Program-made: the position numbers and the translations under genes | Assembly: GCA_021234155.1 (NCBI GenBank) | Contig: JAJEKV010000014.1 | Span: 16,402,872 to 16,466,871 of the forward strand | Length of the DNA: 64,000 bases | Source of the DNA: Isoetes taiwanensis | Lineage: Eukaryota > Streptophyta > Lycopodiopsida > Isoetales > Isoetaceae | Direction of reading: 5' to 3' | The notes under the pieces: model-generated | What the model saw: the letters and a program-made list of their open reading frames with translations, nothing else | The model's database searches: none | Told to the model about the DNA's origin: nothing | In this document: piece by piece, positions 1 to 64,000 of the stretch | How positions within the stretch are numbered: position 1 is the first letter of the stretch | Layout: the number at the start of each line of letters is the position of its first letter

Positions 1-2038
1 TTTTGTCTAAACATTCCAGGGCCAAGAAACTTAACCCAGATTGAGCATATGCTGCAATCATCATATTCCATGATACCAAGTTCTGATTTGATAGCTTATA
101 AAAGACACTGCATGCCTCCTCAATACTCCCGCATTTGGCATACATATCAATCAGAGCAATTTGCGATTGGGGTCTATCCTTCACAATCCTATCATAAATG
201 AGCTTCCCCTGCTCTATTGCTCCTATATTGGCACATGCTCTTAGTGCACTGAAAAGTGTGATGTCGTTCGGATTCGTTCCTTCTTCTTGCATCCTTTGGA
301 AATATAAGAGAGCTAGAAATGATTCTCCACATTGAACAAGTCCTGAAATCAACGCACTCCATGTTACAACATTGGGACATACGCCTTCGCGTTGCATATT
401 CTCAAAACATTCCAGAGCAAAATTGACTTCCCCATGCTGAGCAAAACCTGCAATTATTGAACTCCATGATACAACATCCCATTCCACCAACTTATAAAAT
501 TCATTGTACGCCTCCTCAAAACATTTACATTTCATATACATGTTGATAAGACTATTCCCAAGGGCAAGTGATTGAAGTCCTGTCCTGATTATCTGTTCAT
601 GAATAATTCTGCCATATCCCAATTCTGATATACTGGCACATGCCTTCAAAGAACTCAGAAATGTGATCTCATCTGGTTTCATTTCTAGCTGCATCATATT
701 AAAGCAGTTTAGAGCCAAGCAATGTTTTCCCAGCTGAGTATATCCTGTAATCATTGCATTCCATGACACAACATTTAGTATTGGCAATTGACAGAAGATT
801 CGGTCTGCTTCTTCTAGACTTCCACATTTTGCATACATGTCAAGTAGGGTGCTACCCACCATGATCCTGGAATGTAATCCTACTGCAATGATCATGCTAT
901 GGACAAGCCTACCATGTTCTATTGCCCCTATGCATGTGCAGGCTTTCAAAGCACTCAAGAAAATCACTTCGTTTGGCTTTATGCCTGTTCCTTGCATGAC
1001 TTCATAACATTCTAGCGCCAGAAGGCCATCGTTATTCTGGCAGTATGCTGCAACCATGGCGCCCCATGATACCACATTTTTGTTCGGCAATTTATCAAAG
1101 ATCCAGTGTGCTTCTTCTAGGCTTCCACATTTATAATACATATCAATTAGACTACTCCCCACAACAACATGACAATTTAAACTGATTTCAATCGCCTGAA
1201 CGTGGACAATCCTCCCATATTCTAATGCATTTGTACTTGCACATGCTTTCAAAATTCCCGAAAACGTGATTTCATCTGGGCTTATTCCTTCTTTTTGCAT
1301 CTCTTCAAAACATTTTAAAGCAAAAGAACCCTCCTCGTGCTGAATATATCCTCCAATTAATGTATTCCAAGAAACAACATCACAAATTTGGAGTCTACTG
1401 AAAGCTTGACGTGCCTCCGCTATGCTGTCACATTTGAGATACATATCAACCACACTATTCCCCACAATGTTGGATGAAATAAGTCCAGACTCCATGATCT
1501 CTGCATGGATCATTCTTCCCAGGAAAAGAGACCTCATGTTTATGCAACCCTTTATAACAGCTACATAGATATATTTATCAGTCCTAGTCCCTGATAGCAG
1601 CAACTCCTGGTGCAACTGAAAGGTAATTTCACTTTGTCCAAGTTTGGAATTTGCAAAAATAATAGCCACCCATGTATAATTAGTCGGATAAGCAAGCTTG
1701 TTAAATGTCTGATTTGCTTCAAATAAAGACCCATGATATGCAAATACACGGATGAGCTGGTCACCTAAAGCAGCAATTGAATCAAGCCCAGAATAAACCA
1801 TAAGGAACTGCAGCCGCCTTCCACATTCCAAATCTTTCTCCTTTTCGTACTTCTGTAGAAGTAAATATGCGTCATTCCTGGTTAAGGGGTCCCCCACAAG
1901 CTTAGCAACTTGCAATGCCCCATTCGAAAGGGCATTTTTACATACTCTGCTCAAATCCTTGGTGTAAATATTAAGGCTAATAGTGCAGAAACTAACCAAC
2001 CTTCTAAACGACGAATCCGCCAAATGCACATTCTGCAT
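1..2038 (-). CDS. PLS-class pentatricopeptide repeat (PPR) protein, C-terminus outside window
   Basis: An uninterrupted frame of 679 codons runs from ATG at 2038 to the left edge. An in-frame TAA lies six codons upstream of the ATG, supporting this start. After about 70 non-repeat residues the protein is a string of helical repeats of about 31-36 residues with PPR signatures such as VVSWNTLIGGYIQ, SSLIDMYYKCGSLEEA and PDEITFSGILKACAS. The alternation of VVSW, MYxKCGS and GRxxH blocks is the P-L-S triplet pattern of land-plant organellar RNA editing and processing factors, which normally end in E and often DYW domains. Those would lie beyond base 1 and cannot be seen. The family usually acts in chloroplasts or mitochondria on one or a few transcripts; I see no clear presequence, and the target is unknown. 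The family is certain, the function only by class. There is no intron in the visible part, as is usual for this class. Confidence 0.93.
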   Translation of the reverse strand, partial: MQNVHLADSSFRRLVSFCTISLNIYTKDLSRVCKNALSNGALQVAKLVGDPLTRNDAYLLLQKYEKEKDLECGRRLQFLMVYSGLDSIAALGDQLIRVFAYHGSLFEANQTFNKLAYPTNYTWVAIIFANSKLGQSEITFQLHQELLLSGTRTDKYIYVAVIKGCINMRSLFLGRMIHAEIMESGLISSNIVGNSVVDMYLKCDSIAEARQAFSRLQICDVVSWNTLIGGYIQHEEGSFALKCFEEMQKEGISPDEITFSGILKACASTNALEYGRIVHVQAIEISLNCHVVVGSSLIDMYYKCGSLEEAHWIFDKLPNKNVVSWGAMVAAYCQNNDGLLALECYEVMQGTGIKPNEVIFLSALKACTCIGAIEHGRLVHSMIIAVGLHSRIMVGSTLLDMYAKCGSLEEADRIFCQLPILNVVSWNAMITGYTQLGKHCLALNCFNMMQLEMKPDEITFLSSLKACASISELGYGRIIHEQIIRTGLQSLALGNSLINMYMKCKCFEEAYNEFYKLVEWDVVSWSSIIAGFAQHGEVNFALECFENMQREGVCPNVVTWSALISGLVQCGESFLALLYFQRMQEEGTNPNDITLFSALRACANIGAIEQGKLIYDRIVKDRPQSQIALIDMYAKCGSIEEACSVFYKLSNQNLVSWNMMIAAYAQSGLSFLALECLDK

Positions 2039-3626
2039 TTTGTGCTGCAGTTCTTAAACATTTTGTAGGGAGTGGTTTTTATGGATTATAATTTTGAGCA
2101 GGAGATGGCATCACAGACATGGATTAGATCTTTTATGCATCTTCTTATCCTTGAATGGAGTTAGAAAAAATCAGGTCTGGAATCACGACTTATCTGATCG
2201 ATTAATTTTCTATTGGAACACATATGCCCGGTGATTCCAGCCCCGAACTGTCCTTACATTCTAAATTAGATAGAGTTGCAGCCAGGGGTACTTAAATTGA
2301 AAGCTAGAAGATGCAAAATTTGATGGTCACTACAGTCATTTTGATGCAGCAGAAAATATGGAAAAGCTTCACATCCTACCTTGAAAGATGGTGCGGTGTG
2401 TTGTATGCCTCTGTTCTTTTGGAAAGATTTCATGGAGCTGTGTCGCCGCCTTCTTAGCTGATCCTAACCCTTGGCGCGGCCCTTCGAAATATTCTAGAGT
2501 TGTTCAAGCCGTATCACGCATATCGAACATGCTCTAGTGGGGAATGAGGAACAAAGCTTTTGGTGTACCTAGATTGCAGATTTGCAACATCAATGAAAGC
2601 CTTCCTAAAATCTTAACTCGAAATACAACCTCTGTGCCTAAACCTTAACGTCGTGGGCCCACTGTATGCTAGCATCGTGCCTGTTGAAATCGAGAATTTC
2701 CGACAAGGAAAAAAAAATTGCAGGAAGTTTTTCGGTCAAAATCTGTGTCCCATTGTCCCAGAGCTATGTTATGATGTTTTGGCACTTTGACTATGTCTCT
2801 TTGCTTGTTTTGGCACTTTGACTATATCTCTTTGCTTCTGATGCTTAGGTTTGGTATTACTTGGATTATGTTGTCATTGTCTAGCCTGTACTCACATAGG
2901 ATTTGTGTCTCTTCTTGTGCTTATATTCTTGTATCCAAGATTTTCAGAGTATTTCCATGCATGCAGTGCCAGCCAGGGATCCCCACTTAGTCACGAGGAC
3001 CGACCCCCGTGAGTGCGTGTGCATTGAATTAGAAAGCAGTGGTTAAGCTCATGGAGCTAGTGGAGCTGGGGAGCAATAAGATTTTGGGTTGAGTTGCTAC
3101 ATTATATTGTACTTGTATTGTGAATGTTATAATTCCTCTGGAATTGTGTTGAATTCTTAAGAATGGTTCAAATTTTAACTGCAAAGGAAGATTCAAATCT
3201 TCACCAATACTATTCTTTTGTAAAGTTTATACCAACCTAGATCTAGTCTTTTGCAAGTTTTGACAAGATCTCGAGTTGCCAGGAGGGTCAACTCGGCAGG
3301 CTCTTCACATTAAATCCAGCAGAAACCTATATGCCCAAAAAAATTCCTGAACCAAGCATCTACGGCTCGCCACATTAGCAACACTATCATTTCAAATCTA
3401 GGAAGGACACAACGACCTAAATATGATGCCATTGAATATGGGGAATCAACAACTGTTGGGATTGCGCCACATCAGCCTAGTACATTACAACATTTGAATA
3501 CCCATAGGCATCTCAAAAACTCCCTTCTGAGCATTTCTCTATACAATTTCTTTTATTATTATAGAGCCTCTCTCCAACTTCGACGCTCTCCCACCAGGAC
3601 GTTGATTGCTACCTTCCTTTGACATA
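2039..3626. other. Intergenic, no gene recognised; one 31-bp tandem duplication
   Basis: No protein-like frame is evident on either strand. The only structure I see is a 31-bp unit beginning TTTTGGCACTTTGACTAT that is repeated twice in tandem at 2777-2838 with two differences. The first few hundred bases are presumably the promoter and 5' leader of the PPR gene. Confidence 0.6.
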
Positions 3627-3868
3627 GGTGAGGCTCTATCCCTTCTTCTTGTCATCTGTGTTTTCCAGTAGTGTAGGCAGACAGGTGCGCCAGAATGATG
3701 ATGAAAAGGGATGCAAGATTGAGGGTGAAGGTATACAAGATGCCTTCGCCCAACCTCAGGCGTGAGATCTCTGTGTGTGGAATTTGTAGGGATAAGGAGG
3801 GCAGGCAATGCATGCACAGCCTTGATGAGCAGGGTTTGAGGCCTGAGAGCAGCAGGGCAGCAGAGGCC
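3627..3868 (+). repeat. Left arm of a long inverted repeat flanking the HUH element
   Basis: This stretch is found again in reverse complement at 6781-7036 with only scattered mismatches. One 14-bp length difference lies near GTAGTGTAGGCAGACAGG. The shared segment starts at GGTGAGGCTCTATCCC and ends inward at GCAGCAGAGGCC, and similarity stops abruptly at both ends. The arms enclose the broken HUH-endonuclease gene, so they may be terminal inverted repeats of one element. No matching short target duplication is visible just outside them, so an independent inverted duplication is possible. Confidence 0.75.
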
Positions 3869-4031
3869 AGGAGGAAGAGCCCCGGAGATGCCGGCAGGTC
3901 TGTCACATGGGCTGATGTTGCAGCCACAGCTGGGGATGTTGTTGTCCATGGGGAGGGACGATTTGATGTGCAGAGGGAAGTTGGGGAAGACTTGAACCGT
4001 GGGATTCTGAAATTGCTTCTCGCTGGCCGGT

Positions 4032-5248
4032 ATGAAGACCGAAGCTCCCTCCTTGTTTCCAAAACCCATCGCTCAGCCGTCGGCCGAAGAGCAAGAAGAG
4101 GGAAGAGGAGGAAGCAATGCCGCTTCGGAAGAGGGAAGAAACTCAGGGGCAGTAGCGGTGACGTAATTTGTTGGGCCGCATGTTGCAGAGGAGGTGGAAG
4201 AGTATGTGCAGACTTCTGGCAGAGGCAGAGTTGGTGGACATGGGAGAGGAAGGGGTAGAGGAAGGGGAAGACGGGGCCCGAGTATCATCGAAGAATGCGT
4301 TGGAGCAGATATTGGTGGGGGTGCTGGAGAGGAAGTTGTAGACATGCCAGTCTTCTTGGATGTTTCAGTCACAGTTGTGTTTGGTGGTTGCGATGTGCCC
4401 CAGGCACTCTACACAAGGATGGTGGAATTTCTGAAGCAAAATTGCAGGGCGGGAGTAGTAGCTCTAGAGAGGGGCTCCTCTCTAGACCACTTACATGTGC
4501 AGGCCGTTATGCGCTTAGATGCAAAAACTCCTGCTAGTGTCAACGTCAGAATAAAGAACTTTCTGGGTTGGAATCAAAACAGGTCTCCAGGTGCTATGAT
4601 TCTCTGTAAGGCTCTCCGTGGGAGCAAGTTGCATTGTTTTGAAGGCTTTGCCGAGTACTGCACTTCAAGATGCACTTCAAGGTGCACTTGTACAACGTAA
4701 CTGCAAATCAGATTGCTGTGGGTAAAGAATTGTATGCAATGTATGGTGCAGGTGAGGTGAAGCACCTGATCATGCTAGATAACAAAAACCTCTTGCCTCG
4801 GGCATTCCATTACGTTCTGTATCATGCAAGTAGATTTAGAACAGTATCATTAATCCACACAGTGAAGTACATGCTACAAACAGGCAAATTCAGATTATGC
4901 AACTCTTGTATTCTCCCCAATAACTCATCCTTTGTCTCCTTGGAAAGAGTTCAAGTGGCTTGGCGAATAATGCTAGGCCCCGAGCGCTGTACTTACGCCG
5001 ATGTAAGAATGGCCATGTTTGGTATTCAGCCTGGTGTGATACCAATAGAGCGTGTAGGCAAGCGGAGGAAGCGCTTCTGGGATGCAGCAGGGGTGTTTGA
5101 AGATATAGAAAGCGGAGAGAAAGGAAGCAGCGGGGATGAATTTATTTATGCAAGTGCTGGGGTGCGACCGTCGGCTCCAGACCTTCCTGACTCAGATGCC
5201 TCATTCATTCCGCTTGATGTTCATGATCATGATTTCGATGTCATATAA
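4032..5248 (+). pseudogene. Replitron-like HUH endonuclease, broken by a stop and a frameshift
   Basis: The reading starts at ATG 4032 (MKTEAPSLFPK), meets an in-frame TAA at 4164-4166, continues through an R/G-rich tract (GRGRGRGRGR) into a Rep-like core, then needs a frame change near 4660-4675 to continue to 5248. In the core, DHLHVQAVMRL carries a histidine-hydrophobic-histidine (HUH) pair typical of rolling-circle nucleases. It is followed by a block around EYC, and then by HFKVHLYNVT and an LDNKN block that I recall from Replitron-type HUH proteins. The catalytic Y-x-x-K motif expected right after the HUH region would fall at EYC, exactly where the frame breaks, so lysine is lost. HUH transposons copy by single-strand nicking and replication. 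The inverted arms on both sides support a transposon. Family placement is by motif memory; an unrelated Rep relic is possible. Confidence 0.62.
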
Positions 5249-5344
5249 TGTAGATGCCTTGCCTGTTTGCATTCAGTTCGCTTGCACAGATGCATTTAAT
5301 AATCTGTCTCTATTTCTGCAGGAGAGAATGACAGAGGAGATAGA

Positions 5345-5722
5345 ATGGTGAGAGAGCGCGAAGTGATTGTAATTGGCGATAGCTCCCAGGAGGAAGATTC
5401 TGTAAACCAATCCGTTGTGGAATGTGCAGAAAGGGAACAGAAGGTAGACCTGATGCTAGCTTGGGAAGAGGCACAAGAGGCCGTGAAGGACGTTTGCAAT
5501 GCTGTCCAAGAACTTCGTTTGGCATTGTCTCACACATTAGACCGGATTGAGGCTGCCCTGGACACACTGCAGGCGCATGGGATGCTTGAGGAGGGTGTCT
5601 TGCGATGCCACCTGAATCTCTGCAGGGCGCTCCTCCTTAAGGAGTTACAAGATCTGGAGGCCACTCGTCGCTGCCACGACCCTGACATGCCTTCTTCCAG
5701 CAACAGGAAGGCGCCACAGTAG
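5345..5722 (+). CDS. Small acidic helical protein or 3' exon of the HUH element, unrecognised
   Basis: A 125-codon frame starts at ATG 5345. It opens with REREVIVIGDSSQEED, a hydrophobic VIVI patch followed by acidic serines that resembles a SUMO-interacting motif, and continues as a Leu/Ala/Glu-rich helical segment to about residue 105. It ends at a TAG at 5720-5722. The frame is open upstream to an acceptor-like TATTTCTGCAG at 5321, so this may be a downstream exon of the HUH gene rather than a separate gene; no donor that keeps the phase is obvious. It lies inside the inverted arms, so it probably belongs to the element. I do not recognise a family. Confidence 0.4.
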   Translation: MVREREVIVIGDSSQEEDSVNQSVVECAEREQKVDLMLAWEEAQEAVKDVCNAVQELRLALSHTLDRIEAALDTLQAHGMLEEGVLRCHLNLCRALLLKELQDLEATRRCHDPDMPSSSNRKAPQ

Positions 5723-6253
5723 ACCAGCCTCCTGTCTCCTTTCTGCTTTTCCTGTTATGTTCCTGTGTTTGGAGTGTCGTGCAGCGTGAAAGTTTGGAGT
5801 TCTCTGTTGTAACTATCTGTTGTAACTATCTACGTTATTGTGAAACAGCAATGTAAATGTGAGAGAGCAATGTCAATATAGCTATTGTCCACTGCAATTC
5901 CGCTTCACATAACGCCAATGGTCATGTGCTTTAATTCTGCACCTTTGAAATTTGTATGGGTCGCAGCCTGGAAAAAAACAGAGGGCTCTTCATCTGGCAT
6001 AAAATGAGGAATATTCCTCCCATCAAGGGCCACAATTGAAAAATGAAAACATCCCATTAAGAAGAATAATAACATAGCATGAGATGCATACTGTCATGAT
6101 CATATATATACATCTTTATGGGTTTTATTTGTGAGATTGAATGTCAACCGTAGATCTGAAGCATATGCCGGATATCATACAAAATCGGCAGTCAGCATCT
6201 TTTTGGATAAAAAACGACTTGCCACTTTCTACGGTCTCGATTGAAGATTAGAA

Positions 6254-6291
<38 letters not shown>

Positions 6292-6780
6292 AATAGTGAG
6301 AATCAAGACTCTGTTGAACCAGCCTGCTGCCGGACCGCTCGATCCTTTGCCTCCACCAATCAATCCTCTACTACTGGCAAAATTAACACAACCAGGGTTG
6401 GAGGATTCAAACCTCCAGGCCAAAGCGAAGGCCTCATCAGAACCCTTCCAAATTACCTCATTTAAGAAGAAAACATGTTTGAGCGCTTCGATTTTCAGAA
6501 TAATGAGAGAAGTTTCAGCATCTTCCTAGGGTTCTAGATCTCTAAATCCTGCATTAAAAAAACAAAAACAAAACCATGCTTTAGAGCTCCAATCAGATGA
6601 AGAGGCCGGAATAGGCTAATAGATAGCAGCGATGCTACCGAAGCCTTCTCTAAACCATGCTTCAGAGCTCCAATCAGATGAACATGCCGGAATACAAGAA
6701 TTAAATAGCGATGCTGCCGAAGCCTCATTGCCGACAGATTCCAGCGGTCCTGTCACTCATATACACTCTGAGCCCTCTGT
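5723..6780. other. Non-coding interior of the inverted-arm element with a 35-A tract
   Basis: No convincing gene. An uninterrupted run of 35 adenines lies at 6255-6289. The 24-bp phrase ending CCAATCAGATGA occurs twice at about 6570-6680 in a short local duplication. Short frames across the poly(A) are compositional. Confidence 0.6.
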
Positions 6781-7036
6781 GGCCTCTGCTGCCCTGCTAC
6801 TCTCAGGCCTCAAACCCTGCTCATCAAGGCTGTGCATGCATCGCCTGCCCTCCTTATCCCTGCAAATTCCACACACAGAGATCTCATGCCTGAGGTTGGG
6901 CGAAGGCATCTTGTATACCTTCACCCTCAATCTTGCATCCCTTCTCATCATCATTCTGGCGCACTTGTCTACCTACGCTTCTCTGCCCACACTACTGGAA
7001 AACACAGATGACAAGAAGAAGGGATAGAGCCTCACC
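6781..7036 (-). repeat. Right arm of the long inverted repeat
   Basis: This is the reverse complement of 3627-3868, ending outward at GAGCCTCACC. It is about 14 bp longer than the left arm because of an extra stretch near CTACGCTTCTCTGCC. Together the arms define a segment of about 3.4 kb. Confidence 0.75.
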
Positions 7037-8143
7037 AAGGCGCTCCATGCCGAGCAGGCGATCAGGTCTACACACGGCTGAGGCGAAACCGGCGGCATGG
7101 AATGGCCAGCGACCATCGTGGCCCTCGTTCGATCGTTGCTTGATTCTGACAGCGTCTCCTTCCCCATTCGAGCCAGTGGCATATGGACACGCAGGAGCTT
7201 CCCAAAAACAGGCTCCAAATTTCTTTTCTTACACCATTGAGTTCACTTAAAAAAACATGACATAAATACAACACTGAAATAGAAACTTGCCCCTCACAAC
7301 AAAAAAGCAGCTCAAACATGCACACACATACCATTTTCAATACAATACAATACCAGAATCATAGTTTCCACCATTGCGAGAATACCCTCCCGCAATACGA
7401 AACGGATTGAGTAAACTTAATGACATGCAAAATAGTGACGTTACTTGATAGAGAAGCGCAATAGGTACTTGGAACAAATCAAGCGTGATTGAGTTTGCAG
7501 CAGCAGCTTATCCTCCAGACGCCGTCGTCCACTTACAGGCATGTACTGCAAAGCCCTCATCAGTCTACTAATTTTATTGGCGAATTGAGTGAGACATGCT
7601 TTATAACATTTAAATTGAATTAAGGAGCATCGCAAAATTTTTATGGAGAATAATTTAGCCTTTCTTCAATCACAAGTATTGGAGTCTAGGGTTTTGGAGC
7701 AAAGAGCTTTGATCTCACAATTATTACCAGGTTTCTCAAAATCCTAGTAATAATGGTTTCATTTAGTACCTAAAGATAAGCTACATCAACATTCACTTCA
7801 AAGACATCGTAGCAAGAAATGGAATGCACATGTCTCTGGATAGCTATGTTTAAATTTTCTCTATTTACACCAGAGTAATGCCAATATTATTATTCTTCTC
7901 CTTACTCATTGCTTCATCATTAGTTTTGAGCCTGGTTTATCCATATTCTACCTCGTCCATTTGTTTCCAACATAAAACAAAAGTCCTGAAATTCTAAACT
8001 GTTTGGGAAATCTAGAAGAAAATTCGGTCTGTTAAGGAAGCATGTACTTAACATTGCTTAACAAAACTGACCTAATCAGGACCATAAACTTCTAATAGAA
8101 TAGCAACAGAAGGTACAGCAACTAGAATTCAGAATACTTACTA
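7037..8143. other. Intergenic, nothing recognised
   Basis: AT-rich sequence with no protein-like frame and no repeat I could identify. Its right part should contain the 3' untranslated region of the WD40 gene. Confidence 0.6.
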
Positions 8144-11100
8144 TTATTGGTGAAAATAATCATCTTGGTAAAGACATGGTATGCTATGGTTCAAGGATTC
8201 CTCTAGATCATCTAGCTTCATGGCAAGTGTCAACTTCTTCTCTTCAGTTTCGCTTCCAGTACTGGATGATCCTCTAGAAAATACTGTTAATCCGCTTATG
8301 CTTCCCCTAACACTCCCTCTGCTTCCTTTAATGCTCCCCCGAATGCTTCCCCTCGATGAGGGGACTTTCTGAGGAGCTGGTGACTCTGGACGTTTTTGAA
8401 GAACAGGGCCTAAGGACTCAAGTGTCTTAGGAATAATTAATGGATGCTCTTTCTCATACGTACTGATTGGTGTAACCTCATGAAAAATCCCACTTCCATC
8501 TAGACTCTCCTCTTTCTGTGTTGACATTGACCTCTGTACTGCTTGTTGTCTAAGTTTATTTGGAGCAATCCAGGTCCTGAGGGTCTTGTCCCATGACCCA
8601 GAAATATATAAGCTTTTCTCAGATAGATAGACCATACAGTGCACTTGATCAGCATGCCCCACATATGCACACATTTCTTCTTCAAGATCCATTGTGTACC
8701 CACGTATTGTGTGATCATTTATCATGCTAAATAGTATAAGCTTGTTCTCCTCATCCACAAGCAATGCGGTGACCAGTTCTTTCTTTTTGCACATAAATCT
8801 CAAACGGGATTGGGATACCGGATCCCAAATGGAAATTTCCCCATCATCAGAAGCTGATACCCATGTGCCTCCACTTGCACACCACTTCACCTGCAAGAGG
8901 CAGCTCCTAAACATGAAAATCATAGAACACACATTAACAAGAAACTTAAGAGTACGAACCAGAATAATATTCCCTGAACCGCCTTCAAGGAGGTATAATT
9001 TCTTTCCATGACGAGCATGGCGCACTTGAATCATACCACCTGTGCCACAAGTGGCTAGCTCATTTCTGCTAGGACTGTACTCCAGACACTACAAAGACAC
9101 AAACAGAACAATAAATTCATTTCTGTGAGATTTTAAGCTGTTGTTACTTCAAGAGCTGCAATACCACAAGAGCAACTTCAGGCTCCAATTCTATAGTTTC
9201 AAGTGGAAGATATGTAGCCATATCCCACCAGCGCAAGGTTCTATCATACGATATTGAAATGAGTACCTATAAGAATAGGTCAGCAAGTCAGTATTTTTAC
9301 TGCCTCATGATGATATGTTGACCTGATGAAGCAGAAAAGAACTGATAAAGACCCACGTGGTTGATGATGCAAAGGCCAACTACACTATCTTCATGACCAC
9401 AAAGAACATCTGGCCCAGTAGCAGATGATGTACTACGCTGTCCATCCAAATTCCATATTCTTATCTTGCAATCCGAAGACCCTGTAATCACAGAATGAAT
9501 AAGCTCTTGAACATTCCCAGACTTTCAAACCTCACCATCTAATAGCATTTGACAGCCCAGGTGAAATCATTATTTAAGTTATTGGATGTTAAACGTGCAA
9601 TCCACCAACTAATTTGCAAATATGAAGGTGGATAGCAAGAAGATATTAGATAGATAACAGAATGAAACGAGAGATTAGATTATCAAGGAATTTTCCTGTT
9701 TATCTAAATGCCCGAACTTTTTTTTCTCAATAGCATGACTGTAACCTAACTTGCCGAGGTCTAATTTACACCTATCAATGTAGCCTATATCATTTGGTTC
9801 AGCCAAAGTTTATGCCATGGACCAAAACAAGCGCACACATCTCTTTAAGGGTATCATATACAGGAATCAGTGCAATGAACGTCTCTTTAAGGATATTCAT
9901 ATACATGAATCAATGCAATGATCATAATAAAAATAGAATGATTACAAGATGGCACTAACCCGTGATCAAGACATCAAGATTTGGGTCATATATCATGCTT
10001 AGAATAGAAACATGGCATGAAGGTGCAACTTCAAACTGCGTCCAGGAGTCTGTATTACTCCCAGGACTAGGTAACCACTTTAAAATAGCTCCATCTGCAG
10101 ATGCACTATATATTTCTGTGTACAACAAAGATGTAGGCTCTTGCTTTGGTGATGTCAATCTTTTTATATTCGCCATACTAGCTTTCTTCTCAACAGCCAT
10201 ACTTGCCCTTCTCTCTAAGAAGGTAACTCGTTTAACAACACTCTCCTTTTCTACTGAACTTCTAGATTGTTCCATTTCTTCGTTAGTTGGGTCACTTTCG
10301 CTTATTCGAGGTGGCTTTCTATGGACAATTACCAGACATTCTACCCAATCTAGGTGACCATTGAGTTGACGTTGTGGACCAAACTGGTTATACCTCCAAA
10401 CAAGTATCTCATTGTCAACTGTTAAGCCAATTGCAAGGTCTTTCTTTGTCGCATGGTATACCTACATAGACAAGAAAGATTGTCAGAAATCATGCCAAAT
10501 GAAATAAAAAAATAACACACACACACACACGCGCGCACGCGCACACATACACACAAACAAACAGGCAAAAGAGAACAATAAAACAGTTGGTATCTTCACC
10601 ACCACGGTCGATACTTACCTTAGTCAAACATAGTGAAGACAAAGAACAAGTATCTGCTGCCCATTCCGTCACATTTGCCGGACCAATTGTGTCGATTATG
10701 ACTGGAAATCTGAACATTTGTGAGCCTTTCCTCAGCAACATTTCTAAACGTGGTAATGAAGGACTTGTTTCAATGTCACATAAAAACATAGACTTGTTAC
10801 TTATAAATACTGACCTTTTTTTCCCTGCAATCCACAAGCATCTTGTTGAGGGAATGTATGCAATTGAAGTGACTGTGTCAGTTATGTAGTGAAACGCATC
10901 TATACAATGTCCTTCATGGCTCCAAACTTTTACGGTCCCATCGTATGAGCCCGTGATGAGAACTCTAAGATCCCTGTCATATGCTGCTGCCGTTATTGCT
11001 CCCTGGAGGAAAGACTATTTAATTTAGTATAGTCTTGTAGAAGGTCAAATAAGTTCATTACATAGTTTATAAGTCTTAGCAACATAGGAATCTTGAAATA

Positions 11101-13079
11101 TTACATCTATCATATTTCACAACCAAACTTACGCCCTTATGCTATGATTATTTCTAACGGCACTAAAGGATTTTGGGAACTATTGCTTTAAATAAAAGTT
11201 AAATAATAAAGGGCTTAATACAGTGCCTTAGCTAAGAATTCTAGCATTATCCATTGTGCATAATTTTTTATTTCCATTTCATGCCTTTTAGAAATTCTAG
11301 AACTACTACGTGAGAACTGTACTTGCTAAGTTTATTTCGTAGTAGAATATACCTTTGCTACGCTTATCACCTTAGTAGCATATATTTCAAACATTAGACC
11401 GTTCAATTTGCATCACAATGCAATAGACGCAAAAGAAAGATGAGAAAGAAACCCCAGTATTATCAACTCATCTGTAGTATCCAGTTATTCTAAAAGATAT
11501 GGCCATGTTCAAACCTCATGACACTTAGGAACCTTCATGAGTGTTGGCCCTGGCTTTGAACTATCAAACATAAAAATGCATTTGTCAAATCTGCAATGCA
11601 CCCCTGAAAACAGCCATTATCAGAAAGCGCCTTAACAGAAATGACCTTCATTCTTTGGGAAGGCCTGAGTTTATCTTCATTGATTAAGTGTTTAAAGCAG
11701 ATTACTCCAAATGAGATACAAAATCCTCACCCTGCAGTGAAAATATTCCCATAATCAGAACAGCAAACAGTTCGTACATCATCTTTGTGAGTAAATATGA
11801 AGGTGCTTGGGTTCATAAACCTTGCCTGCAATGATATTTACAACCAAATTAGGGAAGAAACAACAAATAGAAGATATAAAACATTTACAACGTCTTAGGA
11901 TAAAGAAGAAGCTATATTACCATGCCAGATACTTGGGGTCCACTACCAGACTTTACGTAGATACTAGCTGAAGAACGAAGCACTTTATAGAGATGTACAA
12001 CTCCTTGTCCTCCGCCTACAATGTGCTTCCCCTTCACATCCCAGGCCAAGCAATAGACTGGGCCACCAAATTCAATAACCTGAAGCCAGAAAATAGAATG
12101 AGGTATTAAGAAAACCTTGTCAAAGTACCCGACCTAATTAAGTAGCAGGATAAAAGAAAGACAAGGTGACGGCCTCATCCACAACATGTCGAAACAGTCC
12201 AATCACACTATGGTTTCTGCAAACAAGCACAAGGGAACAAAGGGTATATTATTATTCAGATGGATGTGGCCTTTTTTGACATAATTGATTGACATTATGC
12301 CACTGCTTCACACTGACACACAAATTCTGAAAGATTGCCTATCAAGAAAGTGAAGAAGGGAGACTGTTATTCTTATGGGCTTCTGTGCCAACAAGTCCTT
12401 TCATGGCTTAAGAGGATTTCAAATTAATTAAATAGATAGCAAACTTGTATTGTCATTGATATCTGTGAAAATTCTGATGTTAGAAAGGAAAAAACATGGA
12501 AAAGTGAAAGTCGAAGTTATAGGACCAGCTTAATAGCATCATACTCAATATGATAGAATGATTCCACTTTTTCCATTTGATTCAAGTAGTTGAGCTTGCT
12601 TGTTGCAGTTTTGCAATACAGCAATGTGCCAATCTATCGTATTATTGCTAAAAAGGATGCGTTTCCCGAATTTTCAAATTAGCAAAATGAATACAACATC
12701 TGCTAAAAAAAACCAACTTGAAGAAATACCTGCAGCAGTCTTCCCTTATCAGACCAGGCAAGGATTTTGCCATCGAGGGAGCATGAGAAGAGCATTTTAA
12801 CCAAATCAGCATATAAGAGATCAGTCACAAATCCTTGATGTCCTTCTTGAACTCGAATCTTATGCCCTGACTCAACATCCCATACCTGCATTGCAAATTA
12901 GATAAGAAGAACGAATTCCTGCCATTGACTAATCAAACTAAGTTTTCTACTTAGATAAGAACCTTGATTAAACAATCTTCAGCACCACTGAAGATCTCAT
13001 TGCGCTCTGCATTAAAGGCCACACAAAGGATTGCTACCTCATGGGCATCACGTATAGAACAACTTAATTCCATTGCCAT
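8144..13079 (-). CDS. WD40-repeat protein, 11 exons, about 863 residues
   Basis: Exons in coding order, all with GT-AG borders and matching phases: 12963-13079, 12730-12885, 11921-12079, 11731-11825, 11515-11590, 10619-11002, 9960-10461, 9357-9481, 9165-9266, 8960-9088, 8144-8890. ATG 13079 is preceded in frame by TAG. WD40 blades are clear throughout: NEIFSGAEDCLIKVWDVESG, LFSCSLDGKILAWSDKG, VLITGSYDGTVKVWSHEG, GSSDCKIRIWNLDGQ, SISYDRTLRWWDM, VSASDDGEISIWDP and YISGSWDKTLRTWIAP. A basic linker with VTFLERRASM lies in exon 7. The tail has R-G-S repeats (SRGSIRGSIKGSRGSVRGS). WD40 propellers are protein-interaction platforms. The long double-propeller layout recalls WD proteins of cilia and flagella (for example the WDR49/WDR64 type), which would suit a plant with swimming sperm, but that assignment is only a guess. 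No frame damage is seen. Confidence 0.85.
10513..10555. repeat. (CA)n/(CG)n microsatellite in a WD40 intron
   Basis: Alternating purine-pyrimidine run ACACAC, then GCGCGCACGCGC, then ACACATACACAC, within the intron between exons 6 and 7. It is a simple repeat with Z-DNA-prone composition. Confidence 0.9.
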
Positions 13080-16000
13080 GGTAGGAAAATGGAATCTCCA
13101 CAACAATTCTAACATGCCAGAATACAAAGTACACGAACTGAGTCATGTTTTTAATACAAAGACATTACACCATCAAATTGATGTTGATCCAAGTGTTATA
13201 AAGAGAAAATAAAAGTGGCTATATGGATTGTGCTTTATGCCACCATATGTATATGAATTTATTGCAGAGCATGTCAGTTTGTGGTAGAACTGTCAAAGTT
13301 AAATGGTCCTGTACAATTCCTCCTTCTATTAACAAAAATAGTTGCAACAGGGCATTTGAAACTACAAATATAATATGTTAACGCAAGCACAAGGAACAGA
13401 ATAATTATTAGTGAGACCAAGATTGTAATATACCTTGTCACATAGCTCTAAAACTTCAACCTTCTACAGTTGGCCCAAGCGGTCCAATCTATAAAGTTTA
13501 TTCACTCAATGAGCATCGAATATCAAAATATTTCTGATAAATTTGTGATCACGAGAGTTGAACTCGATATAAAACACCCTCCAATTATCTCTCGTTGTTT
13601 ATTAACCAGAAACGAATAAATACCTCTTCTAAAGCCACTTTACTTTGCCGGATCAATCCACGGCCTTCTCCAAACACCTATTCAATAGCTTCAACTCCTC
13701 CAAACATTAAGCGTCTTTGTCAATTCGCTGCAGCCTCTTTTGCAAGCAGCCAATTGCCTCAACCCTGTGCAACACAAAAGATCTGAGTGCCATTTTACCC
13801 AACTTATTTAGAAAATGACCAAGAAACCCTACTGCAATGAGTGCAGTCTTTACCACAGTGACCTGAAAGCAGTCTATGTGCTCTAGCATCAGCAGAAAAA
13901 TGAGACCTGATAGGCCTTGAGCTCACTATTCTCAGTGATACGAACTTTAGCTTCAATGCTCGTACAAATAAGTATTGAACTTCTGGAGCTAATTGCAAAT
14001 CTAACTATTCCATTTCGAGATCCCCACAACTTGCACTTTTCTTGAACCTGTCAAGCTAGTCCTAGTCCTGTCAAGCTAGTCCTACTATGCTAGTCCATTC
14101 ATAAAAAATTTGCAACTTTGCCCCTCCCTCTTCTTTTTTTTTTTCCTTAGCGCCACAACCCTATATTGAGTGTCACCTTATCTCAAAGCCTAGGCTATGT
14201 GTGTCCTAAAATTTAATGTGGACGTTCACCTGGTCCTTACATCTTGATCTAGGGAAAGGGACAGTTGAGAAAAGTAGAGAACCGTACCTGTTGGGGAACG
14301 TCGCTCCAAGCCCAAAATGCTTTTCCATACTGTGCAACCTGCCAAATTCACCTAGCCATATTTGTCTTCGTGTTTTCCTTGCCACGGCTTTGACCGCGGA
14401 TTTCCATTGCCACTGATTTACATGCGTATCAACAGTACCGGGGTAGGTTAATGGGCTTTTCAAATAATCTTTGTATAGATCTTCCTTGTATTTGAATGTT
14501 GGCCTTAGCTGTAAACAGTCTCATATTAATATTTCGTGCTCATTCTGTTCAAACCAAAAATGGATAAGTTTAATAGTGGGAAGGCGTTAGTCAATACATT
14601 TTTGGTCGGTTTGAGCCTTAAAAGTGACAATACATGGTGCACGGTAGAAACACTCCAAATAAGCAAGAAATTTTTACTGATAGCAGGCAGCCTAATTCTT
14701 AGAGTAACATTTTTTTCCCAAGGCAGTGGTGCAGGAGGCAGCCTAATTCTTAAAGCAACATTTTTTTCCCAAGGCAGTGGTGCTCTGGTACTACTCTTTA
14801 TAGTAGAAAAGTAGCTCTAAAAAGTTGGCATTTGTAGAGCCCTTCAGCATCAAATGAGCTCCTTTGTCTTTGTTGCTTTAGAACCACCAACTCATTTTGC
14901 TTCTTTACCCTCTGCAACAGCTATCAATCATGAGTGACACATGTTCTAACTTACTACATTAAATTCATAGGCCTGGCTTGGAACATGTTTGAGTTTGAGC
15001 ATTTTGCATTCCATTTGAAGTATGAAATTTGTCATCTTTTGCTGAAGATAACAGGTTATAGCCCTTGTAACAATACATATGATGATAGATCAACTTATAG
15101 TATCTCATTTATTGTGGCAATCTATGCTCCTTTTGGATCTAATTATTATGAGTATTTCTGTATTTTTATATTTCCTTTTGAAAATTTATGGCCTTCCAAC
15201 CGCTGCCGTAGTCCTTGGATAGAGACTTCAGGGTTTTTCACAAATGTGTTATGATGCTCTTAATATTATGTTTTCCCGCCAGTCCCTTTTCTTTTCAAAT
15301 CTGGCATGGCTTTTACACATCCGGATAGTCTGAGAGCAATGTTTTTAGCCCCTTGTCTATTTCCCGCCCTAGCTGGAATGTCGAATTTTTCTCACTATCT
15401 GAATATTCTTTTAAGGCTTTCCCCACTATCCTCTCCCGTCCCATTGTTCTTCCTCCATTATGTTGCAAATGCATGTATTCCAAGAGATTCACAGCTATTT
15501 TAACCAATGTTTGAGTTTAAACACAATTAACAGAGGCATGCAAAAGGCAACAAGATTAGTAGTACCTTATGTACTTATAGAGATACCTCTACAAGCTTTT
15601 AAAGGCATCAAGTTACACCATTTTTTAAGGCATCATGATTCTTAAGTTTAATTGGCTATGAACTATTCAAAGCATGAGAGAATAAATCTACGTTGGATGG
15701 TCCTATTCTGGATGTCTTTCATCTTCCATTTTATTTGTCTCGGATGAAGAATACTTAACACCTACTATTTTCCATATTCCAATCTGTAATTCTTTGCAGG
15801 CAGAAATGCTTTGAGTATTAACCGTAGTAGCGTTCAAGGCTGAGATTAGGCCATGGCAATGAGAGTGTCGTGTTGAAGCCTCTACAGTGTGTTCTTTATA
15901 TCGACAAGAAAATTCCCTAGATTTCATATGCTGCATTATTGCTCCCATTTTCTTCCTCTAACCAACTATAGTTTTGTTTAGCAAATACTCGTTTATGTTT

Positions 16001-17640
16001 TGTTAGCCTCCTCACATCTCTAACTGTCAATATTCATGTTTTCATCCTGGTCACTCTCACCAAGGATTGAAAAAGGTGCTGCATCTACAAGATTGAGCTG
16101 ATAAGTTTGCCTGATAAAAGTATTTTCCGAGTCTCTGCCTAGCTTTCCCTTTCAATTTTACTAGTTTCTTGTGGTTATAATCTAGCCTTGTAACAAATTT
16201 CTTAAAACTCCTTTAACGGAAGCTCTGCAGCAGAGGAAGTGAAATTGGAATCTGAAAACATTTGATGGAAATACCCTCTAGTATTTATATGTATTGTAAT
16301 CCATAATAGTTTTAGATTCCACACGAGGAATGGCCATATACTGACTACTTGCCTAAAATGCAATTTTTTGTCCTCCTATAGAGTTTTTTAAGTGGCAACC
16401 TTCGCTTCCGCCTTCTCACCAAGTCCAATCTGCTTTTGCCGCTGATGGCCACAAATTGGTATTGAAGGCATACGTCGCGAAGAATTTTGGTCTCATTAAA
16501 GATAAGATAAGATAAGATGAATTTGGAAGAAGTTGTAACTTTTGAATGCTAAGGATAATGCTATGTTAACAGAATGCTAATGATATTGCTCTATTAAAAA
16601 AAGCCAACTAGCTTTTTTAATCCATCCTCATAATCCTATTTTGAGTTCTTCATGAATAGGCCTTTTAGCCTACATTTTGGCAAAGATGCGTACCTTACAA
16701 ATCACCGGAGCATCTTCTGTCGTGTGGCCAGTTTGCAACAAATGAACACTTAGAATATGTGGTTTCTAGGCAACTGTTGAACATTGTATTATTATACTTC
16801 AAAATCATCATTAACTGTGGCAACCTAATGGCCGTATATTAGGCTTAATAGTTACACGCATAGGTTCGAGTCCTTGTGCTTTCGTTTATTTTGAACATTT
16901 AACTCACCTCGTTGTCACCAGTATATGCTCCGCTATATTTGTTTTTTCATTAGATTTGTTTACACCAAATTTCCCTTCAATTCATTCATATCTCATATAA
17001 ATCCTCATGCCCTTCTCTTACACTATGAATGAGAATTTAAGTTGTCTTGGTATATTTTTTAAAACAATGCTCTATAAAGCTAACACTCTACATTGTTTTC
17101 ACACTTTCATGACCTCAATACTTTTTGTTATCATATTATTTAATTCCAATCCATTCCAAAAGCATAATAAAACTATATCTAATGGATGTGACTACCCTTT
17201 CCAATTTACATAGTGAATTCAATCTTAAAATTGCCCAAGCCTTCTGCTGCACATTTTTGCTCGTCCCTTTTTTTGGGGGGTTAAAGATACAAGTTGTGTT
17301 TGCTCAAGACACGCAAGCATATCTTGTTGACCAACTAAGGCCAATATTGCAAGATAACAGAAAGTGACAACTTATATCCACTAGAACCTACAGATCGTAT
17401 CAATTGACATGCAAACTTTCAAATTAGCATTGAGCGGCAGACAATAATGTCAACTGATATGAAAATTTTAGCATTAAAACAACTCTCGTGTTTCAAACCT
17501 ATTATCTTAGAAGCTACACCATGGTACAAGTGTGTGCTTATGTTATGATCCGAGATGGAATCACGACAGGGCATTTTGCAACAATTGTATTCAATCACAT
17601 TTTGCTAAGGTGATTGTTAACAATGCTACAATACTAGAGC
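13080..17640. other. Long intergenic stretch with two short tandem duplications
   Basis: No supported gene. A segment CCTGTCAAGCTAGTCCTA is repeated at 14047-14086. A 48-bp unit with GGCAGCCTAATTCTTA and CATTTTTTTCCCAAGGCAG is repeated twice at about 14685-14780. At 16863-16873 a perfect Pol III B-box match (GGTTCGAGTCC) follows an A-box-like TGGCAACCTAATGG by 46 bases, possibly a tRNA-derived SINE relic, but the cloverleaf stems do not pair. Confidence 0.5.
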
Positions 17641-17704
17641 TTTCAAGTCAAGTGTAGTACTAGAGCCTTCAAGTCAAGTGCAATACTAGAGCTTTCAAGT
17701 CAAA
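17641..17704. repeat. Short tandem repeat, about 30 bp x 2-3
   Basis: The phrase CTAGAGCTTTCAAGTCAAGTG and close variants occur three times in a row, separated by TAGTACTAGAGCC-like spacers. Confidence 0.7.
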
Positions 17705-17752
17705 TTCTATTGGCGGGTTGACTCAATACTTTTTATTTATTCTCTTCTAGTT

Positions 17753-18097
17753 CGAAATGTTAGGGTAGGCCACATTTCTCCATATTATCACCCTTCTTAC
17801 ATCCTATAACTTTCCTGTCCCACCTGGCAGGCTACTAGTGCCATCTGGCAGGTTGCTAGGGGCGGCACGTACGAAATGTGGACTGCCCTAACATTTCGAG
17901 GGGAAATGTGCCATCTGGCAAGCTGCTAGTGCTCGCCGGATTGAACAAAAAGGGGCGGCACGTACAAAATGTGGACTGCCCTAACATTTCGAGGAGAAAT
18001 GTTCGCTGGCTGGCCATTACTTGCTGGCCATTACACGGGGTGCAACCACTGGCTCGCCAGGGCCCTGCGTAATGGCCAGCCAGCGAACATTACCCCT
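17753..18097. mobile_element. Foldback/MITE-like element with nested inverted repeats
   Basis: CGAAATGTTAGGGTAGGCC at 17753 reappears inverted at 17874-17898 and again at 17968-17991; the last two are direct repeats 94 bp apart together with GGGGCGGCACGTAC. A perfect 23-bp inverted repeat (17998-18020 and 18069-18091, core GCTGGCTGGCCATTAC) surrounds a 48-base loop. There is no coding capacity. It looks like a non-autonomous foldback element; no target duplication was identified. Confidence 0.55.
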
Positions 18098-18239
18098 AAC
18101 AAAATAGTATCTTAGGATATAAGTTACGAGATGGAGCATGGAGAACCATGCACGAATAGCTCACAAGTAGAATATGTTCTAATGTGGTGGCATATTAAAA
18201 TATGGATGTCCTTGCATCCCATTTGTATCCAAAGTGCCA

Positions 18240-18377
18240 TTAGACCATGTGGAGAAGATGATTCTCTTAGACCATCATGTGGAGGAGCTGATTCTATTAC
18301 AACACATAGGAGGTACTCATGATTCTCTTAGACCATTATGTGCAGGAGATGATTCTATTACAACACATAGGAGGTAC
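18240..18377. repeat. Tandem duplication, about 68 bp x 2
   Basis: Units sharing GATTCTCTTAGACCAT and GATTCTATTACAACACATAG, followed by GAGGTAC, appear twice in tandem with minor substitutions. Confidence 0.7.
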
Positions 18378-21300
18378 GCAGTTCCTTGATTTCTTAATCT
18401 GTTACCTGGTGAAATACAAGAGTTCTACAACCTATAATTGACAATTAGCAAATATGAAAAGCTGAAGTCTCAAATCATTACACTTGGCATTTTAAAGTGC
18501 ATATTAGGAAAGCTCTGACTCCATAAACATAAAATTTACTATGAAGGAAGTGACAAAGATTCGTTACGTATGTTGTTTCTTGAAAGTTAGATTAAACAGC
18601 TGCAATAAAGCACCTAAAAAAGGAGATTGGAGAATTGAACCCCACACCCGAGAAGACATATTTTTTCCTCAGTCTAGGAAGTCAATAAATTTCCCTTCAA
18701 AAAGTGGCTTCTTTAAAATAGAACTTTCAAGTTATAGATCAACCTATAGAAGCATTAAAGTCTCCAACAAGACTCTTATATGATTTCATGAAATGATTTG
18801 ACACCCAAAAATTTAAATATCAAACTGTAATGCCCAGGTTATGAGAGATCAAACAGAATGCTTGACGAAGAATTCTAGAAAGGAAGGAGGTTCTTATTTG
18901 CCACAGTTGGTAGTTAGAGACACAGAGAATTTCTGGATAATCCTTGAGCTGAAACTACAGCCATGAACTCCCAATGAGACAAGCTAAAGTTAAATGTAAA
19001 TAATCTTTAGACATCTCCGTCACAAAGCATTGATATTCTCATTGCATTGTTGGACTGTATGGCTGAGAGGGCCATTTCTCTCGACCGTTCTGTACTATTG
19101 AATAGCAGCTTATCCTCTCTGCCCACCAGAAACCAGCATCTCAGTCTCATCTACATAAATCTGTACCATTGCTCGTAGTAAACAGTGTGTGCAAGCATAT
19201 CACCATATCTGGGACTGTATGTAGTTGTACTATGCACTTGTACTGGGCCCTCAACTTCTGTTGTTTTCATCATATATCGTGGTTATTTAAAAGCAGGAAT
19301 TTTTAAAAGCTGCTAGTAGATGTGGTTTCTTTCCTTACTAGAATTTCAATTTAAGTCATGTATTGGTTTCAATGACCAGTTTTACCAAGTAAGAACAACC
19401 AATGGGCTAAACTACGTAATGAGAGGAAAACACAAGAGGTTCGAACCAGCAATTGAACTAAAATTCTCTGGAAATTTTTTAAGTAGCTTCCGCTTGATAG
19501 GTTTGTACACACCCGATTAGTTAGTCTTCAATTGCCTCCAGGCATAGGATGTAAGGCCCCTCTGAACCCCTGATAGAATAGCACTCCCCTGTGCCATCTA
19601 TGATCCTTTACTCTCTACGAAGTTCTTAAGGGCAAAAATAACTTCACTTAGGGTCCTCCTTCCCTTGCGTTCATGCTTAAACATTCGAGCAAAATATGAT
19701 GCATTAAAGAACTAGATAGTTAGGCATTACCCACCAAACAAAATACGAAGAAAGTTAGCGGACAAGACTGCAGCAAGTTATGCCAGGCTGAGGGTCTACT
19801 ACGGGACTTTCTTGAAGTTGGAAGCGACGAGACTTTCTTGAAAGGACACAAGCAACTAATTTTGCAACTAATTTTCAACATAATTCAGCTAAATCACACT
19901 AAGCCTAAACCGAGAAAATAATTTCAAACAAACAAATTAAATAACGCCAATGGATAGTTAACTGTTCCAAAGAGGAATTGTCAATTCTATTGCATCTGTA
20001 CTCCTTGAGAAGCTTAGTCAACAGTTACTCCTTGAGAAGCTTAGTCGACAGTTTAGAGGATCCCTATGCAGAGGTATCCTATTATACTGAGCATATGCAC
20101 AGCCCTAAACATGACAAATATATTCTGATGCAATTGCCTTGAATTGGGAAGCTGCCAAACTATAATACTCCATCTAGCCACTAGTTTAGAGGATGCCTAT
20201 GTCTAGCCACTAATTTTGAGGATGCCTATGCAGTACCCTATTATACTGAGTATAATCACAGACCCTATAATCCAAGAGAAGATAGGAGGCTTACAAAGCA
20301 ATATGCAGAGTCGTAACCTCAAAAACTAACCAAGAATTGACCTTGTGCCAACACATACGTTCTTTACCAGTTTGCAACATTATGTGCCGATAATAATTGA
20401 TTAAGATAAACCTAGTTAGGAAATGGCAGGCTGAAGGAGCGATGAGTGGCCACATTGGAGATACAGAATGCTGCATTTTCATATAGAATTTTTGATGCAA
20501 CACATCAGCAGCAAGGTACATAGATCAAAATGTGGATTGACTACCATTATTGTCCTACATCATAGCAAAGGGGGACGTTTTGGTCTTTCAAATTACAATA
20601 ATTAATGTAAAAGAGTCATGGCCATATATGCTGATGCATTGAGCTCAAATCGCCCCTCCTTATTTGACGCATTGAAGGCAGCCGGCAACTTAAGAGACCT
20701 ACAGACTGGCATACCTTTGTGTTGACAAATTAAAAGCCATAGACTGTATAATTGCCATATAAAGGCTAGCACCAGAGAAATTATCACTCAGGCCCTGTTC
20801 ATCAGATAAAACTTTTAATCATGTCATGCAGAGGTTTTTACTAAAGAATGCATTCCACATACCTTCTCAGCTAGAACTGACCCCACCACATCTAAACATC
20901 AACTTGCACAGATTACAGAGCAAACTCTGGCAAATAGACATGTTGGTCCATACCAAAGTGAGAACCCGAAATGCAAATGGCATGGCAGAGTAACTCACGT
21001 CTCAAATGCCAGGACGTCATTATTTAAGGCTGCGTACAGCTACGATAAATAGGAGCTATAAAAACCCTAATTTACCTTTGTGGAGCATCTTCTGGCCTAA
21101 CCACAGACGACGATCCATACCTTTGTGGAGCATCTTCTGATCTAACCTAGGTGACGGTCCAAAACGGCCATTGAATTTTGAAAACAGTCTATTCTAGATC
21201 ATGATCAAATGGCTTAAGCCACATCCAACTCAAATTATCCTGTGATGCCGGGAACTATGATCTTGAATATGATCTAATTAAGACTGAAATAGAGTTACGA

Positions 21301-22370
21301 TAAATAGAGCTAACAAAACCCTGATTTATTTTTGTGGAGCATCATAAGGCGTCGATCCATACCTTTGTGGAATCTTCTGTTCTAACCTAGACGACGGTCC
21401 AGAACGGCCATCGAATTTTGAAGGACCGCCATAACCACTCAGATTTTTTGACTCGTGGATAGGCTAGCCAGGCCACTTATTGATTAGGTTATTGATTAGG
21501 TTAACTTGTTGAAGAAAATATTTATTACCAAGCAAAGTATTATAAAGCAAATTTCAAACTAAAGCGATAAAAGACATTATGGTAGCCATTAAAGAGTATG
21601 CATCTGTAGTAGGCAAATGAAATATTGTCTATAAATGTTTTGTTTTCTATTGTTATGTTTTGTTTGTTTTTCTAAAATAGCAATACTTTTTTATTTGGGA
21701 TGGGTAAGCTATTGTAACTAAGATATTGCATCAACTCTTTGTTGTACCTAAGGTCTTGCATTCCAAAACCCACTCGGAGTGGAACTCGATGCATGCTGGG
21801 TAACAATATTTACTTGGGCACCTAGAGTGTTTGGGCACCTAGAGTGTTGCATTCGAGGAGATTCGAGATAAGCAGTGTAAATACCATAAAGAACATAGGC
21901 AAAGGGTCAGTCATTTTCTAATTTTGCAACTTTGATATTGGATATATCCTTGTTTCTAACACTCATTGCGTGCAATTGGTGGGTAACAATACTTACTTGG
22001 GGAGCTTAATTGATAGGTAACAATATTTACATTAGGAGCTTAAATTTGATGCATTCTACAGTTCCTTGCAGGAGAATCATTATGTACAAAGCTATTGTTT
22101 TGACCTCCAAAATTGTATCATAATCCATTTGAAGAACTAACGTGGTCAATTGCACATGATTTGCGACTTGAGACTGGTTTAGACGTCATTGTACTCAAGC
22201 ATTATACCACATTCATAGAGCAAGATGCTATTTTTACTTGCATCCATGCCTTTGTGAGGCAGTTCCAAAATCGAGCTCTTCAAATTGATTCCCATATCTT
22301 GCTTCTTTTTCTTTTTAAAGAAGCAACCATCTTTAGAAAATTGTATCTTACCACTATTATCAGTCATGAG
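18378..22370. other. Gene-free AT-rich stretch with small direct repeats
   Basis: No gene supported. TACTCCTTGAGAAGCTTAGT is doubled at about 20000-20050. A ~140-bp block with TACCTTTGTGGAGCATCTTC and GACGGTCCAGAACGGCC occurs at about 21036-21178 and again at about 21296-21421, degenerate. Short frames at 20291-20787 show no family features. Confidence 0.5.
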
Positions 22371-23415
22371 GATTGTCTTTAGTCCACTCTTAAGACATAA
22401 TTGCTGACCGTATACAAAAATCGTAGATGGAATGCGTGCATAGCCCAAAGGATTGAAGGTGGACTTAAAGCATTGTATGCCCTACAAAGCTTAAGCAGCA
22501 AGATACATCTATGGACTTGGCAGCTAAAAATAAAACTCTTCTTTGTGCTAGTACAAACAATGTTACTATATGGTTGTGAGGTATGGGGGCCAAGCTTGCC
22601 CAAGGGCCTTTGGAAGGACATTAAGCAAGTATTGCAGAAAAGGTGTAAAAGAACAAACCTCGTTCCCCATGCTTCTAGCTGAATGTGGACTTATGCCAAT
22701 GGAAGGGGCGGCCATAGTAAGGTGTATAAGATACGTAAAAAGATTGAGGCAGCGTGATGACACATGGCTTGCGTATCAAGCAATGCAATACAGTAGTGAA
22801 CACGGGTGGTATTCAGATGTCAAGCATTGGCTGGAAAGGTGGAATATATCCTTAGAAGAATAAGAAGAATAAGAAGAGGCCTTGCTATATGACGGAGATA
22901 TCAGAAAATGGGTTAAACATCAAGTTATGAGGAAAATATGGATGAACCCTCAGCCAAAGATGAACATGTATAAGCAACTTATGAACCTAGGCTTGGTACA
23001 AGCATCACGGTGGGCAAGAGACACGCAATAAGTCGGATGCGACTTAGTTCACACAGGCTTTTGAAACAGGACATTGGGGGAAGATTCCTAGGGATAGAAG
23101 GACCTGTAAGCTATGTGGTAGTGGAGATGTTGAGGATGAACACCATGTGTTGATACAGTGCCTTGCATACGAGATGATAAAGTCACGATATGGTATCAAT
23201 GTCACTAAGTTAGCTCCACTATTCTCTTTGGATGCCAATGTAGTTGGCTCTTACTTTATTGAAGTCTATAGTATAGAGAATCATGTACAAATCAATTACA
23301 GACATTGCTATATGAAAATGAGAGTGAAGATGATTGGGAAGAGGGATTTGCAAAAGCCCTTGATGTGGACTTCCCCGAAGGCTTATTGTAAAAACTGCAA
23401 TTGTGTCATCTAATA
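22371..23415 (+). pseudogene. 3' relic of an L1-like LINE ORF2
   Basis: Broken frames match in order the C-terminal part of the LINE ORF2 at 29-36 kb. GGLKALYALQSL corresponds to ALKAFYALPNTC, LLYGCEVWGPSLPKGLWK corresponds to ILYASEIWGPSLCKSKWQ, and HGWYSDVKHWLERWNISLE corresponds to SGWYKDLTKWFGRWNLAIS. At 23097-23162 the zinc-knuckle block RRTCKLCGSGDVEDEHH with a downstream C is intact. Several frame changes and stops are present, and the endonuclease and most of the reverse transcriptase are absent, as in a 5'-truncated, old insertion. Confidence 0.8.
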
Positions 23416-25970
23416 GCCTTATGAGGTCTCCATAGACATAATACCATTTTATTTCATTTCTCTCTCTCTTCCCCCTTCCTTTATGATCATACATGTAAAG
23501 TACATACCTTTCCACACTCAATATTTTTAATTGGTCCAAACATAGACTTTGAAAGGATCCCTTAGAATCTAATGATTCTGGACTTCTTGTCCAAGAGCTT
23601 GTGATTTCTATTTGTTGATTACAATTCCTCATTCATTGAATCTACCATGTGTGCACTTATACAATTTTGTCAGACAGGCGCACATCTGGAAGTAACACAA
23701 AATATAGTAGGCTATTTTTGTAACTTTTTAATCTGAGTTCTCCAAAACAAAATAAAATAAAGAGCCAGTTAGTTTCTCAAAATAGCACTTATCAATCTGC
23801 TATCAACTGCTCAAATTTCTTAGAATACAGTAAGCTTTTCCTTGCAACATTGATTTAGGGTCTTCATCAAGAAAGGTCTCCTTTTCAACAATATTGACGC
23901 GTAAATGTGCTGAAACTGTTCCAACGTGCACAAATATTGAAAATCTGTCGAGCAATTGAGTTCTATGTTCTCCTTCATCAAGATTTCCATAAAGAGAGGT
24001 GGGCGAGAGATTGAAACACCTTTTGTCTCTACTGTGTTCAATCCAGATGCTGCAGAATTGAAGAGCTCATTTTGTACTTTTGGACAGTCAAGCACCTCCA
24101 AAAAACTCAAATTAACTTTCTCAGAAAATAGTAAGATGGCTTGGTCGGAGTGTCGAATCTTGCCATTCCAGTGCAGATGCTAAACATGATTACCTAGCTA
24201 AACATGATTATCAGGCCAAATCCTTACAGAAAAATTCAAAGGGCTGCTTTTGCACAACTAATTGGTACCTATTTGTATCTATAGAAACAGTTCTTATTCT
24301 ACAGTTTTTAATGCAGCTCAATAGCATTTACGACTGGAAAAAAAATGAAGTACCCAATGAAGAATTGTGCAGGTTTGAGCTCCTGTAAAGATGAAGTGGC
24401 CAGATAATTTACTAGCTTGCTTCAAAAAACTGAAACGAACTTTACCAGAAGATTCTAAGATGCCTTGCTTCGGAATGTCGAACGTCCCCATTAACGGATA
24501 TAATATTCTTTCCCTATTAGTTCAACATTCGACGCATATAACCAGATGGATCTAAATAATTGTCAAATTAGACCAATCTGTTCTGCAGCATGCAGGTGCT
24601 AAATTGATAGAGTGCCCTTATGCTCCAATTACAGTTAGTAAGCATGCATATGTCTATGTTATAATTACTCCTAACACTATTGTCATGCCTTAGGGAGTTG
24701 AACCCATGCATTACCAAAATAAAACAAATCGTTGTAGGATAATAACGGCTCATATATATGAAGAACATATGAAAGCTGAGATTGCACAATATAGAAAATA
24801 CGCAGCTGATCAGAGAAGAATAAGAAACAACAAGCTAAAAAACTTGATGGCATTTGGACTTATCTGTTCCACGAAGCTAGAATTACGACCCTCCCTTTAT
24901 ATTGAGAAAAATTCGGATTCAGGTTGAACTCAGCATTCTCGACAACAAATCTGTAGACAAGAACGATGGTACAATAGGCTGGCACTAGACATCCAACAAC
25001 AAAGACTATTCCGTAGCTAAATCAGTATAACACATAGCGGCTCTGACAAAGTAATAAAAAATACTAATAACTTGACCTTGGAGAAATTAAACGGGATATT
25101 TTTGGTCATCCAGCAGGAAACCAAGGACTACTGCACATCTTCATAACTTTCGGAGCTATGAACGTGCAGAAAAATCAATTCACTTACTTCTTTCTATAAG
25201 ACGGGACCTCTGGCATTCCTCTTCTTTTTTTAACACTAATTTTTGCTATCTATCCCTTCGTCAACTTCTTGCCTCTTGCATCTTAAAATTTCTCCCGCAA
25301 GAGCATCTCGCTTACAAAGCATCCGAGGCTATGGCGACATCCAAACCTAAAAAAAAGGACAGTATGGTTTGAGATAATACATACAATATTACCTAGGTCC
25401 CCAAGTAGCTTATTTGAGTCCAAAGCATATTATTGTAAAAGCATATCTTGCCTCCTCTATCTCATCTATTAATGTTTCCACAACATGAAGGTAGATATGG
25501 CTATATTTTTACATTATACTTCCTTCCTTCCTTCCTTCCTTCCTTCCTTCCTTCTAATGTTTACGGTCCAGTTGAAGTCTTCCCGATCGTCACTTTCATA
25601 GTGCTCAACGTGGCTCGCCGCTAATGTGCCTCGCCACGCCTTACATCGCAAAATGCCCTGCTCTAGGCGTTACCTATTACAAATACATGGACCGTGTGTA
25701 TCTATTCTAACAAGAATATATAAAAAAAAATTGTAGGTCCCAAACCATTAAAAGTATTTTCCAAATCTACATGAGAAGTTGAAACTAATTTCAAACTCAT
25801 AATAAATGGTGCGACCAAGGGCAAGCTACAAGAAATTTCTTCATTAAGGATCAAAAAATCTATTCTATTCTATTATACGAAGGGCCAAAAGAGGCCATGA
25901 TATCACGATGTCATGCGAACACGAAAGCCCAACTGTCCTCCCTAGTGTCACACACGAACCACGTCTAACT
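23416..25970. other. Intergenic, nothing recognised except a (TTCC)n microsatellite
   Basis: AT-rich, with no protein-like frame. About seven tandem copies of TTCC lie at 25527-25554. The right end is the presumed promoter region of the pectinesterase gene. Confidence 0.6.
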
Positions 25971-25977
25971 TATTGCA

Positions 25978-25986
25978 TTTATAAAA
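25978..25986 (+). promoter_or_regulatory. Candidate TATA box of the pectinesterase gene
   Basis: TTTATAAAA lies about 92-100 bp before the first ATG of the pectinesterase frame (26078). A start of transcription about 30 bp downstream would make that ATG the first in the message. Confidence 0.5.
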
Positions 25987-26077
25987 CATACCTAACTACT
26001 TGACACTTCTAACTTCTTCTTTTCTATTCTTCTACTCCAAACAAGGCACATTGTCTATAGCCTTAGGATCCAAGGCT

Positions 26078-28037
26078 ATGATGGCACAAGCTCCTGATCC
26101 AGCATACACAAGGTCAGATCCATATCTGCAGAGTGTGTGCAATACAAGGAAACTGAGACGGAGGTGGTTGATAGCAGGAGCATCTAGTGTGATACTGGTA
26201 GTAGTGGTAGTATGCGTAGTATTTGGAGTGAGAGGGAAAAATAGCAAAGGGGATGATAAAGGATCAAATACAGATGGCTTGCAAACTCCTTGTCAGACAA
26301 CAAGTTATCCACAGACATGTGTCACATCCTTAGCCTCATATCCAAATGCCTCGTCTGGGAATCCAAGGGAAGTGGGAAAAGGCTCTATTTGGGTTACACT
26401 TCAACAGCTATACAAGACCTTGAATATTGTTTCCAATATTACTTCTCAAAATGTGACCCTGGATGTGAATACTACTGCAGCCCTTGGTGATTGCTTTGAA
26501 ACTCTTGAATCTGCTGTTGAGAGCCTCAATTCTTCTTTGCTTCAGTTTTCTGACAACCTTAGCCAGTCTATCTTCAATGACCTTATCACCCTTATCAGTG
26601 CTGCTCTGACTGACCAAACTACCTGCCTTGACTCCCTTGAAAATCTTACCTCTTCTGTTCTCAGCCCCCTGCAATCCCATGGCCAATATAACCAGGAATT
26701 GCTCAGTAATTCCCTGGCTATTCTAAACTGGTTCTTTAAAGTGGCTGGTCACTTGCCTTCCTCAAGAAAATTGCTTTCATTTGAAGAGGAAGTTAAGGCA
26801 GAGTTGGAGGTTGATTTTCCTGGTTGGGTTTCTATGGCTCATAGAAAATTGATGCAGAGTTCTTCTGTTACTCCAAATGTGGTTGTTGATAAAAACGGAA
26901 GGGGCCAATACAAAACAATTCAAGATGCTGTAAAAAATGCACCGCTTAACAGCAAGACTCCTTATGTTATCAAGATTAATGCAGGAACTTACGAAGAGCA
27001 AGTTATCGTGCCAAAAAAAGCTATGAATTTGGTGTTTGTCGGAGATGGAATGGGCGTCACAATTATTACTGGAAGCAGAAACGTGCAGCAGAGCGGGGTG
27101 ACAACCTTCACCTCTGCAACAGTTAGTAAGTATCTGACTCTCATATAGAATAATTCTCTAATACTTTTATCTTTTCTTTCTCTATAAGTTACTATCTATT
27201 TATTTTATTCCATTCTTTTCTTTTCTTTTCTTTTTTTCGTTTTGTTATCTATCTATTCCATTCTTTTCGTTTCTCTTTTTCCCCTTTTTTTCCTTGTTTT
27301 TTTCCTTTTTCTTTTCGCAAAGAAAACGTTTTTGAAATATTTGCTTGGTTGCAGTAATACAAGGGAAAAATTTTCTTGCAAGAGACCTGACAATTCAAAA
27401 CACAGCCGGACCAAATAACCATCAAGCAGTGGCATTGAGAGTGAGTGCAGACTTTGCAACATTTTACAAGTGTTCACTAGAAGGAGCTCAGGACACTCTA
27501 TATACACATACCTTCAGACAATTCTATAGGGAGTGCAATGTTATTGGAACAGTGGACTTCATATTTGGAAATGCTGCAGTGGTTCTACAAAGTTGCACCA
27601 TCCTTGCAACTGTTGGTACCTCAGGGCAATTCAATACATACACTGCCCAAGGTAAAACGGATAAGAATCAAAATACTGGCCTTGCCTTCATCAATTGCCA
27701 AGTCACCGGCACTGCTGCCCTAAAAGCATCCATTGCCCAACACGCCACCTACCTTGGTAGACCTTGGAAACCTTATTCCACGACAGTTTTTATAAATTCT
27801 TACCTAGATTCTGTTGTTCATCCTAGTGGGTGGACCCCTTGGAGTGGTTCCTTCGCCCTCAAAACCCTCTTCTATGGTGAATATGGTAACACTGGCCCGG
27901 GGGCTTCTCGTACCCAACGTGTCTCATGGTCTACGGGCATGACTCTAAAACAAGCCACCCCCTTCGGTGTCACAAATTTTATCCAAGGAAATACTTGGAT
28001 CCCCTCCCAAGTTCCATATAGTGCCGGTATTATTTAA
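26078..28037 (+). CDS. Type I/group 2 pectin methylesterase with PMEI-like pro-region (two exons, 576 aa)
   Basis: Exons 26078-27125 and 27355-28037 join in phase across a 229-bp intron with a GTAAGT donor and TTGGTTGCAG acceptor. It removes methyl esters from homogalacturonan in the cell wall. Residues 30-52 form a signal anchor (LIAGASSVILVVVVVCVVFG) after RKLRRR. A pectinesterase-inhibitor-like pro-domain follows, with conserved cysteines and the helix block ALGDCFETLESAVESL and LTDQTTCLDSL. Two basic processing motifs, SSRKLLSF and AHRKLMQ, precede the catalytic domain. Catalytic signatures are complete: GTYEEQV, HQAVALRV, GAQDTLYTH and VDFIFGNA with the two aspartates, and YLGRPW with the arginine. 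The frame can be read further upstream to 26000 only by using a TTG codon, so ATG 26078 is preferred. The gene appears intact; a LINE begins about 300 bp after the stop. Confidence 0.96.
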
Positions 28038-28138
28038 GCTACTCAACATTCTTTGAATTAGATCTAAAGCATTGGGATCCCCTTCCATTGTGGAATACCT
28101 GTAAATAATAAGAATGGTCCAAGTTCTCCTAGAACTAA

Positions 28139-28145
28139 ATCAATA
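28139..28145 (+). terminator. Candidate poly(A) signal of the pectinesterase gene
   Basis: A CAATAAAG sequence about 105 bp after the stop codon is the first canonical AATAAA downstream. A diverged copy of this 3' flank is present again at about 36455-36545. Confidence 0.5.
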
Positions 28146-28363
28146 AAGTTATTCTATTCCATATGGGAATCTTAGCATTACGCAACTATTGCTCATGATG
28201 TCATTTGTCATATATTTAACAATACAAAGAACGATGCAATTGTTGTTCTTGATGTCATTTGTCATATATTTAAAAATACAATAGTTTTATTATAAGTTTT
28301 ATTATAAGTTGAAAGGCTAAGTATAAAGCCTTTCAACTGAGCACCTAGAGCCTAAATACGAAA

Positions 28364-29047
28364 ATGACGGGCTCTTCAGCAAAACAGAGGCAGAAGACGA
28401 AACACGATTCTGGAGATGGCGACTTTGTTCTTACACAGGATGCCTGGGAACTGCTCATGAGTAAAATTTCCGTGCTAGATACCATCCAGGAAGAGGTGAA
28501 CAAGGTCCGAACTCTGCTGGATACAGTGGCTGCGCTCCAGTCCCGAGTCAAAATTCTTGAAGGTAAACTCGAGCTATTGGAATAGAACCACCAGGTACAA
28601 AATCAAACACCTTCTTCAGACTTAAAAATGGAAGTCCAAACGGTGTTGGCTGAGGAAAGGGACAGACACAAGAGAGCTATGAGAGTTCGAATAATTGGGG
28701 TGAATGAGACTCCAGAGGAAAAAACAAGGGAGATAACTATTCAATTCTGTCAAGAGCACTTGCAGATGGGCAAGCCCGACATCATTGATGCCTGGAGATC
28801 TGGCAGGAAGGTAGATGACAAGACTATACACATTCTAGTTAAATGTAGGGATGAAGCATCTCGAACAGAAATTCTCAGGCAGGGGCCAATGCTAAAGGGC
28901 AGCACTTATAGGTTGTGCGAAGATCTAACTTGGCAACAGTTGCAAGCTCGCCTGGAAGCTCTTCGACAAATCAAAGAAGCACGGGAAGCTGGGAAATGGG
29001 TCGTTTACAGAAATGGCCAGGTAATCATCCGAGATAAAAAGGAATAG
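28364..29047 (+). pseudogene. LINE ORF1 (RNA-binding, coiled-coil type) with one premature stop
   Basis: A single frame from ATG 28364 to TAG 29045 is interrupted only by TAG at 28583-28585. The first part is a coiled coil (VNKVRTLLDTVAALQSRVKILEGK). The second part contains RVRIIGVNETPEEKTREI and an EASRTEILRQGP block typical of the RRM-like domain of L1 ORF1 and transposase_22-type proteins. These proteins bind element RNA in the retrotransposition particle. The single nonsense codon suggests modest decay. Confidence 0.75.
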
Positions 29048-29050
29048 GGA

Positions 29051-31881
29051 TCTCCGGGCAGGCATACTCATGAGCCTGCCGCAGTCTCTATTGGATGCTG
29101 GAATGTGAAAGGACCAAATGGTGTGAATAGTAGTATAGAATTGCTAGAGACCGCAGATTTAGACATTTTATTTGCATTAGAAACTTGGGAACATCAGTGT
29201 GGCAGCATATGGAATCTTAAGCCCCATAGAGGGCGCCCTTTCGATGGAATAGCATGCATGGTTCACTCTACGTTAGCAGGGCAAATTTCATTGATGCATA
29301 AGAATGATGATGACAAACAATTTCTGGCCCTTAAGATTAAAGCCCCTCTCTTGTCTACAGAACGAGATCTCCTCTTAGTAGCATGCTATATTTCTCCAGC
29401 TGCTTACCAAGGGACGGATGGTCTATCCAAATTGGGGCTTAAACTCTCTGAATGGCAACAGAATTATGACGTGCTTGTGATGGGAGATCTAAATGGCTGG
29501 ACAGGGGACATACAATCGCCAAAAATATTTTTGGATTCTGAACCTGGCACAATCAACATGGAGACATGGACTGGTTTCACCCGCAGTAGTTGTCACAAAG
29601 AATTCAACGCAGCAGGGCAGCAGATTTTGAACCTTTGTTCATCTCTAAATATGGTAATCTTCAATGGGACTTTTCCCGAATCAGATGGGTACACTTTCAG
29701 ATCTGAAAACTCAGATGTATTCACCTACTCAACCATTGATTATGTAATTGGAGAGCCCTACACAGCCGAGATGATCCAAGACTTCAAGATTGGAAGTTTC
29801 TCAAAAATAGTGACCACGCTCCTATCATGATAACACTTGCTGCCCGCAGGCTCCAGCCAACTGTAACCAGCAAGCCTCGCACTCTCTATAAAGCTTCCCG
29901 CATGGAAGAATTCCATCAAGAACTTCTCAAAGGATTGCCGGCTATAAACTCGTTGAATAGCATCCATGCTAAAGCCTCTGCTCTCAACAAACTTCTAGTG
30001 AATACAGTAAGGCAAGTGCATGGAATACATACTCGGAAGCGTGGATCTCAGCCTAGAAACGCATGGTATGATAGTGACTTGAGGCGGCTTAAAAAACAAA
30101 CAGACACTCCGTCTGGGCTTCGCACATATAAACAGATGGTCAAGGCAAAGAAAAAGGCATGGATACATGCAAAGCAAAAACAGCTGGAGCTGCAATCCAA
30201 GCGACCTGGGAAATGGTTCTGGAAGCAATTGGCCCCTCCAAGCAAAGAACTGATGTTGACAGATCCACAGGTATGGAAAGCCTAAGCTTTACATTTATAC
30301 TTTAAGGGAGAAGGCAGATTACATTTACCTGAAGATGTGAATCCTAGTTATGTGATCACTCTAGAAGATGTTAAGCAAGGAATAGCAGGACTCGCCAAAG
30401 GGAAAGCACAAGATATCGATGGCCTCATAGTTGAACACATCCAAGATGGAGGTGAAGAGCTAGCAAGCTTGATCTCCGAACTATTTAACCAAGCAATTAA
30501 GGATGGGTTCCCCGAGGCTTGGATTACTAGCTTGATACATCCAATCTATAAACACGGAGATGTGATGTCTTTGTAATTATAGAACTATTATGATCAGCCC
30601 CATACTCGCCAAATTGTTTGGAAAAATATTTGACTTGAAGCTAACTAATTGGGCAGAACAACACAATGCAAGAGCACGAGGACAGGCCGGGTTTAGACAT
30701 GGCTTCTCAACCATAGATCACCTGCTCAGATTCCGCACCTTGTTAGAAGAAGCAAAATCGAAAGGAAAGCCGCTGGTCTGTTGTTTTGTCGATTTCACCA
30801 AGGCATTCGACACGGTGCCTCGCCAGAAGCTATTAGATCGCTTAATTCAGCTAGATGTCCCGAAAGAATGGGTTCAAGCGATAGGGAGAATGTATGAGAC
30901 AGTCCGTGGTAGAGTGGTCACTCCTTCTGGAGAATCCGAACTAATCATTAGCGATGTTGGAGTAAAATAGGGATGCACACTCTCTCCCACTTTATTCGGA
31001 CTGTACATTGACCAATTAGAGGAGTTTCTCAAGAATTCAAATTGCTGCTTTCCACGTCTCTTCCAAGAAATGGTAATACTCCTCCTATATGCCGATGACC
31101 TGCTGTTATTTTCCCATACATTTAGTGATCTGCAAAGACAATTGGACGTTCTGGGAGAATTTTGTTTACGATTTGGTCTAGCTGTGAACCTAAACAAGAC
31201 TAAGGTCTTGAGCTTCGGGATGAAACCCGCTGACCTGTTTTATCAGGGGGAATTGATACAGCCATCTCAGTCCTATAAATACTTAGGACATGAGATATTT
31301 ACAGGGAGAAGAACTTGGACAAAGGGCATTGACATCAGATTTTCCACAGCCTTGAAAGCATTCTACGCATTACCAAACACCTGCCGGCATGCGCACATTA
31401 CACATTGGCCGCTGCGGAAGAAGCTGTTCGAAGCCCTGGTGACACCAGTTATATTGTATGCAAGCGAGATTTGGGGGCCCTCGTTGTGCAAGTCTAAATG
31501 GCAGGAAATTGAATCAATCCAGAAAACATGGTTGCATATGACCTTGAGGGTGAACAGGGCAGTCCCATATGAAGTTATGCTATTTGATAGCGGGTCATAT
31601 CCGCTGGAAATTCAATCCAGGAGTAACACCCTGAGATACTTAGATCAAAAGAAGAAAGCACATGATGATTCCCTGATACATCTGGCACTTAATGCAGCAA
31701 CAAAATTGGAATCCGATGGCAAAAGTGGCTGGTATAAAGATTTAACCAAATGGTTTGGCAGATGGAACCTAGCTATCTCCACATACTCAGACGAGTTCAA
31801 GGCACATGCCTTTAGCTCATACTGTGATCTATCTTCCAAGAAAAAAGTGCAATATTACATTAGGGACTTCAATCCCAAGCG
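29051..31881 (+). pseudogene. LINE ORF2: endonuclease and reverse transcriptase, frameshifted
   Basis: The apurinic-type endonuclease begins SIGCWNVKGPNG, with LFALETWEHQ, VMGDLNGWTGD and STIDYVIG. The frame then moves near 29825, stops at 30285 and shifts again near 30580. Reverse transcriptase motifs follow: GKAQDIDGLIVEHI, RGQAGFRHGFSTIDHL, VDFTKAFDTVP, and the catalytic LLYADDLLLFS at about 31085. An in-frame TAG at 30968-30970 replaces the glutamine normally found in GVxQGCxLSPTLFG. The sequence runs up to the Copia insertion at 31882. The element could not move on its own in this state. Confidence 0.85.
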
Positions 31882-32234
31882 TGTAAGATTCTAGGATTTG
31901 CCTCAGCAACATCAGGAGAACAATTCCAGCAATTACATGCATACCCGAGTCTTCTCCAACAACCCAATTCGTGTGAAGACTAGGATGGTCCAATTCAGCA
32001 GTCCTCCAGACTGTTTTGTTCAGCCTAATTCGGCAGGCCAGGCAGGCGATCTCCATCAGAATCCGATCTCCTCGGCTCAATCCTCCAATCTGACCTGTGA
32101 CTTCTCTCTCGCTCTGAGATGCCTCCTTTTCCCTTTTCCCTGTTTCTTTTCGGAGTCCTCTCTATCCTACTCACATGCCACATCATCACATATCTTCCAT
32201 TTCAATGGTGTGTGCAGGCTGTCATGTTCCTACA
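31882..32234 (-). repeat. Copia 3' LTR
   Basis: 353 bp; on the plus strand it begins TGTAAGATTCTAGG and ends CATGTTCCTACA. It is the partner of 35632-35984, at about 94% identity by eye. Confidence 0.95.
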
Positions 32235-32285
32235 GCTCCCCCTCAGCCTATACACTCAAGAAAACCTACCTGTACTCAAGAATAC

Positions 32286-35200
32286 CTACTTGTGCTTTGG
32301 AAGCCACAGTTTTGGTTCTGTTAAGACCTTAGTAAGCATATCTGCTTGTTGTGCCCTCGTGGAAATGTACAGAACATCAATTTCTCCTTTCTCTACTTCA
32401 TCCCGAATAAAGTGATGATGAATTTCAATGTGCTTCGTCCTAGAATGGCATGTTGGATTTCTACTCATTGCTACTCCACTTTTGTTGTCACAATACAAGG
32501 GCGTGGCATAATTCGTACGTGCATTACCAAGTTCTGTGAGCATTCTTCGCAGCCAAATAATTTCAGATGCTGCCAGAGAAACTGCTACATACTCTGCCTC
32601 TGCACTCGATTTGGACACACATTCTTGCTTTTTGCACCCCCATGATATAGCTGTGTCACCGAGCTTGCAAATATATCCTGATGTGGACTTTCTATCATCC
32701 AGGTCACCTCCCCAATCCGCATCCGCGAATTCTATCAGTTCAAGCTCTTTGTTTTGAGCAAAACAAATCCCATGATTCAATGTACCTTTCAGATATCTCA
32801 GAACCCTTTTAGCAGCTATCCAATGTTCTTTTCCTGGATCATTGTTGTACCGGCTGAGCAGGTTAATTGCATAGGAGATGTCTGGTTTTGTATTGTTTGC
32901 AATGTGTAATAATGTGCCTATCAATGCCATGTACGGCCTAGTTTTCATCTCTTGCCTTTCAAAGTCATTCTTGGGACTCATTCTGCCGCTGATCCTCACA
33001 CCTGGTGCAAGAGGCGTTTTTGAAGGATTGCAATCAACCAATCTAAATCGTGTCAAAGCTTTCCTGATGTTCTGCTCTTGAGTTAAATATAGCTCCCCCT
33101 TTTTCCTATTTCTTCTGACTTCCATACCCAATAATTTTTTGATGTCACCGAGATCCGACATTTGAAAACGCCTTTTCAGCACTGCCTTGCATCTTTCTAG
33201 GAAGGTTTTGTCACTGCTGGCTATGACGCAATCATCAACATAAAGTGCCAGGATCAAGCATTCATTTCCTTCTTTCCACATGTATAAATTACCTTCTGTT
33301 TTTAATTTCCTAAATCCAATAGAAATTAAAAACTGATTCATACATATATACCATTGCCTAGACGCTTGGCGTAAGCCATAGACTGCCTTCTTTAGCCTGC
33401 ATACCATGTTCTCTCCTTGCACATGCCCTTGAGGTTGCTCTATATAAATTTCTTCTTCAAGATCTCCATTTAAAAATGCCGTTTTTACATCCATATGATG
33501 TATTTCCATGTCATTCTGCACTGCTAATGCCATTAAGGCCCTTAAACTTGTTATTTTGACTATAGGTGAGAAAGTGTCCTTGTAATCTACACCTTCCTCC
33601 TGAGTATAACCTTTTGCCACCAAGCGAGCCTTGTATCTTTCGATTGAGCCATCAGCATTTCGTTTTATTTTAAAAAGCCATTTGCTGCCTACTACATTTT
33701 TACCCTTTGGCCGAGGTACTAGCTCATAGGTCTTTGTATCCTCAAACGATTTCAGCTCATTTTGCATAGCCTCTATCCATTTAGAAGCATCTGGCCCCAT
33801 CATGGTCTGTTCAACCGTTTTGGGTTCTACCACACATGATATCACCCTTGGTTTGGGCACTCTTTTCGTTCTACCATAGAGGTCAGTATCAAAGGGAAGT
33901 TCTGACTTAAGGCGATCTACCTCTCTGCGGCGAGTGTATCTCCCTCTCACTTCGTCCATACTGCTCTGACCTCCCTCTTCATGTGTCTCCTCACCTTCAT
34001 GCGCACTTTCCGGTGCACTGTCAGCTTCTGTAGCTTCATGCACCTCCTCATGCTCTACTTCCGGTGTATGCAGTGCACTATCGGCCTTTATGACCTCATG
34101 CACTTCATCCGACTCATCATCTGAATCATCATCTATGGTTACGGCTGGCTGCTCCACAATGTTCTCTTCTTCCTTCCCTATATCCACCTCCAAATATTCT
34201 TCTGGCATCCATTCTACTTCCTCTTGCTTCGTCAAGATTTTCCTATCTTTGTATAATATCTTCTCGTCAAACACTACATCCCTGCTAATATGCACTTTGC
34301 GACTTGCTGGGTCATACAATCTATACCCGTTCGATTCTTCGTCATACCCTACTAGAAAGGTGCAAATGCTCCGGTCATCTAGCTTTCTTCTTTTTTTCCT
34401 CTGGTACCAGCATATACGCCAAGCATCCAAAAACCCTCAGACGCTGCACAGATTGTTTGCGTCCTGTCCAAACTTCTTCAGGAACTGCTCCCTGTACTGC
34501 AATAGTTGGCAACCTGTTTTGCACATAGCAAGCAGCCGCCACTGCTTCACCCCACAAGTAATTCGGCAGCCCAGCATGCTTTAACATGCACCTAGCCGCA
34601 TCCATAATGGTGCGATTTTTGCGTTCGGCTACACCATTTTGCTGAGGAGTATAACCACACGTGTACTGTCTTCTAATCCCATGCATTCGACAAAATTTTA
34701 TAAATTCTCCTGATCTGTACTCACCTCCAAGGTCAGATCTCATACATTTTACATGAGATGATGTCTCTCTTTCTACTTCTGCAATATAAAGCTTAAAAGC
34801 ATCAAATACCTGATCCTTGGATCTTAGATAGTAGCACTTGGTGTGTCTACTGAAATCGTCAATAAATGTGGCAAAATAATATTTTGCACCAAGGCTCTGC
34901 ACCTGCATTGGTCCACATACATCTGAATGTACTAAGGCCAGCAGCTCATCTGCATGTCTACCTTTATTTCTAAAGGGTAGCCTGCTTTGCTTCCCCAGCA
35001 TGCAAGATCACACACGCCATGCTCTTCATTATCAAAGTTCAATCCATCCAGCAATCCATGTTTTTTGGCTATTATAATGCTATTGTAATTCACATGTGCC
35101 AAGCGCAGATGCCAAGTATATATCATCCAGAGCAGAAACTTTATTAATGACATCTAGGTTCAATTCAAACAGATTTCCATTCCTTTGAGCATCAAATATC

Positions 35201-35560
35201 TTAACACCATCTTTAATAAACTTGCAACCGTTCTTATGGAAAAATAGATCATACCCAGCGTCTACTAGATTGGCAACCGAAATCTGGAACACTGAGGATG
35301 TTCTTTCCTCCACTTCTCAATTCCAAGTCTCCTCGTCCATGAATCTCTTGAATCGCTCCATTTCCCATCTGTACTACCCCATGTTTTGTGCCCGTTTGAA
35401 CACTTTTTAACAGGTTTTGTAAGCAAACCACGGAGACCTCAGCTCCAGAATCTATGGTTAAAACATTTTTCCTCACAACTTGTGCGTTGCAAGCACCAAC
35501 CACATGAAAGCTCTCAATGGAATTCCTCCAGCAATTTACTTGAAGTTTCCTTTTCATAAT
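32286..35560 (-). pseudogene. Copia pol polyprotein (protease, integrase, RT, RNase H), frameshifted
   Basis: Reading leftwards: a protease-like TIDSGAEVSVV; GAG-pre-integrase TWHLRLAHVN with downstream C-x2-C; integrase core HSDVCGPM, MRSDLGGEYRS and YTPQQNGVAERKNRTI; then a 714-codon open frame (34430 to 32286) with VAKGYTQEEGVDYKDTFSP, YVDDCVIASS (catalytic YVDD) and RNase H DADWGGDLDDRKSTSGY ending at SSAEAEYVAVS and ADMLTK. Frame changes near 34400, 35000 and 35160 separate the parts, so no continuous polyprotein is encoded. Gag, including its zinc knuckle, is not seen. Confidence 0.92.
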
Positions 35561-35608
35561 CCACTTTTTCATAGCTTCAGCATAGTCAAAGGCAGCATAC
35601 CTTACCAT

Positions 35609-35631
35609 GTGAAGTGTGGCTCTGATACCAC
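35609..35631 (-). other. Copia primer-binding site
   Basis: Directly after the 5' LTR on the minus strand, the sequence GTGGTATCAGAGCCACAC contains TGGTATCAGAGC, complementary to the 3' end of plant initiator tRNA-Met. Confidence 0.9.
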
Positions 35632-35984
35632 TGTAAGATTCTAGGATTTGCCTCAGCAACATCAGCAGAACAATTCCTGCAATTACATGCATCCCCAAGT
35701 CTCCCCCGACAGCCCAATCCGTGTGAAGACTGGGATGGTCCAATCCCGCAGTCCTCCAGACTGTTCCATTCAGCCTAATTCGGCAGGCCAGGCAGGCGAT
35801 CTCCATCAGAATCCGATCTCCTCGGCTCAATCCTCCAATCTGACCTGTGACTTCTCTCCCGCTCCGAGATGCCTCCTTTTCCCTTTTTCCTGTTTCTTTT
35901 CGGAGTCCTCTCTATCCTACTCACATGCCACATCATCACGTATCTTCCACTTCAATGGTGTGTGCAGGCTGTCATGTTCCTACA
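35632..35984 (-). repeat. Copia 5' LTR
   Basis: 353 bp, same borders as the left copy, and followed by the second AAGCG. Confidence 0.95.
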
Positions 35985-35989
35985 AAGCG

Positions 35990-36420
35990 AATTCATGGTA
36001 TTCAACCGTATTTGCGCCTCCACAGTATGTTTCTGGGGAAATAAGGGCAATCACATGTATCCGCATGAGCTCCCACCATCTAATGATTGAAAAAGGCAGA
36101 TGGATGAAACTGGAAGAAGATCAAAGAATCTGTAGTTGTGGACGGTGTAGAAACCGAGCACCATGCCATTTACTTATGTCATAAGCATGATACCCTTCGT
36201 GCTAAATATCCTTTGGTTGCTTGGAATTTACCCCTGGACGAGATATTCCAACATCACCCTACACTCCCTCATTTGGGATGTTTCCTTCGGGAACTTTTAC
36301 ATAACACATAAAGGATCTGATACATTGGAGTATGAAAGTTGTTTCTTCATATCCCATATCTTCTGTTGACACATTTGTATGTTTGTCCCATAGCCCACGG
36401 GCTTCTGCGGACGTTAATAA
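35990..36420 (+). pseudogene. LINE ORF2 C-terminus with zinc-knuckle relic
   Basis: After the Copia insertion the LINE reading resumes (RIHGIQPYLRLHS) and reaches SSHHLMIEKGRWMKLEEDQR followed by ICSCGRC, the region where L1-type ORF2 carries its C-x2-C...H...C knuckle. The first cysteine pair is altered. Frame shifts follow, then untranslated sequence and the (ATT)n tail. Confidence 0.75.
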
Positions 36421-36599
36421 AATTTATTATTATTATTATTATTATGGCAGTCCAAGTTCTCTTACGGCAAAATCAATAAAGTTATTCTATTCCATATCGA
36501 ACCCTTATGCAATTGTTGTTTGTGATGTCATTTGTCATATATTCAAATTTTATAATGGGAAGAAACAACTTATCTATACATATATACAAGAAATTTAAT

Positions 36600-37350
36600 G
36601 CGTCCTACGGTGCATGTTCGAGTTTTAGCATGTTCCTATGCTGCAAGTTCTTGTCGTGCCCTACATTCTAAAAGAATGTCTTGAGAATACTCTAAATTCA
36701 TAGATTCTCTAAGATTCTACCAAGGTTCTCTTGGAGGTTTCGTGGAGATTCCTCTAAATTTTATAAGATTCCCTCTAGATTCCATTAGATTTCCGTAGAT
36801 TCTCCAAGATTCTATGACGATCCCCTTAGATCCCTTTAGATTTTATGAGATTGCCTTAGGTTCCCTTACATTATATGAGATTCAAAGAGATTCTATAAAG
36901 ATTCCCTTAGATACTGTAAGATTTCATCAACATTTTTCTAGATTGCCTTAGATTTTATGAAGATTCCCTTAAATACCCTAGATTTTAAGAGATTCCCCTA
37001 GGCTTGTAAATATTTTCCTAGATTCTCTCACATTTTATGAGATTTTCTTAGATTCCGTTAGATTCTCCTAGATTCCTTTACATTCTAGAACTTTTTAGAA
37101 CATTCTAAGGCTTTCTGGAACATTCTAAGACTTTCTGGAACATTCTGAGACTTTCAAAATATCCTAGAACTAGATTCTCTTACCTTCTTATGGATTCCTA
37201 CATTCTCGAACATTCTAGAACTTATTAGAACAATTTGAAACTTTCTGGAAGAATTTTCATAGATTCCCCCCAGATTATGTTCTAGAATTTTCTAGAATAT
37301 TTTGGAACTTTCTAGAAGATTCTAGAACTTTCTAGAGCCTACCAGAACAT
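36600..37350. repeat. Imperfect repeat region with dense TTCnnGAA heat-shock-element-like arrays
   Basis: The left part is built from variants of AGATTCCCTTAGATTTTATG. The right part (37080-37350) is rich in TTCTAGAA and TTCTGGAA. At 37203-37220 four alternating TTC/GAA pentamers occur in perfect 5-bp register. At 37280-37337 twelve do so, with only two imperfect triplets. This matches the nGAAnnTTCn pattern of heat-shock factor sites, but it may simply be a short-period repeat. Confidence 0.7.
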
Positions 37351-37413
37351 TCTACTTATCTTAACTAGATTGTTACCCTTAAGTATATTTGAAACATAAA
37401 TTATTCATAGAAT

Positions 37414-37490
37414 TAATGCTTGGTCTAGTGGTTAGAATGGGGGGCTGGGGGGTCAATGACCAGGGTTCAAATCCCCACACACAACAAAAA
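37414..37490 (+). mobile_element. tRNA-derived SINE-like head (Pol III A and B boxes)
   Basis: A box TGGTCTAGTGG at 37421 and B box GGTTCAAATCC at 37464 are 43 bases apart, the spacing in a tRNA gene. Acceptor and T-stem pairing fail, so it is not a functional tRNA. It is most simply a tRNA-derived SINE or relic. Confidence 0.55.
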
Positions 37491-37499
37491 TTTTAAAAG

Positions 37500-37865
37500 C
37501 CTTTCCTTAAAGGATGAGCATTCAACGTGGGCAGTGGGATCTTGGACCCGATCAAGGGCGAGATCGTGCCATGTGGCAAAAATCTAAAGCAACATGAGCC
37601 GTAGGATCCTAGATCGACGATCAAGATCAAGAACAACCTGGACCATAGGATCGATTACATATAATTCCCAAAGCCATGTGCACCGTAGGATGTGTCCCAA
37701 AGCAATGTGAGCCGTAGGATCTCGGACCGACGATCAGGATCAAATCAACCTGGACCGTAGGATCGCTTACATATATAGTCTATACACAAACTCCCAAGCC
37801 ATCTGGGCCGTAGGATACGTCCCAAAGCCACGTGAGCCGTAGGATCTCGGATCAACGGTCGGATT
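37500..37865. repeat. Degenerate tandem repeat with a recurrent CCGTAGGAT motif
   Basis: Phrases GAGCCGTAGGATC, GACGATCAAGATCAA and CCTGGACCGTAGGATCG recur about eight times with spacing of roughly 40-60 bases, inside larger units of about 130 bp. No coding potential. Confidence 0.7.
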
Positions 37866-37938
37866 TAGGAGGACAAACATAAGAACATATATATATCAGA
37901 TATATTTGATATTGGAAAGATTCGATTCCTTTTTATGC

Positions 37939-38180
<242 letters not shown>

Positions 38181-38352
38181 AAATCTCGAATTTTGGGACT
38201 CAGACTGAAAATGGGACTCATACTATAGAAAAAAAAAATTCTGAATTGAATGCTTGAATAGAATTACACATCACAAACAAAGAATTGGGTGTATTGTTTT
38301 CCTCATAAATTTTACAAACCACTAGTTGAGAAAGTTTTCAAGCTTCTCAATA

Positions 38353-40535
38353 TTATCTACCCTCATACAATGATATAGCATGGAGGTTGCTCATGGCTTT
38401 GTCCATCTCCCTTTTTGGGATCTTGTGTGTCTTGTCCTTTGCAATGTGACAAGTTGGATATGACCATACCACATACTCCACCAATTCCCTCCTTTGAGGA
38501 TCAGCATGATTTGCCCTCCACTTCTTCTCCCAGCAGTTGGTGTATTGCTCATTCAAGTTGCCCTTCTTGTGTCTTCCAATGGGCTCCCAATATTGAACTT
38601 GAAATCCAGGACGCAACTCCTCTCCATCAGCCATGGTGGTGGTTACATCAGAGAGTGCCACCCCTAATCATATTGGACAATCCTCATCGTCAGGCCTTAC
38701 TAGCACAACGTATCCTTCCTTGATGTCCTCGAAGGGATCCCACTCAGGAAGATCAAACCACTTTGGCTTTAAGGCCTTACTTCCCACAAACCACTTGGAA
38801 CCATTGTTAGGACCCAAGTAAACTTTCTTAGAAGTGCTTGCTCCTTGAGAACCCTCCCATCTGGACTCTGGTAAGAACCCGTCTCTCAGCTTCCCCCACA
38901 TGGTTGTTCAGTTTCTAAGCATGTCACAACTTTCTCCCAGTAATTGATTAGGGAGTCCATGTGATTTTCTTCAGAGTGGAGGTGCGCTTTCCATTTCGAA
39001 CATCATCCCAATGAGTTATATAATCATTGATGCCCTTCACTAGTTGGCTAGAGTCTTTAACAGTCTTGAAGGGAGTGGTTTTGACTGCCCTTTAGGAATA
39101 AGAATTTCACCTGTAGCACCGCGTTGCCACAACTCGATTCCTTGTACAGGCATCCACAACTTGTCACCTGGTCTCCACTTATATTGCATGATCGGTATTC
39201 CATCCCTAACCCAAAACTTGAACTGAAGTGGCTTTGTGTGTCCTGTCAACTGATCCTTACCATCTAGCAAGTATCCCTCGACAAACGATTTCCAATCTGC
39301 AACCTCATCCATCAAGAAAGCCATTGGGTTTGGGGTCAATGCAGCTCTCAAACACATCCATTAGTTCAGGGAGACTAGTCACATTTTCTCTCTTGAGCTT
39401 GGTAGAGAAAGTTCCGAAGAATGCATCTATATCATCATGCATATGCCCAACCATCATGAACCCCACTTTCACAACTTTGAATACTCCCACTGTTGTCAAG
39501 TATGACATTGCCCCAAACATCCATCTATTCTTGTTTTCTTTCTAACAGTTGTCCAATTGAACACATAACTCCTCTGGCAGTTGTTTCTCAAGTAAGGGGA
39601 AATCATCCCAAGTCCTCTTTGATTCTTTGGACACCTTGGATGTGAGATCTTTTATCTGCCATTGGTAACAAAGCGGTTGATCATCCATCAAAGCCTCAAA
39701 AATGGGGGCTGATGGAGAATACCCCCCTTACTTCTATCGATCCTTTCTCTAGTGTTCTCAAGCACTTGAAAATAGAGCTCACATGGAAGTTTGGTCATCC
39801 CTCCATAGATCAAGCACAAAATGACCATAGGTTCCAGTTCCATGCTCATGTGTTAAGACACCCGCCAGACTTACTTTCATCTAAAAAGCGTTTTGACAAC
39901 GCTTGGGCAAAGGATCTAGCTTTGGCAATAAAATCTTGTGTTGGTCCATCTTATCATGAATTATACACAAAAATCTGTCAGGCTGCATCTGTAAAAATGT
40001 TCTCCACTGTCAATACAACTGTCGACATGATATTTGGTCCCTTTGGTGATCTGCAAATTGCTCCCTAATTGCCATTCTTTCTTTCTCTATTGCAGTTGAT
40101 GCAAGTGTATCCTTGAGTTGAATACAAGTGTTGCACTTTGAGAATGGCATGTGTTGCAGGACACTCACGTCTGAGAAGTGAGTGCTCCATAACTTGCTGA
40201 AATGTGATTGAGAAAGAGGCCGACCTCCAGTAGTTTCTAGGATGGAGTTGACCTCTTTAAAGCACTCTTTTTGGATGTAATGTTGTGGCAACACCTTGCA
40301 CATTGTGCTCGTTCACCTTCGACGTGTGGGGCACAGATTGAGACATGTATCTCACAAAGCTCTCGAAGACTGCAATGGCCCTCAAAGTATTTGCTCTAGG
40401 TTTCAAAGTCAGTGCATTGCCATGTTGGAACAACCTGTGCCCTTTTTTGACCTGCTCCCAGTATCTGTAAAATGATGACTTGCTCACGCCAAGAATCCAT
40501 CTCAATGCTCTCATACATACCTTTAGGCCCCTCAA
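38353..40535 (-). pseudogene. Transposase-like protein with DUF7869-type core, decayed
   Basis: Read leftwards from 40535: GVSKSSFYRYWEQVKKGHRL; then after a frame change SQSHFSKLWSTHFSDVSV with FSKCNTCIQLKDTL (a C-x2-C pair); then after an unrelated interval LPEELCVQLDNC, a TAG stop, KENKNRWMFGAMSYL and VGFMMVGHMHDDIDAFF. The pair D-N...E-N-K-N and G-H-x-H-D/E-D-I-D is the hallmark of the DUF7869 family, proteins common in transposons of plants and other eukaryotes. Further fragments continue to 38353 (GFQVQYWEPIGR, WRPGDKLWMPVQ). At least one stop and several frame changes make it non-functional. It lies inside the putative TIR-bounded segment and could be its former transposase. Confidence 0.7.
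39712..40009 (+). other. Unrecognised open frame inside the decayed transposase region
   Basis: A plus-strand frame (ENTPLTSIDPFSSVLKHLK, FHAHVLRHPPDLLSSKKRF, AWAKDLALAIKSCVGPSYH) opens where the DUF7869 reading has no recognisable sequence. It has protein-like composition on the strand opposite to the surrounding gene, and may be a fragment of another element inserted here. No family recognised. Confidence 0.3.
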
Positions 40536-40752
40536 TTGATATAGTAACCTTCCTGTGTTTTCATCATAGTTGGAATTCTACACAAGGAGTAGATGAAATT
40601 AATCCTATCTTTGTGAAGTTGTCCAATGTATTGGGACCTTATCTACACGAGATCATCCACACTGTACTGGACTGTGCAATCTAGGTTGCAACACTCTTGT
40701 CCCCTAATTGCCTCTAGGTTTTCTTTGGTTGGGGCCATACTTTCCATCCTTT

Positions 40753-41310
40753 CTAAATATTTGTCACTTCTAGCCCTCTTGGGCACCCTTGGCTGCCTTT
40801 TATGAAAAATATAGTCTTCCTTGTGATCAAAGGATGCTCATCCACCACCAAATCTTCCACATGGCCTGGGGTGGGCCTTGGGGTATGTAGTTCAGTAGGG
40901 CCTTCAAGGTTCTCACCATTCTTGTGTGTAATATATCTAATTGGCCATCTTAACTGAGTTTGGGACTCCAACAACCCAGAGCACACAATGCAATCACTAG
41001 AGCTTCCCTGGAAGATGATTGTATCAACTTGGATAAGAAGCTTCCCAATGCCAACTCCAAGATGATCATCTCCCAGCCTTTGATCATTCACACTATCAAA
41101 AGCATCAACTGCAGTTATGATGCCCTCTGCAAATACAGTCTTGTTGCAAGGGTGCAACAATAAGCAGGCCATCTTCCTCCATTGGAGCCTAGGGCATTGT
41201 CCTGTGCTGGGCTTCCTTGGCTCCATTTTGCTCCTTTCACATGCTCCCTGAATGGAAGAGCACACATTAAAACCATATAGCCATATTAAATATAAACCAT
41301 ATAAAACCAT
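40753..41310 (-). pseudogene. DUF8039-like transposon protein fragment
   Basis: A 185-codon frame. Its central block, FAEGIITAVDAFDSVNDQRL, then GDDHLGVGIGKLLIQVD, then RWPIRYIT, follows the pattern of the plant transposon-associated DUF8039 domain (VAxG..., LG...V.V, WP), as I remember it. Its C-terminal part is ordinary linker. It lies directly upstream of, and on the same strand as, the DUF7869 fragments, so it may be the 5' part of the same gene. Confidence 0.45.
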
Positions 41311-41645
41311 ACAACCATATTAAATATAAACCATATAACCATATAAAACCATTAACCATTTATACCATTAACCATTAACCATTAACCATTAACCATATAT
41401 AACCATATAACCATAAACCATAAACCATATAACCATTAACCATATATAACCATTAACCTTTAACATTATTTTATACTAACCACTAACCATTAACCATTAA
41501 CCATATATAACCATATAACCATTAACCATATATAACCATTAACCTTTAACATTATTTTATACTTTTAGGTAACCATATAACCATTAACCATTTATACCAT
41601 TAACCATTAACCATTTAATCATTAATCATTTTAACCATTAATCAT
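41275..41645. repeat. AT-rich minisatellite of ACCATTA/ACCATATA units
   Basis: Long runs of AACCATT (7-bp period) alternate with ACCATATAA. The period equals that of plant telomere repeats, but the unit is not CCCTAAA. No coding potential. Confidence 0.9.
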
Positions 41646-41692
41646 TAATCATTTTAACTTTCAATATTTTGTCCTGGCCACTCAACGACTGA

Positions 41693-41708
41693 TGACGTGG
41701 CCACGTCA
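41693..41708. promoter_or_regulatory. Palindromic bZIP-type site TGACGTGGCCACGTCA
   Basis: A perfect 16-bp palindrome made of two inverted TGACGTGG C/G-hybrid boxes. A third GCCACGTCACGG (about 41721) and an ACACGTGAG G-box-like site (about 41747) follow within 60 bp. Clusters like this are typical bZIP (for example ABF/HY5-type) targets. Which transcript they serve is unclear. Confidence 0.45.
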
Positions 41709-42239
41709 GCATTCCGCACTGCCACGTCACGGAAGGCATGGCCCACACGTGAGAGAGATTAATTATGGCACTTTTACGAGGTTCGAGGGTGCAGCCAGAA
41801 ATAACTGCACTCTCTTCCTCTTCCTCCCCGACCATTCTTCCTCCCCTGTTTTCTCTGCTTCCTATTTTCTCTAAGCACTCTCGAGTTCCCATCAGGCGAT
41901 CGACCGACCTGATCAATTCCGGCGCGATCTTATGGCAGTAGCCTGGTTGACCGATCGCGACGCATTCCAGCGCCGAGGTTTTCGCGCAGTTAGAGCGCTC
42001 GAGCGGCCGTTATTGCCTAAGAAGAAAGTGAGGTTCCTTTCAGTAAGTTTTTAGCTCAATTTCTTACAGTTTTTAGTTCCTTTGTAATATTTACATTATT
42101 TCCATTATTCCTTTGTAGTGCTTAGAGGACTTACTAACCCCTGATACAATTTCCAGCACGACAAATCCCTATTCTCGCTTTGCAAGTGCCTATGCGACCA
42201 AGGAATAAAAAATGGAAGCTGCCTCTTCATCCAACAAAT

Positions 42240-42480
42240 CTGCCAGGTACCTTCTTTCTTTATCTTCCCTGTTTTTTTATTGTTTTGCTCTTTTTCACAT
42301 TTTTTCACTATTTCATGTTCTAATCTATATATGTTCTCTGCTTTTGTTTAGTTTTCTGTTTTTGTTTTCTGCTTTTGTTTTGTTTTCTGTTTCTGTTTTT
42401 GTTTTGTTTTGTTTTGTTTTGTTTTCTGTTTTTGTTTTGTTTTCTGTTTTTGTTTTTGTTTTGTTTTGATTTTGTACAGG
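42240..42480. repeat. T-rich low-complexity tract with TTTTG repeats
   Basis: Repeated TTTTGTTTTCTG units. A GTACCT donor-like site at its left and TTTGTACAG at its right make it look like an intron, but the joined reading ends after 14 codons. Confidence 0.8.
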
Positions 42481-42755
42481 CATAAGTAAGACTAAGGGCA
42501 AGCAACCAAATTAGGAATCATCCAGAGACATGTGATAGGATGTAAAAAAATGCATAGCACTAACAAAAGAACATAAGTATGAATGTTTCATAACAGAAAT
42601 TCCATAACAAAAGAAAGAACTATGAATGTTTCATTGCATAGAGCATTTTTAACTCCTATTTTAATCTTTCAGTTGTAGTGACTTAAAGCATTGCGTTCTT
42701 CTGTTCTAACTCACAGAACATCCACCCTTGCAGGAAAGGTGCAGACTACACCCTA

Positions 42756-43065
42756 CATTCTCGACTCGCGAGTCGAGAATGCCTCAGCCATCCGACACGT
42801 TTTTTCTCTACTAAAGACTCGATAATGCCGTAGTTACAGGCGTTTGTGTGCATTCTCGACTCGCGAGTCGAGAATGCCTAAGCCAGCCAACACTCCATGA
42901 AGTACTAAGTAGTCCCTGGAGTACTTCATGGAGTGTTGGCTTAGGCATTCTCGACTCGCGAAGTCGAGAATGCGCATGAAGGCAACACGTTTTTCTCCAC
43001 TTTCGAGTCGAGAATGCTATAGCCGTGACGACCAAGTTGCATTCTCGACTCGCAAGTCGAGAATG
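42756..43065. repeat. Cluster of CTCGACTCGCGAGTCGAG palindromes, part of a larger inverted repeat
   Basis: Copies at 42756-42781 and 42851-42876 (perfect, 26 bp with CATT...AATG flanks), 42946-42972 (one inserted base) and 43040-43065 (one mismatch), plus half-sites at about 42810 and 43002. The copies at 42851 and 42946 are the outer parts of a ~55-bp inverted repeat (42851-42906 with 42920-42972) around a 13-base loop. Confidence 0.92.
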
Positions 43066-43092
43066 CCTTAGCCAGCCAATTCTCATGTATCT

Positions 43093-44230
43093 GGTCGCAG
43101 GTGCCTCGACCCAGTCAGAGCCACTCTCCTTCGGACCATCTTCCTCGAATATTGCGAAGGGGAGGGGCTCAGACTGGGTGGAGGCCTCTGCAACTAACTA
43201 CAGGGAAATGCATCCTTAAGGCCAGCATCCTTAAGGCGCGCTGGCCATTTTCTCGACTCGTGAGTCGAGAAGACCCGCTAGTCTCACACACAGCAATGCC
43301 AGGACCTTACAGGCCACGCCCGCCCTTGACCCTCCCAATCTCGAGTGCATTCTTCTGTTTTGAGTCGCAGGTGCCTCTACCCAGTCAGAGCCACTCTCCT
43401 TCAAAACATCTTCCTCGAATATTGCGAAGGGGAGGGGCTCGGACTGGGTGGAGGCCTCTGCAACTGATCACAGGAAAATGCATTTGAACTGCATCCCTAA
43501 CGAGCGCTGGGGGCTTTCTCGACTCGCGAGTCGAGAAGGCCCGTGAGTCTCGACACCGCCCAAGGTCGAGTGCATTCTCTTGTTTTTAGTCCCAGGTGCC
43601 TCTAGCCTGTCTGAGCCACTCTCCTTCGAACCATCTTCCTTAAATATTGCGAAGGGGAGTGGCTCGGACTGGGTGGAGGCCTCTCTGACTAACCACAGGG
43701 GAAGGCATTTGAACTCCATCACTGAGGAGCGCAAGGGGCTTTCTCGACTCGCGAGTCGAGAAGGCCCGTGAGTCTCGACATCCTCGAGGCCCTAGACCTA
43801 GAATGATCTATACACATCTAGCATGCCTAACAGATACTCGGATCGGATGGAGCCCTTTGCTTCTAAACAGAATGGAATCCATTCCAAGCAAAAGTACAGA
43901 TACATCGCGAGTTGCTCCGATTTATTGTTTCCTTGCTGAGCATCTCTCAACCCAGAGAGCATCTCGACGCTGAAATATGCTCAACAAGAAAACCATAAAT
44001 CAGGCGAGCTTTTGAACAGCTCCACGATCTAAACAGGTCTAGCATGCCTAATAGAAACTCAGACTGGGTGGAGCCCTTTGCTTCTAAACACAAGGGAGCT
44101 GTTCGCGAGTTACACCGATCTATTGTTTCCTTGGCAAGCATCTCTCAACCCAGAGAGTATATTTCATCTCTCGACGCTGAAATATGCTCGACAAGGAAAC
44201 AATAAATCGGTCGAGCTTTCGAGCAGTTCC
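43093..44230. repeat. Tandem array of about five ~225-bp units upstream of the ParB-like gene
   Basis: Units start near 43093, 43364, 43589, 43812 and 44034. The first three share CAGGTGCCTC and AGACTGGGTGGAGGCC and each carries a CTCGACTCG(C/T)GAGTCGAG palindrome (43250-43271, 43516-43537, 43741-43762). The last two are diverged: they share GGTGGAGCCCTTTGCTTCTA and instead carry TTGTTTCCTTG inverted repeats. Each of the first three also folds on itself (CCCAGTCAGAGCCACTCTCC against GGGGAGGGGCTCAGACTGGG). On the minus strand the units read EASTQSEPLPFAIFEEDG, so they could derive from a repeated exon. Confidence 0.75.
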
Positions 44231-44292
44231 ATGTTCTATACACATCTGGCATGTTCTACACACATAATGAAACAGGCATCTCTGAAACTCAC

Positions 44293-44594
44293 CTCTTCTC
44301 GCAAGAACTCCTTGGGCCATTGTATCACAGATCCCGCAGCCTCTCCGAGAGTCGTCGCTTCTTCTGTTGGCCTCATCAACAATGCATCTGCATCAAATAC
44401 TTGTATCAAAGCGATTCTCGGGTATCCCTTCTCCATGGCGCTGCAGTGAAGAGTGCCCGTATCCTGCAGCTCATCTCTGGTTGCTACCTTCGCCCCATGC
44501 ACATCGATCAAATCAACTAGTTTCAAGAAGACACACAGTTAGAACTAGACAGAGAGTAAATCGCTGTTAGGAGCTTACAGCGTCGTGGCGCCAT
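44293..44594 (-). CDS. Start of a DUF8039-like gene, two exons, divergent to the ParB-like gene
   Basis: Exon 44579-44594 (MAPRR plus one base) joins exon 44293-44516 through a GTAAGC donor and an ACTAG acceptor, in phase, giving 80 codons that end at a GTGAGT donor. The product begins MAPRRFDLIDVHGAKVATRD and includes RIALIQVFDADALLM and ATTLGEAAGSVIQWPKEF. The alternation of VA, V-x-V, LGEA and WPK resembles the DUF8039 domain of plant transposon proteins. The next exon was not found; it would lie in or beyond the tandem array to the left. The gene starts about 318 bp from the ParB-like gene, on the opposite strand, so the two probably share a promoter region. Confidence 0.5.
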
Positions 44595-44912
44595 GCGTGA
44601 ACTCGTTCACAATCTATCTCCGCCTCCGGTTGCTATGCGCCCGAAAGTCTCCACTGCCGCTATAAAACTATGCGCCCGAAAATCTCCACTGCGCTCACTA
44701 TACTTAGTCCCTGTAAATGAATCAATTTCAAATTGGTGTTTGGGCGGGCTAAAGTGGGCCGTGCTGTACCCTTAGCCCGCTTTTTTGCCTTGAATAATTA
44801 TTTGTCCTTAATTTCAAATTTAAGAACACGCCGGACCCTTTTTACGTGCAGTCCCAAAATCTCGAAGGCCCGGAAGAGACTCAGTTTACAAGGGAATTCG
44901 AGCAGCAAGTGG
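44595..44912. promoter_or_regulatory. Short divergent intergenic region between two opposite genes
   Basis: 318 bp separate the ATG of the minus-strand DUF8039-like gene and that of the plus-strand ParB-like gene. It contains a doubled phrase with ATGCGCCCGAAA(A/G)TCTCCACTG at about 44635-44695. No TATA box is convincing. It is inferred to be a bidirectional promoter. Confidence 0.4.
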
Positions 44913-47900
44913 ATGCAGGGGCACACTGAGATGACGACTCCATCGAAGAAGCGGGCCGCCGGAGCGGATGCGGGTTCTATCGGAACCAAGAAAAGAAAGA
45001 CAGGGACTCCAGGTGAGCTCTCAATGTTTATTCGATCCATCGACCTTTTCTGATTCATCTTCTTGTCTTGCAGCATTTATGGCAGAGACGCTAGTGATCA
45101 CTGCTAGAACTTCATTCTTCGTTATCGAAGGATTGGAGACAGAGCTACTTGAAACACCCGCAGATTCCTGGTGGTATATCGAAGTTCACACCTATGGCAA
45201 GGAGAAAGATCTTTTCCTGTGGCAAAGGGATGAAAAGAGTTCCGGCGACAAGTACAAGAAGGTCGGTGTGGTGCTCTCCGTTTCTGCGCCAGATTCAAAA
45301 CATCTCATATTGTATGTGGAAGATTGCCTGAAAGGTAAGTTCTATCACACGAAGAAGTTATCTGTATCCAATTATTCTTCCACTTCAATGAGCAAGGCCA
45401 AGGGGACCGATAAAAGGTCGGCGCCTTTAAATTGTCAGAACCTTGGCTGGAAGGATCTGGAAGGGATAAAGGAGGCCGGAACCCTGACATCTAGGGAGCT
45501 CGGAATGGAGATTTCCAGGGCGAGGGAGAAGCTATTCAACACCGAGAACTTTACGTCCAACGTGCTGAAGACTCTAAAGCACTCTACAGTCATTAAGGAT
45601 GTAGTTCAGAAAGAGAAATCTCCAGAAGGGACTGCAAGTCAGGATGTAGAAGAAAGTACACGGGGAGATTCAGATGCTGATGAAGAGGATGAATTGGTCG
45701 ATTCCCAATCTTAGATCCAGATGAGCAGATAAGGAAATCACAGAGAGGGGCCCAGAAGATGGAGCAGCTGGCTCAGTATTATCCATTGGGAATTGGACAC
45801 AAGTTGCTGCTGGACATAAGACGCTTGAAGGTTTGCACTGGCGATGTCGTCTTGTTCAACCACAGGGAATTTAATCTCACACACATGCTAGAGATTCTGA
45901 ACCTGATGGTGCGTCATCCTATTGCGGATCCAATGCTTGCGGATGTCATACCATTCAGCAGATCGACCGGTGAGTTATTCAGGTGGACCACCGAGGAAGA
46001 CCTGAAGGGAAAAGACGTCAGGTTTTGGGTTGTGGACGGCCAGCATTCAGTGAGGGCAGCACAAATATTGCAGACGGGAAAGGAAGTGTTGCAAAGGATC
46101 AAGGACCGGTATTCCAAACGAGAGTGCAGAGTTCTCTCAGCGGACACGCCGCCAACGGAGCTTTCCAGCGTTAGCCACTGTCAAAATACAATAGCAGCAA
46201 GTGCCAGCTACATAAGGTAAATTACTGTCTCTGATTCGGGGCCATTATCGACTCGCGAGTTGAGAAAGCCCAGAGGAATAAAGGAAACTAGAGGATGCGG
46301 GAGCTTTCTCGACTCGCGAGTCGAGAAAGCCAGAGGCAAAATGGGAAGAAGAGGATGAAGGGGCTTTCTCGACTCGCGAGTCGAGAAAGTCCCTTGAATC
46401 CTCTGCTTTCCTATGCTCCACTGACTTTCTCGACTCGCGAGTCGAGAAACCCCAGGGTAATAGAGAAAACATTAGAGATTAATGGTTGAAGAGTGAAAGC
46501 ATTGAGCCTTCCCAATCTTTCTTTCCCCGCCTCTTTGGGCAATGTAGCTTAGTTTATATCCTAAGTTGCATCGTTCAAAGAGGCGTGAAAGCAAAGATTT
46601 AGGAATGCGCGATATTTTCACTCTGGCCTTCACTCTCCTTCTCTATTCTCTCCTCTCCTGTGGGTATTCTCGACTCGCGAGTCGAGAAAGCCCCTACATC
46701 CTCCTATTTCTTGTTTCCTTCGGGGTTTACGATGCACTTTCATGCTCTGACATAGTTTCATTTAATTGATTGCAGCCCGTATCCTGACCAGATCATACAC
46801 GCTCGGCAACAGTGGAAAGCATTGGGTTGTCCTCAGCGTCCTAAAGGAAACAGGGCTCCCTCGGATAAGTGGAAGACCTTCGAGAAACTTTGCAGATATG
46901 TTCTTCTGGAAGGCCAGGAAGATGATGAGGGAGATGATGAAGATGAGAAGAAGAAGAGAACACCAAGAAAGGGCAGGGAATCTCTATCTGACCAATATGA
47001 CCTCATTCTCTGCACTGAGGCGATCTGGGAGAAATGGACTGAGATATGGGCTCTTTGGACAAGAGGCAAGCTTAAGGACAACAATGGAGAATTGCCAACC
47101 AGGCCGGACCCAAAGTTGTTCGACAAGCAATTCATGAAAAGGATACAGGGCCTGACGGACAAAGAAACGCTTGATCTACAGGGCAAAATCCTGGATGGAA
47201 CAATCCTGCTAAGGAAAACTAGAAGTTCAAAAATGCAGGACGCAAAGGATTATGCCACAATCCTAAAGAGACGGCGTGCGTTGGAAAAAGGCATCACGGA
47301 GTTTTGCAATGTTGCATCTAATGCATGCTATGATTTTGATTATTATAAGGAGAAGGCTGCGCTTGATGAGGAAGACATGAAGGAGTTGAACCGTCTATGT
47401 CAACCCTACATCAACACGAAGCTAAAGCATAACGTCAAAACCCTCCCCTTCCCTGAACGTGCTATGGCACTTCTGAAGAGGAAGCTTGGATTTGGGGTGG
47501 TCCCATTTAAGACCGACGATAACTCCCCTCTATTCCTGGTAACCTTGGGACATAAGGGATTTGGTGGTCTGGAACTGGCGGCAGGGCCCGTGGCACTATT
47601 TGCCATGAATATGATCGAAGACCCCACCCTATTTTATAAAAAAGCTGACATTGAGCAGTGGTACAAGACGTGTCTGGACATGACCGAGCTGGATACTTTC
47701 AGTTTCCTTATCTTTTGCATGCCGGGCAATCAGACAACTGCTGTGTCACAATGGGCAGCTGATATTAACTTCACCAACAGGATCTTGTATTCCATATACG
47801 AATTGGAACATGAGTGCAGAATTGGCCAGCTGAAGACATCAAGTTTTGCCAATATAGTTTTGGTTATGGTTTCAAGATCGAATGCAGACCTCTGGACAAG

Positions 47901-49283
47901 TGGTGGTCTAGCGAGCACCACTATCTCGATAAGTTCATGATTTCTCAAGAGCATATGGAACCCTCGAAGGGCGGCAGATTTATGGAGGATGTGCCATTGA
48001 TTGACAAAGTCAGCACTGATGGTGCGATAGGTCCAATACATAGAATTCCTATCCGGCCAAGAGTTATCAAGTACTTCATAACCAGCTTGGTCGAGGAAGA
48101 TCATATTGTATGCGAGTGGTACATGAACGGCCTATTCTCTCAGGGGGCTATGCTGTATGGAATGAAACCAATATCCGTGGTTGGGAATAAGGACATGGTT
48201 GAAACCATTCGATCATACCTGGACTTGCTTCATGAGCATTTCAAAGAGAGGAAGACAGCTGGAAGCAGTAAGGACGATGATGACGAAGACAAACCTGACA
48301 GCCAGGGAGAGAAAGATGACGGAGATGTCCAAGGTTTAGACGAGAATGTTGCGGAACAAATTTTGGAGAATCTGAGATTGAGGTGAGTTCACTTTGCTCT
48401 CGGAGTGTTTCTCGACTCACGAGTCGAGAAACCTCCGAGTCTTTAACTTTTTCCTTTCTCGACTTGTGAGTCGAGAACCTCGTTTCGTAACTGACGTCTT
48501 TCATCATTCCAGGGACATCGAGCGCAACCAATCCGGATCATTGACACTATCACAGGGATCTGCTGGCGGTTCAGTTCATGAGGAGGATACTGCATCCAAA
48601 AAAGGCAGGCAAGAGCAAGTCAGTGCAGACAGCAAGAAAGGACCTGGAAGAATAATGATCCCGCATATGGATCCCGATCAAGAGGAAATATGGTCAGAGC
48701 CAAACTCTAACTGGGATCCAGATGGGCCCACCAAGCTTATAATATTTGACGACAATGGAGTATTGGCTGCAATATACCACGATAAAGACGTCCCTGAGCT
48801 TAACACCTCGCAGATGCCGACAAAAGTGGGGTCTAAAATCGTGTATCCTCGGCCTAAAGCAAAAGAAATTATTGAGTGGTGCCTGCAACGGGGATTTGAA
48901 GTGGCCATATGGTCTTGTATGGCAAAGAAAAATGTTGTCAATGTCCTTGGTGTTCTCGGCCTTCCAGTTTTGAAGTTCAAGTTGAAAGGGTCGAGCATGT
49001 GTCAGACTCGATCCAGCCATCACAAAGGGGAAGCCTATTATGGTGAAAAGGCTGGATAGGGTTTATGAAGCATACCAAGACTTTAACAAACACAACACCA
49101 GAAGAGTATGAAACGGATAGGTGGTTGTCTTTCAATCTCGTTCCTGTGTTGGCGGAATCCCTGTTTGCCATTCTTGTGGCCGATGTGATTAGGAGCTATC
49201 CGAACCTCAAGCAGGTCGATCCAGAGAGCAGAGCGGTCATGAAAGCTATGGACGACAAATATTATGGTGATCAAGAAGAGTGA
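44913..49283 (+). CDS. Multi-exon gene: ParB-like motif + degenerate DNA methyltransferase-like region + FCP1/NLI-type HAD domain
   Basis: Proposed exons: 44913-45012, 45074-45334, 45715-46216, 46776-48382, 48513-49283, all with GT-AG borders; the intron with GTAAGT at 45335 keeps the frame. An N-terminal basic stretch (KKRAAGAD, GTKKRKTG) looks like a nuclear signal. Exon 3 holds FWVVDGQHSVRAAQIL, the ParB-type DGxHRxxAA core with Ser in place of Arg. Exon 4 contains FSFLIFCMPGNQ and, near its end, DHIVCEWYMNGLFSQGAM, which occupies the place of the DPFxGSGTT SAM motif of N4/N6 DNA methylases; no DPPY/NPPY is seen, so catalysis is doubtful. Exon 5 has KLIIFDDNGVLAAIYHD and VYPRPKAKEIIEWCL with AIWSCMAKKN, as in plant NLI/FCP1-like HAD phosphatases. 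Frame slips are needed near 47815, 49000 and 49090. The gene is either slightly decayed or contains assembly indels. Domain calls are by motif memory. Confidence 0.6.
46217..46775 (+). other. Intron carrying five palindromes
   Basis: Copies at 46247-46266 (degenerate), 46303-46330 (28 bp, perfect, GC...GC flanks), 46364-46389, 46426-46449 and 46667-46688, in an intron of 559 bp. The first four are spaced about 57-62 bp apart, close to regular, while the unique sequence between them differs. Flanking bases around the 22-bp core differ, but stay self-complementary. Confidence 0.9.
48383..48512 (+). other. 130-bp intron carrying two palindromes
   Basis: Between a GTGAGT donor and TCATTCCAG acceptor lie 48407-48432 (perfect 26-bp outer arms with AC/GT asymmetry at the centre, extended by CTCGGAG and CTCCGAG flanks) and 48456-48477 (two changes). 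About half of the intron is hairpin-forming. Confidence 0.9.
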
Positions 49284-49389
49284 CCTCTGCTTTCAGATAG
49301 CAAAGTTGTGTGAATCTTGTAAAGAAACGGGAATGTCGGTTCTATTGCTGTCGCAATAGAACCGTGGCATTGTACCTATTCAATTTATT

Positions 49390-49395
49390 AATAAA
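49390..49395 (+). terminator. Candidate poly(A) signal of the ParB-like gene
   Basis: AATAAA about 105 bp after the last stop codon. A degenerate palindrome copy (TTCTCGACTCGCTATCCGAG) follows at 49466-49487. Confidence 0.45.
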
Positions 49396-49620
49396 AATTC
49401 TTTTTCAACTAGAACTTTGGTTTCAATCTGTAATGAATTTCCTTTGTTTGAGTGTATTGTTCTTGTTCTCGACTCGCTATCCGAGAAAACTGGGAGAAAG
49501 CTTGGACCCACAATAAGAGACAAATATTCGAATTATGGACAGTTTTCGAGTCGGAGTAATTTTCCCATCTCCTTTTTGTGTAAAATAACAAGGTTCCGAA
49601 AAAAAGTGGGAATGGAATGA

Positions 49621-49644
49621 GACCCACTTTAATTAAATACGACT
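49621..49644 (-). repeat. Right 24-bp terminal inverted repeat of the putative 11.5-kb element
   Basis: GACCCACTTTAATTAAAT followed by ACGACT is the reverse complement of 38157-38180 with one mismatch. Confidence 0.75.
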
Positions 49645-49645
49645 T

Positions 49646-49730
49646 TAGATAGGTGAATCGTGGGGGAAAAGATCGCAAAAAAGTAAAGAAAACTTAAAAT
49701 TTTAAGGAATGACACATGTGAAGACAGACA
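49646..49730 (+). repeat. Right copy of the 85-bp direct repeat
   Basis: Gapless match to 37939-38023, starting one base after the inverted terminus and ending GAAGACAGACA. It is followed by an AACAGACAGACAG run instead of GATA units. Confidence 0.8.
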
Positions 49731-49744
49731 AACAGACAGACAGG

Positions 49745-52010
49745 TCTCCTGAGAACTGTTCCAACTTCCTGGCTTTCCACACGTTTCTCAGTGCGGAGTC
49801 GACTTTCTTTTGGTAGTCAGCTTCAATTCTGTCCCTATCACGGTTGGAACCCTCCCGGTGGTGCTGTCGATCGTTCTTTTGCTCTTCAGATTCGGAGTCG
49901 GAATCGGAACTAGAGTTTGTAGGAATCTATGCGAGGTGATCTCCTTCTTCGGCTTCTCTTCTTTTCTTCGTCTAAACTGTCAACCAGTATTTGAGGTAGT
50001 TGGACATTCTAGTCTGGTCCGATTGCTGCCGCCCTTGCTAGCAAAGCTCTTATTTCATGGATATCCGATCTTATTTGCGATATCTCCTCTTCTGGGGTTG
50101 GTGCCTCGAACTCTTGGAATAGGTTCCTTGGTTGAAACTGCCTTGTGGGTGTCTACTCTTTCTGAGGTTATCGATCTTGTTCTATGTTCCTGGGTGCTCT
50201 AGCGACACCCACATTATGTTATACCCTCATGATTAGCTTTTGTTTGTTATTGCATTGGTTTGTTTGATGATATAGTTGTGGGGACAAAATATATCAAAGA
50301 ACACAAAAAATGCTTATAACTTATATTCATAAGGTGCAATATTTTTACAATTGATAATAAAGGAAAAAAATTTAATCTATTCCTGGAATCTTCTATATGC
50401 CGAGTTGTCTTCCAAGAACTTCACTTGGGCTATACCAACTGTTCGCCCCAAGTTTCTAAGGATGTTGGTGGCCCTTGGAGTGCTGTCACCTTGTCTTCGA
50501 TCCTTCTATCCGACGTGTAGGCTGCAGTGACGGCCAACCTGCCATGCCATCCGTATGGGACTGCGAAGTCGAAGACGCTCAAAGCTATTGTCCTCTTGGC
50601 CAGGATGACATGGTCGATGTTTGGAGGCATCTGAGCATGCCTTCCAAATCCTGAGAGGGCAATTAGCATGAAGACTCCTTCTCTCCATGGGCTAAACTGG
50701 CAGTGTATGACCGTTATCCTTCCATCGATGAGGAGTGGTAGGTAAAACCTGAGGGCGTGTCCTCCCTCCGCTGCTTCTTCTCCGGTTCTGATTCTAGCCC
50801 TGTGTCTTCAGGAGTATTCATCTACTGGTACTGCTATCATTTCTCTGTAGTCGCTGGACATGGACCTGGAAGAGGTCAAGTTGATGCCGTCTCTTTCTAA
50901 TCCGACCGGCGCTACTGCAGAGGTGCTGGGCAGGAGTGCGCTTCATGGAATAAATTACTACTCCTATATTTTGGTGTAGCCAAAATAGGTTTGGCTAAAC
51001 TACCTTCAAATTGGAGATGAACTTTCTGAGGACTTTGCTAAACTAGATGATTTTTCTCTATCATGGTTTCTTGCCTTTGGCTAAACTTTCACAAAATGGA
51101 GAGGCAAATATTAGCCATTGTACTATGCTAATTTAAAAAATCCAAGCCTTTGGATAAAGACATAATGGGAATCAACATAATGTAACATTTCTTACCGAAT
51201 TATAATCATTGTATGACTTCCTTGATATAAAGAAGGAACAAAGACATAAATTATTACATAAACATGCTCAAAACTCAACAAAAAAGGGCACATTGTTCAT
51301 TCTAGATGTGATCCATAGAATAAAAAAATTAATATAAAATGAAAAAATTGAACCCTACTTGGTAATTTCTTGAAATTCAAACATATCTTGGTATCAATTT
51401 CTAGGCTAATCCATCCAGTTTTTCAAGCCCAGTCTTTCTTAGGTTTAGCTAATCCATGTACTGGTGGAGCTTTTTAGAGGTGGAGGTTTGGCTAATCAAC
51501 GTAGAATCTCACTTGATCGTTAAAAAAATTGGGCTAAAATGGTATTACTTTTCGCATTTTTTCCCATTCACTTTAGCCATTTTTCTTGGCAAAAATGTTG
51601 TAAAATAGCTATTTGTCTAACCTTAGCCGTTATTTTATTCCATGGTGCGCTTGTTATTTTTCCCCTGATGCCCATCCGCTCTTGGAGTGCGATAAATTCC
51701 TCCTCTGAGGGAAGCTCCTGTTGCGTCATCATCTATCGAATGTCGGTGTAAGCTTCGACGTCCGATGAAGACTGGCCAGAGTACGTGTGGGCCTCCCTGA
51801 TGCTGATGGGAAAATCTTGAGTCTCCCAGTCGATGAAGTCATCGAGGTCAGGCTGCTGTCGTAGAAGGTGCAGGAGTTCGTCCACTCTATAACCCCTGTC
51901 TTTGCACTCTGGGAGGTTCTTTATGTCATGGAGTGTCAGGTACTCCTCTCCTTGTGTGACGTTCCAGGAATCTATACGGTATACGTATGCATACCATGAC
52001 ACGTCACTAG
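49745..52010 (-). other. Minus-strand retroelement-like coding scraps, family uncertain
   Basis: Three separated protein-like pieces lie on the minus strand: around 49930-49760 an acidic then basic stretch (SSDSDSESEEQKNDRQHH, YQKKVDSALRNVWKARKLE); 50669-50430 (FDFAVPYGWHGRLAVTAAYT, SDRRIEDKVTALQGPPTSLE); and 52002-51733 (QGEEYLTLHDIKNLPECKD, LLRQQPDLDDFIDWETQDF). They could be remains of an LTR retroelement or an endogenous pararetrovirus, but I see no reverse transcriptase and cannot name them. The interval 50940-51640 is AT-rich and empty. Confidence 0.3.
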
Positions 52011-53510
52011 TACATAACAGGCCTAAGGGCCCAAGTGAGGGGTTCGCCTATAATGGTTTTTATTAGCTATGCTAATAAAACCAAAGGATAATTATGGATT
52101 ATAATGGCATAATTAACCTAATTAAGCCATTATGGTCTAATTAACTAATTGTGACCAACGAAGGGGTGCCACCTAGCCCAAATCGATTGGCCAGGAGGGA
52201 CTTACCATTTTGGGCCAAGGAATAGGGGGTCCTACCCTCCAGTTCACCCCAAATTCGAATTTGGAGTGAAGGGGAGCAGCAGCCAGCAGCTTACACTTGT
52301 TTTTACCAACACTTGACCACCAGCCTCGAACTATAGATGCCTACCATGACCATGGCTCTAGCCAAGACACTGGTTAGTCAATAGATAGCTTCTTTTTCGC
52401 TGACACTTCTTTGAGTAGATGGAATGATTAAATTCTCTTTTATAAGTTACTCTGAATACTTGAGTGGTATTTACATTAGTTCTTTCTGCTTCTCCGTGTA
52501 TTGGGAATTAAGAGAAGGGTAGAGACCTAAAATCCTCTTAGTGTCTCTAGCTAGATCCCTTAATACCCAATAAATGCGGCCTGTGCACAAGAGCCAACCT
52601 GGCTGTGGATGCTATGATGTGGTTCAGCACCAGACAACGAGTATGAGGGTGAATCGGGGGTGGGGTCCTGCCTAGCATGGCTACGGGACTCCTATAGTGT
52701 GCTAGGCTTATAGCTGGTCACTATGTGTGGGCCGGGTATGGGTTTGACACTCTCTGGGCCGGAGGGTGGGAGCCTATATGACCGCCCTGGGCTCGAACGG
52801 GTTGGTGAGCTGACCTTTAGATTTAGGAGAGTAAGTCGTGTATGGATGCGGGGGTCACTGAGGGGGTACGTGTTCTCTAGCACACCCAGGGATCCGTCAT
52901 ACTCGGGGAGGATCTCTGACCTGCCTCATCGGACCGGGGAGATGTAACCTGGAGTAGTCCCGCAGGGTGATTCCTTGGGATTGCATCTCCGGAGGGCTAT
53001 AAGCACGTCATAGCATGATTCAGCCTATCTGCAAAATGTGCACAGGAGGGGCGGATGGATTGGACAACCCTAGCCATTGTCTTATGCCAGCCACAATGCC
53101 ATGTTATACTTCCGTCTGTTGATATCTGGAGACCCTGACCGTCATTTGATTCCTTGGAGTCTGAGCCCGGGGTAGTGCCTTGTCATGGAGTCATTTCATG
53201 TTATTATGGATGTATTATCTTTTCCGTGATGATGATGGATGGGCCACCCTTCGTGGTGGTATATTATTATGCATGATGATTGTATGCTAATGTATATGTA
53301 TGCTTCCGCTGTATAGGATTTCCCGTAGAGGACGTGGACAAATGCCACCTCCATGTTCCTCGCTCGGACACTTGGCCATCCCAAGTGGTCCAAGTATGTC
53401 GGAGGGCCTTGCCATGGTGATGTGGTCGCCATGGGAGGGGAATTCCCCATATTTATACGATGGGAGCATCGTATAGATTCTGGGAGCGTCATAGTGGTAT
53501 AAGCACTGTT
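52011..53510. other. Intergenic, nothing recognised
   Basis: The sequence becomes GC-richer from about 52600 (GTGGGCCGGGTATGGG, GATCCGTCATACTCGGGG). It reminds me of LTR or untranslated retroelement sequence, but I find no paired LTR, primer site or coding motif. Confidence 0.5.
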
Positions 53511-53694
53511 TCATTATATATGGACTTTCCCTGAGTCCATACGCCTCCGAAATTGACGCAAATTTCTGGAATATTATGGTTTTTTTTAATAGAATGATGC
53601 TATCATTATATATGGACTTTCCCTGAGTCCATACGCCTCCGAAATTGACGCAAATTTCTGGAATATTATGGTTTTTTTTAATAGAATGATGCTA
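53511..53694. repeat. Perfect 92-bp tandem duplication with internal hairpin
   Basis: 53511-53602 and 53603-53694 are identical by eye. Each contains TATGGACT and AGTCCATA around a 7-base loop. Confidence 0.95.
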
Positions 53695-53886
53695 ATTTTC
53701 GGGAAACGTGCAGATAGTTGAGATGGCAAGTGTTGTTTCTATTAAGCCAAGGAAGACACAACAAACTCGGTGTCGCCGAAAAGCACCTTCTGTATAAGAG
53801 GTGTTGCTAGTCAAGCTTTGTTTTGCAAATCTGTGCAGCATAGATTCATAACAAAGCAGTCAGAATGGTTGAAACGAGGCGCCAGT

Positions 53887-54363
53887 ATGGACTCACAATT
53901 GACTGAAATGCAGTCCCATATTAGTGAGCCAATCTTAGCCCACGCGAACCAGTTGCAGGTTGAGGTACAGAATGAGATAAACCAGAATGGAAGAAAAGAA
54001 ATCAGTGGGCAGGTCATGAAGCTCCTCCGTGGGAAAGGGTTGTTAAAGGAAAGCAATGATCAACTCAGTAGGGTGGAGCTGGAAGCTTGCCTCATATCAT
54101 TGAAACGACATGTTTACAGGGGAGAGGCCCTGAAGAGGCTGCTCAAATTAGAGGATGTTTGGCTGCACAACACGTTCAGACCATTATGTAAGAAGCTTTA
54201 TAAGAAGGAAAAAAGGCAGTGTGAAGCTTTGGTAACCAAGCTCATTGTCAACACTCCTCACTCGATCCTTGAATTGGATGACCGGCTGGATATGTATAGC
54301 AGAAATTACATTGATGAGTTCGATCTGGGTGATCTTATTCAGGTAGAACTAGGCATTGACTGA
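53887..54363 (+). CDS. Small helical protein of 158 residues, unrecognised (possibly a 3' exon)
   Basis: The frame is open from 53770 but its first ATG is at 53887. The product starts MDSQLTEMQSHISEPILAHA and is rich in Leu, Lys and Glu with few prolines. It has one cysteine-bearing helical block (VELEACLISLKRHVY) and a basic block (FRPLCKKLYKKEKRQCEAL), and ends FDLGDLIQVELGID. No membrane segment or known motif. The frame is free of stops for 198 codons in a region where other frames are not, and codon use is protein-like, so translation is plausible. It could be the last exon of a transposon gene whose other exons I did not find. Confidence 0.45.
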   Translation: MDSQLTEMQSHISEPILAHANQLQVEVQNEINQNGRKEISGQVMKLLRGKGLLKESNDQLSRVELEACLISLKRHVYRGEALKRLLKLEDVWLHNTFRPLCKKLYKKEKRQCEALVTKLIVNTPHSILELDDRLDMYSRNYIDEFDLGDLIQVELGID

Positions 54364-54555
54364 AACCTGGCTCCCTGATATTTTCTACTCTCTATTCTGT
54401 TTGTGTCGAACTATCTATGTCGAGGCATGATGTTTCATTGGTTTTATAATATGTGTACTCCATCTATGTACTGCATTTCTATATGAATGGAACTGGTTCT
54501 ATCTATTTTTATGAAGGAGCATAACCCACAATTTCAAGACACCAATTTGTTGTGT

Positions 54556-54577
54556 GCAAATTGGGCGCCCAATTTGC
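54556..54577. repeat. Perfect 22-bp palindrome, with a nearby imperfect copy
   Basis: GCAAATTGGGC joined to its complement GCCCAATTTGC. At about 54619-54643 a related GAAATTGGGCGCC...CCAATTTC is an interrupted version. Both lie about 190-280 bp after the small ORF at 53887-54363. Confidence 0.9.
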
Positions 54578-54919
54578 CCTGGTAGTCGTCTGAACAAAGT
54601 TTCCTAGATGCCTCCAAAGGAAATTGGGCGCCCCCCAATTTCGTTGGAGTTGCGAGAAAATGGAAATACAGACTGTCACAAATATAATTAATCCAACACA
54701 AATAAAAGTAATTGAACACACTCACCCCGGTTTTTGGTCCACTGTTGAAAACATCAGTTTTGGTAGGTCTATATGTCCTGTTTTCAAAGAATCCTACATG
54801 TGGATTTGTGGAGGTATGGTTTTGTTCGATAATGGTGTTCTTTTTTCAGTGGACTAAAACATCCACTGTTGTTTTGTAGTTTCTTCTATTGTGACATGTC
54901 ATTTTATAATACAATCCAC

Positions 54920-55250
54920 TGTAGGAAAGAATACTTGAATTTCTACATATCTAATAATTCTATTGTCACATGTCTTTATAGATGTAGGAAAGAATATTTG
55001 ATTCTCTACATGTCCTATACTTCCATTCACATGTCTTTATAGTAGTAGGACAGAGTACTTTATTTACTAAGGCATTGTAGGAAAGAATACATGAATTACG
55101 ACATGTGTAATACTTCTATTGTCACATGTCTTTATAGAAGTAGGAAAGAATACTTGATTCTCTACATGTCCTATCCTTCCATATCACGGGTCTTTATAGT
55201 GGTAGGACAGAGTACTTGATTTGCTACATGTGATGCACGTGCACGATCAC
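54920..55250. repeat. Degenerate tandem array, about 61-bp period, about six units
   Basis: GTAGGAAAGAATACTTGA or GTAGGACAGAGTACTT alternates with CACATGTCTTTATAG at about 54922, 54984, 55045, 55078, 55141 and 55201. Confidence 0.8.
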
Positions 55251-55309
55251 ATGTCCTTATACTAGTATTCCATGTAAGACAAGTTACTTCAACTACTTCA
55301 ATTACTTAA

Positions 55310-55815
55310 CGCCTATTTTTGCATAACAAAACCATCAAGAATTTTATTTGTATTCCTTGAGGGGGTGCAGGACCGCTGCAACAAATCCCTAAGCATTAAT
55401 GTCATAGGACCACGCAAAATCCTAACAATATCCTAACATTTTGGATATTGTTAAAGAAAGACCATTAAACCACGCCTACATTTTTGCATAACAAACCATT
55501 AAGAATTGTGAGATTTATTTCTTTATGGAGGAAAGGATCATTGCAACAAATCCCCAAGCATTAAAATGGCAAGACCATGCAATATCCTAACATTATTCCC
55601 CCATTTTGGATATCGTTGGTGGAACACCATTAAACCGTTCCTACATCTTGGTATAATTTAGACCATTAAGAATTTGAGATGTAATTGTTTATGGGGAATA
55701 GGACCATTGCAACAAATCCCCAAGCATTATAAAATGGCAAGACTACGCAATATCCTAACATTATCCCCCCATTTTGGATATCATTAGTGGAACACCATTA
55801 AACCATGCCTATATC
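55310..55815. repeat. Three tandem copies of a 165-bp unit
   Basis: Units anchored at 55321, 55486 and 55651 share GCAACAAATCCCCAAGCATTA, AATATCCTAACATTATC and CATTTTGGATATC. A weaker two-copy repeat (CCAATGGTTCTTTGAAAAAC) follows at 55895-56035, right before the satellite. Confidence 0.85.
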
Positions 55816-56034
55816 TAGTTGGTACTAAGGTTCGCTATAGACGATCCAATAGTTATCCACGTCATCCAATGGTTTTAATTGTATCTAATTTATCTTATCC
55901 AATGGTTCTTTCTAAGAATGCAATGGTTCTTTGAAAAACAATATAACTTATTGCACTTAGACGATTTGCACTAAGAATCCAATGGTTCTTTGAAAAACAA
56001 GATAACTTATTGCACTGAGACGATTTGCAATCCA

Positions 56035-59000
56035 ATGGCGAAGTCAAATCTCCATTCCGGAGCCTTTGTACTGCCCGAACGACAAAACACTTGGGTTTCT
56101 ACACGGTCGACTGCAGGACAATTTGCGGTTTGATATGTTCTCCCGGACAGATCTTGAATTTTTTTGAGCGTGCTCAAAGCAAGTTACTTGAATGGAGAAT
56201 TCAAACTGGCCGGATAGGAAAACCGGGTTCAGGAAGGGAGGCATTGGCATTTGCCCTCCCGGAGGAGCACCGTAGGAAAGCCCGCCTCGGTAAATCCAAA
56301 TCCCATTTCGCCGATTTTTATTGCTTCTTGTTTTCAACTGCAGGCTTTCGACCATGTCTCAAGTACAACGGAATAAAACTTCGACCTCCATAACGTAAAC
56401 CCTACAATAATCTAGCAACGCATACGGGGTTTACGTTTTTGGAGGCCATACCCTAGTCGATTGGACCAGGATCTTGCACAATGTCATGAGGTAGTGGGGG
56501 CGTTGACGCCGTAAGACGCGAGCCCTAAAACCTTCGAAGAAGTTCGACCCAACGGTCCTCTCGGAAGTCCTCGGCCACCTGGACGGGCAACTCTCCCACC
56601 CCGAACCGTGATCCGACTCGCCAACGGACTCAAACATCGACATTACCCCGGAGACCAAGTTTCGCGGAGCGAAGACCACCTGCTCCAAGAAGCCAAAGTA
56701 GCTCATGTCCAACACGTTCAGAGTGAATTGGCCTTAGCGGAGGGTGCGGGAATACCGCCATGTAGAGGGTTAGGGTTGTTTTTTTGCTGCAAAAAATGAT
56801 CAGATAACTTGGTCCCTAGGGTAATTTCGCTGTTTCGGACGACATGGCTAAGTCAAATCTCCATTCCGAGCCCTTTGTACCTGCCCGAACGACAAAACAC
56901 TTGGGTTTCTACACCGGCCGACCGCAGGGCACTTTGGCGGTTTGATATGTTCTCTTGGGACAGATCTTGAATTTTTTGAGCCTGCTCGCCGAAGCAAGTT
57001 ACTTGAATGGAGAATTCAGCGGCCGGATAGGAAACCGGTTAGGGAAGGGAGGCATTGGCATTTGCCCTCCCGGGAGGAGCACCGTAGGGAAAAGCCCCGC
57101 CTTTGTAAATCCAAACCCCATTTCCGGGATATTTTATTGCTTCTTGTTTTCTTTAACTGCAGCTTCGACCATGTCTCAATGCAACTGAATAAAACTTCGA
57201 CCTCCATAACGTAAACCCTACAATAACCTAGCAACGCATTGTGGTTTACGCTTTTGGAGGCCATACCCTAGTCGATTGGACCGGGATCTTGCACAATGTC
57301 ATGAGGTAGTGGGAGGGCGTTGATGCCGTAAGATTCGGAGCCCTAAAACCTTCCGTAAGAAGTCCGACCCAAAGGTCCTCTCTCGAAGGTCCCCGCCACG
57401 GACGGGCAACTCTCCCACCCCCGAACGGGCGGATCCGACCGCCAACGGACTCGAAACATCGACATTACCCGGAGACCAAGTTTTCGCGGAGCGTAAGACC
57501 ACCCCGCCCAGAAGCCAAAGTAGCTCATGTCCAACACGTTCAGAGTGAATTGGCCTTAGCGGAGGGTGCGAATACCGCCATGTAGAGGGTTCGTGTTTCT
57601 TTTGCAAAAAAATGACTGTATGACTTGGTCCCTAGGGTAATTTCATTTGTTTGGACGACATGGCTAAGTCAAATCTCCATTAGAGCCTTTGTACTTGCCC
57701 GAACGACAAAACACTTGGGTTTCTACACTGGCCGATCGTAGGGCACTTTGCGGTTTGATATGTTCTCGGGACGGATCTTGAATTTTTTGAGCCTCGCTTT
57801 CAAGCAAGTTACTTGAATGGAGAATTCAACGGCCGGATAGGAAAACCGGGTTCGGGAAGGGAGGCATTGGCATTTGCCCTCCGGAGGAGCACGGTAGGAA
57901 AGCCCTGCCTCGGTAAATCCAAAACCCCATTTCGCCGGGTTTCTATTGCTTCTTGTTTTCAACTGCGGCTTCTTCGACCATGTCTCAAGTGCAATCGAAT
58001 AAAACTTCGACCTCCATAACGTAAACCCTACAATAACCTAGCAACGCACAGGGTTTACGTTTTGGAGGCCATACCCTAGTCAGATTGGACCAGGATCTTG
58101 CACAATGTCGTGAGGTAGTGGGAGGGCGTTGATGCCAGAAGACGGAGCCCTAAAACCTTCCAGAAGAAGTTCGACCCAAAGGTCCTCTCTCGGAAGGTCC
58201 CCGCCACGGGACGGGCAACTCTCCCACCACCGCGTGGATTTGACTCGTCAGCGGTTCGAAACATCGACATTACCCCGGAGACCAAGTTTCGGAGCGTAAG
58301 ACCACCCCGCTCGAGCGCCAAAGTAGCTCATGTCCAACACGTTCAGAGTGAATTGGCCTTAGCGGAGGGTGCGAATACCGCCATGTAGAGGGTTCGTGTT
58401 TCTTTGCTGCAAAAAATGACCGCGGTAACTTGGTCCCTAGGGTAATTTCATTTGTTTTGGACGACATGGCGAAGTCAAATCTCCATTCCGAGAGCCTTTT
58501 TGTACTCGCCCGACCGACAAAACACTTGGGTTTTACACGGCCGACCGCAGACACTTTGCGGTTTGATATGTTCTCCCGGACAGATCTTGAATTTTTTTGA
58601 GCCTGCTCGAAGCAAGTTACTTGAATGGAGAATTCAACGGTCGGATAGGAAAACCGGGTTCCGGGAAGGGAGGCATTGGCATTTGCCCTCCCGGAGGAGC
58701 ACTGGTAGGAAAGCCTGCCTCGGTAAATCCAAACCCCATTTCGTCAGTTTCTATTGCTTCTTGTTTTCAACTGCAGCTTCTCGACCATGTCTCAAGTGCA
58801 ACTGAATAAAACTCGACCTCCATAACGTAAACCCTACAATAACCTAGCAACGCACATGGTTTACGTTTTGGAGGCCATACCCTAGTCAGATTGGACCAGG
58901 ATCTTGCACAATGTCATGAGGTAGTGGGAGGGCGTTGATGCCAGAAGACGGAGCCCTAAAACCTTCCAGAAGAAGTTCGACCCAAAGGTCCTCTCTGGAA

Positions 59001-62000
59001 GGTCCCTGGCCACGGACGGGCAACTCTCCCACCCCGGAACTGTGATTTGACTCTGCCAACGGACTCGAAACATCGACATTACCCTGGAGACCAAGTTTCG
59101 TGAGCAGAAGACCACCCCCGCCCGAGAAGCCAAAGTAGCTCATGTCCAACACGTTCGTAGTGAATTGGCCTTAGCGGAGGGTGCGGAATACTGCCATGTA
59201 GAGGGTTCGTGTTTCTTTTGCTGCAAAAAATGACCGTGTAACTTGGTCCCTAGGGTAATTTCGCTGTTTCGGACGACATGGCGAAGTCAAATCTCCATTC
59301 CGGAGCCTTTGTACTGCCCGACCGACAAAACACTTGGGTTTTTACACGGTCGACTGCAGGACACTTTGCGGTTTGATATGTTCTCCCGGACAGATCTTGA
59401 ATTTTTTTGAGCCTGCTCGAAGCAAGTTACTTGAATGGAGAATTCAACGGTCGGATAGGAAAACCGGGTTCCGGGAAGGGAGGCATTGGCATTTGCCCTC
59501 ACCGGTAGGAACTCTGAATCCAAACCCCCTTGGTAGGAAAGCACCTCACCTGTAAATCCAAACCCCATTTAAAATTCGTTTCTATTGTTTCTTGTTTTCA
59601 AGCTGCGGCTTCTCGACCATGTCTCAAGTGTGCGGAATAAAACTCGACCTCCATAGCGTAAACCCTACAATAACCTAGCAACGCCGCGACGGGGTTTACG
59701 TTTTGGAGGCCATACCCCAGTCGGATTGGACGGGATCTTGCACAATGTCATGAGGTAGTGGGGGGCGTTGATGCGAAAGGCGGAGCCCTAAAACCTTCCG
59801 AGGGAAGAAGTTCGACCCAAAGGTCCTCTCTGGAAGGTCCCGGCCACTTGACGGGCAACTCTCCCCACCGGGAGCTGTGATTTGACTCTGCCAGCGGACT
59901 CGAAACATCGACATTACCACGGAGACCAAGTTTCGTGGAGCGGAAGACCACCCCTCGAGGGAAGCGCCAAAGTAGCTCATGTCCAACACGTTCGTAGTGA
60001 ATTGGCCTTAGCGGAGGGTGCTGGAATACCGCCATGTAGAGGGTTCGTGTTTCTTTTGCTGCAAAAATGACGTGATAACTTGGTCCCTAGGGTAATTTAT
60101 TTGTTTAGGACGACATGGCGAAGTCAAATCTCCATTCGGAACCTTTATGCTGCCGATCCGACAAAACACTTGGGTTTTACATTATTGCGGGGCACTTTGG
60201 CGGTTTGATATGTTCTCCGGACAGATCTTGAATTTTTGAGCCTGCTTTCGAAGCAAGTTACTTGAATGGAGAATTCAGCGGCCGGATAGGAAAACCGGGT
60301 TAGGAAGGGAGGCATTGGCATTTGCCCTCCCGGGAGGAGCACTTGGTAGGAAAGCACACTCGGTAAATCCAAACCCCATTTCGGGGTTTCTATTGTTTCT
60401 TGTTTTCAAGCTGCAGACTTTCGACCATGTCTCAAGTGCAACAAGAATAAAACTCGACCTCCATAGCGTAAACCCTACAATAACCTAGGGGTTTACGTTT
60501 TGGAGGCCATACCCTAGTCGATTGGACGAGGATCTTGCACAATGTCATGAGGTAGTGGGAGGGCGTTGATGCGTAAGGCGGAGCCCTAAAACCTTCTAGA
60601 AGAAGTCCGACCCAAAGGTCCTCTCTCGGAAGGTCCCTCGCCACGGACGGGCAACTCTCCCACCCGGGCGTGATTTGACTCGCCAGCGGACTCGAAACAT
60701 CGACATTACCACGGAGACCAAGTTTTCGGTGGAGCGTAAGACCACCCCGCTCCAGAAGCCAAAGTAGCTCATGTCCAACACGTTCGTGAGTGAATTGGCC
60801 TTAGCGGAGGGTGCGGAAATCCGCCATGTAGAGGGTTCGTGTTTCTTTTCTTTGCAAAAATGACCGTGTAACTTGGTCCCTAGGGTAATTTCATTTTTTT
60901 GGACGACATGGCTAAGTCAAATCTCCATTCGGAGCCTTTGTGCTTGCCCCACCGACAAAACACTTGGGTTTTACGATACGGCCGCGAGGACACTTTGTGG
61001 TTTGATATGTTCTCCGGACGGATCTTGAATTTTTTGAGCCTGCTTTCGAAGCAAGTTACTTGAATGGAGAATTCAGCGGATTCCGGATAGGAAAACCGGG
61101 TTCAGGAAGGGAGGCATTGGCATTTGCCCTCCCGGAGGAGCACTGGTAGGAAAGCACGCCTCGGTAAATCCAAACCCCATTTCGCCGGGTTTCTATTGCT
61201 TCTTGTTTTTCAAGCTGCGGTTTCTTCCGACCATGTCTCAAGTGCAACTGAATAAAACTTCGACCTCCATAACGTAAACCCTACAATAACCTAGCAAGGG
61301 TTTACGTTTTGGAGGCCATACCCTAGTCGATTGGACCAGGATCTTGCACAATGTCATGAGGTAGTGGGAGGCGTTGATGCCGAAGGCGGAGCCCTAAAAC
61401 CTTCTAGAAGAAGTTCGACCCAAAGGTCCTCTCGGAAGGTCCCGCCACTGGGACGGGCAACTCTCCCACCCGGCGTGATTTGACTCGCCAGCGGACTCGA
61501 AACATCGACATTACCCGGGAGACCAAGTTTTAGGAGCGAAGACCACCCTGCTCGAAGCGCCAAAGTAGCTCATGTCCAACACGTTCAGTAGTGAATTGGC
61601 CTTAGCGGAGGGTGCGGAATCTCGCCATGTAGAGGGTTCGTGTTTCTTTTTCTTTGCAAAAAATGACCGTGTAACTTGGTCCCTAGGGTAATTTCATTTG
61701 TTTGGACGACATGGCGAAGTCAAATCTCCATTAGAACCTTTGTACTTGCCCGACCGACAAAACACTTGGGTTTTACGGTCATTTGTAGGACACTTTGTGG
61801 TTTGATATGTTCTCCGGGACGGATCTTGAATTTTTGAGCACCTTTCGAAGCAAGTTACTTGAATGGAGAATTCAGCGATTCGGATAGGAAAACCGGTTCC
61901 AGGGAAGGGAGGCATTGGCATTTGCCCTCCAGGAGAGCACTTGGTAGGAAAGCACGCCCGGTAAATCCAAACCCCATTTAAATCGGTTTCTATTGTTTCT

Positions 62001-64000
62001 TGTTTTCAGCTGCGGCTTCTCGACCATGTCTCAAGTGCAAGCCGAATAAAACTTCGACCTCCATAGCGTAAACCCTACAATAACCTAGCAACGCACATGG
62101 TTTACGTTTTTGGAGGCCATACCCTAGTCGGATTGGACCAGGATCTTGCACAATGTCATGAGGTAGTGGGAGGCGTTGATGCGGAAGGCGGAGCCCTAAA
62201 ACCTTCCGGAAAAGTTCGACCCAAAGGTCCTCTCTCGGAAGGTCCCCGGCCAGGACGGGCAACTCTCCCACCCGGGCGTGATTTGACTTCGCGCCGGACT
62301 CGAAACATCGACATTACCACGGAGACCAAGTTTCGGGAGCGAAGACCACCCTGCTCGGGGAGCGCCAAAGTAGCTCATGTCCAACACGTTAAGTAGTGAA
62401 TTGGCCTTAGCGGAGGGTGCGGAATCACGCCATGTAGAGGGTTCGTGTTTCTTTTGCTGCAAAAATGACCGTGTAACTTGGTCCCTAGGGTAATTTCATT
62501 TGTTTCGGACGACATGGCGAAGTCAAATCTCCATTCGACCTTTGTACTGCGCCCGACCGACAAAACACTTGGGTTTTTACACGATTATTGCCGGCAGGAC
62601 ACTTTGTGGTTTGATATGTTCTCCCGGACAGATCTTGAATTTTTTTGAGCCTGCTCGAAGCAAGTTACTTGAATGGAGAATTCAACGGTCGGATAGGAAA
62701 ACCGGGTTAGGGAAGGGAGGCATTGGCATTTGCCCTCCGGGAGGAGCTGCGGTAGGAAAGCCTGCCTCGGTAAATCCAAACCCCATTTAAATGGGGTTTC
62801 TATTGTTTCTTGTTTTCAAGCTGCGGGTTCACCGACCATGTCTCAAGTGCAACTGAATAAAACTCGACCTCCATAACGTAAACCCTACAATAACCTAGCA
62901 ACGCACATGGTTTACGTTTTGGAGGCCATACCCTAGTCAGATTGGACCAGGATCTTGCACAATGTCATGAGGTAGTGGGAGGGCGTTGATGCCAGAAGAC
63001 GGAGCCCTAAAACCTTCCAGAAGAAGTTCGACCCAAAGGTCCTCTCTGGAAGGTCCCTGGCCACGGACGGGCAACTCTCCCACCCGGGCGTGATTTGACT
63101 ACTCGCCAGCGGACTCGAAACATCGACATTACCCTGGAGACCAAGTTTCGTGAGCAGAAGACCACCCTGCTCCAGGAAGCGCCAAAGTAGCTCATGTCCA
63201 ACACGTTCGTAGTGAATTGGCCTTAGCGGAGGGTGCGGAATACTGCCATGTAGAGGGTTCGTGTTTCTTTTGCTGCAAAAAATGACCGTGTAACTTGGTC
63301 CCTAGGGTAATTTCATTTGTTTTGGACGACATGGCGAAGTCAAATCTCCATTAGAACCTTTGTCTTTGCCCGACCGACAAAACACTTGGGTTTTTTACGG
63401 TCGATTGCGAGGACACACTTGCGGTTTGATATGTTCTCCCGGACAGATCTTGATTATTTTTGAGCCTGCTCAAAGCAAGTTACTTGAATGGAGAATTCAA
63501 CGGTCGGATAGGAAAACCGGGTTCCGGGAAGGGAGGCATTGGCATTTGCCCTCCCGGGAGGAGCTTGGTAGGAAAGCCCGCCTCGGTAAATCCAAACCCC
63601 ATTTTCGTCGGTTTCTATTGTTTCTTGTTTTCAAGCTGCGGTTTCACCGACCATGTCTCAAGTGGAAGCTGAATAAAACTCGACCTCCATAAGCGTAAAC
63701 CCTACAATAACCTAGCAGCGCACATGGTTTACGTTTTTGGAGGCCATACCTAGTCGATTGGACCGGGATCTTGCACAATGTCATGAGGTAGTGGGGGCGT
63801 TGATGCCGAAAGGCGGAGCCCTAAAACCTTCGAGAAAGAAGTTCGACCCAAAGGTCCTCTCTGGAAGGTCCTCGCCACGAGGCGGGCAACTCTCCCTACC
63901 GGGCTGTGATTTGACTCGCCAAGCGGACTCGAAACATCGACATTACCACGGAGACCAAGTTTCGTGGAGCGAAGACCACCCCTGCTCCGGGGAGCGCCAA
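56035..64000. repeat. Satellite/tandem array, unit about 811 bp, nine full copies plus a partial one
   Basis: The anchor AAGTCAAATCTCCATT occurs at 56041, 56850, 57666, 58472, 59284, 60121, 60914, 61717, 62520 and 63337 (spacings 793-837). The array is cut by the window end. Each unit contains TTTGATATGTTCTC, GGAGGCATTGGCATTTGCC, a partial inverted repeat CGTAAACCCTACAATAA...GGTTTACG, ATCTTGCACAATGTCATGAG, GAAACATCGACATTACC and CTTGGTCCCTAGGGTAA. No frame is conserved from unit to unit, and indels are frequent, so it is non-coding. I do not recognise it as rDNA spacer or LTR sequence. Confidence 0.95.

What the first reader, a model, noticed from the sequence alone, without database searches (positions are those of the whole stretch)
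42756..49487. Family of about fifteen near-identical palindromes (CTCGACTCGCGAGTCGAG core) confined to one gene neighbourhood
Seen: copies at 42756, 42851, 42946, 43040, 43250, 43516, 43741, 46247, 46303, 46364, 46426, 46667, 48407, 48456 and 49466, all in introns, upstream DNA or just after the ParB-like gene. Flanking bases change, yet arms stay complementary (ATTC/GAAT, GCTTT/AAAGC, GTTTC/GAAAC), meaning compensated variation or repeated local copying. Hypothesis: they are parS-like binding sites for the adjacent ParB-like protein, or a micro-mobile hairpin. Several CpGs and TCGA/TCGCGA sites also make them possible methylation targets.
Basis: partly seen in the sequence, partly recalled or inferred. 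Interest (0 to 1): 0.87.

Follow-up and report, generated by a model that had tools for sequence, protein, structure and literature searches.

The report
Palindrome arrays inside a quillwort transposon
The repeated 22-letter palindromes belong to a large, abundant jumping gene in what is probably a quillwort genome, and they look like docking sites for one of the jumping gene's own proteins.

Summary
The palindromes are real: 15 copies with at most 3 mismatches, none expected, plus one with an inserted base. They are not confined to this neighbourhood: the 20-base core occurs 3,786 times in the 1.66-Gb genome, the reversed control 0 times. They are parts of a TIR DNA transposon, window 38156-49645, with 25-bp inverted repeats and 4-bp target-site duplications in 4 of 4 elements tested. 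Other copies show a minus-strand DUF7869 gene and a plus-strand accessory gene ending in an NIF phosphatase domain. No profile supports 'ParB'. In 30 copies, 0 of 173 cores lie in coding-aligned sequence. Intron-1 arrays hold 1-8 cores, often 60 bp apart. Two gene-free ~4-kb relatives hold cores beside host-gene fragments. Best reading: binding-site arrays for a dimeric element-encoded protein, working like the VANC motif arrays of Arabidopsis VANDAL transposons. Location is shown; binding is inferred. parS, compensated flanks and a self-mobile hairpin are not supported. Assembly size matches Isoetes taiwanensis.

The parts
38156..49645 (.). TIR DNA transposon (whole element; this copy is decayed)
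   Evidence: Ends fixed by alignment with other copies at 38157 and 49645: left end in L040, L043, L051; right end in L003-L005, L039-L044, L048, L052. Left end moved by one base to 38156 after comparing the inverted repeats and duplications
38156..38180 (+). left terminal inverted repeat, family form AAGTCGYATTTAATTAAARTGGGWC (first base T in this copy)
   Evidence: a 19-mer from it occurs 1328 (+) and 1354 (-) times genome-wide, reversed control 0
49621..49645 (-). right terminal inverted repeat
38152..38155 (.). target-site duplication TAGA, left copy (part of a GATA microsatellite, so weak on its own)
49646..49649 (.). target-site duplication TAGA, right copy
38353..41319 (-). transposase-like gene, several exons or broken frames
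   Evidence: ORFs; DUF7869 E 4.9e-22 on the corresponding stretch of copy L051; two of the window's own ORFs (40010-40312, 40753-41319) gave no Pfam match
42756..43767 (.). intergenic palindrome array: cores at 42758, 42853, 42945-42973 (one inserted base), 42993, 43042, 43250, 43516, 43741 and a remnant at 42804
44931..45012 (+). accessory gene, exon 1 (inferred model)
   Evidence: GT-AG intron 45013-45073 splices in frame
45074..46216 (+). accessory gene, exon 2, with the DGQHS stretch called ParB-like; frame broken near 45.7 kb in this copy
   Evidence: one open frame across that place in L009, L023, L032
46217..46775 (+). intron with cores at 46245, 46306, 46366, 46427, 46667 (called intron 1 in the text)
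46776..48382 (+). accessory gene, exon 3; frame broken near 47.9 kb in this copy; open throughout in L011, L016, L021, L023, L030; open but for a stop in the first codons in L014, L025, L026
48383..48512 (+). intron with cores at 48409 and 48456 (called intron 2 in the text)
48513..49283 (+). accessory gene, exon 4, NIF (FCP1/SCP-like) phosphatase domain; broken in this copy
   Evidence: window copy alone E 0.056, below cut-off; NIF in 6 of 6 other copies, best E 1.5e-10; frames
49466..49487 (.). degenerate core about 160 bp from the right end

Best explanation
The palindromes are a 22-bp dyad-symmetric motif (TTCTCGACTCGCGAGTCGAGAA) of the non-coding parts of an 11.5-12-kb TIR transposon family and of its ~4-kb non-autonomous relatives. 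Shown: location, copy number, a well-defined core, absence from coding sequence, arrays of varying size. Inferred: a homodimeric protein made by the element, most likely the NIF-domain accessory protein and second the transposase, binds them, and the arrays mark the element's own copies for that protein, to activate, de-silence or assemble them for transposition. This is the logic of VANC motif arrays in Arabidopsis VANDAL transposons. The arrays grow by tandem and inverted duplication, which would explain the nested hairpins.
For: 3,786 exact 20-mers, reversed control 0. 110 accessory-exon matches, from 107 scored of 5,057 candidates. 12 of 12 core-first loci contain the transposon. 22 of 29 listed core clusters on contigs C1-C76 lie within 13 kb of an exact outward TIR against about 0.02 expected per cluster. 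0 of 173 cores in 86.6 kb of coding-aligned DNA, 173 in 37.0 kb of other DNA. Between cores of one copy, core identity is 0.93 and best-orientation flank identity 0.40 (488 pairs; cores were chosen by similarity). In two slots fixed by exon borders (25 copies, not chosen by core), core identity is 0.970 and 0.910 at non-CpG sites against 0.833 outside, and 0.878 and 0.780 at CpG sites against 0.668 outside. Intron 1 varies 218-1128 bp with 1-8 cores in the 22 of 30 copies with both borders found; 39 of 80 spacings are 59-62 bp. Cores are present in two elements without a match to either gene. VANC precedent: motif arrays in introns, intergenic and terminal regions with gain and loss of repeats (PMC5735166, passages).
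Against: No binding data. No DNA-binding domain recognised in the accessory protein: only sub-threshold matches such as DUF7135 (7 of 10 members, best E 0.003), DUF6371 (4 of 7, best 0.0062) and one stray PriA_3primeBD (E 0.11); no solved structure; structure prediction unavailable. Conservation in the fixed slots is modest: core 1 ranks 14th of 275 windows, behind windows at the exon 3/intron junction, and core 2 ranks 59th. Only 6 of 10 short and 5 of 10 long TIR-bounded intervals on C1-C76 contain an exact core (decayed cores not counted). Unlike the 9-base YAGTATTAY, this motif is a long, CpG-rich palindrome. No single copy was shown to have the whole accessory gene open.
Confidence: 0.6

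Rival explanations
1. Transposase-binding sites: the cores are internal and subterminal repeats that the DUF7869 transposase needs to assemble the ends, like the repeated TNPA sites of En/Spm (recalled). This overlaps with the best explanation, which names the transposase as second candidate.
For: Cores persist in two non-autonomous elements that share little else with the full element; a degenerate core (3-6 mismatches) sits about 150-190 bp from the right end in the window, L040, L042, L043, L044, L048, L050 and L052.
Against: In full-length copies most cores are kilobases from the ends and in introns of the accessory gene; the core nearest the end is degenerate.
Confidence: 0.2
2. Neutral by-product: palindromic DNA is duplicated by replication template switching at hairpins, and the cores have no function.
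For: Nested inverted duplications with cores at ends and axis; at least five intron-2 copies have deletions ending inside a core; conservation in the fixed slots is modest.
Against: 0 of 173 cores in coding-aligned DNA; core more conserved than its surroundings in unascertained slots; in L038, L041 and L044, whose exon-3 DNA differs from the window's by about 15-21%, cores other than the one that led there also have 0-2 mismatches, beside some remnants with 5-6.
Confidence: 0.17
3. A micro-mobile hairpin that spreads on its own.
For: Same core beside unrelated flanks; thousands of copies.
Against: 12 of 12 core-first loci are transposon DNA; no precise empty sites in 25 intron-2 alignments.
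Confidence: 0.03
4. parS-like centromere sites for a true ParB.
For: Palindrome and a DGQHSVRAA stretch in the neighbouring protein (resemblance recalled).
Against: No ParB profile match; plant nuclear transposon.
Confidence: 0.03

Closest known systems
VANDAL21 / VANC anti-silencing system (Arabidopsis; PMC5735166 passages, PMC10398659 abstract)
   Same: Short motif at high density in introns, intergenic and terminal non-coding DNA of one transposon family; gain and loss through repeats; a second, non-transposase gene in the element.
   Different: Motif is 9 bases and arrayed in one orientation there, a 22-bp palindrome here; VANDALs are Mutator-type with a longer duplication (recalled); no VANC sequence was compared; no methylation or binding data here.
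Sola2 DNA transposons (PMC3627910, passages)
   Same: TIRs and 4-bp target-site duplications.
   Different: The duplications there are AT-rich (AWWT and similar); three of four here hold one G or C. The relation of the DUF7869 protein to Sola2 transposases was not tested.
Pack-type gene-capturing TIR transposons such as Pack-MULEs (recalled)
   Same: Non-autonomous copies carry host gene pieces: an aspartyl-protease fragment in L040 and an AP2 domain in L043.
   Different: Different transposase family; only two elements examined; capture is inferred from position between the TIRs.
DNA transposons encoding a TET/JBP dioxygenase in fungi (PMC12730594, search listing and start of abstract only)
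   Same: DNA transposon with an extra gene that may act on silencing.
   Different: There an enzyme on methylcytosine; here an NIF phosphatase domain and motif arrays.
bacterial parS/ParB (recalled)
   Same: Palindromic site near a gene with a DGQH-type stretch.
   Different: No ParB profile match, eukaryotic transposon.

Membership tests
cut-and-paste TIR DNA transposon | terminal inverted repeats with fixed ends in independent copies | tested here: met
cut-and-paste TIR DNA transposon | target-site duplication of constant length | tested here: met
   TAGA (window), TTAT (L040), ATCT (L043), CTAT (L051/L052): 4 of 4 elements with both ends in hand; the window's lies in a GATA microsatellite
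cut-and-paste TIR DNA transposon | DDE-type transposase | tested here: inconclusive
   DUF7869 match E 4.9e-22 in L051; that this domain is a DDE transposase is recalled
Sola2 | AT-rich 4-bp TSD | tested here: inconclusive
   length met, AT-richness only partly: three of four hold one G or C; criterion from PMC3627910
Sola2 | Sola2 transposase homology | not tested
   no Sola2 reference sequence was compared
VANDAL/VANC | motif arrays in non-coding DNA of the element | tested here: met
   0 of 173 cores in coding-aligned DNA of 30 copies
VANDAL/VANC | VANC protein homology | not tested
   no VANC sequence was compared; Pfam scans of exons 2-4 gave only NIF above its cut-off
VANDAL/VANC | motif binding and loss of DNA methylation | not testable with these tools
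   needs experiments
Pack-type element | host gene fragment between the TIRs of a non-autonomous copy | tested here: met
   2 of 2 complete short elements in hand, L040 and L043
ParB-parS | ParB domain | tested here: not met
   Pfam and NCBIfam scans; a fold-level test could not be run
ParB-parS | site bound by the adjacent protein | not testable with these tools
   needs gel shift or DAP-seq
self-mobile palindrome | copies outside any host element | tested here: not met
   0 of 12 core-first loci lacked the transposon; 12 of 29 listed clusters, all on low-numbered contigs

The most novel reading that the evidence does not exclude
A lycophyte DUF7869 transposon has independently evolved a VANC-like self-recognition system: a dimeric accessory protein with a CTD-phosphatase-like domain reads CpG-rich 22-bp palindromes in non-coding DNA of the family's members, including gene-capturing ~4-kb relatives, and lifts silencing or promotes transcription there, perhaps by acting on RNA polymerase.
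Probability: 0.25. Interest if true: 0.82.

Novelty: new variant of a known kind. Interest (0 to 1): 0.62.

Why it matters
It would be another case, outside flowering plants and in a different transposon type, of a transposon filling its introns and spacers with docking sites for its own protein, with about 3,800 exact sites in one genome. That would make convergence in transposon counter-silencing directly testable. It also describes a large multi-gene transposon in a lycophyte-like genome with an NIF-domain accessory gene for which three protein searches found little: none for the joined gene or exon 3, two distant NIF proteins for exon 4; only the 7,999 and 8,000 candidates sharing most words were scored.

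Tried and rejected
Compensated evolution of the arms: not supported. RNA structure: intron-1 and upstream arrays fold far better than shuffles on both strands (z -14.9 to -26.5; 100 shuffles for the intron, 20 for the upstream stretch), but G-U against A-C mismatches in the larger hairpins, some of which overlap, are 42 to 28, too weak to favour one strand. Hairpin-tip breakage: partial cores pile up near half length, but the scan's minimum length favours that, so it was dropped. Two viral contigs share a 16-mer of the core beside tRNA-like sequence (by eye) and look unrelated. The exact 22-mer was absent from viral contigs and the exact 20-mer from genome contigs; exon 3 had no relative in viral contigs. 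CpG decay: 61 of 125 substitutions in 173 cores are CpG transitions, which suggests methylation, but the cores were chosen by similarity. The centre of the second intron-2 core is T in 12 of 25 copies, in line with a subfamily (by eye), which argues against homogenisation between slots. Literature, listings only: core strings (7 papers, none about this by title), DUF7869 (0 papers), palindromic and subterminal transposon terms with lycophyte, Isoetes with transposon terms, Sola and gene-capture terms, ParB with transposon: no report of this element was seen there.
Full report
OBSERVATION. The core is a 22-bp perfect dyad, TTCTCGACTCGCGAGTCGAGAA. In the window, 15 matches with up to 3 mismatches to its inner 18 bases lie at 42760-49485; 0 were expected. 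One more copy has an inserted base. Matches with up to 6 mismatches to the 22-mer (16) are found only in the same region. Its remark on arms holds for 10 of 16 window copies, which have complementary arms longer than 11 bp.

GENOME-WIDE. The genome (G000) has 1,658,258,908 bases in 1,110 contigs. TCTCGACTCGCGAGTCGAGA occurs 3,786 times; the reversed string, equally palindromic and of the same composition, occurs 0 times. The published Isoetes taiwanensis assembly has 1658.30 Mb in 204 scaffolds and 909 contigs, 1,113 pieces (PMC8566536, passages). The species is therefore an inference.

THE CARRIER IS A TRANSPOSON. Exon 3 of the plus-strand gene has 110 matches in the genome at 70-100% identity, from 107 scored of 5,057 candidates, so a lower bound. 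Alignment with other copies gives ends at 38157 and 49645. There the sequence reads as a 25-bp terminal inverted repeat, which moves the left end to 38156. Four of four elements with both ends in hand have perfect 4-bp duplications: TAGA, TTAT, ATCT, CTAT; the window's own lies in a GATA microsatellite and is weak alone. A 19-mer from the TIR occurs 1,328 and 1,354 times on the two strands, control 0.

GENES. The minus-strand gene at 38.3-41.3 kb matches DUF7869 in copy L051 (E 4.9e-22); two of its ORFs in the window gave no Pfam match. The plus-strand ORFs between 44.9 and 49.3 kb are one gene (exons 44931-45012, 45074-46216, 46776-48382, 48513-49283), broken in the window by several small changes. 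In other copies the later part of exon 2 (L009, L023, L032), exon 3 (L011, L016, L021, L023, L030) and exon 4 (six copies) are open; no single copy was shown open throughout, and exon 1 was not checked elsewhere. The last exon matches the NIF phosphatase family in 6 of 6 copies (best E 1.5e-10). The 'ParB-like' stretch matches no ParB model; only sub-threshold matches to DUF6371 and DUF6551 appear. A profile of exon 4 finds two distant NIF proteins; searches with the joined gene and with exon 3 found none. No solved structure matches the three exon profiles.

WHERE THE CORES SIT. In 30 fetched copies (the best 30 matches, 4.1 kb each), 173 cores with up to 4 mismatches were found, 87 exact. 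All 30 have at least one. None of the 173 lies in the 86.6 kb that aligns to exons; all lie in the remaining 37.0 kb. Further stretches of full-length copies show an intergenic array (10 matches with up to 3 mismatches in L051) and a 3' array (three in L048, 127 and 125 bp apart) that the window copy lacks. Intron 1 ranges from 218 to 1,128 bp with 1 to 8 cores in the 22 of 30 copies where both borders were found; 39 of 80 spacings are 59-62 bp and 17 are 235-245 bp.

NON-AUTONOMOUS RELATIVES. L040 and L043 hold complete elements of about 3.9 and 3.7 kb with the TIRs and cores but no blastn match to either gene. They carry pieces of an aspartyl-protease gene (TAXi_N, E 3.4e-17) and an AP2-domain gene (E 4.3e-10), which I read as gene capture. 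Both were reached through an exact core. On contigs C1-C76, from the two listings, 6 of 10 short (under 6 kb) and 5 of 10 longer TIR-bounded intervals contain an exact core, against about 0.009 expected for 4 kb; 22 of 29 core clusters lie within 13 kb of an exact outward TIR, against about 0.02 expected per cluster. One of the seven misses, C73, is L043, whose TIR differs from the pattern by one base.

CONSERVATION. Information content is 1.37-2.00 bits at the 22 core positions; outside it is 0.81 bit at the first base to the left and 1.49, 0.51, 0.92, 1.03 at the first four to the right, then low (cores were selected by similarity). So the core is well defined but has a shoulder on the right. 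In the two intron-2 slots, set by exon borders and not by the core, 25 copies give mean pairwise identity 0.937 and 0.863 in the cores, 0.715 between them and 0.83-0.85 elsewhere. Split by site, non-CpG is 0.970 and 0.910 against 0.833 outside, CpG 0.878 and 0.780 against 0.668 outside. The effect is clear for slot 1 and modest for slot 2, and windows at the exon 3 junction are as conserved. At least five copies have lost part of a core by imprecise deletion (L010, L018, L021, L026, L033; by eye).

HOW IT MOST LIKELY WORKS. Shown: a family-specific, dyad-symmetric motif in non-coding DNA of autonomous-type and non-autonomous members, with arrays of varying size. Inferred: a symmetric protein reads it. 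The element's accessory protein is the first candidate because the arrays crowd its gene; the transposase is second. Dense arrays in introns and spacers match the VANC system (PMC5735166, passages), where motif density directs an element-encoded protein that causes loss of DNA methylation. The nested hairpins fit inverted duplication around a palindrome (46305-46449 has a core at its axis).

VERDICT. The specific interpretations (parS, micro-mobile hairpin, compensated arms) are not supported; the general idea of a binding site for the neighbouring protein remains best. As a system it is a new variant of a known kind, pending binding data.

Noticed in passing
L040:1954-5883 and L043:4030-7718: Non-autonomous elements of the family carry fragments of host genes (aspartyl protease, AP2): apparent Pack-type gene capture.
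   Followed up: partly
window 37951-38023 and 49658-49730: 73-bp direct repeats at 85% identity lie just outside the two ends of the transposon, beside a GATA microsatellite; the element may have inserted into a tandem repeat.
   Followed up: partly
window 42750-44250 and 46217-46775: Hierarchical palindromes: hairpins of about 80-320 bp whose ends and sometimes axis are the 22-bp cores; predicted folds are 15-27 standard deviations better than shuffles.
   Followed up: partly
window 3695-5248: Overlapping ORFs whose look (by recall) suggests a replication-initiator or replitron-like gene; the one scanned (4643-5248) had no Pfam match.
   Followed up: no
window 28586-31894 and 32286-35007: A LINE-like element (by eye; weak Exo_endo_phos_2 match) and a Copia polyprotein (RVT_2, E 1.4e-74).
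   Followed up: partly
window 54880-64000: Degenerate tandem repeats (54880-55816 by self-comparison; the rest judged by eye from repeated ORFs), probably satellite-like.
   Followed up: no
L051:2980-3531: Extra DNA inside one transposon copy with an ORF resembling (by eye) a LINE tail, no Pfam match: probably a nested insertion.
   Followed up: no
G000 contig C100, 46493-71188: Eight exact TIR 19-mers within 25 kb: a dense nest of elements of this family.
   Followed up: no
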